Assembly (NCBI GenBank): GCA_026710795.1
Contig: JAPOQK010000098.1
Location: 1 to 64,000 of the forward strand
Reading direction: 5' to 3'
Length of the DNA: 64,000 bases
From: Candidatus Poribacteria bacterium
Lineage (GTDB): Bacteria; Poribacteria; WGA-4E; WGA-3G
The translations under genes were made by a program, and so were the position numbers. The notes beneath the pieces are model-generated. The model was not told the DNA's origin. It ran no database searches and saw only the letters and a list, made by a program, of their open reading frames with translations. Below, piece after piece: positions 1-64,000 of the stretch. The first letter of the stretch is position 1. Every line of letters starts with the position of its first letter.

Positions 1-584
1 CTGTCTGGGTTTATGGGTTGTTTTCATCGGTTTTTTTGAATGTAAAAAAAAAGAAAAACGGTAACCTTTGTTCTGCTTGATTTTGTCTGTTTTTCAGCCA
101 TTTTGAATTGTCTAATATAACTCAAGTTGCTACCTACAAAATTTTAGATATGCGGATACTGTTTTAATGAAAAAAGGGCATTATTCTCAAAAATATTGTA
201 GCCAAACTGTTCGTTTGCGCCTATTCGGACACAATCTAACAGATTGTGCTACATTATGTAGCAACTTGAGTTAATATACTGTCGGAGGTCGATTCTACAA
301 AATGTAAGATGTCGGAGGTCGCTTCGCTTGCTCCGACCTACGAATTGTGTTATTTTCCTCCGTTTTAAAAAGATACAGTTTTGTGCCTTTTTTCACATAA
401 CTGTATCTTTACTGTGTTGTGGTCTGGTTGTTGGACCTGACTGGGTTTATGGGTTATTTTCACCGGTTTACTGTGTAATAAAAAACTTGAAAAACTGTAT
501 CTTTTGTTTTTGGCTATTTGTCGGAGGTCGGTTCTACAGAATGTAAGATGTCGGAGGTCGCTACGCTCGCTCCGACCTACGAAT
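1..584. repeat. Intergenic dispersed-repeat cluster, two related units
   Basis: No convincing gene lies in 1-920. Two related repeat units are visible. A 65-bp element at 281-345 recurs at 520-584 with about four mismatches. Each copy contains GTCGGAG and CTCCGAC arms that can pair into a hairpin. The segment starting at position 1 (CTGTCTGGGTTTATGGGTT) recurs at about 437-480 with a few changes, directly before the second 65-bp copy. In the first unit the two parts are separated by the inserted element at 120-271. An extra 12-bp inverted repeat (369-380 and 399-410) lies between the units. This looks like REP-type or non-autonomous repeat DNA. Confidence 0.75.
120..271. mobile_element. MITE-like element with 14-bp terminal inverted repeats
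   Basis: ACTCAAGTTGCTAC at 120-133 is exactly inverted as GTAGCAACTTGAGT at 258-271. The element is flanked on both sides by the same heptamer TAATATA (113-119 and 272-278), as expected for a target-site duplication. Inside is a subterminal hairpin, CACAATCT/AGATTGTG (230-237 and 241-248). At 152 bp without an ORF, it fits a miniature non-autonomous transposable element. No transposase is in the window, so the mobilising family is unknown. Confidence 0.65.
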
Positions 585-828
585 GCGGTTATGTTGGGTT
601 TGTATGTGGTTTTGTTTTTCATAGTGATAGTATTATATCACGTGTTGTTGAGAGTTGGAAGGGGTTGTGGATTTTGGAACAATATATATCCAATATGTTT
701 TATGTAGTTTTCAGTCGTCAGTTTCAGTCTTTTGCCAGAATCGAGAAAATAAGCATGCCCAGCATGAAAGTTGGTTTAGGTGATGAAAAATATTTATATA
801 CCTATAAGATAATAATCCTGAACTTCAT

Positions 829-857
829 TTGACTTTTGATGTCTAATCTGATAAAAT
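829..857 (+). promoter_or_regulatory. Sigma70-type promoter for selA
   Basis: TTGACT (829-834), a 17-bp spacer and TAAAAT (852-857). Transcription would start near 864, about 57 bp before the selA start codon. Confidence 0.5.
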
Positions 858-920
858 TCACAATACTGTAACCAATTTATTGATACATAAATCGTATATT
901 ACTTCCATTGGATAAAGATA

Positions 921-2357
921 TTGAATTCAAAAGATCAACAAGAAAAATCTGGTAATAATCCGCTACGACAGATTCCTAAAATTGATAATTTACTTACCTT
1001 ACCAGAAATACAAAATTTACTGTCAACTTACTCACGGTCACTTGTAAGACAGGTATTAAGGTCAATTGTCTCAGATTTACGTGATGAAATATTGAAGGGA
1101 GATACTGACCTGAAACTACCCGATTTATCTGAATATGCAGAATTAGCACTACAACGAATTCAAGATACAACACGTCCGCCACTCAGAAAAGTCATCAACG
1201 CTACTGGAACTGTAACACATACAAACCTTGGTCGGTCTCTACTGTCACCATCTGCGTGTGATAGTCTGTTAAATGCTGCACAGAATTATGTCAATCTTGA
1301 ATATGACCTTGAGACTGGTAAACGGGGACACCGTGACAGGATAACCGAACCGCTCCTGCAACAATTGACCGGTTGTGAAGCATCAACCGTTGTTAATAAC
1401 AATGCAGCCGCAGTATTAATTGCATTACAAACCGTTGCGAAAGATAAAGAGGTAATCGTTTCACGTGGTGAGTTAATTGAAATTGGTGGTGCATTCCGCA
1501 TTCCAGATGTCATGGCAGCCAGCGGTGCAATTTTGAGAGAGGTAGGAACAACCAATCGCACACACCTACGTGATTATGCAGATGCAATAAATGAAAACAC
1601 TGCACTCATACTAAAAGTACACCCAAGTAATTATAAGATATTCGGTTTTACCTCAACACCTGAAATGCATGAATTGACTGAACTCGGTACAGAACGCGGC
1701 ATCACAACTATGGAGGATTTAGGTAGTGGTGCATTGATAGATCTTTCACAATATGGACTACCTTATGAACCGGTTGTCGCAGAAAGAATTTCATGCGGTG
1801 TGGACATTGTGACATTTAGTGGTGACAAGTTACTTGGCGGTCCCCAAGCGGGAATAATCGTAGGAAAAGAGAAGTGGATACATCGCATACGTAAGAATCC
1901 TTTGATGCGTGCGTTACGTATAGATAAACTGACTATAGCCGCACTTTCTGCTACGCTACAAGCATACCAGTATCATGACGCACTCACAGAACATTTCCCT
2001 ATGATTCAACGGTATACTCGATCTATTGACGAATTACAAAATACTGCTGAATATATTGCAGACAGACTGCAGGTTATATTTGAGAACATTGTTACAATTG
2101 AAGTATCTGAAACTCAATCTGAAATTGGTAGCGGATCTCTACCCGTAGAAACATTAGCAAGTAAGGCAGTTGTGCTTACACCACAAACAGTTTCTGCAGA
2201 AAGACTTTCAGAACATTTCAGACACGCCAACACACCCGTCATCGGTCGGATTGAAACTGATCAATTATGGTTTGATGTCCGAACACTTTATGAAGAAGAA
2301 CAGAAATTGCTGATCCAGACAGCAGAAGAGATTACATCAAAGTTAGTAAATTCATAG
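921..2357 (+). CDS. selA: L-seryl-tRNA(Sec) selenium transferase
   Basis: PLP enzyme that converts seryl-tRNA(Sec) to selenocysteinyl-tRNA(Sec) using selenophosphate. It has 478 residues, close to the 463 of E. coli SelA. The N-terminus carries the SelA-type LRQIPKIDNLL segment, and the PLP-lysine motif SGDKLLGGPQAG places the Schiff-base lysine near residue 303. The N-terminal tRNA-binding type region argues for true SelA and not a short SelA-like paralogue. Translation appears to start at TTG (921); the ribosome site is weak. SelB, SelD and tRNA-Sec are not in the window, and I saw no clear in-frame UGA gene here, so selenoprotein use is inferred from this gene alone. The following lipoprotein gene starts 10 bp downstream. 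Confidence 0.9.
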   Translation: MNSKDQQEKSGNNPLRQIPKIDNLLTLPEIQNLLSTYSRSLVRQVLRSIVSDLRDEILKGDTDLKLPDLSEYAELALQRIQDTTRPPLRKVINATGTVTHTNLGRSLLSPSACDSLLNAAQNYVNLEYDLETGKRGHRDRITEPLLQQLTGCEASTVVNNNAAAVLIALQTVAKDKEVIVSRGELIEIGGAFRIPDVMAASGAILREVGTTNRTHLRDYADAINENTALILKVHPSNYKIFGFTSTPEMHELTELGTERGITTMEDLGSGALIDLSQYGLPYEPVVAERISCGVDIVTFSGDKLLGGPQAGIIVGKEKWIHRIRKNPLMRALRIDKLTIAALSATLQAYQYHDALTEHFPMIQRYTRSIDELQNTAEYIADRLQVIFENIVTIEVSETQSEIGSGSLPVETLASKAVVLTPQTVSAERLSEHFRHANTPVIGRIETDQLWFDVRTLYEEEQKLLIQTAEEITSKLVNS

Positions 2358-2367
2358 TAGAATCATA

Positions 2368-3183
2368 ATGTGGTGTATATTAATCATTTTACTTTGTATG
2401 TTATGTGGATGCACGGAGACTTCTCAGAACACCGATGACCCAATTGTATTACCTGAACAAATAATATCTTACATTGACAACGCAGAAATGAAGTTAATAC
2501 CATCTGGATCATTTCTGATGGGTAATCACCACGATGTTATCATAGGTGATGATGATGAGTTACCTGTTCATGAAGTCTTTATTGATGCATTCTACTTGGA
2601 CATTCATGAGGTTACAAATGCACGCTACCAACAGTTTGTTATTGCCACAGGATATCCACTACCTCCATTATGGCACAATAGTAAATTCAATCAACCAGAT
2701 GAACCTGTTGTAAACGTTACATGGCGAGATGCTGTTGCTTATGCAAAATGGGCAAACAAAAGGTTACCTACTGAGGCGGAATGGGAATATGCAGCACGCG
2801 GCAATCTTGTTGGAAAAATGTATCCATCCGGTGATATAATTACACGCAATGATGCCAATTACAACGGTGAAGAGGGTAAAGATATTTGGAGATGGACTGC
2901 ACCTGTCGGTAGTTTCACACCAAACGGATACGGTATATATGATATGGCTGGTAATGTTTGGGAATGGTGTTTTGACGAATACAAAGCAGATATGTACGCT
3001 ACATCCCCTAAACAAAACCCACGTTTCGGAAGAACAACTGCTCCTAATAACGAAAACTTCCGTATATTACGAGGCGGTGGTTGGAATGGCAGTAGTGCTG
3101 ACATTCGCGTTTCTGATCGATGGTATCATCTAACAACAGGAAGCACGGTAGGGTTCAGATGTGTCAAGGACATACAGCCATAA
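2368..3183 (+). CDS. Formylglycine-generating-enzyme-like (SUMF1 fold) lipoprotein
   Basis: A hydrophobic leader ends in a lipobox (LCGC, about residues 12-15), so the product is probably an envelope lipoprotein. The rest is one FGE-sulfatase domain: a PSGSFLMG start, then VTNARYQQF, NVTWRDAVAYAKW, LPTEAEWEYAARG, YDMAGNVWEW and a final RGGGWNG...VGFRC. True formylglycine-generating enzymes hold copper with two cysteines in the segment after RGGSF. Here that segment (RGGGWNGSSADIRVSDRW) has none, so sulfatase-activating oxidase activity is unlikely. The fold is also used for ligand binding and in EgtB/PvdO-type proteins. The real role is unknown. It lies 75 bp upstream of the ABC ATPase. Confidence 0.85.
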   Translation: MWCILIILLCMLCGCTETSQNTDDPIVLPEQIISYIDNAEMKLIPSGSFLMGNHHDVIIGDDDELPVHEVFIDAFYLDIHEVTNARYQQFVIATGYPLPPLWHNSKFNQPDEPVVNVTWRDAVAYAKWANKRLPTEAEWEYAARGNLVGKMYPSGDIITRNDANYNGEEGKDIWRWTAPVGSFTPNGYGIYDMAGNVWEWCFDEYKADMYATSPKQNPRFGRTTAPNNENFRILRGGGWNGSSADIRVSDRWYHLTTGSTVGFRCVKDIQP

Positions 3184-3258
3184 CATCCTTTGAAGTAAAT
3201 CTATCTTAAAACAGTAATATCTGTCTCATCCACTGATTTTTCATGAGGTAATTTTGAT

Positions 3259-4335
3259 ATGTCAGTCAGTGTACAACTAAACCATATTACAAAAGCTTTT
3301 GACACCACATTGGCTGTCAATGATATATCATTGACTATTGAATCAGGTGAACTTTTTTTCCTTCTCGGTCCGTCTGGATGTGGGAAATCAACGTTGCTCC
3401 GTGTAATAGCAGGCTTTTACAAACCTGACACTGGACGACTCCTATTTGGTGAGAGGGAAATGAATAATGTTCCACCACATCAACGTAACACGGGTATGGT
3501 TTTCCAAAACTATGCACTGTGGCCACACATGACTGTTGCAGAAAATATAGAATACGGTCTGAGACTACGAAAACTCAGTAATTCAACCCGTGAAGAAAAA
3601 ATCACTTCAGTCCTTGAAATGGTGCAGATGGCAGAATACAGAGACAGACCTGTAAATACGTTGTCAGGTGGACAACAACAACGAATTGCTTTAGCACGTG
3701 CGTTAGTCATTGAACCCAGTGTCTTACTTCTTGACGAACCACTTAGCAATTTGGATGCTGCATTGCGTCAGAACCTTCGCGACGAAATCAAAAACATTCA
3801 TAGACGCACGAAGATTACAACGATCTATGTAACACATGACCAAGTAGAGGCTATTTCTATGGCTGACCGAATTGCTATTATGAATGATGGTGTTTTTGTT
3901 CAAGTCGGCACACCGCGTGAAATATATCAACAACCTGCTAACCCTTTCGTAGCAAGTTTTGTAGGTGAGACAAATTTTATCTCCGGAAACATCAAGGAGA
4001 ATGTTGATGGTAATGTTACAATTGATACACCAATAGGTGTCCTTCATTCGGAAAGCGGATCCTATAATTTTACTCCCGGTGAAGAAGTAAGTTGTTCTAT
4101 ACGTCCAGAGACAATTCAACTCAATGGTAATACATCACCAAACCAATTGACAGCGAAGGTTGACACTGTCACATATCTTGGTAGTGTAGAAGAATACGCC
4201 CTCAGTATATCAGACACACTGAAACTGAAAGCAATTATACATAACCCTGACACTGAAACAAAGAAACCTGGAGATACAATTAAAATCTCAATTTCTCCAG
4301 ATGCCATTGTTCCTCTCCCAATTAACAATCAGTAA
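3259..4335 (+). CDS. ABC transporter ATP-binding protein, UgpC/PotA type
   Basis: Nucleotide-binding subunit of 358 residues for a binding-protein-dependent importer. Walker A is GPSGCGKST (37-45), the signature LSGGQQQR starts at 135, Walker B ends in Asp159-Glu160, and the switch histidine is His193. The C-terminal third is a TOBE-like region typical of sugar, polyamine or ferric-iron importers. GAGG at 3245-3248 supports the ATG start. No permease or solute-binding protein lies nearby, so it may serve transporters encoded elsewhere, as MsmX-like ATPases do. The helicase gene begins 3 bp after its stop, so the two are probably co-transcribed despite unrelated functions. The substrate cannot be predicted. 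Confidence 0.88.
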   Translation: MSVSVQLNHITKAFDTTLAVNDISLTIESGELFFLLGPSGCGKSTLLRVIAGFYKPDTGRLLFGEREMNNVPPHQRNTGMVFQNYALWPHMTVAENIEYGLRLRKLSNSTREEKITSVLEMVQMAEYRDRPVNTLSGGQQQRIALARALVIEPSVLLLDEPLSNLDAALRQNLRDEIKNIHRRTKITTIYVTHDQVEAISMADRIAIMNDGVFVQVGTPREIYQQPANPFVASFVGETNFISGNIKENVDGNVTIDTPIGVLHSESGSYNFTPGEEVSCSIRPETIQLNGNTSPNQLTAKVDTVTYLGSVEEYALSISDTLKLKAIIHNPDTETKKPGDTIKISISPDAIVPLPINNQ

Positions 4336-4338
4336 CAA

Positions 4339-7300
4339 ATGAAACTAACATCGAATCAGCAAAATGCTCTTAATATTGACAAACATATCTGTGTAACAGC
4401 TGGTGCTGGATCTGGAAAAACGACAGTATTAGTTGACCGTTACCTCAATATTTTGAAAGAAGGTCGTGGGTCTATCGCGCCACGTCATATTGTGTCTATA
4501 ACATTTACAGAAAAAGCAGCCGCAGAGATGAAGGGGCGAATTATAAAAAAGCTAACTGATGCCACAGATTTAGACGGAAAAGAAGCTTTTCTGGAGGAAA
4601 TGAACGTCGCGCCAATATCAACAATTCACTCATTCTGTTCCCGTATTTTAAGAGAATTTCCGTTTCAAGCAGGTGTTCCAGCAAATTTCAATATCATACA
4701 AGGAATTGACCAGAAACTACTGGTGAAACAAACTATTCATAAATATCTTAGAGAGATAGCAACGGATCCAAACCACGTCCATTACGATAATTTACGTGTT
4801 TCACTTCAACGTTATAAAAACCGATCCGATTTAGTTGAACTATTCTCTATGATGATAGACAAGCAAGATATAGTTGCACAACTTATTCAGAATGTATATT
4901 CCACTGATGAAGGAAATATACCTGAGGCGTGGATCAAATTCTATAACGCAGAATTACCAACCGAAAATGATGTGACTGAATTCATCAATTGCCTTGACAC
5001 TATAATGGAAGAAGCACGAGGGAAAAATGTCACCGAAGTAAGAATCTTAATCTCAAAATTAGATTTGTTGCCAGATCGGAACCCAATCTCACAAGGTGTA
5101 TTGACCATACTAAAAAATATTGCAGACTTAGTTACAAAAAGTGACGGAGATATTGCAAAACGTGATTTTATTGGAAGTGGTGTTGATATAACCAATTATC
5201 AGGACGAAATAGATTTACTTGTTTCAATGTCAGAAAAAATAAAAAGTGCACATCTACCTGATGCAGATGACTCTGAAACAGATGACCACTATCTTATAGA
5301 CACCACCCATCATATATTGACACTATATGAACATATCCTAAATGAATACAATTCTGTCAAACTATCACAAGGTCTACTTGATTTCGACGATCTCCAGATG
5401 AAAACTTGTAATCTGCTACAAAAAAGCAAGGACATTAGAAAAACACTGTTAGAACGTTATAATTACTACATGATAGATGAATTCCAAGATACAAACGAAA
5501 TTCAATATGATTTAGTTATGCTTCTGACGAATGCGTTACAAAGTGCAAACCTATTTATTGTGGGTGACCCTAAACAGAGCATATTCGGATTTCGCGGGGC
5601 AGATGTCCGTGTCTTTGATAGAATGAAACAGCAAATAATTGACAATGGTGGTGAGGATATCAAACTCTCAGAAAATTTTCGTTCACTCCGAAAAAATGTA
5701 GGTTTCGTCAACAAATTTTTCAATAATTTAATGGGAGATGGTTCGCAGAGCGAATTTGAAGTGGAGTTTGAACCACTAACGCAAGCCAGAGTTAGCGATG
5801 GTGATGGGGCAATAGAAATCATCATCGGAGAAAATAATAACGAAGAAGCAAACGAAGCTTTAATCATTGCACACCATATAAATAAATTAATCTCAGATAA
5901 AGAAAAGATTTGGGAGAAAGATAATGGAGGCACTGAAACACCACGTCCAATCGAGTATGGAGACATTGCAATCCTAATCCGATATAGAAGCCACCTACCT
6001 AAGATTGAAAAAGCCTTACTCAGTGCAAACATTCCGCACCTCATTACAGGAGGAGTCGGGTTCTACCAAAGACAAGAGATATACGATATTTGGAACTATC
6101 TCAACTTTCTTAACAGACCCAAAAAACATGACACTTCACTTATCGGAATTCTACGAGGTCCTGCTTATGGGATTTCCGACACCGAATTATATGAAATTTC
6201 TCTCCAAAATAGAGAAAGTTTTTGGGAAGAATTAAATAATTATCAAACACCTTCAGACCAACTCAAGATAGCAATTGCTACAATTAAAAACCACCTACAG
6301 TTTGCACATCGGATGCCGATTAACCAACTCATACGGACAATCGTTAATGAGACTGGCTTAATTAGTAACCTTAATAATGGAAATCAAGGACAGCAAAGAT
6401 GGGCAAACTACCAAAAATTATTAGACCTTGCACGGGATTATGACAGCGATGAAAATAAACAATCATTATCTGATTTCATTGAGTTTTTAGACATATTAAT
6501 CAATGAAGAACCACGGGAAGGACAGGCTCCGATTGAAAACACAAGCGGTTCTGTGGAAATAATGACTGTACATTCTGCTAAAGGAAAACAATTTCCGGTT
6601 GTTATACTCCCATACCTAAACCGTAGTGGAAAACCGTTAAGAGAACCGTTTATCGATGAGGAACTTGGCATCGGATTCAATCCATATAAACCAGATGAGG
6701 AATATTCTAATGCTGAACCTGAAATAATAAACCTGATGAAAGAACGTGCTTCTACAAAAGATGATGCAGAAAAGAAACGTCTTTTTTATGTTGGGACAAC
6801 CCGTGCAACAGATCGGTTAATCCTCTCAGGGTCTCTCAGATATGATAAACCATACAATTTGCTAAAATGGCTCATTGAACATTTTGGTATCAACAAGGAT
6901 GCTGATTCTCATAACACACAAGCAAACGTTAGCATATACAACGACAATAGCATATACAACGACAATAAATCACCTGCCCAGACCATAGAATTAAACATAC
7001 CTATCATAAAAGAAATATATACCACAGATGATGATATTCAATTAAACGATGAGAAAAAGGTAGGTGACTTTCCTGAACTTCCAATTGTTCAACTAAATCC
7101 ATCTACCATAGATTCTTCATTTTCTGTAAAAGAACTTGGAGACTATGCGCGTTGTCCATTGTGCTACCAACTTGAACATCTTCTACAACTTCCACGAATG
7201 GACAGCAGACATACTGAATTACAGGAAATAGACATTGATGCCATTATACGCAATGTTCTTGCAAAAGTTAAACACGGTTCTAATCCAGACCACATTGATA

Positions 7301-7836
7301 ATTTGATACTACAAGCAATGCATAGTCTATCGAATTTAACAGATGGCTTAACTCCATCAGAAAACCTGACTAAAATTAGAAAACATGTAAACAATTTTCT
7401 GAATTCAGATATTGGGAAAGCTGCACTTTCTGCTTCAGACAGTTATATAAACCATCATATTTATGCGGACATAAATGGACATATTATATCTGGTAATTTT
7501 GATAGACTATATATAGACGATGCTGGACAATGGATAGGATTAAATTATATTACATCTGAAACATATAACTCAGATTACTATAAACCTGAAATGGATTTTC
7601 TCGTTCTACTAATCCATAAATATATTCCAGATCAGACAAATATAACGATCAATTGCTTTCATACAGATCTAAACCAATGTTTTAGTAGGAGTTTCAGAAG
7701 TAATGAAATTCAAAATATTGTTGACCGATGTGAACAAGTGATTGCATCACTTCAACTGGAAACGTATAAGAATAATCTTACACATAACAGTTCTTGTCAG
7801 TTCGCGGATACTGAAGAACGGTGTATAATTCAATAA
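4339..7836 (+). CDS. UvrD-family helicase, AddA-like, degraded C-terminal nuclease
   Basis: Superfamily 1A helicase of 1165 residues resembling AddA of the AddAB recombination complex. Walker A AGAGSGKTT is at 21-29, the DEXQD box IDEFQDT starts at 379, then GDPKQSIFGFRGAD, EIMTVHSAKGKQFP and LFYVGTTRA motifs follow. The last 250 residues keep the outline of the RecB/AddA nuclease region, including YARCPLCYQLEHL near 936. In the catalytic strand the expected Asp-Tyr-Lys reads Asn1069-Tyr-Ile1071, so nuclease activity is probably lost. No AddB partner is adjacent. The gene sits between the ABC ATPase and a secreted-protein gene whose ribosome site overlaps its end. A role in double-strand-break processing is inferred from the family. 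Confidence 0.85.
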   Translation: MKLTSNQQNALNIDKHICVTAGAGSGKTTVLVDRYLNILKEGRGSIAPRHIVSITFTEKAAAEMKGRIIKKLTDATDLDGKEAFLEEMNVAPISTIHSFCSRILREFPFQAGVPANFNIIQGIDQKLLVKQTIHKYLREIATDPNHVHYDNLRVSLQRYKNRSDLVELFSMMIDKQDIVAQLIQNVYSTDEGNIPEAWIKFYNAELPTENDVTEFINCLDTIMEEARGKNVTEVRILISKLDLLPDRNPISQGVLTILKNIADLVTKSDGDIAKRDFIGSGVDITNYQDEIDLLVSMSEKIKSAHLPDADDSETDDHYLIDTTHHILTLYEHILNEYNSVKLSQGLLDFDDLQMKTCNLLQKSKDIRKTLLERYNYYMIDEFQDTNEIQYDLVMLLTNALQSANLFIVGDPKQSIFGFRGADVRVFDRMKQQIIDNGGEDIKLSENFRSLRKNVGFVNKFFNNLMGDGSQSEFEVEFEPLTQARVSDGDGAIEIIIGENNNEEANEALIIAHHINKLISDKEKIWEKDNGGTETPRPIEYGDIAILIRYRSHLPKIEKALLSANIPHLITGGVGFYQRQEIYDIWNYLNFLNRPKKHDTSLIGILRGPAYGISDTELYEISLQNRESFWEELNNYQTPSDQLKIAIATIKNHLQFAHRMPINQLIRTIVNETGLISNLNNGNQGQQRWANYQKLLDLARDYDSDENKQSLSDFIEFLDILINEEPREGQAPIENTSGSVEIMTVHSAKGKQFPVVILPYLNRSGKPLREPFIDEELGIGFNPYKPDEEYSNAEPEIINLMKERASTKDDAEKKRLFYVGTTRATDRLILSGSLRYDKPYNLLKWLIEHFGINKDADSHNTQANVSIYNDNSIYNDNKSPAQTIELNIPIIKEIYTTDDDIQLNDEKKVGDFPELPIVQLNPSTIDSSFSVKELGDYARCPLCYQLEHLLQLPRMDSRHTELQEIDIDAIIRNVLAKVKHGSNPDHIDNLILQAMHSLSNLTDGLTPSENLTKIRKHVNNFLNSDIGKAALSASDSYINHHIYADINGHIISGNFDRLYIDDAGQWIGLNYITSETYNSDYYKPEMDFLVLLIHKYIPDQTNITINCFHTDLNQCFSRSFRSNEIQNIVDRCEQVIASLQLETYKNNLTHNSSCQFADTEERCIIQ

Positions 7837-7850
7837 TAAAGGAGCAAACA

Positions 7851-8549
7851 GTGAAAAACTCAATAACTTATACCTATTGTCTCTTTATATTATGCTTTTC
7901 AATATGTACGGTCTTACCTGCATTTGCAGGAACATGGAGAGATGATTTTGAAGATAATATCACACGAGAGTGGGAGATCTTTAACCTCGACCGTCAAGTC
8001 GAAAAATGGTGGATAAACGATGGAGAAGCCGTTGGTGAAATATTTTTCCCCGGTTTTATGAGTCTCTGGCTTACTGGTGAAATGGATTGGAGATTCTATA
8101 GTGTTTCCTGCAGAGTAATGTTAGAAGACGATAGAAATGATCCACCATACATTGGTTTAACCCTACAGGATAGAGGACATGAAGGTAGTCGATATCTATT
8201 TATGATTTATTTCGTTTCTAATTCTGTTAGCATCATAAAAGGTGTCGCTGGTGGAGGAAGTGTAAATCAACCTTTTGTGGTAGAAAAAGAAGTCTGGTAC
8301 GATATTACTGCATCTGTATCTGAAGATGGAACACTCAAATTCAAAATAAATGACTTTGAATTTACTGCTGTCGATCCTTCTCCTCTAAGAGGTGGACAAG
8401 CAGGACTCGTCGTTGGTGATGCACGGGCAAGATTTGATGATGTAGAAATAAGTGGTGATAACATCCCAAATGGAGGACCCGGAAAACCACGCGACGTTGA
8501 ACCACAAGCAAAACTTGCAACTACTTGGGGAAAACTTAAAATCAGGTGA
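7851..8549 (+). CDS. Secreted jelly-roll (LamG/DUF1080-like) protein
   Basis: Start chosen at GTG 7851 because GGAG at 7841-7844 precedes it and a signal peptide follows (hydrophobic CLFILCFSICTVLPAFA, likely cleavage after AFA). The mature part starts GTWRDDFEDN and is rich in alternating aromatic and hydrophobic strands. This fits a concanavalin/LamG-type beta sandwich that often binds sugars, but no catalytic residues can be assigned. The C-terminus ends KLATTWGKLKIR, a short basic tail after a Pro/Gly-rich linker that might be a sorting or anchoring tag. The stop overlaps the next GTG start by 4 bp (GTGA), indicating translational coupling to the CRTAC1-like gene. Confidence 0.65.
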   Translation: MKNSITYTYCLFILCFSICTVLPAFAGTWRDDFEDNITREWEIFNLDRQVEKWWINDGEAVGEIFFPGFMSLWLTGEMDWRFYSVSCRVMLEDDRNDPPYIGLTLQDRGHEGSRYLFMIYFVSNSVSIIKGVAGGGSVNQPFVVEKEVWYDITASVSEDGTLKFKINDFEFTAVDPSPLRGGQAGLVVGDARARFDDVEISGDNIPNGGPGKPRDVEPQAKLATTWGKLKIR

Positions 8550-10240
8550 CCCTTATTGCTCAGATGTATTCTATTCAGTCTGGTTTTTTCAAGGCAATGT
8601 TATCTATAGTATCATGGATCATATTGCTTGGATCACCATTGATAACACCGTGTCTTCATGCAGAAAGCCTCCTACAATTTACAGAAATCACTAAAGAAGC
8701 GGGGATTGATTTTGTGCATAATAATGGTGCATTTGGTGAGAAGTATTTGCCTGAAACTATGGGATCAGGCTGCGCAATTTTTGATTACAATGCAGATGAA
8801 TGGCAAGACATCTTGCTCGTAAATGGAATGGATTGGGAGGGACATCCTACTGGAAAACGACAGACTTTAGCACTCTATAGAAATAATAAGGATGGAACTT
8901 TCACTGATGTGACGAAAACTGCTGGACTAAATATACCGGTATACGGTATGGGGGTTGCAGTCGCTGATTACGATAATGATGGGGACGACGACATATATCT
9001 AACATGCTTATCCAATGACAAACTATTCCAAAACAGAGGTGATGGTACTTTTCTTGATGTCACAGAAAAAACAGGTATTGATAACCCAAGTTTCGGAACA
9101 AGTTGTGCATGGTTTGATTACAATTTGGATGGTCATCTTGACATATACGTCGCAAATTATGTTGAATGGTCCATTGAAACGGATATATTTTGTACACTTG
9201 ATGGCAAGAACAAATCGTACTGCACACCCGAATCATATAAAGGACAAGCGAGTAAACTCTTTCGCAACCGAGGTGATGGAACATTCGTTGATGCATCTCG
9301 TAGTGCTGGTATAATTGATCCAAACAGTAAATCATTAGGAGTGTGTATTCTTGATTACAATCAAGACGGTTTACCAGATATATTTGAAGCAAACGACACA
9401 CAACCAAACAAATTATACCAGAATAACGGTGATGGTACATTTATTGAAGTAGGAATGCTGACTGCAGTCGCTTATGATGAGGAAGGTGTTGCTACAGGAG
9501 CAATGGGTGTAGACGCTGCAGATTACGACAATAGCGGACGAGAAAGTCTGCTTATCGGGAATTTCTCAAATGAAATGTTGAACCTTTACCACAATGAAGG
9601 AGATTTCTTTTTTGACGTTGCCCCAGTTGCACAACTGGGTTCTACAAGTTTATTGACACTAACATTCGGCTGCTTCTTTTTCGATTTTGACCTTGATGGA
9701 AACATTGACATTTTCACTTCAAATGGACATGTGGAGACAGATATAAATAAAGTCCAAAGTGAAGTTACCTATGCACAACAGCCGCATCTATTTCGCAATA
9801 TGTCTGATGGGACATTCACAGATGTGATTAAGATGGTTGGAAAAGATTTGGCACAACCTGTTGTTGGAAGAGGGACTGCTTACGGGGACATAGATAATGA
9901 TGGTGACCTGGATTTACTCGTTACCACATCAAATGCAGTTGCTCATCTATATCGTAATGATGGTGGAAACAACAATAATTGGATTAAGATAAAACTGATC
10001 GGAAGTGAGACAAATCGCAACGGTATAGGTTCACGTATACTACTCAAATCTTCAAGTGGCACTCAAACAAAAAAAGTAAAAAGTGGATCAAGTTATTGTT
10101 CACAGAGCGAATTAACCGCATTTTTTGGTATAAAAGACGATACGATAATTGAATCCATAGAAGTATTCTGGCTGAGCGAGCAAGTTACTAAATTGAACAA
10201 TATTGAACCGAATCAGACAATAGTAATAAATGAAGACTAA
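8546..10240 (+). CDS. Secreted CRTAC1-like protein (FG-GAP repeats plus ASPIC/UnbV)
   Basis: Begins at GTG 8546, overlapping the preceding stop, and has a hydrophobic signal segment ending near LHAES. The body repeats calcium-loop motifs of the VCBS/FG-GAP type such as DYDNDGDDDIYL, DYNLDGHLDIYV and DIDNDGDLDLLV, which form a beta-propeller. The last 75 residues match an ASPIC/UnbV domain (NGIGSRILL, then VKSGSSYCSQSELTAFFGI). Such proteins are extracellular and probably involved in adhesion or carbohydrate interaction. No enzyme site is recognisable. It closes the gene run that starts at 3259. Confidence 0.85.
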   Translation: MTLIAQMYSIQSGFFKAMLSIVSWIILLGSPLITPCLHAESLLQFTEITKEAGIDFVHNNGAFGEKYLPETMGSGCAIFDYNADEWQDILLVNGMDWEGHPTGKRQTLALYRNNKDGTFTDVTKTAGLNIPVYGMGVAVADYDNDGDDDIYLTCLSNDKLFQNRGDGTFLDVTEKTGIDNPSFGTSCAWFDYNLDGHLDIYVANYVEWSIETDIFCTLDGKNKSYCTPESYKGQASKLFRNRGDGTFVDASRSAGIIDPNSKSLGVCILDYNQDGLPDIFEANDTQPNKLYQNNGDGTFIEVGMLTAVAYDEEGVATGAMGVDAADYDNSGRESLLIGNFSNEMLNLYHNEGDFFFDVAPVAQLGSTSLLTLTFGCFFFDFDLDGNIDIFTSNGHVETDINKVQSEVTYAQQPHLFRNMSDGTFTDVIKMVGKDLAQPVVGRGTAYGDIDNDGDLDLLVTTSNAVAHLYRNDGGNNNNWIKIKLIGSETNRNGIGSRILLKSSSGTQTKKVKSGSSYCSQSELTAFFGIKDDTIIESIEVFWLSEQVTKLNNIEPNQTIVINED

Positions 10241-10265
10241 GGAAGGATGCATTTTACAGGTTTGA

Positions 10266-10691
10266 TTACAAATCGAAAATCACCTGTGCCTCCCAATCAC
10301 CTTCAGGATTCTGTTTGACATATAATTGGTGGTAGGTAACTGCCTTAATCTCTGTGTATACAACATGTTTATCGTAATTTGTTGGTTCACCATAAACTTT
10401 CGCACATAGCTCTGTAGAACTAACACTCAGAATCTCTGCACGTTTAAAAAACATGTCTTCCGTTTCGTGTTTAAATATCAATTCATCTAACCAAGCAACA
10501 AACAACGCTTCAATCGTTTCAACTTGAACATGGATATCCATTACCGATACTTCATCAATTGTATCTACAACTGCGATCATTTCAAATAGACCGTGTGCAG
10601 CATTGGTAAAAAGGGATATAACCGTATCTCCCCGAACAAGCATACCAGCATCGGCTGTATGTTCTATGAATTCAAAAGGTTTTACTTCCAT
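10266..10691 (-). CDS. Archease, RtcB-activating protein
   Basis: Small protein of 141 residues with the archease signature FEFIEHTADAGMLVRGDT at the N-terminus. It ends in a hydrophobic strand closing with Asp-Leu (usually Asp-Ile or similar). Archease stimulates guanylylation and turnover of the RNA ligase RtcB and is usually encoded beside rtcB. Here rtcB is in the same window but about 33 kb away (43274-44728). It converges on the CRTAC1-like gene and diverges from the metalloprotease gene. The family is clear; its action on this RtcB is an inference. Confidence 0.85.
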   Translation of the reverse strand: MEVKPFEFIEHTADAGMLVRGDTVISLFTNAAHGLFEMIAVVDTIDEVSVMDIHVQVETIEALFVAWLDELIFKHETEDMFFKRAEILSVSSTELCAKVYGEPTNYDKHVVYTEIKAVTYHQLYVKQNPEGDWEAQVIFDL

Positions 10692-10713
10692 CTAATAACT
10701 ATCTTTTCAATAC

Positions 10714-10742
10714 TTGTCAACAGTATGCATTCATATTTTAAT
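10714..10742 (+). promoter_or_regulatory. Possible promoter for the secreted metalloprotease
   Basis: TTGTCA (10714-10719), a 17-bp spacer and TTTAAT (10737-10742), about 93 bp before the chosen ATG. The -10 box is weak. Confidence 0.35.
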
Positions 10743-10834
10743 TGTGTTTGATAATTATACTAATCCATACATATATTACACGAATTCACATTATTATAGT
10801 TAATATACTTGATAGTGTCATCTATTATTTACCG

Positions 10835-13800
10835 ATGTCTAAACATACAATTCAACTAAAGTATCCATCACATATCTCACAATATATAATAAGAATTTGT
10901 ACTATCCTTATAGTTGGTTGGTTAGGTTGTTACAATTTCATGCTTCACGCAGAACCTTGGAAATGTGGGACACCGTTGTTGTGTCAAGATTTACCGCTAA
11001 CTAACATACAAAAAAACACAAATATAAATAGTATATTAGCTGCACCTGCAGCACCCGCCATAATTGGACAAATTGACCGATTTTTCATTCATATTCCTCC
11101 AGCATCAATCAAGGCTAAATGTATTGCCGTAGGTGTACATTGCTATATCTATATTGACGAAACTGTTCAGGATATGCTTACCGATAATGAAGCAGAAGCA
11201 GTAGCGGATACGTTTGACACAAAGATATACTCAGAAGTACATCACTGGATGGGATCAGAATTTCAACCGGGTTTAGATCGTGACAACAAAATAACTATCC
11301 TGTTCCACGATGTCGGAATGAATATGTCTGCCAAAGACTACGGTGGTTATTTTTCACCAACCGACCTACACCCAACACATCCTACAAGTAACCGCAGAGA
11401 TATATTATATTTGGATATTTATCAATTCAAACAACGTTCACGCCATACCTTCTATAGTAGTCTCGCACACGAATTTGCACATCTTGTGAACTGGTATCAG
11501 AATGGCGGAACAACAGATCAACGCTGGTTAGAGGAGGGCATTGCTTCACTTGCAGAATGGGGAGTTTATGGAACTGTTCATACACTATTTGTGGACGGCT
11601 ACCTCGCAGAACCCAGCATATCTTTGACGACTGCTAACACTTTTGAATCCTACTATGGTGCAGCATTTATGTTTCTTCTTTACCTATACGAAAACCATGG
11701 TGGGATTGACTTCATACGTCAACTTGCAGCAGAAGATACTCTCGGACTTCCAGCGATTGATATTTCATTAGGTAATAATAACATTGTTGATATCTTTCTA
11801 TATTGGTCTACTGCGAACTGGTTAAACAATCCTGTAAATGGGAAGGAACTTAGTTATCAAAACTTACCAAGACGTAAAGTAACAAAACCCACACCTCGTA
11901 TCACACATTATCCCGCTACCTCAGCAGATATTCCTATTGATAGTTGGGGTGTGAAATATATTCTCTTCCAAAATCTACCTGAAAATCTTGAATTGACTTT
12001 AATTTCAAACAATACATCAAAGTTATATGCAAATATAGCATATTTTGAGCCGAATAGAAACCGTCCCATAATCACACCTTTTCCAGATGCTCCTGTGCCT
12101 AACAATCCAAATATACAGAATTTAAATAGGATGGAACTCTCGAATTTAAAGCATGAAGGAGAAGTCCTTGTAATTATTACTTCCGAATATCCGCAGTCAT
12201 TCCGTTATACTGCAATACAGGGACAGGGAAATGACCCAATCAATATATTAGAAAATACACTTGATAGAAATAGACTTCATTTGGATAATCAGTGGCTTCC
12301 CAACACAGTTACATTTCCTTCATATCGGAACACAGAACAGATAAGTAGTCCACAAAAGGTAGGAATAACCTTAGTATCACCTAACCAATCAACAAGACTT
12401 GAACCGATGACACAAATTCATCTTTCAAGCAACTATTACGCTATCGTAATACAGGAAGATTTAGCTTTTGCTGCCAGTGATTGGGGACTTGAGATCTTCT
12501 CTTTAAACCCATCACCAATACATATTGGTGAAATTGAAACACCAGGGATTGCTCAAGCCATTGCCGTGGATGATGGTAATGTTTATATAGCAGATGGGGA
12601 ATCTGGTGTACATCTCATTGATGTTAATCATCCAAATTCACCTCGTTGGGTGAAAACACTCGCAGGGTTACAAGATGCACTTGATGTTTATATAGCAGAC
12701 GGGAACTTATATGCTCTTGATACAGTGCGCGGTCTCTTGATATATAATCTACAAGATATTCGCAATCACGACAATCCACATCCAAGACGTACATTTCAAA
12801 CAGCAGGCATTCCATTAAATGTCTCTACATTAGATGATGGAACAATCTATCTAAGTGACAATGCACAAGGTGTATACATATTGACTCCAGATCAACTTGG
12901 AGGGTTCACAGTTAATGGGATAATTTCCATACTCGCAACTGATTTCACTATATTGGGAGATTTTGCGCTTGTTGCATCAGGAGATCTCCGGATAATGAAT
13001 TTTGCTAATCTTATTGCACCAAGACTTCTATCACAAGCAAACACACCAGGAAAGGTCTCATCAGTTCAGTTGTTCCAAGAATTATTATACCTTACGGACA
13101 GACAATCTGGACTTCAAATCGTTAATGTCAATAATACAAATGCCCCGCGTATGATTTCCTCAATTCCAACTACTGGAAATGCTGAAGATGTTGCCCTACG
13201 GTATTCAGATACAGATAAGGAAATATATGCCTATGTTGCGGATGGAAAAGGTGGCATCCAAACCATAGATGTAACACAACCAAATATACCAAAATGGATT
13301 AACCATTACAATGCTACAGGTATCGCATATTCGCTGGATGTGGAAGTTGACGGTGATAATACGACAATTGCAATTGCAAATGGGATAGGTGGATTAAAAA
13401 CTGCCGAATTGACTGATCCATACAATGGAGAAATTTCTCAGGTAATACGCTCTTCCTATGGAGAACAAGGTACACTTTGTGTAAAAATTCGAAAGCCACA
13501 TGCATTCGTGGGATTAGAAAATGGAATGGATGTCATAAATCTACAAACAGGAGAAAAACTTAAACATATCCGAACTACAGACCCAGTATGGGATATCGCA
13601 TTGATCCAAGACTACGCATATTTATGTGCAAAATCCCTTTATGTTGTAAATATCAAAACTCCTATCAGCAGTCATATAGTATCAAATCGAATGTTACCCG
13701 GATCAGCATACAAAATCACACATAATGCATCACATGTATATATTGCTTCACTGGACGGTGGCGTTCAGATTATAGATATTGAAGACCCAGCACAACCGCG

Positions 13801-14500
13801 TCCCATTTCACAATTTGATACACAAGGTGCTGCAACAAATGTCGTTCTTCAGGGAGATCAACTATATGCTTTAGATAATATGAACAGTGTATTACAAATA
13901 AATATACATAATCCTTTTCAACCAACGCTTACGCGAGAATACACTGATACACGATTACCAATCGCAGCGGAAGTGATTGGACATAATCTTTACCTGCTTG
14001 ACATTGATTCACTACAAATAATTAATACTCGCACCATGCTTCGCCAATTCCGCTATACACAATTGCATTCACCTACTGACCTTGTAGTCAATGACACTGC
14101 AATATATATTACTGATAGTTACCAACTCAAAATATTAAGAATTATCACTGATACAACCAAACTGGCAGTCGAAGAAATTCCAACTGACAATCTTCATCAA
14201 TCAAAACCTTTAATCTCATTACCAACAAATCAACTCTTTCAAAATCATCCAAATCCATTTAACCCCGAAACATGGATACCATACTCACTTGCAAAGAATA
14301 GCCAAACAACTTTATCCATCTATAATTCACAAGGACATCTTGTATTCAATCATACATTGGGTTATCAAAAAGCCGGGAAACACATTGCATATTGGAATGG
14401 TCAGAATATGCAGGGTGAACCTGTCGCAAGTGGTGTGTATTATTATACGCTTACTTCTGGAGATTATTATCAAACGCGGAAAATGGTTGTAAGACGTTAG
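10835..14500 (+). CDS. Secreted M30-like metalloprotease with propeller repeats and sorting domain
   Basis: Start taken at ATG 10835; the frame stays open to TTG 10742, but the ATG puts a signal segment (about residues 18-40) at a normal position. The zinc site HEFAH is at 212-216 and a WLEEGIASLAEW glutamate follows near 233, as in hyicolysin-like M30 and related gluzincins. The long middle carries LVIVD-type repeats (for example GVHLIDVNHPNSPRW, GVQIIDIEDPAQPRP), expected to fold as beta-propellers. Residues from about 1130 form a FlgD/type-A sorting-like module: NHPNPFNPETWIPYSL, GQNMQGEPVASGVYYY, then a basic end KMVVRR. It is probably exported and surface-attached. The substrate is unknown. 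Confidence 0.82.
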   Translation: MSKHTIQLKYPSHISQYIIRICTILIVGWLGCYNFMLHAEPWKCGTPLLCQDLPLTNIQKNTNINSILAAPAAPAIIGQIDRFFIHIPPASIKAKCIAVGVHCYIYIDETVQDMLTDNEAEAVADTFDTKIYSEVHHWMGSEFQPGLDRDNKITILFHDVGMNMSAKDYGGYFSPTDLHPTHPTSNRRDILYLDIYQFKQRSRHTFYSSLAHEFAHLVNWYQNGGTTDQRWLEEGIASLAEWGVYGTVHTLFVDGYLAEPSISLTTANTFESYYGAAFMFLLYLYENHGGIDFIRQLAAEDTLGLPAIDISLGNNNIVDIFLYWSTANWLNNPVNGKELSYQNLPRRKVTKPTPRITHYPATSADIPIDSWGVKYILFQNLPENLELTLISNNTSKLYANIAYFEPNRNRPIITPFPDAPVPNNPNIQNLNRMELSNLKHEGEVLVIITSEYPQSFRYTAIQGQGNDPINILENTLDRNRLHLDNQWLPNTVTFPSYRNTEQISSPQKVGITLVSPNQSTRLEPMTQIHLSSNYYAIVIQEDLAFAASDWGLEIFSLNPSPIHIGEIETPGIAQAIAVDDGNVYIADGESGVHLIDVNHPNSPRWVKTLAGLQDALDVYIADGNLYALDTVRGLLIYNLQDIRNHDNPHPRRTFQTAGIPLNVSTLDDGTIYLSDNAQGVYILTPDQLGGFTVNGIISILATDFTILGDFALVASGDLRIMNFANLIAPRLLSQANTPGKVSSVQLFQELLYLTDRQSGLQIVNVNNTNAPRMISSIPTTGNAEDVALRYSDTDKEIYAYVADGKGGIQTIDVTQPNIPKWINHYNATGIAYSLDVEVDGDNTTIAIANGIGGLKTAELTDPYNGEISQVIRSSYGEQGTLCVKIRKPHAFVGLENGMDVINLQTGEKLKHIRTTDPVWDIALIQDYAYLCAKSLYVVNIKTPISSHIVSNRMLPGSAYKITHNASHVYIASLDGGVQIIDIEDPAQPRPISQFDTQGAATNVVLQGDQLYALDNMNSVLQINIHNPFQPTLTREYTDTRLPIAAEVIGHNLYLLDIDSLQIINTRTMLRQFRYTQLHSPTDLVVNDTAIYITDSYQLKILRIITDTTKLAVEEIPTDNLHQSKPLISLPTNQLFQNHPNPFNPETWIPYSLAKNSQTTLSIYNSQGHLVFNHTLGYQKAGKHIAYWNGQNMQGEPVASGVYYYTLTSGDYYQTRKMVVRR

Positions 14501-14897
14501 GATTGATTTGATTTGATATGATGACAGTAGGATTATTTTCCGTGAGATTAAACTGAATAGAATCAAGATATTATCTCCTCTTTCAATGATTTTCTGTTAG
14601 ACCCACCATATCAATAAACGTGTTTCTGTAACCCATCAGAAATAGTCACGTTAAAATCAATAGAATAGGGAAGGATATTATACGCGAACACCTTGTTTCC
14701 TTAACATATACCTATAGTAAGATAACTTCCACATTTGTGGTCTTACAGCGTATGTGTCCTTAAAGTCCGAACAGTTTTTATACACTTTTTTGGGTAGGTT
14801 AGTTCAACCGTTCGGATCCCTTTCATATCCCAAATAACAATATACAAAGATAAGAAAACGACGTTGAAATTGCAGACTTATTAAAGGAGACTTACTT
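14501..14897. other. Intergenic region with an inverted repeat
   Basis: No gene is seen. The clearest structure is an inverted repeat, TCCGAAC at 14766-14772 and GTTCGGA at 14810-14816. It extends to 11 bp with one mismatch and has a 33-bp loop. It could be a leader structure or a terminator of the upstream gene, but lacks a T-run. AAAGGAG at 14883-14889 is the ribosome site of the next gene. Confidence 0.45.
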
Positions 14898-16529
14898 ATG
14901 ACAGCGAACAGTGTTTCTGGTAGTTTTCGGGGTATTGAAGTCAGTTTTGCACATAATGGACCCCACATTGTCATGAGTGTATTAAACACAGGAGAAGAAG
15001 GTAGAAAGTTACGCGTGATGTTCCAACAGCACCCACTTAGTGGTCGTGTTAATTGGACATCATTTCAATTAACAGGATTAATACAAGATGTGGTCGTTCC
15101 AGCTGAGGTAATACACTCACACAAGTTGGCATTTTATGTTGACGACCATGAACCTATTGCCACTTATACTGAGAAAATATTAGAAGAGTTAAAACAGATT
15201 GATAACTCCAATACAGAGGAAGAGATTAAGACATCATCCGAATCCTTCCCGCAAAAACAGACACCTGAACATCCACTTGAAACACCCGTTGATGATGAAA
15301 ATGATGGAATACATAATCAGCGACAGCAAACATTTGATGATGTTTCACAAGAAATTCAGAATGATTCATCAATTCCACAAAACAATGATGCCGCTGCATT
15401 AGAAAATATACAAGACAGCGAAAATGTAAATGCTAATCCGGTAATGGATGTGATCCAAAATGCAGATTCTGATATACCTGATGATATGGTAGACATTGAA
15501 GAGAACACTACAAATAGTGATATAGAACAGGACGTTACTGAGGTAGAGCCGTCTGAAGATTACGAAATTCCAAAAAGTAACAAGCAATATATTGGCAATT
15601 ATATACCAGATGTAAGTACTGAACTTCAGTTTAGAATAAAGGTGCCTACAATGCCAAAAAGTGCTGCTAAGAAACAGGCTAATTTCATACCACCACGCAC
15701 TGCTTCTATATCAAACGGAAAAAACAAAAAAAATGGTGTCTTATCTCAATTAGTAGGCGCAATTGGATTCAATTCTCATATTAATAAAAAGCAATACTAT
15801 ATTGAGCAAAACAAACATTTACATGAAAAATTTCATGCAGATCTGGAAAGGTTGGAAACTGACTACAATAACGGTTATGGAATATCACTTGACAATTGGG
15901 ACCTTGACTCACTGAGTGAACAACAAACTGCAATCCTACTTCTGAATCTCATGGTGAACGAGATTAGTGAATGGAAGAAAGATGCAAAAAAGAATAACAA
16001 AACTAAGGAAACTTTAGTTAAGAATCTGGAGGAGATTGAGGAAGAACTGAAGCAAACTCTGAAACAGACAAGAGGTATTGATGCGCCTTCACCAACTCTT
16101 TTTCCAGATAGAACTGCAGCATCTGACAAAGATTTAGAAAATATACAGAAAGACTGTGATAGTTATCTCAGCCGCTTTTCTAAAAAGTTAGCTTTACTTG
16201 AACAGAAACATGCAGAAAAAGTTAGAGTATCGGTCTTTAAAAAGTTTTTGCTCGAATTCATTAGAGACAGACTATTTCCAAATGTTGCTGAACACAGTTC
16301 ACTGAAGTCTGTCCAAACGAGATTAAATTGGTTTCTTAGTTTAGTAGATTACGAATTGATGCCTATTGAGCCAGGTAAAACAAAGTTTTCTCCTAAATAT
16401 CATGAGGCAAAAGAAAAACGAAGCAGCGATTATGAATCCGATACGATAGTTGAAGTCATTTCACCAGGGCTACAAATAAAAGGTGGAGAACGGATAATTC
16501 AAAATGCTGTCGTGGTTCAAGCGGAGTAA
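14898..16529 (+). CDS. Large protein with GrpE-like C-terminal domain
   Basis: 543 residues with a strong AAAGGAG site. Residues 1-95 look like a compact beta-rich domain, and 100-230 are acidic and low in complexity. A basic segment is followed by a long helical, coiled-coil-prone stretch (about 340-440). The last 58 residues fit the GrpE beta domain: LMPIEPGKTKFSPKYHEA, then DTIVEVISPGLQIKGG and a final AVVVQAE. Compare the GrpE pattern of Pro-Ile, Phe-Asp-Pro, His-x-Ala, Gly-Tyr and Ala-x-Val. GrpE is the nucleotide-exchange factor of DnaK but is normally near 200 residues, so this may be a GrpE-derived co-chaperone for a divergent Hsp70. No dnaK is in the window. The downstream enzyme gene starts 3 bp after its stop. 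Confidence 0.6.
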   Translation: MTANSVSGSFRGIEVSFAHNGPHIVMSVLNTGEEGRKLRVMFQQHPLSGRVNWTSFQLTGLIQDVVVPAEVIHSHKLAFYVDDHEPIATYTEKILEELKQIDNSNTEEEIKTSSESFPQKQTPEHPLETPVDDENDGIHNQRQQTFDDVSQEIQNDSSIPQNNDAAALENIQDSENVNANPVMDVIQNADSDIPDDMVDIEENTTNSDIEQDVTEVEPSEDYEIPKSNKQYIGNYIPDVSTELQFRIKVPTMPKSAAKKQANFIPPRTASISNGKNKKNGVLSQLVGAIGFNSHINKKQYYIEQNKHLHEKFHADLERLETDYNNGYGISLDNWDLDSLSEQQTAILLLNLMVNEISEWKKDAKKNNKTKETLVKNLEEIEEELKQTLKQTRGIDAPSPTLFPDRTAASDKDLENIQKDCDSYLSRFSKKLALLEQKHAEKVRVSVFKKFLLEFIRDRLFPNVAEHSSLKSVQTRLNWFLSLVDYELMPIEPGKTKFSPKYHEAKEKRSSDYESDTIVEVISPGLQIKGGERIIQNAVVVQAE

Positions 16530-16532
16530 CAA

Positions 16533-17552
16533 GTGGTTACCCCACAAAATTTATTACATAACATCTCAAAGGTGCCACAAGTGAATATTGGACATTTCCC
16601 CACTCCTCTTGAGGAATGTCCACGCCTATCTGAAGCACTTGGTGGTCCACGAATTTATATCAAACGCGAAGACTGTTCTGGGTTAGCTATCGGTGGAAAT
16701 AAAGTCAGGCAATTGACTTTTACTATTGGTGAAGGCGTACATCAAGGTGCAGATACAATCGTACACGGTGCTGCATCACAATCCAATCATTGCCGACAAA
16801 CTGCCGCTGCATGTGGTAAACTTGGTTTAAATTGTTATCTACGTCTTGCACGAGACCATAAAAGTATCGTGCAAGGCAATTTGCTGTTAGACCATATCGC
16901 GGGGGCAGATGTTGAAATCGTGGATATTCCATTCGGACCTGAATTAGAAGAACACAAATTGAATTTTGCAGAAAAATTAAAATCAGATGGACTAAAACCC
17001 TATGTAGTAACTTCTCCTCGTTCTACTGCACTCGCTGCGGTTGCATTTACTTGGTGTGTTGCGGAAATTCATGAACAACAAAAAACACTTGGAATTGATG
17101 CAGACTGGATTTACACATCATCAGTAGGTGGAACACAAGCAGGTTTAGTCCTCGGCACAAAGGCACTCGGTATGAAAATAAAACCGTATGCATCTGCACC
17201 GATTATCTGGGAAGGAAAGATTGATCGAATTAGAAATGCCGCAAATTCCGCTGCGGATATGTTAAATCTTGATACTCATGTTATAGATTCTGATATACAA
17301 AATACAGATGATTATATCGGTGAGGGGTATGGATACTTAACTCCAGAATGTATCTCTGCTCTCAAATTAGTAGCAAGCACTGAAGGTATCTTACTTGATC
17401 CTGTCTATACTTCCAAAGCAATGGCTTGTCTCATTGACCATATCAGAGAGGGAAGATTAGATTCCAATGATACTGTCATCTTCCTACATACCGGTGGAAC
17501 TCCAGCACTGTTTGCATATAATGAAGAGTTATTTGCAGAACAGAATATATAA
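16533..17552 (+). CDS. D-cysteine desulfhydrase / ACC-deaminase family PLP enzyme
   Basis: Fold-type II PLP enzyme of 339 residues. Key segments are YIKREDCSGLAIGGNKVRQL with the PLP lysine near 57, HGAASQSNHCRQTAA and SSVGGTQAGLVLG. Relatives remove sulfide from D-cysteine or deaminate 1-aminocyclopropane-1-carboxylate; the sequence does not settle which. Begins with GTG 3 bp after the GrpE-like gene and converges on the nitroreductase gene. Confidence 0.8.
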   Translation: MVTPQNLLHNISKVPQVNIGHFPTPLEECPRLSEALGGPRIYIKREDCSGLAIGGNKVRQLTFTIGEGVHQGADTIVHGAASQSNHCRQTAAACGKLGLNCYLRLARDHKSIVQGNLLLDHIAGADVEIVDIPFGPELEEHKLNFAEKLKSDGLKPYVVTSPRSTALAAVAFTWCVAEIHEQQKTLGIDADWIYTSSVGGTQAGLVLGTKALGMKIKPYASAPIIWEGKIDRIRNAANSAADMLNLDTHVIDSDIQNTDDYIGEGYGYLTPECISALKLVASTEGILLDPVYTSKAMACLIDHIREGRLDSNDTVIFLHTGGTPALFAYNEELFAEQNI

Positions 17553-17581
17553 GATTGTTATTTAACAACTGTTTCACCAAT

Positions 17582-18376
17582 TCATTTATTCTGATTTTTT
17601 ACCTTCTCAAAATGTACAAACTCAGTAGAGTCCAATCTAACTGAATCTCCATCCTCCGAACTGACATACCCTAACCTCAATAACGTCATCACCTCATGTG
17701 TGTCAGGGATATTGAAATGTTCCCGTATGTTATTTCGATCCGATTCCTTTTCCAAAGGGGCACTGACAAATTGTATACCAATTCCAAGTGAAGTTGCTGC
17801 AAGGAGCATATTTTGTATCAACATTCCCATACTCAACCACATCCATCGAGGTGCACCTTCTCCCGGTGGTCGCCTCTTAGTATTCATCGTTATCAAGACT
17901 AACAGTGGAGACTCTCTCACCTGTTTTGAAATCTCATTGGCAGGGATTTTACCTGCCCCCAAATGTCCTAAAATTGTCAAAGACTTAGCTTTTTTTAGCA
18001 ACCCTTTCAGAATGCTACCAGTCATTTTGTTAGTTCCGTCTTGAAGGAACTTTGGAAGTGAAACATGGTCAGCAAGTAGAACACCATCACCCCGTTCTTG
18101 CCATTCTGTTTCGTTAAGACACATCCACACGCTATTGTCATCCAAGAACTTGGAATCCTTGAACTGCTCCACAATGGCTTGCTTTGTCATATCTGCAAGT
18201 TTCTCTTTCCCCTCTAATTCCTGTATAAATATTAATTCCCACGGTTGCACATTAAAAGGAGAAGGTGTCCACCGTGCCGCTTCAATTAAGCAATTCATGT
18301 CAGATTCATCAATAGGACGATTCTCATATTCACCGCGATGGCTTCGTCTTTGAGTGATTGCTTCAATTACGTCCAT
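17582..18376 (-). CDS. Nitroreductase-family flavoprotein
   Basis: FMN-dependent oxidoreductase. The N-terminus has the family pattern AITQRRSHRGEY, then AARWTPSPFNVQPWEL; the C-terminal half has LAATSLGIGIQFVS and LLRLGYV. About 60-70 extra residues lie in the middle compared with a 200-residue nitroreductase. The ATG at 18376 is chosen because AGGAG precedes it at the right distance; the longer frame from 18406 would add ten residues. It overlaps the end of the PfkB gene, so the two are likely co-transcribed. The substrate is unknown. Confidence 0.82.
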   Translation of the reverse strand: MDVIEAITQRRSHRGEYENRPIDESDMNCLIEAARWTPSPFNVQPWELIFIQELEGKEKLADMTKQAIVEQFKDSKFLDDNSVWMCLNETEWQERGDGVLLADHVSLPKFLQDGTNKMTGSILKGLLKKAKSLTILGHLGAGKIPANEISKQVRESPLLVLITMNTKRRPPGEGAPRWMWLSMGMLIQNMLLAATSLGIGIQFVSAPLEKESDRNNIREHFNIPDTHEVMTLLRLGYVSSEDGDSVRLDSTEFVHFEKVKNQNK

Positions 18377-19412
18377 AGACACTCCTATACCTTCGCAGAA
18401 CTTCATCTGGGGATGCAGTTCCTGTGGTTCCTATTTTAGTTACGGTAATAGAGGCAACTAAATTCCCAACTAATGCGGATTCAACTACATGCTCTTTTCC
18501 TAAGGAACAGAGTGTAGAAACAACACCTGCAGATACGCTATCACCAGCACCAACAGGATCAGTATTTTCTTTTATATCAATACCTGAAATATGTGTAAAC
18601 TGTTCATTGTAATAGACAAGGATTCCGTCTTCACCAAGGGTTATGTATACGGGTTCATGTGTTTGTTTGGAAAGTGATATAGCACACTGTTTTGCTGTAT
18701 CTATATCAACAGTTTTCCCATCCCAATTTGAAACTACAGCGCGTTGTGCTTCAAAACGATTCGGTTTGATGATAACATTTCTATATAAACCTATTCTTGT
18801 CCGTGAGTCTGCCAGAAATATCTTATCTGGATATGACAGAGCTAATTCACACAACTTTTCTCTAATACGGTCAGTGATTACCCCCAAGTTATCATGTGTC
18901 ATCTGATCTCCAATAATTATTCCATCTACTTGAGAGATACATTCATTTAGCGCAGATAATACTTTATTTTCCACATTCGTAGGCATCCGATGTTGGTTTT
19001 CAATGTCAAAACGCGGTCCTTCCGTTGCTACATCTTCATACCCACGGTGTATCGGTTTAAGGTAAGTAGGGGTGACCCAATCCGATACTTTGAACATATA
19101 TTCGGTAATACATCCTCTCTCCTCTAAACAAGAAAGAAGCGTTGTACCGAATCCATCCTCACCGATCACACCCAAAGAATAGACTGTTCCAACTCCCAAT
19201 GCCTTAAGATTATTGGTAACTGTACCCGCTGCCCCAGGACTATAACTTTGGTTAACAACTGGGTTATTATGCCAAGGTGTTTCCAATGATAATGATGAAC
19301 GTGTTTTGTCAATGTACCAATACGCATCAAGATAATAATCCCCAACAACAAGTATACGGACATCTTGGAATTTTGAAAATATTGCTTTTAACGTCTCTTC
19401 ACTTATCAACAT
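18363..19412 (-). CDS. PfkB-family carbohydrate kinase, RfaE/HldE-like
   Basis: Ribokinase-fold sugar kinase of 349 residues. It starts ILVVGDYYLDAYWYID, has the glycine-rich sugar-side segment SPGAAGTVTNNLKALG, and ends with the catalytic motif DPVGAGDSVSAG followed by KIGTTGTASPDEV. The pattern is closest to the kinase half of HldE (heptose-7-phosphate kinase), but there is no nucleotidyltransferase half and no heptose-pathway neighbour. The exact sugar is therefore open. The nitroreductase gene overlaps its 3' end. Confidence 0.78.
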   Translation of the reverse strand: MLISEETLKAIFSKFQDVRILVVGDYYLDAYWYIDKTRSSLSLETPWHNNPVVNQSYSPGAAGTVTNNLKALGVGTVYSLGVIGEDGFGTTLLSCLEERGCITEYMFKVSDWVTPTYLKPIHRGYEDVATEGPRFDIENQHRMPTNVENKVLSALNECISQVDGIIIGDQMTHDNLGVITDRIREKLCELALSYPDKIFLADSRTRIGLYRNVIIKPNRFEAQRAVVSNWDGKTVDIDTAKQCAISLSKQTHEPVYITLGEDGILVYYNEQFTHISGIDIKENTDPVGAGDSVSAGVVSTLCSLGKEHVVESALVGNLVASITVTKIGTTGTASPDEVLRRYRSVYGRN

Positions 19413-19446
19413 ATTACCCCAAAATAGTTAAATAAATCATTGAATC

Positions 19447-19455
19447 ATTATAGCA
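19447..19455 (-). promoter_or_regulatory. Extended -10 promoter for the PfkB kinase
   Basis: On the minus strand TGCTATAAT, an extended -10 box, lies about 35 bp upstream of the start codon. No good -35 box is seen. Confidence 0.5.
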
Positions 19456-19675
19456 TAGTCTCTATGAATATATGTGTGAAGATTTGCACGGGTTTTCTGT
19501 CAGAATCACAGAAAAAATACAGAAAACACGGAATTCCCTATCTATTGAACACAATATTCATATACCAAAACCTTTCTGTGTATTCTGCGTCCTCTGTGAA
19601 TTCTGTGATTCGGATAAAATAAAAATAGAATAGACAATGTTCAAAACTTTACACACCCGTAAGAACACACCAAAT
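19456..19675. repeat. Intergenic repeat with imperfect inverted arms
   Basis: 19499-19536 and 19570-19615 are rich in CTGTG/CACAG words and are partly complementary (for example TCAGAATCACAGAA against TTCTGTGATTCGG). This resembles a dispersed intergenic repeat rather than coding sequence. No gene is seen. Confidence 0.4.
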
Positions 19676-19704
19676 TTGCAATATCACACCAGATATGTTA
19701 AAAT
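19676..19704 (+). promoter_or_regulatory. Promoter for the isopropylmalate-type dehydrogenase
   Basis: TTGCAA (19676-19681), 17-bp spacer and TAAAAT (19699-19704), with a TGT extension just before the -10 box. Confidence 0.55.
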
Positions 19705-19746
19705 AAAATGAGGCATTAATTAGACTAAATCCATTGGAGGTAATAT

Positions 19747-20799
19747 ATGTATAAAATCGGTCTCATCCCTGGCGACGGAATTGGCCCCGAAGTAACACGT
19801 GAAGCAATGAAGGTCTTCGGGGCTGCTGCTGCACAGGAAGGTATAAAATATGAAACAGTTGAATACGATGTCGGTGGAGACAGATATCTCGCAACTGGTG
19901 AAGTATTACCTGATTCAGTACTTGAAGAACTACGTGAACTTGACGCAATTTATCTCGGAGCAATCGGACACCCAGATGTAAAACCGGGTATTTTAGAACA
20001 AGGTATTTTACTAAAAGTCCGTTTTGAACTTGATCTCTATATTAACCTACGACCCGTCAAACTCTATCCTGGTGTGCCAACACCTTTGAAGGATAAAGGA
20101 CCAGAAGACATTGATTTCATCATTGTTCGCGAAAATACCGAAGGCTTATATTCTGGTATCGGTGGTCATTTGAAACGTGGAACAAAAGATGAAGTAGTAA
20201 TCCAAGAAATGATAAACACCTATAAAGGTGTAGAAAGATGTATCCGTTACGCTTTTGAACTTACACGAAAACGTAACAAGGAAAACACCTTAACTCTTTG
20301 CGATAAGGCAAATGTCCTTACTTATGCACACGACCTGTGGCGGCGTGTATTTGATGAGGTAGGTGAAGATTATACGGATATTAAAAAAGAATATGCCTTC
20401 GTGGATGCAACCACTATGTGGATGGTGAAAAATCCAGAATGGTTTGATGTAATTGTAACCTGTAATATGTTCGGGGACATCATCACTGACTTAGGGGCAA
20501 TGATTCAAGGTGGGATGGGAGTTGCCGCTTCCGGTAATTTAAACCCAGAGAGTGTGGCAATGTTTGAACCAATACACGGTTCTGCTCCACGGTATACCGG
20601 AAAAAATCAGATCAACCCAATCGCAGCTATCGGTGCAGCAGGAATGATGTTAGACCATCTTGGACACGCTGATTCTGCAGCTAAAGTTGAAAACTCAATT
20701 AGTAATCTACTGGGAAATGGAAAGATAAAAGACTTAGGGGCAGGACGTATGGGATATACGACTGAAGAAGTAGGAGACCTAATCGCAGAAGGTTTATAG
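19747..20799 (+). CDS. Isopropylmalate/isocitrate-family dehydrogenase
   Basis: Beta-decarboxylating dehydrogenase of 350 residues with a good ribosome site (TTGGAGG). Hallmarks are [44 protein letters not shown], the metal-binding [11 protein letters not shown] and [18 protein letters not shown]. It would oxidise and decarboxylate a 2-hydroxy acid such as 3-isopropylmalate. [10 protein letters not shown] is shared with homoisocitrate and tartrate dehydrogenases, so leuB is likely but not certain. In the coenzyme loop an Arg-Tyr pair stands where NAD enzymes usually have Asp, similar to the Lys-Tyr pair of NADP isocitrate dehydrogenase. No leu or lysine-pathway neighbours are present. Confidence 0.85.
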
Positions 20800-20812
20800 A
20801 ATATACAAAATT

Positions 20813-21565
20813 CTACGTAATTTGTGCTGTGAAATTAATACGATCTGAGGAACGATTCCACCGATTAAATGTATACATATCGTATGCACTCAGCATCTTA
20901 TAACCGGTTGCATTCAAAAGGTCGTGTACCGTAGACACCTCAAAAATACGTTGGTGGTGAACCTCTTCATAACGTCTAAACAAATCACCTTCACGAATAA
21001 AAAATGTCAAGAAAGTTCTGCACAACTTTGTATGAGTTAAGTAGTTATTCTTCCAAATATAGGAATAATCTTGGTGGTTTTCTGAAAAAGTCTTGTTGTG
21101 AAAATGTTCTACGATATTTCGTTCAGTGGTAACATCAAAAATAAATAGACCATTTGGGGAAAGATGGTTTGATACTGTCTTGAAGGTACTTGTAAGTTCA
21201 TCTTCATTAGCAGCATAGTTGATGCTATCGTAGGTACATAGTATAGCATCAAACTTACAGTCTAACTGGAAATCAAGCATGTCTCCTTGATGAAAAACTA
21301 TCTCTAATTGTTGTTCTACGCTTTTTTCACGGGCAACATCAAGCATTCCTTTTGCTCTATCTATACCGGTCATCTGGTATCCTTTTGAGGCTAAGAGCAA
21401 TGTTAAAGTACCTGTGCCACACGCGACATCAAGAATTGTTTTAGGTCTACATCCATATCTTTTGAATAGCAGCTCAATATAACCACACCATCTTTGATAG
21501 TTGACATTCTTCATCATCTGGTCATAAGCAAAAGCAAATTTTTCGTATGGGTGTGTAATTAACAT
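20813..21565 (-). CDS. SAM-dependent class I methyltransferase
   Basis: 250 residues. SAM motif I is ILDVACGTGTLTLLLASKG, the acidic end of strand 2 is MTGIDRAKGML, and motif IV region is DAILCTYDSINY. Begins with YEKFAFAYDQMM, common in small-molecule methyltransferases. The substrate cannot be told from sequence. Lies 17 bp downstream of the membrane protein gene 21583-21963 and converges on the dehydrogenase gene. Confidence 0.82.
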   Translation of the reverse strand: MLITHPYEKFAFAYDQMMKNVNYQRWCGYIELLFKRYGCRPKTILDVACGTGTLTLLLASKGYQMTGIDRAKGMLDVAREKSVEQQLEIVFHQGDMLDFQLDCKFDAILCTYDSINYAANEDELTSTFKTVSNHLSPNGLFIFDVTTERNIVEHFHNKTFSENHQDYSYIWKNNYLTHTKLCRTFLTFFIREGDLFRRYEEVHHQRIFEVSTVHDLLNATGYKMLSAYDMYTFNRWNRSSDRINFTAQIT

Positions 21566-21582
21566 TTAAACCAATTCTCAAT

Positions 21583-21963
21583 TTATTGTTTGTAACCGAC
21601 AGAAGCATTTAATAAACTCAGGAGAGCATTTATTTCCTCTACATCCCAACTTTCATCCGAATTCGCTGCAATTGCATAGTCACCTGCAGCCTTGATTTTT
21701 CTAAGGTTTATTTTACCTGTGATAAAACTAAAAGGTATTTGTTGTGCCCGTTTTTTAACTCTTTCAAATGTCATGACTATATCATCACGGTTTACACCTT
21801 CTGGTGCTTGTCTGACCATAGCTTCCATTACCATTTTCGTCCCAAACCCAAAAAGGGCTTGAATTATAAACCATTGTAAAATTGATAAACATACCATGAA
21901 TATTAATAATATAGTCAATGCTTTAGTAAGATGACGCTTCCAATTAGGTTTGTCTGAAGACAT
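21583..21963 (-). CDS. Single-pass membrane protein of unknown function
   Basis: 126 residues. A basic N-terminus (KPNWKRHLTK) precedes one membrane segment (ALTILLIFMVCLSILQWFII, about 15-34). The rest is a soluble, helical, charged domain ending in an acidic stretch. GAGGT upstream and a strong promoter (22010-22038) support expression. No family is recognised. It is probably co-transcribed with the methyltransferase. Confidence 0.6.
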   Translation of the reverse strand: MSSDKPNWKRHLTKALTILLIFMVCLSILQWFIIQALFGFGTKMVMEAMVRQAPEGVNRDDIVMTFERVKKRAQQIPFSFITGKINLRKIKAAGDYAIAANSDESWDVEEINALLSLLNASVGYKQ

Positions 21964-22009
21964 TTAAGATATACCTCATATAAAATAATACAATAATTGC
22001 TACTGAGAT

Positions 22010-22038
22010 ATATTACCATTTTCAATGAATAGTGTCAA
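22010..22038 (-). promoter_or_regulatory. Sigma70 promoter for the membrane protein / methyltransferase pair
   Basis: On the minus strand TTGACA (22033-22038), 17-bp spacer, TAATAT (22010-22015). Confidence 0.65.
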
Positions 22039-22108
22039 TCTTTAACCGTGTTTTGGGTATGTAGTGTTTAAAGTCTGAAAAATCATCCATAAAATTGTAA
22101 AATATAAT

Positions 22109-22138
22109 TTGACAATCATTATTCACTTATGTTATAAT
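22109..22138 (+). promoter_or_regulatory. Consensus sigma70 promoter upstream of the YchF-like gene
   Basis: TTGACA (22109-22114), 18-bp spacer, TATAAT (22133-22138): perfect hexamers. The start codon of the GTPase is about 380 bp downstream, leaving a long leader. Confidence 0.75.
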
Positions 22139-22144
22139 ATATCT

Positions 22145-22521
22145 CACGAACAGATTTAAATAAATAGGTGAACCAATCATGTCTACATTTTACAATACCA
22201 ATATTCTAATGAAGCATCTAAAATTAAATGGAATTACTATAAAAAACATGCTTTTTCCGAGCATATACAAACTGTACCAATTATTAAATTTCTTAATTTC
22301 AAAATTGCCGTTTTTTAAGCCTATAAACCCAGACAGGGACTATATTTACATACAATGTACCAAACTGTACCACTGAACGAAATTAATGTACCAATTGGTA
22401 CACTTTAACAAGCAAAAAAATCAAGAGAAATTAGAATATCTCACATATAAATCCTGGTTCAAACATACCCCGTGTTTCGTGTTATAAACACACAACCAAA
22501 TGATAAGAAAACGTAAACTAA
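22145..22521 (+). promoter_or_regulatory. Long leader with TGTACCA repeats and a 16-bp palindrome
   Basis: Between the promoter and the GTPase start, TGTACCA occurs at 22273, 22356 and 22366 and again inside the perfect palindrome TGTACCAATTGGTACA (22387-22402). This could be an operator cluster or RNA structure. The leader also holds a copy of the dispersed repeat seen at position 1 (CCCAGACAG, 22328-22336) and TCCTGGTTCAAAC (22452-22464), which is inverted at 42531-42543. A 65-codon frame at 22179-22376 has a weak ribosome site, but it is AT-rich, resembles nothing, and crosses the repeat, so I do not call it a gene. Confidence 0.5.
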
Positions 22522-23637
22522 ATGAAAATTGGAATTGTAGGTAGACCGCACGTTGGTAAAACGTCAGTATTTAATTTATTAGCACAATCAAACGCAGATG
22601 TTGGTGATTACACCAGCAACAAACAGTTTAATCTTAGCACTGTCTCTGTACCTGATGATAGATTGGAACCATTAACAGAGGTGTTTCAGTGTAATAAAAC
22701 CGTACCTGCCACTATAGATTACATAGATGCAGGGGGTGCTACACAATCAACAAGGGGCACTAATGTTGATCGACCTGACGATCTTGAGTTAAATGCGAGT
22801 GTTCTCGCAGAACTTCGGACCGTTGATGCACTTGCACATGTGGTCAGATTATTTGAAGATGAATCTGTTCCACATGTTGACGGAAATGTTGATGGTGAAA
22901 GAGATATAGAATCTGTCAATTTGGAATTTACATTCGCAGATTTACAAATAATTGAAGCACGACTCAACAGATTAGAAAAACTGTTAAAGAATCAGAAAAC
23001 TCCTGAATATCAGAATGAATTTAGGATATTAGAAACATATAAACAATCCCTTGAGGATGGGAAACCGCTGCGTTCTATCGAAATTTCCGATACCGATGAA
23101 AAATTAATACGCGGGTACGGATTCTTATCTCAAAAACCACTACTTCTTATTTTTAACATCGGTGAAGACCAACTACAGGATATTGATGACATATACAAGC
23201 GTTTTGCTGACCTTGAAACTCAGCAACAGACTGCGGTAATAGTTCTCGCAGCCCAATTGGAAATGGAAATCGCTCAACTGGATCCAGATGACGCAGAAAC
23301 TTTTTTGATCGAAATGGGATTGAGTCAATCTGCATTAGACAGGTTTATACAGACATCTTACCAACTTATGGGATTAATTACATTTTTTACAGGAGGTGAG
23401 AAAGAAGCAAGAGCATGGACTCTCCGTAATGGACAAACTGCTGTTGAAGCAGCAGGTTTGATCCATACAGATTTTGAGCGAGGTTTTATACGTTCAGAGT
23501 GCATTAACTGGAAAGACCTGACTGAATGTGGAAGTTTCATACAAGCAAGAAGTAAAGGATTGTTGAGGACGGAAGGAAAAACATATCAGGTTCAAGAAGG
23601 TGATGTATTAAACATATTAGCGAACCCAACAAATTGA
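22522..23637 (+). CDS. YchF/OLA1-like P-loop NTPase
   Basis: 371 residues, near the 363 of YchF. The P-loop is GRPHVGKTS (7-15), the switch region reads DYIDAGGATQS instead of the usual DIAGLV, and the base-recognition strand reads LLIFNIGED, matching the NxxE variant that gives YchF its ATP preference. The C-terminus has the TGS-type end: GLIHTDFERGFIRSEC, GLLRTEGKTYQVQEGDVLNIL. YchF binds ribosomes and takes part in stress responses. The altered P-loop and switch suggest a divergent paralogue. Confidence 0.82.
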   Translation: MKIGIVGRPHVGKTSVFNLLAQSNADVGDYTSNKQFNLSTVSVPDDRLEPLTEVFQCNKTVPATIDYIDAGGATQSTRGTNVDRPDDLELNASVLAELRTVDALAHVVRLFEDESVPHVDGNVDGERDIESVNLEFTFADLQIIEARLNRLEKLLKNQKTPEYQNEFRILETYKQSLEDGKPLRSIEISDTDEKLIRGYGFLSQKPLLLIFNIGEDQLQDIDDIYKRFADLETQQQTAVIVLAAQLEMEIAQLDPDDAETFLIEMGLSQSALDRFIQTSYQLMGLITFFTGGEKEARAWTLRNGQTAVEAAGLIHTDFERGFIRSECINWKDLTECGSFIQARSKGLLRTEGKTYQVQEGDVLNILANPTN

Positions 23638-23695
23638 GACAATTATATGCAGTTTTTCTCGTTGCTTACCCGTTTCATGGGGATGCAGACCCTTG

Positions 23696-24349
23696 CTAAT
23701 CAGGTGGAGAATCACGGAGTTGTGTAATTGAATCAATCATCCTTATCCCCATCTCCTGATACATTTCACGTTTTACCTTAGTTTCTTCTAAACCCGAAAA
23801 ATCAATTGGCTTTCCAAATCGGACAATCAGTTTTGCACGTCGAAGACGCATACTGCCACGAGGTAATAACTTTTCTGCCCCTATGTGAAAGACAGGAATA
23901 GTAGGCACATTTGCCCTATGGGCAATAAAACATGCACCATCACTTGCTTTTCCTAAATTCCCATCCATACTTCGTGTCCCCTCTGGAAACATCAGAACGG
24001 CATTACCTTCTTTCAATAGTGAGACTGTTTTACGTATGGCACCTAAGTCAGCACTCCACCTATTAACCGGAAATGCATTGAATGCAGTTATAAGTTTACC
24101 CAAACCCGGTGTATTGAAGACATCGCTGCGTGCCATATAATTAATTTCACGACTCGCAGCCGAACCGATAATAACAGGATCTAATAGACTAATATGATTT
24201 GCAACAATCAATACTCCCCCTTCACGTGGAATATGATTCACACCATATCCTTCAAGATCCCCTATCACTTTGCAAAATAGATTTGTAATCCTATGTCCCC
24301 ACCGATACAATCGATTTGGGGACCAGAACTGATTGTTGGTATACCACAT
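23696..24349 (-). CDS. plsC: 1-acyl-sn-glycerol-3-phosphate acyltransferase
   Basis: Membrane-associated acyltransferase of 217 residues that makes phosphatidic acid. The catalytic NHxxxxD motif is seen as VANHISLLDPVIIG, and the glycerol-phosphate-binding FPEGTRS motif as MFPEGTRSMDG. The short length and lack of several membrane spans fit the PlsC family. It follows cmk by 49 bp in the tyrA-cmk-plsC run, an arrangement also known in other bacteria. Confidence 0.88.
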   Translation of the reverse strand: MWYTNNQFWSPNRLYRWGHRITNLFCKVIGDLEGYGVNHIPREGGVLIVANHISLLDPVIIGSAASREINYMARSDVFNTPGLGKLITAFNAFPVNRWSADLGAIRKTVSLLKEGNAVLMFPEGTRSMDGNLGKASDGACFIAHRANVPTIPVFHIGAEKLLPRGSMRLRRAKLIVRFGKPIDFSGLEETKVKREMYQEMGIRMIDSITQLRDSPPD

Positions 24350-24398
24350 AATATTATAGTCTGACGTTGCTACACTAATCTTCGTTTAGACATTCATC

Positions 24399-25064
24399 TT
24401 AAGTATTAATTTGCTTTACTATAAAGTCTACGACTTCATCAATCGTTTTTCCGGTTGTATCCACACGTATAGCATCTTCAGCTGCGCGCAAGGGGCTGTG
24501 TTCCCGTGAGGTATCCTTCTCATCCCGGGCACTTATTTCAGCTTCAACTGCATCTAAAGTCGTATTAACATTCTGTTCTTGAAGATCAGCAAACCTACGT
24601 TTTGCACGTTCTTTGACTGAAGCATCCAAGTAAAACTTATAATCTGCATTTGGAAATACAATAGTTGTTAGATCTCGTCCCTCAGCGATAATGTTTCCCT
24701 CTTCACCGATTCTCTGTTGGTGTCTAACTATCTCGTTACGTATTTCTGGTATTTTCGCGATATCCGCAACCAATTTATTTACTTCAGGGGTACGTATCTG
24801 AACCGACACATCATCAGTATTGAGAAATATTCTCTTCCCATTATCACTAAATTCTATATTGCACTTTTTTACAAGTCCAATAAGTTCTGTTATATCTTCC
24901 TCAACACTATTCTGTATTGCGAGGAGTGTTACCGCTCTATACATTGCACCTGAATCGAGGTAAAGCAGTCCGAGTTTTTCTGCAACAAGTCGTGCTACAG
25001 TGCTTTTTCCCGATCCAGCAGGTCCATCCATTGCAATCGTTATACGAGGTGCAATTTTTGTCAT
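24399..25064 (-). CDS. cmk: Cytidylate kinase
   Basis: Phosphorylates CMP and dCMP. The 221-residue product has the Cmk N-terminus: IAMDGPAGSGKSTVARLVAE (P-loop), then LYLDSGAMYRAVTL. Later come AEGRDLTTIVFPNADYKFYL and the CMP-binding and lid arginines around RDEKDTSREHSPLR. The start ATGA overlaps the tyrA stop by 4 bp, so translation is coupled. Confidence 0.92.
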   Translation of the reverse strand: MTKIAPRITIAMDGPAGSGKSTVARLVAEKLGLLYLDSGAMYRAVTLLAIQNSVEEDITELIGLVKKCNIEFSDNGKRIFLNTDDVSVQIRTPEVNKLVADIAKIPEIRNEIVRHQQRIGEEGNIIAEGRDLTTIVFPNADYKFYLDASVKERAKRRFADLQEQNVNTTLDAVEAEISARDEKDTSREHSPLRAAEDAIRVDTTGKTIDEVVDFIVKQINT

Positions 25065-25999
25065 TTCTCTCCTATTGATTTTCTCTGTTTCAATACAATT
25101 TCTTGCGCATCAACGAGTAAACGTTCTATTTCTGTCCTATCTTTTGTTTTTAACAAGGTCTTGAATCTGTTCATTTTTTCAACGATTGAGTCAATAGCGG
25201 ACAACATAACATCTCGGTTTTGCATAAATATACCTGTCCATAATTCTGGGGCACCGGCTGCAATTCTCGTGGAGTCGTGAAAGCCTGTAGCAGTAAATTC
25301 TAAAGCATTTCCTTCTGGTATTTTCATTTCTGCTACTGTATTTGCAAGGATACTTGCTATTAGATGTGGAAGGTGACTCGCAGTACCTACGAGCAGATCA
25401 TGAACTTCTGGTGTACATTGATATGTTATAGCACCGACAAATTCCCAAAGGTTCTTGACCAACTGTAACGAATCTTTATCAGTTTCATCTGTAGGTGTTA
25501 TAAGACACTTTGCATCTTCGAAAAGATTTGCACGTGCCGCACCGACACCTGTCTCATGTGAACCTGCCATCGGATGTCCTCCGACAAAGGATATCCATTG
25601 GGAATTCGTTGATTGTATATGTTCCTGAACAGTATGGACTAATGCCGATTTCGTGCTGCCTACATCTGTCACAACAATGTGTTTCTGCCCTGATCCAATA
25701 GTATCAATGACCTGTTTTACTAACGTCGGGACAAGAGTTACAGGCGTGCATACCACCACTATATCACTGTTGCGAATACCCTCATCAATTGCTGTTGTAA
25801 CAGAATCAACAGCATCATGCTGTAGAGCGGTTTCCAGTCTACCAATATTCCGTCCCAAACCGATGCGCTCACCTTGGAACCCATTTTCTTTCAATGCCAA
25901 CCCAAGTGAACCCCCGATTAAACCAACACCCCATATTGTTATTCGAGTAAGTTGGGAAATCTCAAGCGTAGCAAGTTCCGGTTTACGTTCAGTAGACAT
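25061..25999 (-). CDS. tyrA: Prephenate dehydrogenase
   Basis: NAD-dependent enzyme of tyrosine synthesis, 312 residues. The Rossmann motif is ITIWGVGLIGGSLGLALKE; family segments include VVTDVGSTKSALV and FVGGHPMAGSHETGVGAA with the catalytic-region histidine, and LVGTASHLPHLIAS. No ACT domain or chorismate mutase is fused. AAGGA precedes the ATG. First gene of the tyrA-cmk-plsC operon. Confidence 0.92.
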   Translation of the reverse strand: MSTERKPELATLEISQLTRITIWGVGLIGGSLGLALKENGFQGERIGLGRNIGRLETALQHDAVDSVTTAIDEGIRNSDIVVVCTPVTLVPTLVKQVIDTIGSGQKHIVVTDVGSTKSALVHTVQEHIQSTNSQWISFVGGHPMAGSHETGVGAARANLFEDAKCLITPTDETDKDSLQLVKNLWEFVGAITYQCTPEVHDLLVGTASHLPHLIASILANTVAEMKIPEGNALEFTATGFHDSTRIAAGAPELWTGIFMQNRDVMLSAIDSIVEKMNRFKTLLKTKDRTEIERLLVDAQEIVLKQRKSIGEK

Positions 26000-26029
26000 A
26001 ACAGAAATTCCTTATACAATCTTCTTTCT

Positions 26030-26059
26030 ATTTTAAGTATATCTTCCCGTGTATGTCAA
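26030..26059 (-). promoter_or_regulatory. Promoter for tyrA-cmk-plsC
   Basis: On the minus strand TTGACA (26054-26059), 18-bp spacer, TAAAAT (26030-26035). Divergent from the promoter at 26104-26132. Confidence 0.6.
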
Positions 26060-26103
26060 GTGAAAAATTCGTGATGCCTCATCTGGTAACCGTCCGATTT
26101 TTC

Positions 26104-26132
26104 TTGATAAATTAACATATATCAACTACAAT
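26104..26132 (+). promoter_or_regulatory. Promoter for the TPR protein operon
   Basis: TTGATA (26104-26109), 17-bp spacer, TACAAT (26127-26132), 47 bp before the start codon. Confidence 0.6.
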
Positions 26133-26178
26133 TATATCAAAGTGTAGTTTTATTCATCTATCTTGGTATGTTAATGAA

Positions 26179-28191
26179 ATGAACGCTATCATAACGGCAC
26201 GCTACAATCTTGCAATCGCATATCTAAACGATTCACAATACAGTGAAGCGATTCCAGAATTTGAAGCCATAACCAAACTGGACGAAGATTTCATTGATGC
26301 ACACTGTGGACTCAGCCGTGCATTCCTTGAATTAAATGAACTTGATAAAGCAGAAATATCTGCCAAAACAGCTATCAGTTTAAATTCTGATTATCCTTCA
26401 GCACTTACACTGATTGATGCAATTAAAAATGCACACTACGATAATGGTATTGCTTCCCTGAATAATTTAAGTTATAACGATGCAGTCTCATCTTTACGTA
26501 AGGTAGAGGATCTAGATCCAGAACATAAAAATGTAGGCTATAATCTCGGACGCGCTTATATCGGTTTGAAGGAATATGACAAAGCAATCAACTCACTACA
26601 ACATGCTCTCTCTGCTAACCCAGAACTAGATGGTATTCATTTCAACCTTGGACACGTTTATGTAGAACAAAGACAATTTGATAACGCAATTCGGCATCTT
26701 GAAAGGGCGATTATATCTGACCCAAATAAAATTGACGCGCACTACGACCTGGCACGTGCATATAGAGAATTAGGTAATCTTGAAGCAGCCACTAATGCAG
26801 CCAGTGAAACATTAAGATTAAATCCAAATTTCCAACCAATACATGATTTAGTTGAATCAATAAAACAAACACATTACAATAAAGGAATTGCTTTCCTAAA
26901 CGATGAACGGTATAGTGATGCAGTTGCCTCATTTCATAACGTTATAGCACTTGATTCAGATTTCACCCCTGTCAATTACAACCTTGGGATTGCGTATCTC
27001 AAAATGGAAAATTATCCTCGTGCTATTGATGTGCTTCAAAAAGCTGTAAAACTTGATACCACCCACAAATCAGCATACCATGCACTTGCACTCGCATTCT
27101 TTGGACAACATGAATTGGAAAATGCCAGAAATGCAGCAAAGGAAGCATTAAAAATTGATTCGACATTTCAACCTGCACGATCTCTATTAGAAGCAATTGA
27201 CCCCAGTTTTTCACCTGAATCTACGTCTTCAACTATTGAATCCAAGAGTACACAGAAACCAGAAATAGATGAAGTTGATCAGCAACATTTGGAAGATACC
27301 GTTTCAGTTCAGAATAAAGATAACCAATCTAAACCCAAGGATGTAGAAAAGGAGACGCAAGAAACTCCCAATGTAGAAAAGGATTTACTTCGTGGATCCG
27401 TGTTTCTTAATAACAAGCAATATGATCAAGCCGCGGCAGTATTTAAGCGAGTGATAACAGCAAATCCAAATTCTGTAGAAGCATTCTACGGTTTAGGACA
27501 AGTTTACTTTTGTCTAGCTGCTTATGAAGATGCTGTTACAGCCGCAAATGAAGCATTAAAACTAAACCCAAAACATCATCCATCACGCGAATTACTCACG
27601 GTAATAAAGCATGTCAGAAACTATGAAAGAAAAAAGAAATATAGGAAGAAGATCTTTATTTACACCTCAATTGTCATAATAATTGCATTAGGAGTGTTTA
27701 CTGCATATCGTTATGGAGTGATAAATATTCCTGATTTGTTTTCATCAAGCAAACCAGATAATCAAGTGGACCCACCAGATAAACCTAATGTAAAAACACC
27801 AATACCTACGAAACCAACACCACCAATACTCTCAATTTTTCCATCAATAGAAGAACCATCAGGAAATGGTTTCATTGATGCTGGAGAAACTGTAAAACTA
27901 ATGTTAAATATTACAAACACTGGTGGAATTGCAAGAAATGTGACCATCCGTATTACACCGACATCAATTCAGGGGTTGCGATTTGAGATTCCAAGAAATA
28001 GGTTTGAGGTGAATAAAAATAAACCAAAACACTATGAAATACCAATCACTGCTGATCAGAATGTTAAAGCTATGCCAAAAACATTAACGATTCAATTGAT
28101 AGGCGAAAACCAAAAAGTTTTGACTGAGAATAGTTTTGTGATAAAAACCCAACCGGATAATGATAAACTAAAACCACAAATTGTAAGATAA
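26179..28191 (+). CDS. Membrane-anchored TPR repeat protein
   Basis: 670 residues. About ten tetratricopeptide repeats fill residues 1-335 (typical units NLGRAYIGLKEYDKAINSLQ and NLGIAYLKMENYPRAIDVLQ). A charged linker and two more repeats (about 390-465) follow, then a basic stop-transfer segment and a membrane span (about 493-512). The C-terminal part starts with a Pro-rich linker and ends in a beta-sandwich-like domain with FIDAGETVKLMLNITNTGG, resembling CARDB-type adhesion folds. With no signal peptide, the repeats should be cytoplasmic and the C-terminus outside the membrane. It is probably a scaffold; partners are unknown. The next TPR gene starts 12 bp later. Confidence 0.78.
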   Translation: MNAIITARYNLAIAYLNDSQYSEAIPEFEAITKLDEDFIDAHCGLSRAFLELNELDKAEISAKTAISLNSDYPSALTLIDAIKNAHYDNGIASLNNLSYNDAVSSLRKVEDLDPEHKNVGYNLGRAYIGLKEYDKAINSLQHALSANPELDGIHFNLGHVYVEQRQFDNAIRHLERAIISDPNKIDAHYDLARAYRELGNLEAATNAASETLRLNPNFQPIHDLVESIKQTHYNKGIAFLNDERYSDAVASFHNVIALDSDFTPVNYNLGIAYLKMENYPRAIDVLQKAVKLDTTHKSAYHALALAFFGQHELENARNAAKEALKIDSTFQPARSLLEAIDPSFSPESTSSTIESKSTQKPEIDEVDQQHLEDTVSVQNKDNQSKPKDVEKETQETPNVEKDLLRGSVFLNNKQYDQAAAVFKRVITANPNSVEAFYGLGQVYFCLAAYEDAVTAANEALKLNPKHHPSRELLTVIKHVRNYERKKKYRKKIFIYTSIVIIIALGVFTAYRYGVINIPDLFSSSKPDNQVDPPDKPNVKTPIPTKPTPPILSIFPSIEEPSGNGFIDAGETVKLMLNITNTGGIARNVTIRITPTSIQGLRFEIPRNRFEVNKNKPKHYEIPITADQNVKAMPKTLTIQLIGENQKVLTENSFVIKTQPDNDKLKPQIVR

Positions 28192-28203
28192 GGAGTCTAA
28201 CAA

Positions 28204-29964
28204 ATGGACACGCGTAGTTGGGGTATTATTGGGGGAGTCGTTTTAGTTATAGCACTCTTATCCCCGCTTTTTATGGGAAGTTCAAAAAAGGTTCAACAAT
28301 TACATAATGAAGGTAACGCTTTATTCACACAGAGAATGTATCTGGAAGCAATTGATAAATATAAAAAAGCTATCAAGGAATCGAAAAAACCTGGAGCAAG
28401 ACCAGAAGTAATTGATACAGACTTCCCCGCTTTAGCAAACTATAAAATTGCACGATGTTATGATAAAATGGGTGAAACCACAAATGAAGAAAAATATTAT
28501 ACTAAGGCAATTGAACTAATTAAAAAGACTTTCTATGGAACCGATGTCCACACACATAAAGAGAATCTAACATACCTATGGGCACAAATCTTATATAAAA
28601 CTGAGAGGATTGAAGAAGCTAAAGCAAAGTTCTCATCTTTCGTAAAATTTTACCCTAACAGTTCATCTATAGAAGAAGCACTTATTCGAATAGGAACTAT
28701 TAACACTAACCTAAATAACCATGGAGAAGCCCTTATTGCATTCCAAAGGGTGATTGATGAATTTCCGACTTCAAAATATCGGAGCGAAGCAGAATATTAT
28801 ATTCCTAAAGTCTTAGTCGCTGAGAATAATTATGCTGGTAATGTTAAGGATGAAGCTGAGACAATGTACAATACAGCTCTTGACAAAGTAAATCTGAATC
28901 AAGATTATAATGCATATCAAATTTTCATAGGTATAATAAAACAGTACCCAGAAAGTGATTATGTCTCTCTTGCTTATGAAGGTATAGGGGATATTTACAA
29001 TAGATCTAATAATCTGGTTAATGCTCGATTGAATTACGAAGAAGCAATGTATAGTACTACAGATCTAGAAAGAAAGCAGAAATTATTGAAAAAATATCAA
29101 GAGACTTATCTTATCCCTGAACAACCTGAACATGTTGAAACAAAACAAAATCATAACTCTGCCCTCTTCGTAAGGGCAAATCTACTAAGAATTAAAGAAA
29201 ATTTCACAGAAGCGGCTACACTTTATGAAACTCTTTCAAAAAGTGATATTCCAAAGGATGATATCGTTTACTCACTTTATTGGGGAGGATATTGTTATCA
29301 ACAGGCTAAAAACTACAAAAAATCTGAAGAATTACTGATGAGAATCATAGGTGAATTCGCTAATAGTCCAGAGGTGGTAAAGACGTACTATCTACTTACA
29401 TTGACTTACTCGAAATGGGCAAAGTCTGATGACGGGAACTTATCAAATTATCGGTTAGTTATTCAAACTGTAGATGAAGCAATTGAGAAAAATCTTTCTA
29501 CTGCGATTAAATCTGATTTGAGATGGTTGAGTCAAATGCGTGCAATCAAGGCCGATGCAGTTAAAAATTTACCAAATTCAAATACTATATTTGTACCTGA
29601 TCTATCACCAGAGGATATAAAACACAACCATTACGATCAGGGATTAGTATTTCTTGAGGGAAACTTGTTTGAGCATGCAATTTCTGAATTTGAAAAATGT
29701 ATTGAAATAGATCCATACTTTACAAAAGCATACTGTAACTTAGGAGTTATTTATTTAATTAAAGAAAACTATTTACAGGCAATAGATGAACTTAATGATG
29801 CAATTTACATAGACGTAAAATTCAAAGAAGCACATTTTAATATTGGGTTAGCATATTTGAAACTCGGTAGATATAAAGATGCTAAAATTGCTGCTAATGC
29901 TGCATTGCAAATTGACCCAAATTATGAATCAGCAAAAGCACTTAGAGACTCCATTGCAGATTAG
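28204..29964 (+). CDS. TPR protein with N-terminal membrane anchor
   Basis: 586 residues with AAGGAG before the ATG. An uncleaved membrane segment (IGGVVLVIALLSPLFMG, about 8-24) is followed by several TPR or BamD/YbgF-like repeats, for example FKYARCYDKMGE-type helices near 80 and AEYYIPKVLVAENNY near 200. A final block near 480-580 has clear repeats (YCNLGVIYLIKENYLQAIDE). The topology places the repeats outside the inner membrane. Together with the preceding gene it could form a complex across the membrane; that is inferred only from neighbourhood. Confidence 0.75.
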   Translation: MDTRSWGIIGGVVLVIALLSPLFMGSSKKVQQLHNEGNALFTQRMYLEAIDKYKKAIKESKKPGARPEVIDTDFPALANYKIARCYDKMGETTNEEKYYTKAIELIKKTFYGTDVHTHKENLTYLWAQILYKTERIEEAKAKFSSFVKFYPNSSSIEEALIRIGTINTNLNNHGEALIAFQRVIDEFPTSKYRSEAEYYIPKVLVAENNYAGNVKDEAETMYNTALDKVNLNQDYNAYQIFIGIIKQYPESDYVSLAYEGIGDIYNRSNNLVNARLNYEEAMYSTTDLERKQKLLKKYQETYLIPEQPEHVETKQNHNSALFVRANLLRIKENFTEAATLYETLSKSDIPKDDIVYSLYWGGYCYQQAKNYKKSEELLMRIIGEFANSPEVVKTYYLLTLTYSKWAKSDDGNLSNYRLVIQTVDEAIEKNLSTAIKSDLRWLSQMRAIKADAVKNLPNSNTIFVPDLSPEDIKHNHYDQGLVFLEGNLFEHAISEFEKCIEIDPYFTKAYCNLGVIYLIKENYLQAIDELNDAIYIDVKFKEAHFNIGLAYLKLGRYKDAKIAANAALQIDPNYESAKALRDSIAD

Positions 29965-30085
29965 TTTAAACATACCTTTAATTATTGATGTCATATAAAT
30001 TGTGAAGTAATAAAGATTATGCTCAAAACATGATAATATTGAAATACTGGATTCCTATAATCCCACTACAAGGAGATTGTGTAAT

Positions 30086-32533
30086 ATGAAGAAGTTATCC
30101 GTAATTCTTACGACTATTATAATTACCACATTCCAGATTCTGATGTGTGTTTTTGCTCAAGATACTAAACAGCATCCTTCAGAAGAATTCGTTCTTACCC
30201 GATTAGGTAAAGGTTGGATAAAGGATATTGAATTTTCACCTGATGGCGAACAAATTGCTGTAGCAACTACCATTGGAATATGGATTTATAATAGTCATAC
30301 CGGAGAAATTGAGAATCAATTTGAAGGATTCATAGGAAATGCTAATGCAATTTCATATTCACCTGACGGTCAGCAACTTGCAGCTGCACATCAAGATCTA
30401 ACTATAAGGATATGGGAACCTACTAAAAAAGTTCAAAAAGACAAAATAATAGCACTAAGAGGACATCAACGAATAATACATGATATAAAATTCTCATTTA
30501 ATGGAAAAAAGTTAGCAAGTGCAAGTTCTGACAAGAGTATCAGACTATGGGATATTGAAAACCTTGAAGAAGACAATCAATCAAAAAGATTACCATACAA
30601 AGATATCGTGCGAACTGTCACTTTTTCTTCAGACAGCCAATTGGTTGCTGGTGGAAGTGATGATGGAATTATCCAAGTTTGGGATGCAAATACTGGTGAT
30701 AGCGTATATAGCTTTTCTGAACATAAAGCTTCAGTGCAAGTTGTTGACTTCTCTTTTGATAGAACCAAACTTGCAAGTGCAAGTTTGGACGGATCTGTAA
30801 TATTATGGAGTCTTGTTGGTGAAGGTGGGAAAATCCAGTCCACAATTACACATGACACTCCTGTTTATACGGTAAAATTCTCTCCAGATGGGAATACATT
30901 TGCAACAGGTACTGCAGATAGACTGATTCGTCTGTGGGATACGAAAACAGAAAAACGTAATTTTACTTTAAGAGGGCACAAAGATGCAGTTCCTAATATT
31001 GATTTTTCTCCAGATGGAACATTACTTGTTAGCGGTAGTCCAGATGGAACTGTGTTTGTATGGGATATACTTGGTGAAAGAACAAAAGTAGAGATTCACG
31101 GACATACTGGTGGAATCAAGGCATTATCCTATACACAAGACAATCGCATTCGAGCCTGCGGTACAGGTTTAGATGGAAAACTACGGATATGGGATGCAGG
31201 AACAAGCAGCGAACTCTCCATACTTAAGGATCATATTGAATTAACACAAGCGGTTGCTTTTTCTAAGGACGGTGAAAGGATTGCGAGTGGCGGATCTGTA
31301 GATGGAAATATATTTCTTTCCAATGTGTTAAATAATCTTAATTACACTACCAACAATGACAATCGTTTAGAATCTGTATTTAAGGGAAATCCACACGGAA
31401 TTACAGCATTGACTATTTCTCCTGCTAACACAATTCTGGCATCAGGCGGATCAGATGGAAGAATTCATTTATTGAATATTGCAACGGGTCGGCAATTAAA
31501 AATATTACGTGGAGCTCAGAGTACTATTACTGCATTGACCTTTATTCTTGACAGCACTCATCTTTTCAGTGGAGAGGAGAACGGAACTATCCGCTATTGG
31601 AATGCACTTACTGGAAAACAGGTGGGGGAGGAAACAAAAGGTTCGTTTAGTGAGATAACTGCTTTAGCATTTTCTCCTAATTTACGTATACTTGCTATAG
31701 GTGATAAAACTGGTACAATAACTCTTTTTGACCATCTAAAAGACGAAACGAAAACAGTTCTTTCTCTACACACACAGAAAATTACATCAATTATTTTTTC
31801 TGATGATAATCAAAGGTTTGTTAGCGGTAGTGAAGATGGAACGATTCTGATTTGGGATTTGAACGAAATACTGAAGGTAGATGACAATCAAGATAACAAC
31901 CAAGGTAGGGCAATCATAACACAAGTGAATCCCGCCACACAAAATAACAGTAAGTCTGAAAAAAGTGCCCAGGAGATTGCACGAAAAGCATTAGCATCAA
32001 CAGTATTTCTTAAGATACAGAATGCAAACGGTGATGTTATAAGGTATGGTAGTGGTTTTTTCGTTGGTAATGATAAACTCGTAACAAATTTTCATATAGT
32101 AGATGGGTCTACATCAATTCTTTTGAGAAAAATTGGTTATGATAAATGGTATCAAATTGAAGACATCCTTGGTACAGATGAAGAACATGATTTAGCAATA
32201 CTAAAACTATCAAGTATTTCTTCACCTTTTTTACCTATTGCAAATAGCGAAACTGTCCAAACTGGGGAAACGGTGTATGTTATTGGAAACCCCAAATTGC
32301 TTGAAGGAACATTCTCAAAAGGAATTGTTAGTGCTGTCCGGACTGATGGAAAAAACAAATGGATACAAATAGATGCATCGATTTCTCCCGGAAGTAGCGG
32401 TGGTGCGGTAGTTAATGGAATAGGCGAAGTCATAGGTGTTGTAAGCTGGAGTTACAACGATCCTAAAGCTCAGAACCTAAATTTTATTGTTCCTTCAAAT
32501 TATCTCAAAGAACTACTCAAAAGAACAAAATAA
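30086..32533 (+). CDS. Secreted WD40 repeat protein fused to a trypsin-like protease
   Basis: ATG 30086 is chosen over TTG 30077 because AGGAG (30071-30075) and a signal peptide (VILTTIIITTFQILMCVFAQ) fit it. Residues about 35-620 hold roughly a dozen WD40 repeats (for example LASASSDKSIRLWDIE, FATGTADRLIRLWDTK), enough for two beta-propellers. The last 180 residues are an HtrA/trypsin-like domain with a complete triad: His in VTNFHIVDG, Asp in EHDLAILKL, Ser in SPGSSGGAVV. No PDZ domain is present. The N-terminal RLGKGWIKDIEFSPDGEQ block is shared with the paralogue at 33579-35561. Probably a periplasmic or surface protease guided by the propellers. Confidence 0.85.
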   Translation: MKKLSVILTTIIITTFQILMCVFAQDTKQHPSEEFVLTRLGKGWIKDIEFSPDGEQIAVATTIGIWIYNSHTGEIENQFEGFIGNANAISYSPDGQQLAAAHQDLTIRIWEPTKKVQKDKIIALRGHQRIIHDIKFSFNGKKLASASSDKSIRLWDIENLEEDNQSKRLPYKDIVRTVTFSSDSQLVAGGSDDGIIQVWDANTGDSVYSFSEHKASVQVVDFSFDRTKLASASLDGSVILWSLVGEGGKIQSTITHDTPVYTVKFSPDGNTFATGTADRLIRLWDTKTEKRNFTLRGHKDAVPNIDFSPDGTLLVSGSPDGTVFVWDILGERTKVEIHGHTGGIKALSYTQDNRIRACGTGLDGKLRIWDAGTSSELSILKDHIELTQAVAFSKDGERIASGGSVDGNIFLSNVLNNLNYTTNNDNRLESVFKGNPHGITALTISPANTILASGGSDGRIHLLNIATGRQLKILRGAQSTITALTFILDSTHLFSGEENGTIRYWNALTGKQVGEETKGSFSEITALAFSPNLRILAIGDKTGTITLFDHLKDETKTVLSLHTQKITSIIFSDDNQRFVSGSEDGTILIWDLNEILKVDDNQDNNQGRAIITQVNPATQNNSKSEKSAQEIARKALASTVFLKIQNANGDVIRYGSGFFVGNDKLVTNFHIVDGSTSILLRKIGYDKWYQIEDILGTDEEHDLAILKLSSISSPFLPIANSETVQTGETVYVIGNPKLLEGTFSKGIVSAVRTDGKNKWIQIDASISPGSSGGAVVNGIGEVIGVVSWSYNDPKAQNLNFIVPSNYLKELLKRTK

Positions 32534-32624
32534 ACTTGCCATAAGAAAGGTGACAAAGCATAAGGTTACACATCATCATATGTTGCCAAATGTAATATGT
32601 GTATCACAAATTTATCTTTCCAAA

Positions 32625-33395
32625 CTACTCCTTAATCACAAAGAATTTCTCCTCTTTAATCCGTTCTTCAGGGAAGCGTGCACGAGCCCAGATTGATTTA
32701 GCATTTTCAATCATCTGTGGATGTCCGCATGCATACACCACAGAGTTCGTATGGTCAAACTCTAACTGGTCCCCATATTTCCGTATTACATCTTCAGCAC
32801 GACCACTTTCACCTTGCCATTCCGCATCTTCCCACGGACGACTCACCGTCGGAACAAAGGTAAACCACTCCTCCTGAGCAGCAAGTTCATTCAGTTCATC
32901 CAAGTAATACCCAAGTTCCCATGAACGACTTGCGCCAACAATTGAGATAATCTGGTGTGGATTTGATTTGCCCTGTTCCTGTTCAATTTTCAGCGTACGA
33001 GCAATGCTAATATAAGGCGCAGCTCCTGTGACAGTGCCTGCCATGATATGTCGTGTCATTCCACTCTCAGTGTCCATAACAAATTTACCCACAAGTCGGT
33101 CTCTGATGAAAACAGTATCCCCAAGTTTCAATTCCCAAAACAGTGGGGTCGTAGCACCTTCAGGGACTAATTCAACGAACACTTCCATAAAAGGTTCGTG
33201 TGGAGAGGAAACAATAGAATAGGGACGTTGGACAATTTTTTCCCCAATTTCAAAACCAATAGTTGCGTATTGACCAGGGATAAATGGGAGTTCTCGATCC
33301 ACTTGGAATTTAAAAGCAGCTAAATCTTCAGAAAAATCTTCACGTTCAATGAGTTCACCAATACAATATCGCGATCTGGAACTTTTTCTTTGCAT
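32625..33395 (-). CDS. Ferredoxin/flavodoxin-NADP reductase family protein
   Basis: FAD oxidoreductase of 256 residues. The FAD-binding segment is FIPGQYATIGF followed by RPYSIVSSP; the nucleotide-binding half has MAGTVTGAAPYISIARTL and VVYACGHPQMIENAKS. The C-terminus ends EKFFVIKE, so the usual aromatic end of plant-type or Fpr enzymes is changed. AAGGAAG and a strong promoter (33444-33472) precede it. It sits on the opposite strand between the two WD40 genes, so it is likely an independent unit. Confidence 0.85.
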   Translation of the reverse strand: MQRKSSRSRYCIGELIEREDFSEDLAAFKFQVDRELPFIPGQYATIGFEIGEKIVQRPYSIVSSPHEPFMEVFVELVPEGATTPLFWELKLGDTVFIRDRLVGKFVMDTESGMTRHIMAGTVTGAAPYISIARTLKIEQEQGKSNPHQIISIVGASRSWELGYYLDELNELAAQEEWFTFVPTVSRPWEDAEWQGESGRAEDVIRKYGDQLEFDHTNSVVYACGHPQMIENAKSIWARARFPEERIKEEKFFVIKE

Positions 33396-33443
33396 AATCT
33401 CTTCCTTAATAATAAAAATTGTCGGTTTGGTTACCTACAATAT

Positions 33444-33472
33444 ATTATACTTGATACCAGAATCCATATCAA
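33444..33472 (-). promoter_or_regulatory. Promoter for the ferredoxin reductase-like gene
   Basis: On the minus strand TTGATA (33467-33472), 17-bp spacer, TATAAT (33444-33449). Confidence 0.65.
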
Positions 33473-33490
33473 TAACTTTTTCAAATAGTC

Positions 33491-33519
33491 TTGTTTGTTG
33501 AAGTGTCATCTGATATACT
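33491..33519 (+). promoter_or_regulatory. Promoter for the second WD40 gene
   Basis: TTGTTT (33491-33496), 17-bp spacer, TATACT (33514-33519), with TGA in front of the -10 box as an extended element. Confidence 0.55.
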
Positions 33520-33578
33520 CAGAAGTAGAATATGAATCTCTGTCAATTGTATACCACAATGAAACAAGGAAAACCATT

Positions 33579-35561
33579 ATGATAAAATCGTATGTAGTAA
33601 AAATATTGGTCATACTTCTGTTGAATGCAATCAACGTTGTGGGGTTTACTCAGGACTACACTCAATGGAATTTACCCGAAGGTGCCAAAATACGATTGGG
33701 AAAAGGAAGGATAAATGATGTTAAATTTGCACCGAATGGATCCAAACTGGCAGTTGCAACTGATATTGGGATATGGATTTATGATGCTCAAACTGGGAAA
33801 GAAATTACACGTTTAAAAGTACAATCACATGGGGGACACAGATCAAACACTATTACATTCTCTCCAGATAGCATAACACTTGCAGTTGGCAATCGGATCC
33901 TCGGTGGTAGTGTTGAATTATGGGATACTAACACTGGTGAACGTATCACCGTCTTGAAACAGAATGTAGGCAGCATAAAAGCTTTAGTTTTTGCTCCAGA
34001 TGGCAGAATACTTACATGTGCCAGTTTGTTAGGAAAAGTTGAATACCACATGTGGGAAGTTGCTTCTGGACGTGAGATGTTACACTTCATTGCACCTCAA
34101 GAGTCTCTTCTCAACGTGTTGACACTTTCTCCAGACACACAAACTGTTGTAAGTGCTGAGAGAGACAAGGTTATATTATGGGATACATTCACTGGAGAAC
34201 TTAAACATACGTTGAAATTTAGTACATCCCGGACTTTAGCGTTTTCAGTAGATAGCAAAACGATTGTCGGTGGCGAAACGACACTTCGCTCATGGGATAC
34301 TGAGTCAGGAAATGAATTACCTGGATTCAAGGGACATACTCGCGCTGTTGAAAGAATCACCTTTTCGCCAGATGGCAAAACGTTTGCTAGTGGAGATACA
34401 GGAGGTAATATCATATTATGGGATTTTGATTTTTCCAATCAGGAAATAGATGACGTAGCTGACGGTGACAGGAAACTGACATCGCCAAAACATTTACGTT
34501 CTCTAACCGATTCTAAGGACATAAAGAAGGAAAAGAAAAATAAACAGATAGACCGCACTCTAACGAGACATATACTTCCCATTAAAGGTTTAGACTTTAC
34601 AGCAGATAGTGAAATGCTTGCAAGTGGTAGTGATGATGGAACACTAAAAGTATGGAATGTTGACACTGGCAAAGAATTGTTAACTATTCATGGTCATACA
34701 GGTTCAGTCAAGGCGTTAAAGATGTCCGAGGATGGTAAAATGCTGTATTCTTGTTCATCTGATGGCGTAATAAGGATGTGGAATTTTGAGAAGAATACCG
34801 AACAACTCGTACATACAAAACAACCTTGGTATGCTTTTGCATCAGCATTCTCCAACGATGGGAAGATTGTTGCAACTGGATGTTGGGGTGAAGTTAGATT
34901 ATGGGATTTAGAAAAACAGAGCTTCTATGATCTCATGGAAAAAGACGGCAATTTTGTTGTGGCATTGGAATTCTCACCCGATGATACAATTGTTGCAAGT
35001 GGTCATTGGAATGGAAAAGTCAGATTATGGGATGTTAAGAAACGTCAATTATACAAAGAACTTGATGGACATACTGAGGACGTCAATAATGTTGCATTTT
35101 CTCCAGATGGCAAGAAGTTTGCAAGTGGAAGTAAAGATGGTACAGCCTACTTATGGGATCTTGAGACAATGCAAGAAACTCATCTCCTTTTAGTACCAGA
35201 ACGTGATGTTAAAACTTTAGCATTTTCTCCGGACAGCAGTATTCTCATCACTGTTCTTCGGGATGGCACAATGCAGATATGGGATACTGACACACACCAA
35301 CACATAGCAGACTTTGCCAACACGAGAGGTGCTGCCAGTGCTATGAAATTCTCCCCTGACGGAAGAACTGTGGTCTGTGGACATGCTGGCGGTCTAATCC
35401 GAATTTGGGATGTGGATACAAGATCACTTCGTCAGGAATTCCGTACAGGTAATGCAGGATCGCAAACAAACTTTGAGTTTTCACCAGATGGTAAAGTTCT
35501 TGTTAGTGGTAGCTTTAACGGATCGATTCTCATCTGGGATTTAGAGAAAATCTTTGAGTAG
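33579..35561 (+). CDS. Secreted WD40 repeat protein
   Basis: ATG 33579 is chosen because AAGGA (33566-33570) and a signal peptide (VVKILVILLLNAINVVGF) follow normal spacing; the frame is open further upstream. About 661 residues made almost only of WD40 repeats (for example FASGSKDGTAYLWDLE, VVCGHAGGLIRIWDVD), with one Lys-rich linker near 330-350 that may separate two propellers. The start block IRLGKGRINDVKFAPNG pairs with RLGKGWIKDIEFSPDG of 30086-32533, so the two are paralogues, this one without the protease domain. Confidence 0.82.
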   Translation: MIKSYVVKILVILLLNAINVVGFTQDYTQWNLPEGAKIRLGKGRINDVKFAPNGSKLAVATDIGIWIYDAQTGKEITRLKVQSHGGHRSNTITFSPDSITLAVGNRILGGSVELWDTNTGERITVLKQNVGSIKALVFAPDGRILTCASLLGKVEYHMWEVASGREMLHFIAPQESLLNVLTLSPDTQTVVSAERDKVILWDTFTGELKHTLKFSTSRTLAFSVDSKTIVGGETTLRSWDTESGNELPGFKGHTRAVERITFSPDGKTFASGDTGGNIILWDFDFSNQEIDDVADGDRKLTSPKHLRSLTDSKDIKKEKKNKQIDRTLTRHILPIKGLDFTADSEMLASGSDDGTLKVWNVDTGKELLTIHGHTGSVKALKMSEDGKMLYSCSSDGVIRMWNFEKNTEQLVHTKQPWYAFASAFSNDGKIVATGCWGEVRLWDLEKQSFYDLMEKDGNFVVALEFSPDDTIVASGHWNGKVRLWDVKKRQLYKELDGHTEDVNNVAFSPDGKKFASGSKDGTAYLWDLETMQETHLLLVPERDVKTLAFSPDSSILITVLRDGTMQIWDTDTHQHIADFANTRGAASAMKFSPDGRTVVCGHAGGLIRIWDVDTRSLRQEFRTGNAGSQTNFEFSPDGKVLVSGSFNGSILIWDLEKIFE

Positions 35562-35648
35562 GTTTATTATCATAAGCAATCCATTTGTGATAAATATGGT
35601 TTTGAAAAAAGAGTAACAGATGGTATAAAGATCCAGTTCTACGAGGCG

Positions 35649-37091
35649 TTATATTTGCATCTCAGCTAACTTTTTCTGCAGCCATTGACGCATAGGTGCA
35701 TTCCCCGGATCGCATACCTCAATGAAATGTCCCGGTAGCGGTTGTCCTATCAATGCCTCAATATCACGTCGTCGTTCTGAGACAACTTCAGGGTGATCGC
35801 TCGCAACGTTAGTTTTTTCTTCTGGATCGTTCCGTACATCAAAGAGTTGATCGCCTTTTTCATCTTTATAACCGACAGATGTGCAGAAATTCCAATGATA
35901 GTCGCGTACACTTACGCGTCCGACAGCATTACCTGTTGTAAATCCTGCCCAACCATTGATAATCCGTTCGCGGAGATATGCCTTCTTCTGTGTTACCAGT
36001 TGCCACATATCCTCACCATCTGTCCATCCACATGGAACACCAGCAAAATTCAATAAGGTTGGCATCAGATCGTGGTTTTGGACAAATGCTGAAATGTCTT
36101 TATCATGAGGTCCATTCGGATGCCGTATCATCAAGTTTAGTTGCGTGTTGAAAGGATGGAGTTTATTTGCTCCTTTTCCAAAACTACCGTGATCGCGCAG
36201 CTGCGTGCCGTGATCTGACATTACAACTATAAGCGTCTCATCACGAATGTTAAGTGCCTCAATCTTATCCAATACTGCACCGACCCATTTATCAACGAAA
36301 GTCACCTCCCCAAGATAGAGTGCCTCAATACGGTCGCGTTCCTCTTCAGAAGGTCCGCCACCTTCATTAGCACTACCTGGTGAGATGAAGTCTTTTCCTT
36401 CATAGTCAGGCATATAAATATCTGCATAAGACTTAGGTGGATCCCAAGGTTCATGTGGATCGAAACTATCTACCCATAAGAAGAATGGACCGACGGTATG
36501 ATTATCTTCAAGCCAATCTGCTGCAGAACGGAAGACACGTGCACAACTATAGTCATCATCCGATTTCCGATGGCGTTGGGATAACAAGTAGTTCACAAGT
36601 CCGGCATGTCGTTGCCAATTGATTGGTTCTCGGACATGATTGCGTAGTGTTTCCTCGATTAACCTCGGATCACCACTATGCCAGTTATCCGATTCTTGTC
36701 CACGGATAAAGTCGAAATGCGCGAAACCACGTGAGAAATTCATTGTGGGTTTGAACATGTGGTATGTATCCGCAATGAGTGCAGTCAGATAACCACGTTC
36801 CAAAAGCACTTCAGCAATGGTATCTTGTTCTGGTGGGATTTTATGCCAACCGGGTGCGTGATGCCAATGTCCACGTCTATCAAAGTTATATTTCCACGGA
36901 AAACTACGCATTCCAGTAAAGTTGCCGCGACGAATCTGAAGTGTCGGTTGTCCTTCTCCAAAGGCGTTTGTAAAGCGCACGCTTTCAGATGCAAATGCAT
37001 CCAGATTAGGTGTCTGTACGTGGCTGAACTTCTTGCCTTCCCCAATGATGTCTGCTCTAAAAGTGTCTAAACATATACAAACAATATTCAT
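35649..37091 (-). CDS. Sulfatase-family hydrolase with Thr at the formylglycine position
   Basis: Alkaline-phosphatase-fold hydrolase of 480 residues. Metal-site segments are clear: the N-terminal CLDTFRADIIG, TPNLDAFASES, FLWVDSFDPHEPWDPP, and VVMSDHGTQLRDHGSFGKG. In sulfatases a C/S-x-P-x-R motif is converted to formylglycine. Here the aligned segment, counted back from FTG, reads Thr50-Leu-Gln-Ile-Arg54, with no Cys or Ser. It may be an unmodified phosphodiesterase-like enzyme using Thr, or a sulfatase-fold protein of other specificity. It starts 4 bp after the pyrF stop, so it belongs to the argH-pyrF transcript. Confidence 0.82.
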   Translation of the reverse strand: MNIVCICLDTFRADIIGEGKKFSHVQTPNLDAFASESVRFTNAFGEGQPTLQIRRGNFTGMRSFPWKYNFDRRGHWHHAPGWHKIPPEQDTIAEVLLERGYLTALIADTYHMFKPTMNFSRGFAHFDFIRGQESDNWHSGDPRLIEETLRNHVREPINWQRHAGLVNYLLSQRHRKSDDDYSCARVFRSAADWLEDNHTVGPFFLWVDSFDPHEPWDPPKSYADIYMPDYEGKDFISPGSANEGGGPSEEERDRIEALYLGEVTFVDKWVGAVLDKIEALNIRDETLIVVMSDHGTQLRDHGSFGKGANKLHPFNTQLNLMIRHPNGPHDKDISAFVQNHDLMPTLLNFAGVPCGWTDGEDMWQLVTQKKAYLRERIINGWAGFTTGNAVGRVSVRDYHWNFCTSVGYKDEKGDQLFDVRNDPEEKTNVASDHPEVVSERRRDIEALIGQPLPGHFIEVCDPGNAPMRQWLQKKLAEMQI

Positions 37092-37095
37092 AAAG

Positions 37096-37809
37096 TTACA
37101 TTCCTCTCATTTCGTCCAGTATTTTTTCTGCAGCCTCCAATGGGTCTTCTGCTTCAATGATAGGTCTACCCACAACGATGAAATCTGCACCGCGATTTAT
37201 TGCCTCCGCAGGCGTTGTAATACGACGTTGGTCTCCTGGATCTGCCCATTTTGGACGTATTCCTGGTGTGACTATAAGAAAGTTGTCACCACATGCTTTA
37301 CGTATCGGTTCTATTTCCAACGGTGATGCGACAACACCGTCTAATCCAGCTTCTTTTGTCAGTTTCGCCAAGTAAACGACCTGTTCTGAAAGTTGTCGTT
37401 CAGACCCGAAGTTTGACTGAAATCCCATCTCATCCATGCTTGTGAGGATTGTCACTCCAAGTAGGATAGGATTGGGTATTCTTGCTTTGTATGCAGCATC
37501 ATCTGCCCTGGATCTCGCAGCCTGCATCATTTCTAATCCACCGGACGCATGCATGTTTATCATGTTCGCACCGTGTTTTGTCATTGTGCTAACATCGCGT
37601 GCCACCGTGTTGGGTATATCATGGAATTTTAGGTCAACAAAAGTATTATGTCCGTTCTGTTCGAACCATGGAAAAGCTTCCATACCAAGTGCACTGAATG
37701 CTTGAAACCCCATCTTAAACCAACCGACTATATCCATAAGCGTTCCAGATAACCAGATAATCTCTTCATCATCATCTGTATCCAGAGCAACTATCAATCT
37801 GTTGTCCAC
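37096..37809 (-). CDS. pyrF: Orotidine 5'-phosphate decarboxylase
   Basis: Last step of UMP synthesis. The catalytic motif FVDLKFHDIPNTVA, the phosphate-binding TPGIRPKWADPGDQRRITTP and the final GADFIVVGRPI are all present. Start taken at GTG 37809, with GGAG ending 9 bp upstream. The frame is also open to TTG 37824, which would overlap argH by 11 bp. Sits between argH and the sulfatase-family gene in one transcript. Confidence 0.92.
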   Translation of the reverse strand: MDNRLIVALDTDDDEEIIWLSGTLMDIVGWFKMGFQAFSALGMEAFPWFEQNGHNTFVDLKFHDIPNTVARDVSTMTKHGANMINMHASGGLEMMQAARSRADDAAYKARIPNPILLGVTILTSMDEMGFQSNFGSERQLSEQVVYLAKLTKEAGLDGVVASPLEIEPIRKACGDNFLIVTPGIRPKWADPGDQRRITTPAEAINRGADFIVVGRPIIEAEDPLEAAEKILDEMRGM

Positions 37810-37813
37810 TACT

Positions 37814-39328
37814 TTATTCTCCAACTGAAGGTTCAGCTGAACCTTTCAAAACATTTTTAACTATTCGTTGTGATTCTTTATAAGCATCATCAATTTTTGT
37901 CTGACAGGAAGACACATGCATTGCCATTTCATTCAGTTGTTGTTCAAAATTATCTATCATACGGGAAACTTCTGTAGGCGATGTGCCACCGAGACTCTGG
38001 TTATTTTGAATTGCCAATTCCGCGTCCAGAATCTGTTTCAGTTGTGCAATCGGTATGTCCATATCTTTTTGTTTCAAGAGATTATGTGTTAACTCCAAAT
38101 CAGTGAACGTCCTTTCATTTTCAACCAGTTCTCCGACAAGCCAACCTACAATTTCATGACTTTCACGAAAACTGATTTGATGTTTCTTGACAAGATAATT
38201 CGCTAATTCTGTTGCTGTAGCAAAATTCGCATTAACCAATTCAGACATCCGTTCAGTCTTGAATTCTGTCGTCTTGAGCAGATTAGGTAAAATACCGAGA
38301 CAGGACTTGACAATATCAAACGCTTCCCATAAAGGCGGTTTATCTTCCTGAAAATCTCGGTTGTACCCCATAGGCAAACCCTTGAGATTGGTTAGCAGAT
38401 CTATTAAAGCACCGTAGACACGTCCAGTTCTACCACGCGTAAGTTCTGCTATGTCAGGATTCTTTTTTTGTGGCATGATTGAACTTCCCGAACTATATGC
38501 ATCGTCAAGTACTGCAATTCCGTATTCATAAGATGTCCAATAAATTATCTCTTCGCTTAGTCTTGATAGATTTGCCATCACGAGTGACAACGCAAAGAGG
38601 GTTTCAGCAATAAAATCTCGACTACTGATAACATCAAGCGCATGTTCATGTGGAGAATCGAAGCCAAGCAGTTTTGTTGTTAGGTTGCGGTCAATTGGGA
38701 ATGTTGTACCAGCCAGTGCACATGCACCAAGTGGATTCGTATTAGCAAGTTCGTAAGCAGATTGAAGTCGCTTTTGGTCACGCAAAAACATACTGACATA
38801 AGCAGTTGCCCAGAATCCAAGACTAATCGGTTGTGCATGCTGTGTATGTGTGTATCCAGGCATGACGGTGTCAACATGGTCTTTGGCAATGGTTAGGAAA
38901 GCATCGCATAACGTTGAAATGCCGCGTTGGATAGTTAGTATCTCATCTCGTATATAGAGACGCGCATCAACGAGTACCTGATCGTTTCGAGACCGAGCAG
39001 TATGTAGTTTGCCTCCTAATTCAATTCCAACGTTATCTATGAGATAGGACTCTACGTTCATGTGAACGTCTTCTTTATTCGGGTCAAGGGTGAAGGTGCC
39101 GTTTTGATAATCTTCCTCAGCCTTACAGAGCCAACGTAGTATCTCTTGCAAATCAGTATCAGAGATAATCTCTTGCTGAGCAAGCATTATTGCATGTGCT
39201 TTACTTCCCCAGATATCGTATACGATGAGGCGTGTATCTGCTTCAATTGAATGTGTGAAGGCAACGGATTCTGAGGTGAGGTTTGTGCTAAAACGTCCAC
39301 CCCAAAGGGTTTTTTTTGGGTTTCCCAT
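37814..39328 (-). CDS. argH: Argininosuccinate lyase
   Basis: Final step of arginine synthesis, splitting argininosuccinate into arginine and fumarate. 504 residues, with the N-terminal LWGGRF signature, DVHMNVESYLID, GKLHTARSRNDQV, MPGYTHTQHAQPISLGFW and the fumarase-superfamily signature GSSIMPQKKNPD. The C-terminal tail of about 35 residues beyond the usual end is charged and helical. The upstream gap of about 60 bp gives no obvious ribosome site. Followed closely by pyrF. Confidence 0.93.
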   Translation of the reverse strand: MGNPKKTLWGGRFSTNLTSESVAFTHSIEADTRLIVYDIWGSKAHAIMLAQQEIISDTDLQEILRWLCKAEEDYQNGTFTLDPNKEDVHMNVESYLIDNVGIELGGKLHTARSRNDQVLVDARLYIRDEILTIQRGISTLCDAFLTIAKDHVDTVMPGYTHTQHAQPISLGFWATAYVSMFLRDQKRLQSAYELANTNPLGACALAGTTFPIDRNLTTKLLGFDSPHEHALDVISSRDFIAETLFALSLVMANLSRLSEEIIYWTSYEYGIAVLDDAYSSGSSIMPQKKNPDIAELTRGRTGRVYGALIDLLTNLKGLPMGYNRDFQEDKPPLWEAFDIVKSCLGILPNLLKTTEFKTERMSELVNANFATATELANYLVKKHQISFRESHEIVGWLVGELVENERTFTDLELTHNLLKQKDMDIPIAQLKQILDAELAIQNNQSLGGTSPTEVSRMIDNFEQQLNEMAMHVSSCQTKIDDAYKESQRIVKNVLKGSAEPSVGE

Positions 39329-39388
39329 ATTATGATATATTCTATGATGACTAATTTCATACCAAATTGTTGTATGGATTAATAACAG

Positions 39389-39805
39389 TTATGACCATGG
39401 ATCAATAAGTTCAACTCCAACATTTTCAAAATCAGGCACGTTTCGAGTTGCAATGGATGCTTCTTGGGAACAGGCAATTGCAGCGATCTGACAATCGGCA
39501 TGGCTTATCGGTCTCCCAAGTGCGTGTCTCTGAGCATAAATTTCAGCATAATATTTTGCTGCATTACTATCAAAATTAAGGATGCGATTTTCAAATAACA
39601 CAGTAAACACGTGATTTGCAGACACCGCAAGACCGTTCTTTCTCTTTCCATTTGGTAAGAGTGCGATACCAGTCAAAATTTCTGCTTCGGTGATAGTTGT
39701 CACGAACAAGTTACCTGTAGGCTGGGTATCAAACCAAGTCAAAACCGTCTGTTGTGGTTTGTCCAGCATGAGTTCTGAGATTACATTGGTGTCAAGAACA
39801 ATCAT
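39389..39805 (-). CDS. PIN-domain toxin, VapC/FitB type
   Basis: Ribonuclease toxin of 138 residues. PIN acidic residues are visible at MIVLDTNVISEL (Asp5), TITEAEILTGI, and ISHADCQIAAIA; the end TRNVPDFENVGVELIDPW is typical of FitB-like toxins. Encoded 11 bp downstream of a small antitoxin gene, the normal order for VapBC. Confidence 0.88.
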   Translation of the reverse strand: MIVLDTNVISELMLDKPQQTVLTWFDTQPTGNLFVTTITEAEILTGIALLPNGKRKNGLAVSANHVFTVLFENRILNFDSNAAKYYAEIYAQRHALGRPISHADCQIAAIACSQEASIATRNVPDFENVGVELIDPWS

Positions 39806-39816
39806 AGTTAATCTTT

Positions 39817-40065
39817 TTAGTCAAACCGCGGTAATTCTCGCATTGGTTCACGTGGAGGTATGTCAAGCTCCACTCCACCGAAAGGTTTGAATATTGTGTG
39901 GATAACTGTTCCGAGACCATACTGTGGAATTTCTTCACTTTTCAAAGAATTTCGCACTTCCTGATCTTGTAGACAAGAAAGATAGTCTAATGCCTCTATA
40001 AGTTTTTCATTGGATAGTTGTCCAATTAAAATATTTGCTTGTTTTTGTAAGTCTATTTTTCTCAT
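39817..40065 (-). CDS. VapB-like antitoxin
   Basis: Start taken at ATG 40065, since AGGAGGG lies 7 bp upstream; a TTG two codons earlier is less likely. 82 residues: a helical N-terminal half (RKIDLQKQANILIGQLSNEKLIEALDYL is the helix-rich region, about residues 1-28) and a C-terminus ending PPREPMRELPRFD. Such a Pro/Arg-rich tail often inserts into the toxin groove. No clear DNA-binding ribbon-helix-helix or AbrB motif could be assigned, so autoregulation is uncertain. Confidence 0.75.
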   Translation of the reverse strand: MRKIDLQKQANILIGQLSNEKLIEALDYLSCLQDQEVRNSLKSEEIPQYGLGTVIHTIFKPFGGVELDIPPREPMRELPRFD

Positions 40066-40101
40066 TATCAAACCCTCCTATTGGAAATAACCCAATATTT
40101 T

Positions 40102-40956
40102 CTACGCGACTTGTGGAGGTCGGCGCGGAGCATTTGGTTGAATAATCCTACGTTGGTCAGGAGTCAGTCTTGCCAACAATGCATCTGAATGTGGATAATC
40201 AAAACGTTCACGAACATATTTTGGTGAATATCGGTAGACAATGGATCTTCGATAACCTGGATTGGTTCGTTCTGCCGAACCGTGCGTGATTGCATCTGTG
40301 AACATAACCACATCTCCCGCTTTAAGATGTACCTCCTGCGTTGCAAATGCTGACCCCGCTGGTTTGCCAGTGTAACCATCGTAGACTATACCTTTACCAT
40401 CATGTTTCAAACGCGGGTGAATCTCAGAGCATTTATGACTTCCCGGTATGAGTACAGGTGCCCCATCTCCTGGACCGATGTCGTTAATTGCCATCAAAAC
40501 ATTTATCTGACCTACAAGCCATTCTCCAGTATTTATTTGACGGAAGGTTAGATAACTCAACGGAACATGTCCACCGCAGTGGATGTGGATAAAACCACCT
40601 GGACCACGAACATTCAAAAAATTCTCATGGATAGAGAGTCCATTTACCTCATGGACATATTTCCGAATCATATTTATCCATGCCGGATAGTCAATTAACT
40701 TTTCAAATACCTCACCACCCTCAATGATATTCTGGAAATTGACACCATTTTCTATATTATAGGTATGTGTTTCAATATTGCCAATCCAACGAGGAATCCG
40801 TCTATCACCCGTATTAGACTCCCACGGTTGATCAACATAAGACCAATGGTTATCAATCCATTCGTTAATTTGATTCAGATCTTCATCCGAAATTGCATTC
40901 TCTATAATCAGATATCCTTGTAGGTCAAATAGGTAATCAAGTTGTTCTTGATCCAT
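40102..40956 (-). CDS. Phytanoyl-CoA dioxygenase family protein
   Basis: Cupin-fold 2-oxoglutarate/iron oxygenase family member, 284 residues. Seen are the jelly-roll core LMAINDIGPGDGAPVLIPGSHK, the distal histidine in AITHGSAERTNPGYRRSIVYRY and its 2-oxoglutarate-type arginines. The proximal HxD metal motif is not intact: the segment reads His124-Ile-His126-Cys-Gly-Gly-His130, so the carboxylate ligand is missing or supplied differently. The substrate is unknown. CAGGAGAG precedes the ATG. It follows the ThuA gene by 90 bp, a pairing common in organisms that degrade complex carbohydrates or organic acids. Confidence 0.82.
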   Translation of the reverse strand: MDQEQLDYLFDLQGYLIIENAISDEDLNQINEWIDNHWSYVDQPWESNTGDRRIPRWIGNIETHTYNIENGVNFQNIIEGGEVFEKLIDYPAWINMIRKYVHEVNGLSIHENFLNVRGPGGFIHIHCGGHVPLSYLTFRQINTGEWLVGQINVLMAINDIGPGDGAPVLIPGSHKCSEIHPRLKHDGKGIVYDGYTGKPAGSAFATQEVHLKAGDVVMFTDAITHGSAERTNPGYRRSIVYRYSPKYVRERFDYPHSDALLARLTPDQRRIIQPNAPRRPPQVA

Positions 40957-41046
40957 GCTTCTCTCCTGGTTTATTCCATAGTTGATGCGAGAACTGTCCT
41001 CATCTCATCTGAGTTGCCATCACATATAGAATAACCCAATTTTATA

Positions 41047-41850
41047 TTACAGATAGGCATTTAAATCTGCTTCTGAAGGTGTTGGTGTTGAAAGACCATC
41101 TTCAGGAATTTCTACTTTTGCTGTCCAAGCAATTGCGTTGAGAATAAACCTTCTAAGATTGTCGTCTCCCCAATTCTTATGGTAATGTCCACCAGTAAAT
41201 CCGAATCCGCGCCCACCATCCTGTCGTTCTTTACACCAACCGAGATGTTGTGGTTCACCATTTGCCACAGATGCACGAACATGGGGATTGCCACTATGTG
41301 GTCCGTCAGGTCTCTTGAGTGTAGACTCCGGGGCGACTGCACTCAACACAGGTACTACATCTTGCATATTATTAGGAAATCGCATGTGGTAATACCATTC
41401 GTCATCTAATGAAAACGGTACCATTCCGCGTGTCACAGGATGTTCCGGAAAACCGGTAAATTCTGCTGTCCAATGTGGGTTTACTGAGAGATGTGTTTCA
41501 AAATAACCACCAATCCATTCCAAGAAACGATCACCCGGTTCTCCTTTAGGTACTTCAACTGCATAGTGAAGCATGGCAATTCCAATACCTTGTGCAGCGA
41601 ATTTTGAAATCTGTTCAAGATGCGGAATGCACAAATGACCTCCACCACCATCGGAATACACTATAATAGCATCTGTATTTTCAAAAAGGGACGGGTCTGA
41701 GGGCCATCCTTTACTTACAACCGCATCCATGTTTTCTACTGCATCATTCAATTGGTCAGCCAAGAAAGAACACCCTCCAGGATGTTCATGAGAGCCGCTT
41801 CCATGACTTGCCCCACCAGCAACGAACACAATTCTTGTTTTTGTTGACAT
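41047..41850 (-). CDS. ThuA-like (class I glutamine amidotransferase fold) protein
   Basis: 267 residues with the ThuA pattern: IVFVAGGASHGSGSHEHPGG at the start, then IIVYSDGGGGHL, GIAMLHYAVE, GYFETHLSVNPHW, DEWYYHMRF and a final GGHYHKNWGDDNLRRFILN. ThuA proteins are linked to trehalose and other disaccharide use. The reaction of this subgroup is not known. AAGGAG precedes the ATG. Likely co-transcribed with the PhyH gene. Confidence 0.85.
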   Translation of the reverse strand: MSTKTRIVFVAGGASHGSGSHEHPGGCSFLADQLNDAVENMDAVVSKGWPSDPSLFENTDAIIVYSDGGGGHLCIPHLEQISKFAAQGIGIAMLHYAVEVPKGEPGDRFLEWIGGYFETHLSVNPHWTAEFTGFPEHPVTRGMVPFSLDDEWYYHMRFPNNMQDVVPVLSAVAPESTLKRPDGPHSGNPHVRASVANGEPQHLGWCKERQDGGRGFGFTGGHYHKNWGDDNLRRFILNAIAWTAKVEIPEDGLSTPTPSEADLNAYL

Positions 41851-42756
41851 ATATTCTCCTTATCTGTTATTGTTGATGTTATACTATACCTATAGTTAGA
41901 TTTTTACAATTCTCAACACACACCAAACTGTCTACATCATGACCATTATTTTACTTGTTAAATTTACCATTGTCAATCTTTTATTTATAGTGAGTAGTTG
42001 AGTGTGTCAAGTCTTTTGCATGTGATTCTGAGACAAGAAAATCAAATTATATGTTGACGCCCTCTGTAATTCATTTCTTTGTAGATAGTAGTTGAATTTA
42101 GAAGTTTCCAATCCTTAACTCATTAATTGTGACTTTTAGCATATTAATTGTGACTTTTTTAGAGGTCACAGTGACGTGTTGAATCCAGTTAGGACAAGGA
42201 ATGTGACGCGAATTTCACTTTTTTATTTTTTACCTCTTTTCTTATGTTCTGTTTAATCCATTGCTGACAATTTTACTACAAATTCTATGCTTTCAACGTC
42301 TGCTAACAATGTCCATAGATCCGAACGAACGTATCGGACTACTACACGTATATTCTTAATTGGTTACCAATGTTGAAGGTATCTTTTCTTGCTCCAAACC
42401 TACTGTACCTGTTTTTGATAAGTGTTGCATTCTAAACACATGTTAATTATATAGTATTATTTTGTGGGTGTCAAATTAATAAGTGATATTTTTTATTGGG
42501 TATCTATTGGGTTTTTATTGGATTATTATTGTTTGAACCAGGAATTACGAATTTACGCTAAATACTTCTATGGTATTTGGTCGGATTACAGGATTTTCAG
42601 GATAATGGATATTGAATCTCGCTCACGATGGAAGGACTGGTTTTGATTAAAATATATTATGTAATGCAATTGGTGTAAACAGACGGAGATATACTGACGT
42701 TAAATGCTATGAACTATCAAATAGTCAGGAACTACAACAAATATAGGAGAACAGTG
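41851..42756. other. Long intergenic region with direct repeats and a dispersed-repeat copy
   Basis: No convincing gene in about 900 bp. ATTAATTGTGACTTTT occurs twice in direct orientation (42122-42137 and 42143-42158), 21 bp apart, or two helix turns; GTGAC of the second copy pairs with GTCAC at 42165-42169. Further on are three imperfect TATTGGGT-like repeats (about 42496-42530) and GTTTGAACCAGGA (42531-42543), inverted at 22452-22464. TTACAGGATTTTCAGGAT follows near 42590. The 60-codon frame 42464-42646 lies over this repeat and is not credible. Confidence 0.5.
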
Positions 42757-43236
42757 ATGAAGCGGACATATACATTATTAAGTATAATGCTATTTCTATC
42801 GATTGCATTTATATTAAGCGGTTGTGAAGAAACTACATCTGGCGGAAGTGGAGCAATAGACATTGGACGTGCTGAACCTAAAATAATAGATTCTATGCTT
42901 GCGGTATCTGTTGTAGATGATCGTCCTTCCGATATCACGGATACATTTGATTCTGAATTAGATGATAAGGTGTTCTTATGGATTTTATGGGATAATATTG
43001 ATACTGGACACCAAGTTGAGGTTAACTGGATCTCTCCTGATGATGACTTGGAGGATCCTCCATATCACAGTGAAAAGATTACTATATCTTCAACAACAGG
43101 TGAGAAGATAACTTGGTTTTATATTGATGCACCAACCGGTGGGTTAAGTGGAGAAAGATTTGCATCAGGTTATTGGATTGTTGAGATTTATCTTGATGAT
43201 CTCTTTGAACGTGGTCATCTGTTTTATATGGAGTAA
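42757..43236 (+). CDS. Small lipoprotein of unknown function
   Basis: ATG 42757 is chosen because AGGAG (42745-42749) lies 7 bp upstream; the frame is open to 42709. A lipoprotein signal (LLSIMLFLSIAFILSGCEE) puts the lipid-modified Cys near residue 23. The mature part of about 136 residues is acidic and beta-rich, with WILWDNIDTGHQVEVNWISP and GYWIVEIYLDDLF. That pattern would suit an Ig-like or CARDB-like envelope domain. No family is recognised. It follows a 0.9-kb gene-free stretch. Confidence 0.65.
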   Translation: MKRTYTLLSIMLFLSIAFILSGCEETTSGGSGAIDIGRAEPKIIDSMLAVSVVDDRPSDITDTFDSELDDKVFLWILWDNIDTGHQVEVNWISPDDDLEDPPYHSEKITISSTTGEKITWFYIDAPTGGLSGERFASGYWIVEIYLDDLFERGHLFYME

Positions 43237-43273
43237 AAAAGTATATTCTTAATAAAAAGATATGTCAAGGAAA

Positions 43274-44728
43274 CTACCCTTTCACAACACCAATTGGACG
43301 GAGGCGTGCGACGCGGCGTGAGAGTCCTGCTTTATCAACAACGCGGACTACCTCATCAACATCTTTGTATGCCTCGGATACCTCCTCCTGCAAGGTGCGT
43401 TTGCCTTCAGCGCGAACATAGATACCTTTTTTTTCAAGATCATCCTTGATGGATCTCCCTTTTGTCAATTCTATTGCTTTACGTCGTGAGAGGACTCTCC
43501 CCGCGCCATGACAGGTTGTACCCCATGTCTCTGCCATCGCTCCAGGATTACCAACCAACACATAAGAAGCAGTACCCATATCTCCGGGAATTAGGACAGG
43601 TTGTCCGACCTTTTGATATTTATCTGGAATTTCAGGATGTCCTGCAGGAAAAGCGCGTGTTGCTCCTTTTCTGTGGATAAACAACTCTCGTTCTTTTCCA
43701 TCAACTTTATGCTTTTCAAACTTTCCGATGTTATGTGATACATCGTAGACAAGTTCCAATCCGAGTTCATCCTCGGTTGTGTCGAAATACTTCATAAATG
43801 TTTGCCGAACAAGGTGCATAATGCATTGCCGATTGTTCCATGCATAATTCGCACTACATGCCATTGCAGTGATGTAATCTTGTCCTTCGGGTGAGTTGAT
43901 TGGCGCAGACGCAAGTTGTCTGTCGGGTAGGTTTATTCCGTATCTCTCTGTTACTTGGACCCAGCTCTTTACATGCTCATCGCAGATTTGATAACCAAAT
44001 CCGCGTGAACCTGTATGGATCATGACACAGATATTTCCCTCGCTCAATCCCATAGCGTTAGCAGCTTCACGGTAAAAGATACGGTCAACAACTTGTACTT
44101 CAAGAAAATGGTTTCCTGAACCGAGTGTACCGAGTTGGTTTTTGCCGCGTTCTAATGCACGTTGGCTTGCAGCATCAGCATTAGCATGTTGAAGGATTCC
44201 TGATGCTTCTGTAAATTGTAGGTCTTTGGGGTGTCCGTATTCACGCTCAATTGCCCAATTTGCACCCTTTTCTAACATATATCGCTCTTCATTAAGAGAG
44301 AGTTGGATCTTTCCTTTGGAGCCAACACCACATGGAACATTATCAAAGAGTTCTCCAATGAGTCCTTTTGCCTTGCCTTCTAATTGTTTGGCATTAAGGT
44401 TAGTTCGGATCAACCGCACCCCGCAATTAATATCGTAGCCTATACCACCGGGAGAAACGACACCATCTGCCTGTGGGTCAGTAGCAGCAACCCCTCCGAT
44501 AACGAAACCGTAACCCCAATGAAGATCTGGCATTGCGAGTGAATGTTTCACAATGCCGGGTAGATGTGCGACATTTGCTACCTGCTGTAATGCCTCATCG
44601 CTTTTTGACTGATTCAGTAATTTTTCATTTGCATAAATAATACCGTCTACACGCATTCCCTTCATGTGACTTTTCGGTATACGCCATCGGTACTCATCTA
44701 TTTTCTCTAGAATTACTTTTGATGCCAT
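43274..44728 (-). CDS. rtcB: RNA-splicing ligase RtcB
   Basis: Joins RNA ends carrying 2',3'-cyclic phosphate and 5'-hydroxyl using GTP and manganese. The 484-residue protein has VVSPGGIGYDINCGVRLIRT with the metal-binding Cys102, GTLGSGNHFLEVQ, MIHTGSRGFGYQ, and TCHGAGRVLSRR with the guanylylated histidine near 407. The matching archease gene lies at 10266-10691. It is last in a minus-strand run after the Gfo/Idh/MocA gene (26-bp gap). The substrate could be tRNA or stress-cleaved RNA. Confidence 0.93.
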   Translation of the reverse strand: MASKVILEKIDEYRWRIPKSHMKGMRVDGIIYANEKLLNQSKSDEALQQVANVAHLPGIVKHSLAMPDLHWGYGFVIGGVAATDPQADGVVSPGGIGYDINCGVRLIRTNLNAKQLEGKAKGLIGELFDNVPCGVGSKGKIQLSLNEERYMLEKGANWAIEREYGHPKDLQFTEASGILQHANADAASQRALERGKNQLGTLGSGNHFLEVQVVDRIFYREAANAMGLSEGNICVMIHTGSRGFGYQICDEHVKSWVQVTERYGINLPDRQLASAPINSPEGQDYITAMACSANYAWNNRQCIMHLVRQTFMKYFDTTEDELGLELVYDVSHNIGKFEKHKVDGKERELFIHRKGATRAFPAGHPEIPDKYQKVGQPVLIPGDMGTASYVLVGNPGAMAETWGTTCHGAGRVLSRRKAIELTKGRSIKDDLEKKGIYVRAEGKRTLQEEVSEAYKDVDEVVRVVDKAGLSRRVARLRPIGVVKG

Positions 44729-44754
44729 TTGATGTACTCACTTCTGTAGAAAAA

Positions 44755-45927
44755 TCATACAATAGGTGATAATTCAGGTAAATCAATCCATTTTCGTGTT
44801 TTCCAAGATTCCATTCCTATTTCTGCTAACTGGACACCTTTAGCACCTTCAAGTAGAGTCCATGGGAAGGGTTCATCTGCAACGACATGCCGAAGGAACA
44901 ACTCCCATTGTGCTCTGAAAGCGTTTTCGTAGGTCTCTTGTTCAGGTACTTTTAGCCAACCATCAAAGAATTTAATCGGTTGTTCAATATCAGGATTCCA
45001 AACAGGACGTGGCGTGCCAGATAAGGGTTGAATCCAACAATCTCTTAAACCGATAACAGCGGAACCTTTTAATCCATCGATTTGTATCGTCAACAGGTCA
45101 TCTCTGCGAACACGAACCGCCCAGGATGAATTAAAATGCGCAATAATTCCACCATCTAATTCAAATGTAGCATAAGCTGCATCTTCTGCAGTGCATTGAT
45201 ACGGTTCATTAGACTCGTCCCAACGTTTGGGAAGATGTGTTGTTGCTATACAGGATACCGCTTTGACTGAACCAAATAGATTATCTAACACATATCTCCA
45301 GTGGCTAAACATATCAAGAATAATACCACCACCATCTTCTGCACGATAATTCCATGAAGGACGTTGGGTTGGAATAGCATCCCCTTGAAAGACCCAATAT
45401 CCGAACTCCCCACGAACAGCGATAATTTTCCCGAAGAAATCAGCATCTATCAATCTTTTTAGTTTCTGTATACCGGGTAGCCAGAGTTTATCCTGAACAA
45501 CACCGTTCTTTAGTCCTGCTTTTGCAGCCTGTTCATATAGACTATATGCATCCGTACTCGTTGTTGCAGAGGGTTTTTCAATATAGATGTGTTTTCCGGC
45601 AGAAATTGCAGTTTTGACGGCATTAACACGGCGAGAGGTAACCTGAGCATCAAAATATACTGTATATGAATCGTCTGCAAGGGCAGCGTCAAGGTCTGTG
45701 CTCCACTTTTCCACACCGGTGGTTTCAGATAACTTTTCTAATTTCGCAGGATTTCTACCAACAAGAAATGGTTCAGGCATTATCACTTCACCATCACCTA
45801 TTGGAATCCCACCGTCTTTTGCTATTGCTAATATGGAGCGAATGAGATGTTGATTAGTTCCCATCCTGCCGGTAACGCCATTCATGATGATACCGACACG
45901 ATGTGTTTTTGAGGTTTGGTTGGTCAT
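44755..45927 (-). CDS. Gfo/Idh/MocA family oxidoreductase
   Basis: NAD(P)-dependent sugar or inositol-type dehydrogenase of 390 residues. The nucleotide-binding loop is unusual (GIIMNGVTGRMGTNQH, GxxGxxG-like), and the family lysine lies in IYIEKPSATTS. The C-terminal part has GGGIILDMFSHWRYVLDNLFG with the likely active-site His. AAGGA precedes the ATG. Cupin, Uma2 and rtcB genes surround it with short gaps. The substrate is not predictable. Confidence 0.82.
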   Translation of the reverse strand: MTNQTSKTHRVGIIMNGVTGRMGTNQHLIRSILAIAKDGGIPIGDGEVIMPEPFLVGRNPAKLEKLSETTGVEKWSTDLDAALADDSYTVYFDAQVTSRRVNAVKTAISAGKHIYIEKPSATTSTDAYSLYEQAAKAGLKNGVVQDKLWLPGIQKLKRLIDADFFGKIIAVRGEFGYWVFQGDAIPTQRPSWNYRAEDGGGIILDMFSHWRYVLDNLFGSVKAVSCIATTHLPKRWDESNEPYQCTAEDAAYATFELDGGIIAHFNSSWAVRVRRDDLLTIQIDGLKGSAVIGLRDCWIQPLSGTPRPVWNPDIEQPIKFFDGWLKVPEQETYENAFRAQWELFLRHVVADEPFPWTLLEGAKGVQLAEIGMESWKTRKWIDLPELSPIV

Positions 45928-45997
45928 TTACAATCCTTATTTATTTCCAGGGAGACTTTACATTCAATTTAGTATTATAGAGAATTATACTAACAAT

Positions 45998-46447
45998 CTA
46001 CTCTTTAGGTTTGTCTGTGCATTGAGGAGCCGCGCCTTCTGGGAGTGGAGGCACATCAATACCTGCTTTTGGGAGTGTGCCAGCGAGTTCCTGTTTCCAG
46101 TGGTCAACATCACCTGCTGGACCATAACAGTAGACCATGTGCATTGGAGTGTCGCTGGTATTCGTTAACTGGTGGAAAACCCAAGAAGGAATGAACACGG
46201 TTTGTCCAGCAGAAATCGTTTGACGTTCTTCACCAAGACACATTTCACCTTCACCTTCAACAATAAAGTAGATTTCTTCCTGTTCGTGATTATGCCATGG
46301 GACTTGTCCTCCGTTTGGCTCTAATACCACGAACCCCATACTGAATTCATTTATCTGTATCGGTGATGCTCCACCGACAAGATTTCTTGTGCGTCGACGT
46401 GCTGGGTATGTTCGTCCTTCAATTTTGCTTACGTCTGCGATTAACAT
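45998..46447 (-). CDS. Single-domain cupin protein
   Basis: 149 residues with the cupin metal motifs: VPWHNHEQEEIYFIVEGEGE (His, His, Glu) and FIPSWVFHQLTNTSD with the fourth His. Extra sequence after the barrel is rich in Pro and acidic residues. May be a sugar isomerase, small-molecule dioxygenase or binding protein. Encoded just before the Gfo/Idh/MocA gene, suggesting the same catabolic path. AAAGGAT supports the start. Confidence 0.8.
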   Translation of the reverse strand: MLIADVSKIEGRTYPARRRTRNLVGGASPIQINEFSMGFVVLEPNGGQVPWHNHEQEEIYFIVEGEGEMCLGEERQTISAGQTVFIPSWVFHQLTNTSDTPMHMVYCYGPAGDVDHWKQELAGTLPKAGIDVPPLPEGAAPQCTDKPKE

Positions 46448-46486
46448 TTTTTATCCTTTCAATGAGAACATGTGAATAGTTGAATA

Positions 46487-47056
46487 CTATTCGAAAAGTT
46501 CTGCTACCTGACACGAGAATCCTTCAACAACCTCTTCTCCGCTGAGTGTGTCGTTTCGTGTGAGGAGTGTTATATCTGTTTCTGAACGATATACATTTAC
46601 AGTTTTTGAACGCTGTTTGATAACCCATACCAACTGTGTACCTGCTTCAAGATATGCAAATACCTTTTCTTCAACTCTGAGGATTGTATCGGTTGGAGAT
46701 ATGACTTCAACTGCAAGATCTGGCGGAACCTGAAATGCTTTACTTTTGTCATCTGGGATTCCGTCTGTTGAAATGAAGGCAATATCAGGTATTAGTATCC
46801 TTTCACCAACTTGGAAACCTGTATCTGGCACATAGACGCGTCCCAAATGATTATCACGAACATACAAATTTAATGGTGAAACTAAATTCATACTAATGTC
46901 ACCGTGTTCTACAGACGTTGGCGGCATTGGCACTAATTCTCCTTTAATATATTCATATCCCTCTAAATCACTTTCAAGGAATTCCTCTAATGTCATCTTA
47001 GGTATCTCAGAGGGTATTTCTTCAGAGGATACTTGGTGAACTTCATGAACTTCCAT
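46487..47056 (-). CDS. Uma2-family (DUF820) endonuclease-like protein
   Basis: Start taken at ATG 47056, since AGGAGG lies 7 bp upstream; the frame is open to 47098. PD-(D/E)XK-fold residues are seen as RILIPDIAFIS, PPDLAVEVISPTD and the following EEKVFAYLEAGTQLVWVI. The N-terminal MTLEEFLESDLEGYEYIKGE is typical of Uma2 proteins, which are widely copied in cyanobacteria and poribacteria with unclear roles. A nuclease fold is known; the target is not. Confidence 0.85.
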   Translation of the reverse strand: MEVHEVHQVSSEEIPSEIPKMTLEEFLESDLEGYEYIKGELVPMPPTSVEHGDISMNLVSPLNLYVRDNHLGRVYVPDTGFQVGERILIPDIAFISTDGIPDDKSKAFQVPPDLAVEVISPTDTILRVEEKVFAYLEAGTQLVWVIKQRSKTVNVYRSETDITLLTRNDTLSGEEVVEGFSCQVAELFE

Positions 47057-47160
47057 TCTTGAACCTCCTACTGTGTACATAAAGGATTTGCTATTCACAA
47101 TTTACCATATAACGCATGTGTAATTCAACCGATTTTGTATCATGGAATTTGGATAAAGTA

Positions 47161-47195
47161 ATAGGCGTGTGAACATAAACTGAACACACGCCTAT
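47161..47195 (-). terminator. Terminator-like hairpin after ppdK
   Basis: Perfect 11-bp stem ATAGGCGTGTG/CACACGCCTAT with a 13-base loop, 24 bp beyond the ppdK stop. The following T-run is weak on both strands. Confidence 0.6.
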
Positions 47196-47218
47196 AGTTA
47201 CAACATCTATAATATCCG

Positions 47219-49852
47219 TTATGCTTTTGCTTCAATGACAGCCTGTGCTGCAGCTAAACGAGCGATTGGTACACGGAATGGGGAACAGGAAACATAGTCG
47301 AATCCTAAACCGTAGCAGAACTTCACTGAATGTGGTTCACCGCCATGTTCACCACAGATACCAACTTTCAGATCAGGTCGTGCTTCGCGTCCTTTTTCAC
47401 ATCCAATCTGCAATAAAGTGCCAACACCTTCCTGGTCCAAAACTTGGAATGGATCATATTCGAGAATTCCATTTTTGACATAATCGTCAAGGAATTTCAC
47501 TGCATCATCCCGACTCATACCGAATGTTGTTTGGGTAAGGTCATTTGTGCCGTAAGAGAAGAATTCAGCTTCTGCAGCAATTTTGTCAGCAGTAAGTGCT
47601 GCGCGGGGTAGTTCAATCATCGTTCCGATGAGGTATTCAACTCGACTACCTGTCTCCTTAAAGACTTCTTCCGCAGTATCATCAACAACTTTACGTTGTA
47701 ATGAGAATTCGTTGACATGTCCAACGAGAGGAATCATAATTTCTGGTAATATTTTGATGTCGCGTTTTGAAACATCTACTGCCGCTTCAAAGATTGCTCG
47801 TGCTTGCATCTCTGTGATTTCGGGATAAACAATACCAAGTCTACATCCGCGATGTCCAAGCATTGGATTGAATTCATGTAACTCCTCTACGCGCTCACGT
47901 AGTTTTTGTGCATCAACATTAATCCTTTCAGCGAGGTCAGTAATTTCAGATTCATTTTTCGGTAGGAACTCATGTAATGGCGGGTCAAGTGTGCGAATTG
48001 TAACCGGATATCCAGCCATCGCCTCAAAGATACCGATGAAGTCTGATCGTTGGTGTGAAAGTAGTTTTGTCAGTGCTTGTTTACGTTCAAATGTGTCATC
48101 TGCAAGGATCATCTCTCGGACCGCATCAATCCCTGTTCCAAAGAACATATGTTCAGTTCTACAGAGACCTATACCTTCTGCTCCGAATCCGCGTGCATTT
48201 TTCGCATCTTCTGGTGTGTCTGCATTGGTTCTAATGTCCAATGTTCGGACTTCATCTGCCCATTCCATAAGAATCCCGAATTGTCCACTGAGTTCAGGTT
48301 GAATTAAGGATACTTGTCCACTAAGCACATCTCCAGTAGAACCGTTGAGGGTAATGAAATCACCTTCTACGTAGCGTTTTCCACCAACGATAAATTCTAA
48401 TGTTTTCTCATTTATAAATAGATCAGAACATCCAGCAACACAACATTTTCCCATACCGCGTGCAACAACAGCAGCGTGACTTGTCATACCGCCACGGGCG
48501 GTCAAAATACCTTCAGCTGCATCCATACCACCAATATCTTCTGGTGAAGTTTCCGCACGGACGAGAATGACTTTTTCACCTTGAGCGGCAAGTTCTTCTG
48601 CTCGGAGTGCAGTGAACACAACTTTCCCAACTGCAGCACCTGGGGATGCTGGTAAACCTTGAGCAATTACTTCAACAGAGGCATCAGGGTCAACACTCGG
48701 ATGTAACAATTGATCAAGATCGTTGGCTGGGACACGCGTTAAGGCAGTTTCTTTATCAATCAAGCCTTCTTCAACCATCTCAACAGCGATACGTACTGCT
48801 GCTTGTCCGGTTCGTTTTCCATTACGTGTTTGCAGCATGTAGAGCGTACCGTCTTGTATTGTGAATTCTACATCCTGCATGTCGCTATAGTGCTTTTCTA
48901 ATTTCAATCCGAAAGCGACTAATTCATCATACGCCTCTGAATTGATATTTCTTAATTCCGATATTGGTAATGGCGTTCTGATACCAGCAACAACATCTTC
49001 CCCTTGTGCATTCATAAGGAATTCACCATAAAACTGGTTTGCCCCTGTCGAGGGGTTACGAGAAAAAGCAACTCCTGTGCCAGAACTTCCCCCCATATTA
49101 CCAAATACCATTGCCTGGATATTCACAGCAGTCCGTCCAAGTTCTTCTGAAATATCGTTAATACGACGGTAGGTGATCGCGCGTGGATTTCCAGATGATT
49201 CAAATACAGCATCGCGTGCCATATCTAACTGACGACGGGGTTCATCAGGAAAATCGCTTCCTGTTTTCTGCTTAATAACACCCTTGAATTCATTGACGAG
49301 TTCTTGCAGATCAGATGCTTCCAATTCCGTATCTAAAGTGACACCCTTGTTCTTTTTCTTTTCTTCGAGCAGATGTTCAAATTCGTCATGGTCAACACGT
49401 AACACTACATTACCGAACATCTGAACAAATCGACGGTATGCATCGTAAGAAAAGCGTTCGTTACCAGACTTTGTGATTAACCCCTTCACTGCATCGTCAT
49501 TGAGACCGAGGTTTAGGATTGTATCCATCATACCGGGCATTGAAACAGCAGCACCGGAGCGTACAGAAACAAGTAGTGGGTCTTCTGTATCTCCAAATTT
49601 TGCATCCAATGCATCTTCTAATTTCTGTAGATTCTCGGTAATTTGTTGGTCAAGACCGTGAGGGTATTTCTTATCGTTATCATAATAGAATTTGCATACT
49701 TCAGTGGAGATCGTGAAGCCGGGAGGTACTGGTATGCCGAGATTAGTCATCTCAGAAAGGTTTGCTCCCTTACCACCGAGTAAGAGTTTCATGGTGGCAT
49801 CACCTTCACCTTCACCAGCTCCAAAGAAGTAAACATACTTCGGTTGAGTCAT
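47219..49852 (-). CDS. ppdK: Pyruvate, phosphate dikinase
   Basis: Interconverts pyruvate, ATP and phosphate with phosphoenolpyruvate, AMP and diphosphate. The 877-residue protein has an N-terminal nucleotide-binding half (GGKGANLSEMTNLGIPVPPGF, SGAAVSMPGMMDTILNLGLN), the phosphohistidine domain GGMTSHAAVVARGMGK with catalytic His near 459, and a C-terminal PEP-binding barrel with GYPVTIRTLDPPLHEFLP and GICGEHGGEP. Family length is normal. GGAGG precedes the ATG. It follows the Pup-proteasome locus by 104 bp and is probably a separate unit. Confidence 0.95.
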   Translation of the reverse strand: MTQPKYVYFFGAGEGEGDATMKLLLGGKGANLSEMTNLGIPVPPGFTISTEVCKFYYDNDKKYPHGLDQQITENLQKLEDALDAKFGDTEDPLLVSVRSGAAVSMPGMMDTILNLGLNDDAVKGLITKSGNERFSYDAYRRFVQMFGNVVLRVDHDEFEHLLEEKKKNKGVTLDTELEASDLQELVNEFKGVIKQKTGSDFPDEPRRQLDMARDAVFESSGNPRAITYRRINDISEELGRTAVNIQAMVFGNMGGSSGTGVAFSRNPSTGANQFYGEFLMNAQGEDVVAGIRTPLPISELRNINSEAYDELVAFGLKLEKHYSDMQDVEFTIQDGTLYMLQTRNGKRTGQAAVRIAVEMVEEGLIDKETALTRVPANDLDQLLHPSVDPDASVEVIAQGLPASPGAAVGKVVFTALRAEELAAQGEKVILVRAETSPEDIGGMDAAEGILTARGGMTSHAAVVARGMGKCCVAGCSDLFINEKTLEFIVGGKRYVEGDFITLNGSTGDVLSGQVSLIQPELSGQFGILMEWADEVRTLDIRTNADTPEDAKNARGFGAEGIGLCRTEHMFFGTGIDAVREMILADDTFERKQALTKLLSHQRSDFIGIFEAMAGYPVTIRTLDPPLHEFLPKNESEITDLAERINVDAQKLRERVEELHEFNPMLGHRGCRLGIVYPEITEMQARAIFEAAVDVSKRDIKILPEIMIPLVGHVNEFSLQRKVVDDTAEEVFKETGSRVEYLIGTMIELPRAALTADKIAAEAEFFSYGTNDLTQTTFGMSRDDAVKFLDDYVKNGILEYDPFQVLDQEGVGTLLQIGCEKGREARPDLKVGICGEHGGEPHSVKFCYGLGFDYVSCSPFRVPIARLAAAQAVIEAKA

Positions 49853-49956
49853 TAAATTCCTCCAATTATTGATTGTGGTCTGAAAGCAGTCAGTGTATTG
49901 ATTATGGTTTGTACTGAAAACTGGTTAACGTTTTCCACAACTGACTACAGTAAAAA

Positions 49957-51318
49957 TTAGATCGAATAAATCATACGACTTGCTTCTTCAAATTCAGGTT
50001 CAAGGGGGTCTGTTGATAGATAGAGTTTTTGATACGGTTCATACAGTTGTATATAACTCCAGTTTACACCACAAAGGACTTTTCCATTATTTACAAGTTT
50101 GATAAATCTGCCGCGGAACTTTGCCCTTGTCCTTTCTGGAGGGGAATGCATCGCTCTACGAATCTGTGTGTCGTCCAAAATCCTTTCGGTTAATCCACGT
50201 TTTTCTGCTTTATAATATACACTGGTATCTTGACGTATATTGTGATATTCTAAATCCAAACGTCTTACTTCTGCGGAATTCCAGTCAAGTGAACGATGTT
50301 TGACATAAGTCTCTATCCATTTTCTTTTGATGACCCAATCAAGTTCACGATCCAATTGCAGCGGGTCTTTTTCAAGTCCATTCATTACGTATTCCCATCG
50401 TGTCATAATCTCGTCGGTCGTTGGGTCAGATTCTTCTTGTGCCAGATACCGTTTTGCACATTCGAAGTATAGCCACTGAAGTTCTATTGCAGAAAGCCGT
50501 TTTCCGTTTTCAAGTTCAATGAGTCGTTTACATGAAATATCTTCAGATATTTCGTGTATGGCTTGCACAGAGTTTCGTAGAGCAAAACGTTCCGTTATAA
50601 AATGGTCTTCAATCATACGGAGAATGATACCAGTTGTTCCGACTTTCAAAAATGTTGAAAATTCGGACATATTGGAATCACCTACGATGACGTGCAAGCG
50701 TCTATATTTTTCTCTGTCAGCGTGGGGTTCATCGCGAGTGTTTATAATACCGCGGGCGGTAGTTGTAGCGATTGAAATTTCTTCGCGGATGTGTTGTGCG
50801 CGTTGGGAAATCTCATAGAAACCTTGGTCGCTTCGTTTAATCTTTCCCGCGCCGGTATATATTTGTCTGGTGACGAAAAAAGGAATGAGCTGTGATGCTA
50901 ACTGCCGAAAACTAACTTTTTCGCGTTCCATTAGATAGTTTTCATGACAGCCGTATGTATTTCCTACAGTATCTAAGTTATTTTTAAAAATTGAGATTCT
51001 TCCGCGAAAACCGTCAGCACGCATTCTCCGTTCAGCTGTTGTTGCGAGCCGAGTGACGATTCTTTCTCCTGCTTTATCGTGCGCCACAAGTTCAATGACA
51101 TCATCACATTCAGGAGTTGCATATTCAGGATGGCATCCAATATCTTGATAAAACCTCGCACCGTTTTCAAGAAATACATCAGGATACATTCGTCCAGAAA
51201 TTATTTCTCGGAATAGATACATTACAACATTCTGTACAGTTAATTTTTTGCCTCTATTTTTGTCTGGGGTACAGATGATTCCGTATTCGGTTTCCAATCC
51301 GTATATTCTACGATGCAT
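49957..51318 (-). CDS. pafA: Pup ligase (proteasome accessory factor A)
   Basis: Links the C-terminal glutamate of Pup to substrate lysines with ATP. 453 residues of the carboxylate-amine/glutamine-synthetase-like fold. The N-terminal RRIYGLETEYGIICT holds the catalytic Asp/Glu region, then GARFYQDIGCHPEYATPECD, FKNNLDTVGNTYGCHENYL, INTRDEPHADREKYRRLHVI and VGDSNMSEFSTFLKVG. Ends LEPEFEEASRMIYSI, like actinobacterial PafA. The insertion loop (WDY...ESPL...DARG) that marks Dop is absent, which separates it from the paralogue at 53140-54624. Its ATG overlaps the prcA end by 11 bp. Confidence 0.95.
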   Translation of the reverse strand: MHRRIYGLETEYGIICTPDKNRGKKLTVQNVVMYLFREIISGRMYPDVFLENGARFYQDIGCHPEYATPECDDVIELVAHDKAGERIVTRLATTAERRMRADGFRGRISIFKNNLDTVGNTYGCHENYLMEREKVSFRQLASQLIPFFVTRQIYTGAGKIKRSDQGFYEISQRAQHIREEISIATTTARGIINTRDEPHADREKYRRLHVIVGDSNMSEFSTFLKVGTTGIILRMIEDHFITERFALRNSVQAIHEISEDISCKRLIELENGKRLSAIELQWLYFECAKRYLAQEESDPTTDEIMTRWEYVMNGLEKDPLQLDRELDWVIKRKWIETYVKHRSLDWNSAEVRRLDLEYHNIRQDTSVYYKAEKRGLTERILDDTQIRRAMHSPPERTRAKFRGRFIKLVNNGKVLCGVNWSYIQLYEPYQKLYLSTDPLEPEFEEASRMIYSI

Positions 51319-52018
51319 GGTTAAATATCTCTGCTATCTCTTCAACTGAAAACCGACGAAATTTACGGCGTCCAGAAGTCGCATCAAGACAACTAACTTC
51401 TATTGTATGTGGTGTTATCTCATACGGTTCCGATTCGTCTACTTCAATAGATTCAAAAGCGCGTGAGGCAAGCTGCAGGGCATCTGCTAATTCTAAACCA
51501 TCTGTGAAGGTTTCATTCAGTTTTTCAGTAATAGCATCTGCTCTTCCGCCTATTACAGCGAACTTTTCGCTTTCCTCATAGGTTCCATCAAAAGTGATCT
51601 TGTAAATCTGACTTCTTGTCTCAGGGTTACTGTCCACCTCACATACAAGAAGTTCAATCTCAAGTGGCTTTACATCCCATCCTTGTGCGATTGCACTCAT
51701 GTGTTGTGAGTATAGGTTTGTCAACCATTTCCCGGTAACATCTTCCCGGTAATAGGTATATCCTTTAACCTCTGCTTCACGAATACCAGCTACTCGAAGT
51801 GCCTCATATTCTGAAACACGTCCAGTTGAAGCAAGCGCGATTCTATCGTAAATTTCAGAAATCTTGAATATTGTTCTACGTGGGTTCTCGGCTACCATTA
51901 GAAGGCCGTTGTTGTACTCTAATACAACCACCTCCTTTGCTTGTTCAATACCCCGATCAACAAAGACCTTTTTATCTTCCCAAATTTGATCGGGTGAAAC
52001 GTAATATGGCGTTGACAT
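51308..52018 (-). CDS. prcA: Proteasome alpha subunit
   Basis: Outer-ring subunit of the 20S core. 236 residues beginning TPYYVSPDQIWEDKKVF, like the actinobacterial PYFISPEQ start that forms the gate. It continues with LLMVAENPRRTIFKISEIYDRIALASTG, characteristic of prokaryotic alpha subunits. The C-terminus adds a charged tail ending VEEIAEIFNHAS. GAGGGA precedes the ATG. The Mpa ATPase should dock to pockets between alpha subunits. Confidence 0.94.
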   Translation of the reverse strand: MSTPYYVSPDQIWEDKKVFVDRGIEQAKEVVVLEYNNGLLMVAENPRRTIFKISEIYDRIALASTGRVSEYEALRVAGIREAEVKGYTYYREDVTGKWLTNLYSQHMSAIAQGWDVKPLEIELLVCEVDSNPETRSQIYKITFDGTYEESEKFAVIGGRADAITEKLNETFTDGLELADALQLASRAFESIEVDESEPYEITPHTIEVSCLDATSGRRKFRRFSVEEIAEIFNHAS

Positions 52019-52056
52019 TGTTCCCTCAATTATAAAACTAAATGAATACAGACTTA

Positions 52057-52845
52057 CTATTGTTCTAAACGTGAGACTAATTCATGGAACATACCTTCAA
52101 CAGTTTCGTCTGAGACATCCGATACACCCTCTTCTGTGATAACTGTCAAAGTAGGAAAGATTTTCCTAATTAAATCGGGACCGCCAGTAGCGATATCCTC
52201 ATCTGCAGCATCCCAAATTGACTCTATTACAGCCTTTAATGCAAATTCTTGATTCATTTCTGGATGAAATATCTTTTTTAAGGTAGACCTTGCATCTTTT
52301 CCACCAGAACCGATTGCATAATAGGCATCTTCCTCATATCTCCCACCAAGAACATCATATTTAAATATCCGACCCTTCCCCTGTTTTAAGTCATAACCCG
52401 CAAATAAGGGTAGGACAATTAGACCTTGCATAGCTAAACTTATATTTGTCCTGACAAGGCTTGAAAGATAATTTGCTTGTCCATCCAAACTTAATGAAGT
52501 TCCTTCCATTTTTTCGTAGAACTCCACTTGAACTTGGAATAGTTTTGCTGTTTCAAAACAAGGTCCAGCAACACCAGCGATTGCAATAGCAGAATGTCTG
52601 TCAATTTTAAACACTTTCTTTATTCGTCTTTCCCCAACTTGGTATCCTTCTGTTGCTTGACGGTCACCAGCAATAATAACACCCTTATCATATACAAGTG
52701 CCAGAACAGTAGTTCCTTCCAAGAAATTGTGTGGAAAGTTCTCCTGCATACCGTTCAGTCGGGTCCAGTCAGCAACATGTTCAGGGGAACGACTTTTCAG
52801 AATTTGTAGAAAATCGGTTGTTCCATAGTCATGGGGTTTGAGCAA
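52057..52845 (-). CDS. prcB: Proteasome beta subunit
   Basis: Catalytic inner-ring subunit. A 44-residue propeptide precedes the mature N-terminal threonine in NFLEGTTVLALVYDKG (cleavage before Thr45). GVIIAGDRQATEG follows with the conserved Asp and active-site region. 262 residues. The start is a TTG, 2 bp after the pup stop. Its ribosome site GGAGGT lies inside the pup codons for the final Gly-Gly-Gln, so translation of pup and prcB should be coupled. Confidence 0.94.
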   Translation of the reverse strand: MLKPHDYGTTDFLQILKSRSPEHVADWTRLNGMQENFPHNFLEGTTVLALVYDKGVIIAGDRQATEGYQVGERRIKKVFKIDRHSAIAIAGVAGPCFETAKLFQVQVEFYEKMEGTSLSLDGQANYLSSLVRTNISLAMQGLIVLPLFAGYDLKQGKGRIFKYDVLGGRYEEDAYYAIGSGGKDARSTLKKIFHPEMNQEFALKAVIESIWDAADEDIATGGPDLIRKIFPTLTVITEEGVSDVSDETVEGMFHELVSRLEQ

Positions 52846-52847
52846 TC

Positions 52848-53045
52848 CTATTGACCTCCACGTTGGATAAAGTTTTCAACGAATTCCTCGGAATCTTCTT
52901 CTAAAATCTCATCAATTTCATCAAGAAGAGCGTCTAAATCGTCAGTCAAATCGTCCACGTTGTCCTTAATTTCGGAATTTGGTTGGATCTCCTCATTTTC
53001 ATTAATGTGGTGATCTCTGTATTCTTGCTGTTTTTCGCGTGGCAT
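52848..53045 (-). CDS. pup: Prokaryotic ubiquitin-like protein
   Basis: 65-residue tag protein. The C-terminal half carries the Pup coiled-coil and tail: DALLDEIDEILEED, EEFVENFIQRGGQ. Mycobacterial Pup ends EEFVRAYVQKGGQ or similar. The final Gln means that Dop must first deamidate it to Glu before PafA can conjugate it. The N-terminal half is acidic, disordered-looking and poor in Lys. AAGGAG lies upstream of the ATG. Short enough to be missed by length filters. Confidence 0.95.
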   Translation of the reverse strand: MPREKQQEYRDHHINENEEIQPNSEIKDNVDDLTDDLDALLDEIDEILEEDSEEFVENFIQRGGQ

Positions 53046-53139
53046 GTTGTACTCCTTTTAATATCAAGGTTACGGTAGTACCGTCTCCTGTATTATCTAA
53101 CATAATTCCATCGGGTAAATCTCTTTTTCAACAAGATCA

Positions 53140-54624
53140 TTAGTCATCAAAACGGATTTTGTTAACGAGTTCATCAACGCTACATGAGTTCAATAATTCA
53201 CCTATAATTGCTTGTGTGCCAAAATGTGGACGTTCCATCATTATTTTATCAAATCCTGTGGGTCCATTGAAAACAATTGAATTCCAACTTACACTGTGAA
53301 TGTTGTTTGGAAACTTTCGTAAACATGTTCCTCTAAAATATGCGCGTGTGTCTAAAGGAGGATGCTGAATTGCATGAACGACCTCCTCTTGTGACAATAT
53401 ACGTTCTACATGTCCGTTCTTGAGTAACCGAGCATAAAGTCCTTTTTCAGGACGAAGGTCATGATACTGAAGATCAAGCATGCGAACGCGCGAGTCTGTC
53501 CATTTAAAACCGTGTCTATTAATATACGCATCAATCAGTTTTTTCTTAATCACCCAATCTAAATGTTGTCCCATACTCATTGGATCAGATTTCAAACTGC
53601 TTAGTACAAATTCCCATTTTTCCAATACATCTATTACTACTGGAGTTCGTTCCTCATTTGATAAGTGTTGATGTGCAAGTTCCAGATATGCTTGTTGGAT
53701 TTCTATAGCAGTCCAATTCCGATCATCTTTCAGGGCAATTTTGTTTTTGCAAGATAAATCTCGTGATACAGATTTTATCACTGCTACAGGATCTTGTAAA
53801 GCAAATTGACTACCAACAACACCTTTTTCGATTAATCTCAGGATGAGAGCAGTAATTCCGACTTTCAAGTAAATGGTGAATTCAGACATATTTGAATCAC
53901 CAACAATGACATGTAAACGACGATATAATTTGGAATCTGCGTGTGGTTCATCACGAGTGTTGATTATTGGACGTTCAACCATCGTGCTAAGTCCCACCTC
54001 TTTTTCAAAGAAATCTGCACGTTGCGAGATTTGGAAATCGGTATCCTCAGTTCCGTTTTCTACCCCTACCTTTCCACTACCTGTGAAAATTTGACGTGTC
54101 ACAAGAAATGGTGTTAATCCATCAACAATATCAGTGAAAGGGATTTTACGCGACATTAAATAATTTTCATGTGCTCCGTAACTATGTCCTTTATAATCTG
54201 TATTGTTTTTGTATATTATTATCTCCTGATTATCCAATAGTAGTTGTTCAGCAGTGAGACGACTTAACTCTAAGATAAGTTCGCCTGCTTTTTCGTATTT
54301 TACCAAGTCTCGTGCGTTTGTGCATTCAGGTGTACAATATTCAGGATGTGCGTGATCAACATAGTACCTTCCACCATTTATTAAAATATCGTTAATGACA
54401 CTGTTATTTGCATCATCTGAAGTAGGATTTTCACCTTCAACCGTAAAACCCCGTGCATCCATCAATGGACTTTCTTGTGCATAGTCCCACAAAATTGTTG
54501 GAATATTACGGTTATTATAGGCATTTACAACCAGTGTTGATGCTGCTACAAGATCTTGTTCTCGTGCATTTTTGACTGAGATGCCGAACTCAGTTTCGGT
54601 GCCGATAATTGTTGGTGCTGTCAT
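53140..54624 (-). CDS. dop: Pup deamidase/depupylase
   Basis: Deamidates the Gln end of Pup and removes Pup from conjugates. 494 residues, paralogue of PafA, with TIIGTETEFGISVKN, the Dop-specific loop LWDYAQESPLMDARGFTVEG, GGRYYVDHAHPEYCTPECTN, YKNNTDYKGHSYGAHENYLM and INTRDEPHADSKLYRRLHVI. All landmarks match actinobacterial Dop in order. A 94-bp gap follows before pup. Confidence 0.95.
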   Translation of the reverse strand: MTAPTIIGTETEFGISVKNAREQDLVAASTLVVNAYNNRNIPTILWDYAQESPLMDARGFTVEGENPTSDDANNSVINDILINGGRYYVDHAHPEYCTPECTNARDLVKYEKAGELILELSRLTAEQLLLDNQEIIIYKNNTDYKGHSYGAHENYLMSRKIPFTDIVDGLTPFLVTRQIFTGSGKVGVENGTEDTDFQISQRADFFEKEVGLSTMVERPIINTRDEPHADSKLYRRLHVIVGDSNMSEFTIYLKVGITALILRLIEKGVVGSQFALQDPVAVIKSVSRDLSCKNKIALKDDRNWTAIEIQQAYLELAHQHLSNEERTPVVIDVLEKWEFVLSSLKSDPMSMGQHLDWVIKKKLIDAYINRHGFKWTDSRVRMLDLQYHDLRPEKGLYARLLKNGHVERILSQEEVVHAIQHPPLDTRAYFRGTCLRKFPNNIHSVSWNSIVFNGPTGFDKIMMERPHFGTQAIIGELLNSCSVDELVNKIRFDD

Positions 54625-54666
54625 TATTTACTTTCGATAGATAATAAATTTAGTGGAATTTCATTC

Positions 54667-56463
54667 TTAGAGATATGTTCCACCCTTGCTAATTCGCATT
54701 TCTGGATTCCTACGTGTCTCAGGTTCATTAATCAAGGCTCGGATATTAACGATTTTTTCGCCTTTCCTACCGGAAATTTTTGCCCAATCATCTGGATTAG
54801 TTGTATTTGGAAGATCTTCGTTTTCCCGATATTCTTCACGTATAGCTGTTACAAGATCATCAAGCGAAATACCCTTATCCTTTCCTTCAGAACTGATTAG
54901 CCGCTTTATCGCCATCTTCTTTGCTCTTGAAACGATGTTCTTAATCATTGCGCCACTAACGAAATCTTTGAAAAAGAGGGTCTCGCGTTCACCCCGCGTG
55001 TAAGTCACTTCTATGAAACGGTTTTCTTCGGTAGTAGCATACATCGCTTGAACAGCTTCAGATATAAGGTGTTCTGTTACATCTTTTGTATTACCATCAA
55101 AATTTTCCATTTCTGTCTTGGCGAACGGTAAGTCAGGAGTTAGATAGATAGCAAAGATATCCTTGGCACCATCAATATTAGGACGATCTATTTTAATCTT
55201 CACATCAAGTCTACCGGGTCTCAGCACGGCAGGATCCAGAAGGTCTTGTCTATTGCTTGCACCGATAACAATAACATCTCTTAAGTCTTCAACGCCATCA
55301 AGCATTGAAAGGAACTGTGGTACAAGTGTAGACTCCATGTCTGATGATATTCCCATACCACGCGACCTAAAAAGAGAATCCATTTCATCAAAGAAAATGA
55401 CAACAGGGAAACCTTCTTTTGATTTATCCCGTGCTTTTTGAAAAACTTCTCTTATCTTTCGCTCTGTTTCCCCAACATATTTATTGAGAAGTTCAGGTCC
55501 CTTAATATTTATGAAATATCCTTTAACATCATCCCTATCGTTCTGTTGACGCATCCGTTCGGCTAAGCAATTGGCAACTGCTCGTGCAATTAATGTCTTT
55601 CCACATCCTGGTGGTCCATACAGTAACACACCTTTTGGCGGTGTAAGATCAAATTCACGATATTCATCTGGATACAGATATGGCATCTCAATAGCATCTC
55701 GAATTGCTTCAATCTGTGTGTCCAGTCCACCAATGTCAGTGTAATTTATATCCGGTACTTCTTCAAGCAGTAAGTCATCCAGTTCACGTTTTGGAAGTTT
55801 TTCAAGAAGCATTCCACTGGTATGATTTAGCAAAACAGGGTCACCTATTTTTAAGGTTTCATTTTTTAACGCATCTGAGATACGTACAACCTGTTCTTCA
55901 TCTGTCCGAAGACTAACAACCGCACGATCAGTTTCCAGAACTTCTTTAATCTTAACAATATCACCGTGTTTTTCTGGAGGTTTAATCGCAACGACATTTA
56001 AGCCACTATTGACTATGACTTCTTGTCCAACATGAATTTGGTTGGGATTTATTGAGGGATCGTGATTGACACGCCACTTTTTTCCACCGATGTCAACATC
56101 AATTGTGTTGTCATCATTTACACCGAGAAAAATGCCGTAGTTATTTGGAGGCGCGCTGAGCTGCTTGACCTTTTCTTTTAATAGTTCAAGTTTTTCTTTA
56201 GCTTCTTGAAGCGTATTTCTAAGTTTTCGATTTTGACGGTGCGACTGCATAAGTTCACGTGTCATTTCGTAAAGACGCGCATCAACATCATCATTAGGGG
56301 CAGTACTGAGTTGCCTTCGCAAATCGCTGACTTCGTTCTCAAGCATCTCTATCTGCCAATTCAACTCACGAATCCGTTGAGGATAATTTGCTTGATCCGA
56401 TGCAGTTTCATCAATATCAGAATTTTTCAGTAACTCGGATGAGGTATCTCTTTTGCTAGCCAT
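54667..56463 (-). CDS. mpa: Proteasome-associated AAA ATPase (Mpa/ARC)
   Basis: Hexameric unfoldase that recognises Pup and feeds substrates to the 20S core. An N-terminal coiled coil (LNWQIEMLENEVSDLRRQL, about 25-90) binds Pup. OB-type domains follow (VDIGGKKWRVNHDP region), then the AAA module with GPPGCGKTLIARAVAN and VVIFFDEMDSLFRSRG. The C-terminus ends Gly-Thr-Tyr-Leu, like the Gly-Gln-Tyr-Leu tail of Mpa that opens the alpha-ring gate. ATG 56463 is preferred; an in-frame GTG five codons upstream is possible. First gene of the Pup locus. Confidence 0.94.
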   Translation of the reverse strand: MASKRDTSSELLKNSDIDETASDQANYPQRIRELNWQIEMLENEVSDLRRQLSTAPNDDVDARLYEMTRELMQSHRQNRKLRNTLQEAKEKLELLKEKVKQLSAPPNNYGIFLGVNDDNTIDVDIGGKKWRVNHDPSINPNQIHVGQEVIVNSGLNVVAIKPPEKHGDIVKIKEVLETDRAVVSLRTDEEQVVRISDALKNETLKIGDPVLLNHTSGMLLEKLPKRELDDLLLEEVPDINYTDIGGLDTQIEAIRDAIEMPYLYPDEYREFDLTPPKGVLLYGPPGCGKTLIARAVANCLAERMRQQNDRDDVKGYFINIKGPELLNKYVGETERKIREVFQKARDKSKEGFPVVIFFDEMDSLFRSRGMGISSDMESTLVPQFLSMLDGVEDLRDVIVIGASNRQDLLDPAVLRPGRLDVKIKIDRPNIDGAKDIFAIYLTPDLPFAKTEMENFDGNTKDVTEHLISEAVQAMYATTEENRFIEVTYTRGERETLFFKDFVSGAMIKNIVSRAKKMAIKRLISSEGKDKGISLDDLVTAIREEYRENEDLPNTTNPDDWAKISGRKGEKIVNIRALINEPETRRNPEMRISKGGTYL

Positions 56464-56547
56464 ACAATATATTCTCACTTTCCATTGAAAAGATTGATGG
56501 TATGGTAGAATGTTGATAGGTTTGATGTACCAACATTAGTGCCTAAA

Positions 56548-56576
56548 AGTATAACATGTTCAAATATATACATCAA
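56548..56576 (-). promoter_or_regulatory. Promoter for the Pup-proteasome operon
   Basis: On the minus strand TTGATG (56571-56576), 17-bp spacer, TATACT (56548-56553), about 85 bp upstream of the mpa start. Confidence 0.65.
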
Positions 56577-56654
56577 GAAAAAACATTATTGTGTGGTATA
56601 TTTCCACTTACAAATAGGATTTCAATATTACTTGATATTGATTGATCAAAAAAC

Positions 56655-57806
56655 CTAAATGTCATCATCGTCAATACTTGTGGTAGCAGACGTATCCTCA
56701 AATCCAGTGTCAACTTCTTCTTCACCTTCTTCACTTGGAATTGATCCTGCAACAGAGTCTAAAAGTGAACCGATGTTTTCTCGGATTTTTCTGTCAAGTT
56801 CAGCAGTAACTTCTGGATTCTCCTCCAAATATGTTTTTACATTATTTCTACCTTGACCAATTCTTTCATTATTATATGAGAACCATGATCCTCTTTTCTC
56901 TATGAATCCAGCCTCAACAGCAATATCTAATAGGGTGCCTTCTTTAGAGATACCTTTACCAAAAGTTACATCAAATTCGGCTTCTCTGAAAGGTGGTGCG
57001 ACCTTATTTTTTACAACCTTTATACGGACTCTGTTACCGAGTACGTCTGTCCCTTCTTTAATTTGTGTAGAACGACGAATTTCTAATCGGACAGATGCGT
57101 GAAACTTCAAGGCAAGACCACCCGGTGTAGTATCTGGATTACCAAACATCACACCAATTTTTTGTCGGATTTGATTTGTGAAAATAACACATGTCTTCGA
57201 TTTATTCGTTACTCCCGACAACTTTCTTAATGCCTTAGACATCAAACGAGGTAGTAAGCCTACATGTGCATCACCCATTTCACCTTCGATCTCTGCTTGT
57301 GGCGTTAATGCAGCAACCGAGTCAATGATAACAACATCTATGGCACCGCTACGGATAAGGGTTTCAACGATTTCTAATGCTTGTTCACCTGCATCTGGCT
57401 GTGAGATTAACAGATTTTCAAGATTGACACCTATATTTCGTGCATAAGTTGTATCCAATGCATGCTCAACATCAATAAAAGCTGCGATTCCACCCATTTT
57501 CTGTGCTTCAGCAACGATGTGGAGTGCCAAAGTGGTTTTTCCCGTGCCTTCATGCCCAAATACTTCAATTATTCTTCCACGCGGTACTCCGCCAACCCCC
57601 AAAGCCAAATCAAGAGATAGAGCACCTGTAGGAATTGCTTCCACAGGAACAACTTCATTATCAGTAAGCCGCATAATCGCGCCTTTACCATAAGCACGTT
57701 CTACTTGAGAGATGGCTTGGTCTACTGCTTTCTTTTTCTCTGCAGTTATTTGTGGTTCTTCTGAATTCAAATTTTCTTCCGACTTTTTTTGTTCGTCATT
57801 TGCCAT
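56655..57806 (-). CDS. recA: Recombinase RecA
   Basis: 383 residues. The ATP site reads GHEGTGKTT (84-92), a variant of the usual GPESSGKTT. Other landmarks are [56 protein letters not shown] and a C-terminal acidic tail. It promotes strand exchange and SOS-type repressor cleavage. AGGAG lies within the thpR 3' end and the start overlaps thpR by 11 bp. Confidence 0.96.
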
Positions 57807-58389
57807 TATGTACTATCTCCTGTCCAATAGAATATTTGTTTAACGGTGTATAGACAGCACCATCAGGATGCAATTCACTTCTAATGAGTGTAATTTTATC
57901 AACAGTATGCAATGTTCCGTCAACGATTTTGTAATTCTCAAATAATCTTGAAAATGGTTTCAAATTTATAGGTCTTTTCAACCGTGCAAGCGTAAAGTGT
58001 GGGTGAAATCGATCTTCTTTAGAAAAATTTATCTTGTGTAGTTCACTATTTATTGTATTTGCAAGTGATGTTGTTGGTAAAGCACCCCGGTTTAAGCCAA
58101 CCCACAATACTCGTGGTCGCACAAAATTTGGAAATGCACCTATTCCACCAATTTCTATAGGAAATGGTTCATTCCCTTTAGCGACTTTTTCTAATGCAGA
58201 TCTGATTTTATCCACGTTACGGTCTTCTACATCTCCAAGAAACTTCAATGTAATATGATAATTCCCAATCTTCGTCCACGAGGCAAAGCCAATTTTTGAA
58301 CGTATTTGTGCTTGCACCTCACCTAATATCTCCTGAATTCTATTAGGTATCTCAATAGCGACAAAACACCTTATAGTATTTGATTTCAT
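57796..58389 (-). CDS. thpR: RNA 2',3'-cyclic phosphodiesterase
   Basis: 197-residue 2H phosphoesterase with the two HxTx motifs [11 protein letters not shown] and [12 protein letters not shown]. It opens 2',3'-cyclic phosphates or, in vitro, ligates tRNA halves. Commonly found next to recA. Because the window also encodes RtcB and archease, the strain has both making and breaking enzymes for 2',3'-cyclic RNA ends. Confidence 0.92.
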
Positions 58390-58428
58390 TTAATTTTTAC
58401 CTCAAGTATGATTTATCGCGTTCGTGTT

Positions 58429-59016
58429 CTATACCGATAATGTCTTCAGGTTTCCATACAATATCTCTATACCTGAGACAACAGTCAATACTAAAGGTAG
58501 GTACATCATAAAATATATCGGTCCATTGTGATGTATTACAAATTCGGAAATACCATTTAAACTAAGTAGGACTAAACCAATAATTATGACAATAAGTTGA
58601 GCTGCGGTTTTATATTTTCCCCATCGATTTGCTGATATTACCTCTCCATGCATGGCAACAAATAATACACGAAAGACGGTAATTATTAATTCTCGTCCAA
58701 GTATAACTAATACCATCCAGATAGGGATTAGACCGACACCCTCAGCTAGATTTTCGTGTTGAAAAAGGTAAAAGCATATTAATGCCGCGGCAACTAAAAT
58801 TTTGTCAACTACCGAATCAATGAAGCTCCCAAAACTGGTAGTGCCTCGTTTCCGGGCAATCTTACCGTCGTAATAATCTGTTATACCAGCTAAACTAAAA
58901 AAAACAGCCGCTGGTATCATCAATTTAGCACGAAAACATAAAAAAAACGGTAGTGTTAACAATAACCGGGAAAAAGTAAGGAGATTCGCCAGTCGTAATA
59001 TGTCAGGAAATTTCAT
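58429..59016 (-). CDS. pgsA: CDP-diacylglycerol-glycerol-3-phosphate 3-phosphatidyltransferase
   Basis: Membrane enzyme of phosphatidylglycerol synthesis. The CDP-alcohol phosphotransferase motif D-x2-DG-x2-AR-x8-G-x3-D-x3-D is seen as DYYDGKIARKRGTTSFGSF followed by IDSVVDK. Several hydrophobic segments follow (ILVAAALICFYLF, VGLIPIWMVLVILG, AAQLIVIIIGLVLL). Start taken at ATG 59016; an upstream TTG (59040) would overlap lolA by 20 bp. Confidence 0.9.
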   Translation of the reverse strand: MKFPDILRLANLLTFSRLLLTLPFFLCFRAKLMIPAAVFFSLAGITDYYDGKIARKRGTTSFGSFIDSVVDKILVAAALICFYLFQHENLAEGVGLIPIWMVLVILGRELIITVFRVLFVAMHGEVISANRWGKYKTAAQLIVIIIGLVLLSLNGISEFVIHHNGPIYFMMYLPLVLTVVSGIEILYGNLKTLSV

Positions 59017-59020
59017 ATAA

Positions 59021-59764
59021 TTAATTTTCTGAAAGATCAATTATCTCGGCATCTTTAGGAATAACAAATTTGAAAACGTCATTAGGCAACTTCTTATCTC
59101 GTACTATATTTGACAACTTCATAACAACATTTCGACGACTTCCATCTTCATATACAGTCACGTATCCAAATTGAACGGGAAACCATTCACTTTTATTAAC
59201 CCATATTTCAAGTATCTCCTTAACACCTCCACCCTCCTGATTTCTTTGTATATCATCACCTTTATTGTTTTGATTCGCAGATCTGTTTAACAGATTTTGC
59301 TTTGGAGTCAAATGTATTTGATATATACCTTTTTTATTCGCTGCTTCATCAGGCACTAATTTCATATTCCAGTTGCTTGATAAATCCTCCAAAGATGCCC
59401 CCGTTCCCGGTAGGATTTCTTGTCTTTGTTGGTTTGGCAACTTCTGTTTATTGACTTCATTTAGGAGTGGTGTGTAAGACCATACAAACTCACCATCTAA
59501 TACGATTGTTTTCACAACCTTATTTAAATCTTTTGGTGAGACATATTCCATGTTTAGCAGGTTAGGTTTTCCGAATGTAAATCTACCCCGACTTAAACTT
59601 TTTCTGGTTTTATATAGTGTCGTTTCCTCAAAATCTGCACTGAAGTTACTACACTTACCGTATGCAGTTTTGAAATTCTGGAATACCTCATCTACCGTAT
59701 AGGAATACCCAATATTCACAAAACATAGACAAAGCAACACTAAACTGAAATATACGCGTTTCAA
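59021..59764 (-). CDS. lolA: Outer-membrane lipoprotein carrier protein (LolA-like)
   Basis: Periplasmic chaperone that escorts lipoproteins to the outer membrane. TTG start with AGGGAGA 6 bp upstream. A signal peptide (VYFSLVLLCLCFVNIGYSY) precedes a LolA-type half-barrel: NFSADFEETTLYKTRKSLSR, GRFTFGKPNLLNMEYVSP, VVKTIVLDGEFVWSYTP. Its presence shows that this organism has an outer membrane. A probable promoter lies at 59823-59846. Co-transcribed with pgsA, thpR and recA. Confidence 0.88.
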   Translation of the reverse strand: MKRVYFSLVLLCLCFVNIGYSYTVDEVFQNFKTAYGKCSNFSADFEETTLYKTRKSLSRGRFTFGKPNLLNMEYVSPKDLNKVVKTIVLDGEFVWSYTPLLNEVNKQKLPNQQRQEILPGTGASLEDLSSNWNMKLVPDEAANKKGIYQIHLTPKQNLLNRSANQNNKGDDIQRNQEGGGVKEILEIWVNKSEWFPVQFGYVTVYEDGSRRNVVMKLSNIVRDKKLPNDVFKFVIPKDAEIIDLSEN

Positions 59765-59822
59765 GTTATTTCTCCCTAATTCATAAGGTCAGTGACGGAT
59801 ATTTCTAATGTGAATATAGTGT

Positions 59823-59846
59823 ATCATACCATGAATTACATGTCAA
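59823..59846 (-). promoter_or_regulatory. Promoter for the lolA-pgsA-thpR-recA run
   Basis: On the minus strand TTGACA (59841-59846) and an extended -10, TGGTATGAT, at 59823-59831. The spacing between hexamers is short (12 bp), so either the extended -10 alone or TACACT, 17 bp downstream of TTGACA, is used. Confidence 0.45.
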
Positions 59847-60267
59847 TGTTATTTTTTGTTTGTTCAGTCTGTATAGTTTTCTGAATATCAGTTTCAGTAG
59901 CATTTAACCTTGTCCAATCTGAAAGTTCTACATCAATACCATCAGCTTCATCTAATGCACAGGTCACGATCCGTTCCAATACTTGTGTAACTCCTGCTTC
60001 ACGAAATATAGCTTGAAACCAGATGCTAAATTCTTTTAATCCTTCAGATGTAACGGAAAACACCCAGAAATTTACCCTACAAAAATCAATTCCCTCATCA
60101 ACGGACTGTTGCGATATCCAAACACCATCGGGAAATTGATGAAAAAGTTGTAATAAATCTGCGATTATAACAACGATGTCTTGATTAAGATAAGAGATAT
60201 TTGGATGAATATCAAAATGAATCGCGTATCTATGTGCACAAAGTGATGGCACAATTTCCTTAGTCAT
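59836..60267 (-). CDS. Hypothetical cytoplasmic protein
   Basis: ATG 60267 is preferred; an in-frame GTG exists at 60291. 143 residues, mixed alpha/beta with no signal or membrane segment. The middle (DGVWISQQSVDEG, VNFWVFSVTSEGLKEFSIWFQ) is rich in aromatics. I recognise no family. The gene overlaps the lolA promoter region, and its 3' end lies about 70 bp from the lolA start. Confidence 0.5.
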   Translation of the reverse strand: MTKEIVPSLCAHRYAIHFDIHPNISYLNQDIVVIIADLLQLFHQFPDGVWISQQSVDEGIDFCRVNFWVFSVTSEGLKEFSIWFQAIFREAGVTQVLERIVTCALDEADGIDVELSDWTRLNATETDIQKTIQTEQTKNNIDM

Positions 60268-60532
60268 TATAGTCTTATTCCTTTCAAACACAAATATTTA
60301 TTCCCTATAACTTGATGTACTTAGGTATACGATTGTATTGTTCATTCATAGGTTTTCAATAGTGGTAAAATACCTTTGCTGGAAGGATTGCAAAATCTTA
60401 TGCAAAGCACAAATCACAATGGTCTTGAATAAAATACATAAAAAGTAATGCAGTGTATATAAGTATTTCTTTTTTCTAAAGCAGGTCACATGAGTTGTTA
60501 GCACAACTTGTAATACACAGGTTTTGGTAGGA

Positions 60533-60606
60533 TGGGCGGTACAGGACTTGAACCTGTGACCTCTTGCATGTCAAGCAAACGCTCTAGCCACCTGAGCTAA
60601 CCGCCC
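60533..60606 (-). tRNA. tRNA-Val(GAC)
   Basis: Complete cloverleaf on the minus strand: acceptor GGGCGGT/ACCGCCC, anticodon loop TTGACAT (GAC), T-arm with GGTTCAAGTCC. CCA is not encoded. Confidence 0.93.
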
Positions 60607-60617
60607 TTAGTTGAAGT

Positions 60618-60692
60618 TGGAGGTGGCGGTCGGAATCGAACCGACGAATAGGAGTTTTGCAGACTCCGGCCTTACCACTTGGCTACGCCACC
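60618..60692 (-). tRNA. tRNA-Cys(GCA)
   Basis: Acceptor GGTGGCG/CGCCACC with discriminator T, anticodon loop CTGCAAA (GCA), T-arm GGTTCGATTCC. The CCA end is encoded (60618-60620). Confidence 0.94.
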
Positions 60693-60695
60693 GAA

Positions 60696-60770
60696 TGGAG
60701 CGGGAGACGAGATTTGAACTCGCGACCTCCACCTTGGCAAGGTGGAGCTCTACCGCTGAGCTACTCCCGC
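60696..60770 (-). tRNA. tRNA-Gly(GCC)
   Basis: Acceptor GCGGGAG/CTCCCGC, anticodon loop TTGCCAA (GCC), T-arm AGTTCAAATCT. The CCA end is encoded (60696-60698). First gene of the Gly-Cys-Val cluster. Confidence 0.95.
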
Positions 60771-60811
60771 ATATTCTTCAGGATTGTATTTGGAATCCCA
60801 AAAGCATTGTT

Positions 60812-60840
60812 ATTGTAACACATTATTAAAATAATGTCAA
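60812..60840 (-). promoter_or_regulatory. Promoter of the tRNA cluster
   Basis: On the minus strand TTGACA (60835-60840), 17-bp spacer, TACAAT (60812-60817), about 42 bp before tRNA-Gly. Confidence 0.7.
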
Positions 60841-60903
60841 ATTAAATTCTAAATCAATATCTTAATATCTCAGAATGATGTGTGTATATTTGGTTATATC
60901 TGG

Positions 60904-62763
60904 TCAATCATGCATTTCACGTTTCATTTCTATCAAATGTGCTCCATCTAATCCTTCTCGAACTTGATCATCATAGCTGGTAACAATTACTTGATACTCT
61001 TTTGATAGTTGACGGATATAGTCAACCATCAATGTTTTCCTTTCACCATCTAAATGCAACGTTGGATCATCAAAAACAAAGAAACCGGTATTGCCTAAAA
61101 CCTTCGCGAGTGCTACCTTGAAGCAGAGATACAGGAACATCTTTTCACTCCCACTGAGTAACATAACGCTTCTATCCTCACCATCTATATTTAGGGATGG
61201 AAGAAGATGTTGTCGTTGTAAATCAATCTGTGATTGTCCAAACAATTCCATCTCACCAAGCCAACGTTGGAGTTCTGTCTCTACGGGTTTAAGGATTTGC
61301 CTTTGAAGGGTGTTAATCGTATTTTCCACACCAGCACAAGCAAGCTCAAGACAAAGTGTTGTCTTCTCAACATGTTCTGCCTCAGCATTTACTTGCTGAA
61401 GTCTATCAAATCTATCTTTTTGAACTGCATCATTCTGCTTCAACCTATCAAGTTTCTGGCGTTCTCTATCTATTTGTGTTTTCAGTTGCTTCTTATCTAA
61501 AGTGGTTAAATTTTGGTTTGATGTATCTGTGTCTAACTGTACTCTTCTCTCATTTAACCTCTCTGTGATAGAATCGAGTTGTTCTTGGATTTGCTTGATT
61601 TCCTCATCTATTTGTTCTAACCGAGTTAAGCGTGTTTGTAGTGTATTTAAGCGTTGTTCAAGTTCGTGTCTGCTTTCTAAATTATCTGTTTTTTCAACAA
61701 GTGTTTTCTTATCATTTTCTAATTCTGTTGAAAGTTGTGATCTCTCATTTTCCTTTTCATCAACAATCTTTTGGATCACATCTCTTTCAACCTTCTGATG
61801 ACATGTAGGACATTGTCCATCATCGCTCTCTATAAGATTGCGTAGTGTATTACATACATTAGTTATAGCGTTGATCTGTGTGTCAAGACTACCGACTTTT
61901 TTAATTAATTCCTCACGTTCAGCTTCTAATCCTATGGTATCTTTAATAGCAGATTCAATAGTCGCAGTCATTCCACGTAAATGTGTGAGATCGTTAAAGC
62001 CACTTAAGTTATTTGTCTGTTCTTGTTTCAGTAAATCTAACTGTTTCTGTGTATTTTTTCTGTTCTGTTTCCACTCTGTAATTAATTCTGCATCCCCTGT
62101 TTCCATGTTATAGGCGATCTCAAGATTTTTCAATTTTGCTTCAGTTTCTTCAATGTCAGTTTTGTTGGTATTCTGTGCTGTGACCCGCAAACTACTTTGA
62201 TGTGATTGTATCCTTCCTCTTTCGCGTTTGGCAAGTCGTCGTGCATCTATGAATCTTTCTCGTACCTCTATTAATCTATCGATACCTAAAAGCGCGTATA
62301 GTATATCTCGTCTTGTAGCAGGTTGACGTGCAAGGAATTCAAATATCTCTCCTTCACGAAGAAATGTTGTCAATGCCAGTTTATCATAGGAGAAACCAAA
62401 TCGTTCCTTCAATGTTGCTTCAACGACTGTAATACGTTTATCATCAAGTAATATCTTCCATTCATCATTTATTTCCTGTCTAAGTTGGAATCGTTTATGC
62501 GTGCCTCTGAATAGTAAGTATCTCTCGTCGTCAACTTTGAATTGGAGTCCAGCAGTTCCGCTATATGCTTTTGCACTTTTTATTGATGTAGCATCAACTC
62601 GTGGCACTATCGGCTTCCCAGTTAAGGTGAAAAAGATCGCATTCACAAGTGTGCTTTTTCCACTAAAGTTTGGACCAAAAATGAGATTAATACCGTCAGA
62701 CAGTTCAAAGTCCTGTTGTTGAAAACAACCGAATGTCTTGAGACGAATCCGTTCTAACTGCAT
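60904..62763 (-). CDS. Short Rad50/SbcC-like ATPase with zinc-hook motif
   Basis: 619 residues, shorter than the 850-1000 of Rad50/SbcC. Walker A GPNFSGKST (30-38) follows IRLKTFGCFQQQDFEL. Two long heptad-rich helices flank a CPTC motif (Cys318, Cys321), the zinc-hook position. The C-terminus has the ABC signature LLSGSEKMFLYLCFKVALAK and Walker B FFVFDDPTLHLD. Such ATPases act with the nuclease Mre11/SbcD at DNA ends, but no such nuclease is adjacent. A 68-residue protein is encoded 1 bp upstream, so that protein may be its partner. Confidence 0.85.
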   Translation of the reverse strand: MQLERIRLKTFGCFQQQDFELSDGINLIFGPNFSGKSTLVNAIFFTLTGKPIVPRVDATSIKSAKAYSGTAGLQFKVDDERYLLFRGTHKRFQLRQEINDEWKILLDDKRITVVEATLKERFGFSYDKLALTTFLREGEIFEFLARQPATRRDILYALLGIDRLIEVRERFIDARRLAKRERGRIQSHQSSLRVTAQNTNKTDIEETEAKLKNLEIAYNMETGDAELITEWKQNRKNTQKQLDLLKQEQTNNLSGFNDLTHLRGMTATIESAIKDTIGLEAEREELIKKVGSLDTQINAITNVCNTLRNLIESDDGQCPTCHQKVERDVIQKIVDEKENERSQLSTELENDKKTLVEKTDNLESRHELEQRLNTLQTRLTRLEQIDEEIKQIQEQLDSITERLNERRVQLDTDTSNQNLTTLDKKQLKTQIDRERQKLDRLKQNDAVQKDRFDRLQQVNAEAEHVEKTTLCLELACAGVENTINTLQRQILKPVETELQRWLGEMELFGQSQIDLQRQHLLPSLNIDGEDRSVMLLSGSEKMFLYLCFKVALAKVLGNTGFFVFDDPTLHLDGERKTLMVDYIRQLSKEYQVIVTSYDDQVREGLDGAHLIEMKREMHD

Positions 62764-62764
62764 A

Positions 62765-62971
62765 TTATTTCTCTTTTTTTACTTGGATGAGATCGTATAG
62801 CATTTGTGCTCTAACCTTCTCACGACCATTTTTTAAAGTGAAATCAAATGCTTCTACTATGGCATCAAGTTCATCTGGACTAATTGATATATATTTTTCA
62901 TCACGCTGAATAAGTGCTTCAATTTCAGTTTTATATATTTCTCTTGTTTCATCATCAAGAACTGTTTCCAT
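62765..62971 (-). CDS. Small helical protein coupled to the Rad50-like ATPase
   Basis: 68 residues with a good ribosome site (AAAGGAAA). The sequence is nearly all charged helix: DDETREIYKTEIEALIQRD, PDELDAIVEAFDFTLKNG, ending in QVKKEK. No family recognised. The stop is 1 bp from the ATPase start, a strong sign of co-translation. Confidence 0.65.
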   Translation of the reverse strand: METVLDDETREIYKTEIEALIQRDEKYISISPDELDAIVEAFDFTLKNGREKVRAQMLYDLIQVKKEK

Positions 62972-63016
62972 TAGTTTTCCTTTACATATATGGTATGAAA
63001 ATGAACCATTCGAAGA

Positions 63017-64000
63017 TTATATTTTGGATTTAATTTTCATCAAACGTTCACCAGCTTCTAACAGAATATCATCTGCCATACTAAACATAAATCGGAACTT
63101 TGATTTTCCAAGGTCTGAATTACTATAGAAACTTGTTCCCGGCACACCACCAACACCAATTTCTTTTACCAACCAATGTGCGAATGTTGTGTCATCAGGA
63201 AAGCCAAATTCGGTAATGTCAGTCATAATGTAATATGCACCCTCTGGAGCGGCACAAAGGAAGCCAGCCTTCGTAAGAGTTTCAACAAGACGTTTTCGAT
63301 TTTTGTCATATTTTGTTATCAAATCTTGATAATAACTCTGTGGCAAGTTAAGGGCAACAACACCTGCCCGCTGCAAAGGATGGGGTGCACCAACTGTAAG
63401 AAAATCATGCATTTTTCGGATAGCATTGGTCAATGTTTCTGGTGCTACAACATACCCTAAACGCCATCCAGTCATGGAATATGTTTTACTTAATCCCGAT
63501 ACAGTAATTGTTCGATCCTGCATATTAGGTAGACTTCCAATGCTGATATGCGGCTTTCCATCATAAATCATATGCTCGTATATTTCATCTGTTACTGCGA
63601 TACAATCATATTCACAGCAAAGGTCTGCAATATGTTGTAGTTCATTCTGTGTAAAGACCTTTCCAAGTGGATTATTAGGTGTATTTAGAATTATTGCTTT
63701 CGTTTCTGAGGAGAATGCCCTATTTAATTCCTCATGATCATATGTAAACTCTGTTCCATCGCCATTTGTGGAAGTCTCACGCAGGGCAACATATACAGGT
63801 TTTGCTCCGGAAATAATAGTATCCGGACCGTAGTTTTCATAAAAGGGTTCAAAAATGATGACTTCATCACCGGGATTTATAATCGCAAGGAGGGCAGACA
63901 ACATGCCTTCTGTAGAACCACAAGTTACGGTTACATTCCTTACAGCATCGGTTTGTATACCGTTGAAAGTTGTCATTTTATGAGCGATTGCTTCACGAAA
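63017..64000 (-). CDS. Class I/II aminotransferase, 5' part beyond window
   Basis: Reads through the window edge: codons for FREAIAHK precede the first internal Met (63976), so the true start is beyond 64000. PLP fold-type I features include VTVTCGSTEGMLSALLAIIN, IILNTPNNPLGKV, VTDEIYEHMIY and the PLP lysine in TVSGLSKTYSMTGWRLGY. The C-terminal part has FRFMFSMADDILLEAGERL. Likely acts on aspartate, aromatic or related amino acids. Probably leads the small-protein/Rad50-like operon, since 45 bp separate them. Confidence 0.85.
   Translation of the reverse strand, partial: FREAIAHKMTTFNGIQTDAVRNVTVTCGSTEGMLSALLAIINPGDEVIIFEPFYENYGPDTIISGAKPVYVALRETSTNGDGTEFTYDHEELNRAFSSETKAIILNTPNNPLGKVFTQNELQHIADLCCEYDCIAVTDEIYEHMIYDGKPHISIGSLPNMQDRTITVSGLSKTYSMTGWRLGYVVAPETLTNAIRKMHDFLTVGAPHPLQRAGVVALNLPQSYYQDLITKYDKNRKRLVETLTKAGFLCAAPEGAYYIMTDITEFGFPDDTTFAHWLVKEIGVGGVPGTSFYSNSDLGKSKFRFMFSMADDILLEAGERLMKIKSKI

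Follow-up and report, generated by a model that had tools for sequence, protein, structure and literature searches.

Bacterial ubiquitin-like protein tagging has mostly been studied in Actinobacteria, where it involves a single tag. A further tagging system, UBact, was reportedly described by Lehmann et al. (2017, BBRC). PMC12751074 and PMC12441361 cite that work. The actinobacterial Pup-proteasome comprises six genes, with a Pup ending in GG[EQ], a looped Dop, PafA, the core subunits PrcA/PrcB and an ATPase having coiled coil, OB and AAA domains plus a Tyr-containing tail; all of these features recur in the locus described here. Pup loci in bacteria with an outer membrane were already known in 2008, when Nitrospirae, deltaproteobacteria, planctomycetes and verrucomicrobia were named as carriers (PMC2588565). 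Moreover, two such loci in one organism, L1 and L2 of Leptospirillum ferrooxidans, were pointed out in 2012 (PMC3511204). We analyzed a 64,000-nucleotide stretch of a Candidatus Poribacteria contig (hereafter the window) together with the remainder of its genome. Our reading, which we hold with good confidence, is that this Poribacterial cell has a complete Pup-proteasome system beside a UBact machine and that the two probably form largely insulated degradation routes.

The Pup-proteasome locus

The locus lies at 49957-56463 of the window on the minus strand, where mpa, dop, pup, prcB, prcA and pafA, all intact, follow one another in one direction as one tight run. The original observation of a complete, co-directional set of these six genes was borne out by the open reading frames and by family models. 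The mpa (arc) gene (54667..56463) starts with ATG, although a GTG at 56478 is also open, and encodes a proteasomal ATPase with coiled coil, OB and AAA domains (PF17758, PF16450, PF00004) that scores 708.5 bits against the proteasome ATPase model TIGR03689 (cut-off 504.75). The product of dop (53140..54624), a putative deamidase/depupylase, was identified by TIGR03688 (574.5 bits, cut-off 492.3), PF03136, an alpha-loop Phe, the catalytic Asp and the loop spacing. Pup itself (52848..53045) is a 65-residue acidic protein matching PF05639 (63.8 bits) and TIGR03687 (50.7 bits, cut-off 41.45). The core subunit genes are prcB (52057..52845, TTG start), encoding the 20S beta subunit (TIGR03690, 277.7 bits, cut-off 191.9), and prcA (51308..52018), encoding the alpha subunit (TIGR03691, 235.7 bits, cut-off 139.05), which also matches solved bacterial PrcA chains. 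The pafA gene (49957..51318) overlaps prcA by 11 bases. PafA scores 517.7 bits against TIGR03686, which is its top model but has an equivalog cut-off of 551.3; its identity as the Pup ligase otherwise comes from a PF03136 match well over cut-off (502.5 bits), a ligase-type alpha-loop His, the lack of a Dop-loop and its grouping with actinobacterial PafA in a single clade. The locus in the window is no UBact locus, since its tag matches Pup and the only UBact match in the genome is on another contig.

The sequence motifs that had been claimed are in place. Pup ends in GGQ. Dop has a long insert before the catalytic Asp, which lies 82 residues from the N-terminal motif versus 52 in PafA; this spacing was counted in aligned sequences that have the N-terminal motif (19/22 Dop and 7/20 PafA of the Pup kind, 28/32 Dop and 28/31 PafA of the UBact kind). 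The catalytic Asp is present in 105 of 105 Dop/PafA sequences. PrcB has a propeptide before Thr45 (precursor numbering) that is 44 residues long if the TTG is the start. The Thr nucleophile is predicted to be processed, and the mature-enzyme residues Thr1, Asp17 and Lys33 are all present, the catalytic residues being kept in 58/58 PrcB sequences. The Mpa gate tail, Gly-Thr-Tyr-Leu, is intact at the GGTYL C-terminus, and both the tail and the coiled coil can be aligned with those of relatives. The locus is under purifying selection as judged by dN/dS values of 0.03-0.09 versus one congener, which are rough because dS is 1.3-1.8. The expectation that every gene would be unbroken across the lineage holds for the window, but in another Poribacterial genome (G085) the dop copy, which is at a contig end, has an in-frame stop.

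The promoter proposed to precede the locus did not withstand comparison with chance: 22 promoter-like sites were found in 49600-56900 versus 21.9 (sd 4.0) in shuffled sequences. Upstream lies recA (56655..57806, minus strand; PF00154), which recurs at 4 of the 11 Pup loci retrieved from Poribacteria, and downstream a pyruvate phosphate dikinase-like gene, ppdK (47219..49852, minus strand; PF01326, PF00391, PF02896), found at 6 of the 11. The lolA gene noted earlier (59021..59764, minus strand), a context gene for an outer-membrane lipoprotein carrier, was confirmed by PF03548 (45.4 bits), and the genome contains seven Omp85-family matches. Also as predicted, the genome falls outside Actinobacteria; it groups with Candidatus Poribacteria when placed with relatives using the best 80 of at least 469 confirmed stretches.

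A second, UBact-type locus in the same genome

A second complete locus (L036) is present on another contig (C75) and has UBact rather than Pup as its tag (PF20513, 66.8 bits, cut-off 27.8; NF033388, 73.8 bits, cut-off 35). Its order, mpa2-dop2-ubact-prcB2-prcA2-pafA2, is identical to that of the Pup locus, and the two loci hold the four ligase-family genes of the genome. Thus, the prediction of a full Pup-proteasome set outside Actinobacteria was right but gave an incomplete picture, as that set is one of two tag-proteasome systems in the cell. The tags are opposite in charge: Pup is acidic (pI 4.05), whereas the C75 tag, which ends in TGE, is basic (pI 10.33). The ATPase tails also differ, with G-x-[YF]-[LF] in 19/19 sequences of the Pup kind and [VIA]-[IV] in 30/30 of the UBact kind, the C75 tail being -VI. 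In the PrcB tree a branch with full support, about 3.3 changes per site long, separates the two kinds. The five enzymes and subunits of the UBact locus score below the curated cut-offs of the Pup-system models, which, like the PafA score of the window locus, weighs against our reading. In trees the C75 locus groups with UBact loci from other phyla. Its dN/dS values are 0.04-0.11. Note that the charge of the ATPase coiled coil, taken from alignments, mirrors tag charge, but the effect is weak and is absent in Nitrospirota, and for that reason it was not used as support.

From these parts we infer the following scheme. Dop would convert the C-terminal Gln of Pup to Glu, and PafA would attach the tag to lysines of target proteins. 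The Mpa coiled coil would then grip Pup, and the target would be unfolded and fed into the PrcA/PrcB core, onto which Mpa is expected to dock through its GTYL tail; Dop could also remove Pup from targets. The UBact tag, given its TGE end, should need no deamidation and would be served by a separate ligase homologue, deconjugase homologue, ATPase (with the -VI tail) and set of core subunits, all from the C75 locus. With a tag for each route, two substrate sets could be destroyed independently. We favor two largely insulated routes because the two machines differ in every part: tag, ATPase tail and core particle.

All parts of both systems are nevertheless homologous, and tags, ligases, ATPases or core subunits might be exchanged; for example, the two ATPases could share one set of cores, or a single Dop could act on both tags. 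The joint Dop and PafA trees, which group ligase and deconjugase by system, are silent on exchange of ATPases or cores, and in Nitrospira genomes pup has moved away from its locus, so tight linkage is not needed. We consider such exchange unlikely, in view of the sharp tail difference, to which there are no exceptions, the very deep split of the core subunits, the opposite charges of the tags and the existence of genomes with just one whole module. Another alternative is that Pup in these cells serves mainly in protein regulation, with marking for degradation a lesser role or none at all. Corynebacteria do pupylate proteins in the absence of proteasome genes, but the same source reports that ATPases of proteasome-less organisms lack the C-terminal interaction motif (PMC3511204). 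With prcA and prcB undamaged and conserved here, and the docking tail of the ATPase likewise, a chiefly regulatory Pup seems very improbable, and degradation by two separate routes remains our preferred reading.

The trees raise a further possibility, that the Pup and UBact systems each derived their PafA from their own Dop-like enzyme, in which case the change from hydrolase to ligase occurred at least twice. The deepest split in the joint Dop and PafA trees is by system rather than by enzyme, with an SH-aLRT of 97 (105 sequences) and support of 87/92 with 48 sequences and a mixture model. By eye, UBact-type PafA also keeps a stretch similar to the initial half of the Dop-loop. However, a single ancient duplication was not rejected (p-AU 0.259) and the marks of the Dop and PafA classes are identical in both systems, which counts against two origins. 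At the 80% level one alignment column is fixed by enzyme and one by system, which is of no help. We therefore regard two origins as doubtful. If they occurred, one cell would hold two machines derived from separate hydrolase/ligase changes, with two ATPase docking tails and two tags.

Distribution and inheritance in Poribacteria

Of the 84 Poribacterial genomes surveyed, 77 have Pup and 70 have both tags, the latter including all six single-contig genomes. The two systems are retained together across the class, and the view that the Pup system is patchy outside Actinobacteria does not hold within Poribacteria. Twelve genomes have one tag; in seven of these the ligase-family genes number exactly two, as would be expected if an entire module were missing. 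The other five have three or four, which means that in the drafts the presence of a tag does not always match that of the enzymes. The UBact loci examined were 50 and 32 of 80 named, and their genomes overlap with the 84. Elsewhere, Pup is likewise present in 34 of the 40 Nitrospirota genomes that have UBact. Among 14 control genomes the ligase-family scan was positive only in Corynebacterium glutamicum, and UBact was found in none. A search of viral contigs for a Dop like that of the window matched one stretch and confirmed none, using a single-protein query that reaches close relatives only. Plasmid and phage collections yielded Nonomuraea, Tsukamurella and one unverified faecal record.

The trees were built from 57 loci plus the window, chosen from 206 fetched loci, with minimum lengths of 450 (mpa), 400 (dop), 200 (prcB), 190 (prcA) and 380 (pafA) residues; the split dop genes of L204 and L095 were among those left out by these minima. 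Dop and PafA of the Pup kind each form one Poribacterial clade, whereas the PrcB tree gave no single Poribacterial clade for that kind. The system had been called either ancient or acquired by transfer; in this phylum the Dop and PafA clades suggest an old system passed on vertically, with no such sign from PrcB.

Pathway transfer from Actinobacteria to Nitrospirae at some time is favored by PMC7947786 and PMC3511204, and Actinobacteria are sparse in our trees (one to four sequences per gene). A recent transfer from an actinobacterium, or a contaminating actinobacterial contig, is nonetheless extremely improbable for the window locus and was rejected. Pup is present in most genomes of the phylum, the Dop and PafA of the window have Poribacterial proteins as their nearest sequences (87% and 94% identity in a congener), the flanks are common to Poribacterial relatives and the GC content of the locus bins (0.386-0.421) is inside the range of the whole window (0.349-0.425). 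In none of the trees run did the Pup genes fall inside Actinobacteria.

Comparison with known systems

The system is a known one; we found no report of it for this phylum, where it is kept in double form across a class. The open-access literature yielded no statement on Pup or UBact in Poribacteria; its coverage excluded the original UBact paper and most of PMC7203096, a paper whose full text contains both 'UBact' and 'Poribacteria'. A class of outer-membrane bacteria with two tag-proteasome systems in most genomes allows a direct test of orthogonality, that is, of which ligase, tag, ATPase and core recognize each other, and of the benefit that a cell draws from having two routes. Because the ATPase tails are of two conserved types (Tyr-Leu versus Val-Ile), two docking codes are predicted that could be assayed in vitro. 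For the problem of how a hydrolase becomes a ligase, the Dop/PafA family now offers a second natural pair.

Compared with the actinobacterial system, the window locus differs in its outer-membrane host, its single tight six-gene run, a PafA below the equivalog cut-off and the presence of a second system alongside. Plesiocystis and Rhodopirellula likewise have Pup and a ligase outside Actinobacteria, but their ligases have transmembrane inserts and lack linked proteasome genes (PMC2588565), which the window locus has. The C75 locus resembles the UBact system in its PF20513/NF033388 tag and linked Dop, PafA, proteasome and ATPase homologues, whereas the window locus is of the other kind; the genome has both. 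L1 and L2 of L. ferrooxidans (PMC3511204) resemble the Poribacterial pair: here too one outer-membrane bacterium has two complete loci, matching in gene order and far apart in sequence, and the L2 tag, which lacks GGE, would fit UBact. That case concerns one species and is not described there as Pup plus UBact, whereas in Poribacteria the pair is found in most genomes of the phylum.

The window locus and its partner on contig C75

The original prediction of a contiguous, one-directional mpa-dop-pup-prcB-prcA-pafA locus was borne out on the minus strand at 49957-56463, where family models agree for all six genes. The intergenic gaps measure 42 bases for mpa-dop, 94 for dop-pup, 2 for pup-prcB, and 38 for prcB-prcA, whereas prcA and pafA overlap by 11 bases. 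PafA was the sole protein of the six to score below its NCBIfam equivalog cut-off (517.7 bits versus 551.3), although PafA was still its top model. Each of the 58 PrcB rows compared, two of which are identical to each other, has Thr1, Asp17, and Lys33, and the window Pup has a GGQ C terminus. GGQ and GGE ends were both seen among the fetched Poribacterial loci and thus the need for deamidation varies inside the phylum. A promoter had also been claimed in front of the locus, but the 22 promoter-like sites found are what chance predicts (21.9 expected, sd 4.0). The window locus is a true, intact Pup-proteasome locus of an already known type. The host genome (G000; 4.70 Mb in 114 contigs, 94% complete) has a LolA gene and seven Omp85-family matches, which fit the outer membrane that had been proposed.

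The main interest of the window locus is what accompanies it: most genomes of the class combine a Pup and a UBact proteasome in one cell, with two different docking tails. A Pup-ligase family search of G000 gave four genes, one pair in the window and the other on a separate contig, C75. The C75 stretch (L036:6620-13425) is a second complete tag-proteasome locus, with all six genes on one strand. These encode another proteasomal ATPase (6620-8446), a homologue of Dop (8505-10022), a tag of 65 residues (10079-10276), 20S beta (10276-11157) and alpha (11136-11921) subunits, and a PafA homologue (11938-13425). The tag is UBact (PF20513, 66.8 bits; NF033388, 73.8 bits), and the Pup model had no match in the whole genome besides the window pup. 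As the C75 tag ends in RTGE, it should need no deamidation. The five large C75 proteins contain the expected Pfam domains, but none reaches the cut-off of its NCBIfam model for the Pup system.

Two kinds of machine

The Pup-type (window) and UBact-type (C75) PrcB proteins are split by a fully supported branch of ~3.3 changes per site. Proteasomal ATPases dock by means of a terminal hydrophobic-Tyr-X motif. Excepting a single PDB row that ends before its tail, Pup-type ATPases end in G-x-[YF]-[LF] (19 of 19 rows) and UBact-type ATPases in [VIA]-[IV] (30 of 30), the UBact-type -VI tail being without the Tyr of the docking motif. The tags are of opposite charge (pI 4.05 for Pup and 10.33 for UBact). 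In Poribacteria the charge of the ATPase coiled coils mirrors that of the tags only weakly, Pup-type coils averaging a net charge of -0.9 and UBact-type coils -5.4; in Nitrospirota (means of -2.3 and -0.8, respectively) it does not.

Dop and PafA were compared at diagnostic positions taken from Table 1 of PMC7947786. The catalytic Asp was present in 105/105 rows. At the alpha-loop position Phe was found in 21/22 Pup-type Dops (Tyr in the other) and in 32/32 UBact-type Dops, and His in 19/20 Pup-type PafAs (again with one Tyr) and 24/31 UBact-type PafAs, where Tyr (5/31) and Phe (2/31) also occurred. Among motif-bearing rows of either system, Dop has ~30 more residues than PafA between the N-terminal motif and the catalytic Asp (medians of 82 versus 52 and 94 versus 64). 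In joint trees the deepest split is by system; a constraint keeping all Dops together was 12.4 log-likelihood units worse and was not rejected (p-AU 0.259). The two enzymes may go back either to a single ancient duplication, followed by adaptation to a shared tag, or to two separate duplications. By eye, UBact-type PafAs such as that of C75 (L036:11938-13425) keep a stretch similar to the Dop-loop in its first half; Pup-type PafAs are without this stretch.

Distribution of the two systems

Among the 84 Poribacteria genomes surveyed, with G000 counted among them, 77 have Pup, 75 have UBact, and 70 have both, including all six single-contig genomes (G023, G045, G079, G081, G082, and G083). Exactly four ligase-family genes were found in 62 genomes and four or more in 69. 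Two genomes of other classes (G001 and G002) have neither tag nor any ligase-family gene. A single tag was found in twelve genomes (Pup in seven, UBact in five). In seven of the twelve the ligase-family genes number exactly two (G003, G025, G030, and G071 with Pup; G024, G029, and G065 with UBact), which is what the lack of a whole module would give, though some genomes are drafts; the remaining five contain three or four. The 64% complete genome G006, of the same class, gave nine ligase-family matches versus four in most genomes, these being copies or fragments. A dop copy with one in-frame stop lies at a contig end (G085:C163:3-800 and L204), either a real loss or a sequencing error.

An alignment scan of named genomes for UBact gave at least 469 confirmed stretches, of which the best 80 were kept as loci; these fall in Poribacteria, Verrucomicrobia, Latescibacterota, Armatimonadota, Nitrospirota, Gemmatimonadota, and others. 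Pup was also present in 14 of 50 UBact genomes checked from these best 80: 9/10 Poribacteria, 5/6 Nitrospirota, and 0/34 of all others. UBact was found in 40 of 118 sampled Nitrospirota genomes; 34 of the 40 also have Pup, and 34 have four or more ligase-family genes. The pair is present in Poribacteria and Nitrospirota genomes, and therefore double possession occurs in two phyla. In Nitrospirota genomes G095, G100, G118, and G124 the Pup-type mpa1-dop1-prcB1-prcA1-pafA1 genes are clustered and pup is on another contig, flanked on its two sides by what we take to be membrane pyrophosphatase and recJ genes. Displaced Nitrospirota pup genes were seen in loci L157, L172, L177, and L199-L202, beside genes of these two kinds. 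In G112 pup is in place within the locus, and in G123 a search for Pup found none, the other five genes being present.

Verrucomicrobial loci such as L085, L089, L092, L109, and L111 are split, with UBact, prcB, and prcA adjoining and mpa, dop, and pafA not found in the fetched stretches (up to 10 kb each side). The UBact-system Dop and PrcB of L098 (Latescibacterota) and L131 (Gemmatimonadaceae) are very near in trees despite their differing phylum labels, owing either to a transfer or to misplacement of a contig. Genes resembling dop and pafA also occur in a faecal "Bacteriophage sp." record (L198, MT835496.1), which is unverified and perhaps bacterial DNA.

Inheritance and published precedents

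Poribacterial Pup-type Dop and PafA form one clade each (support at least 99), with branching that broadly follows the family code. The Pup loci fetched from relatives are flanked by recA in 4/11 and by ppdK in 6/11 cases, the ppdK flank reaching families up to class level. Poribacterial Pup-type PrcB, unlike Dop and PafA, does not form a single clade and requires two changes on a quick tree, Nitrospirota and Actinobacteria falling inside, and UBact-type PrcA likewise requires two. The locus had been proposed to be either ancient or transferred; we regard the Pup system as long established in the class and passed on largely by vertical descent. Purifying selection acts on both loci, with dN/dS against one congener of 0.03-0.09 for the Pup locus and 0.04-0.11 for the UBact locus (dS 0.95-2.1; dS was saturated against a second, more distant relative). 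Poribacteria group with Nitrospirota in the Dop tree (96/93; three actinobacterial rows), whereas Nitrospirota group with Actinobacteria in the PafA tree (80/71; one actinobacterial row). Given these differing groupings and the few actinobacterial rows, the Pup system may or may not have come from Actinobacteria originally.

A 2008 study reported Pup conjugation in bacteria other than Actinobacteria (PMC2588565), and a case has been made for one ancient Dop/PafA duplication plus transfer out of Actinobacteria (PMC7947786, in the text of which the word UBact is absent). Pup and UBact are listed together as prokaryotic tags in PMC11354881. According to PMC5666114, Armatimonadetes, Nitrospirae, and Verrucomicrobia have proteasome subunits that cluster separately from actinobacterial ones, and the UBact-type cores fit that separate cluster. 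Leptospirillum ferrooxidans has two such loci according to PMC3511204, and this case is the precedent for the double system found here.
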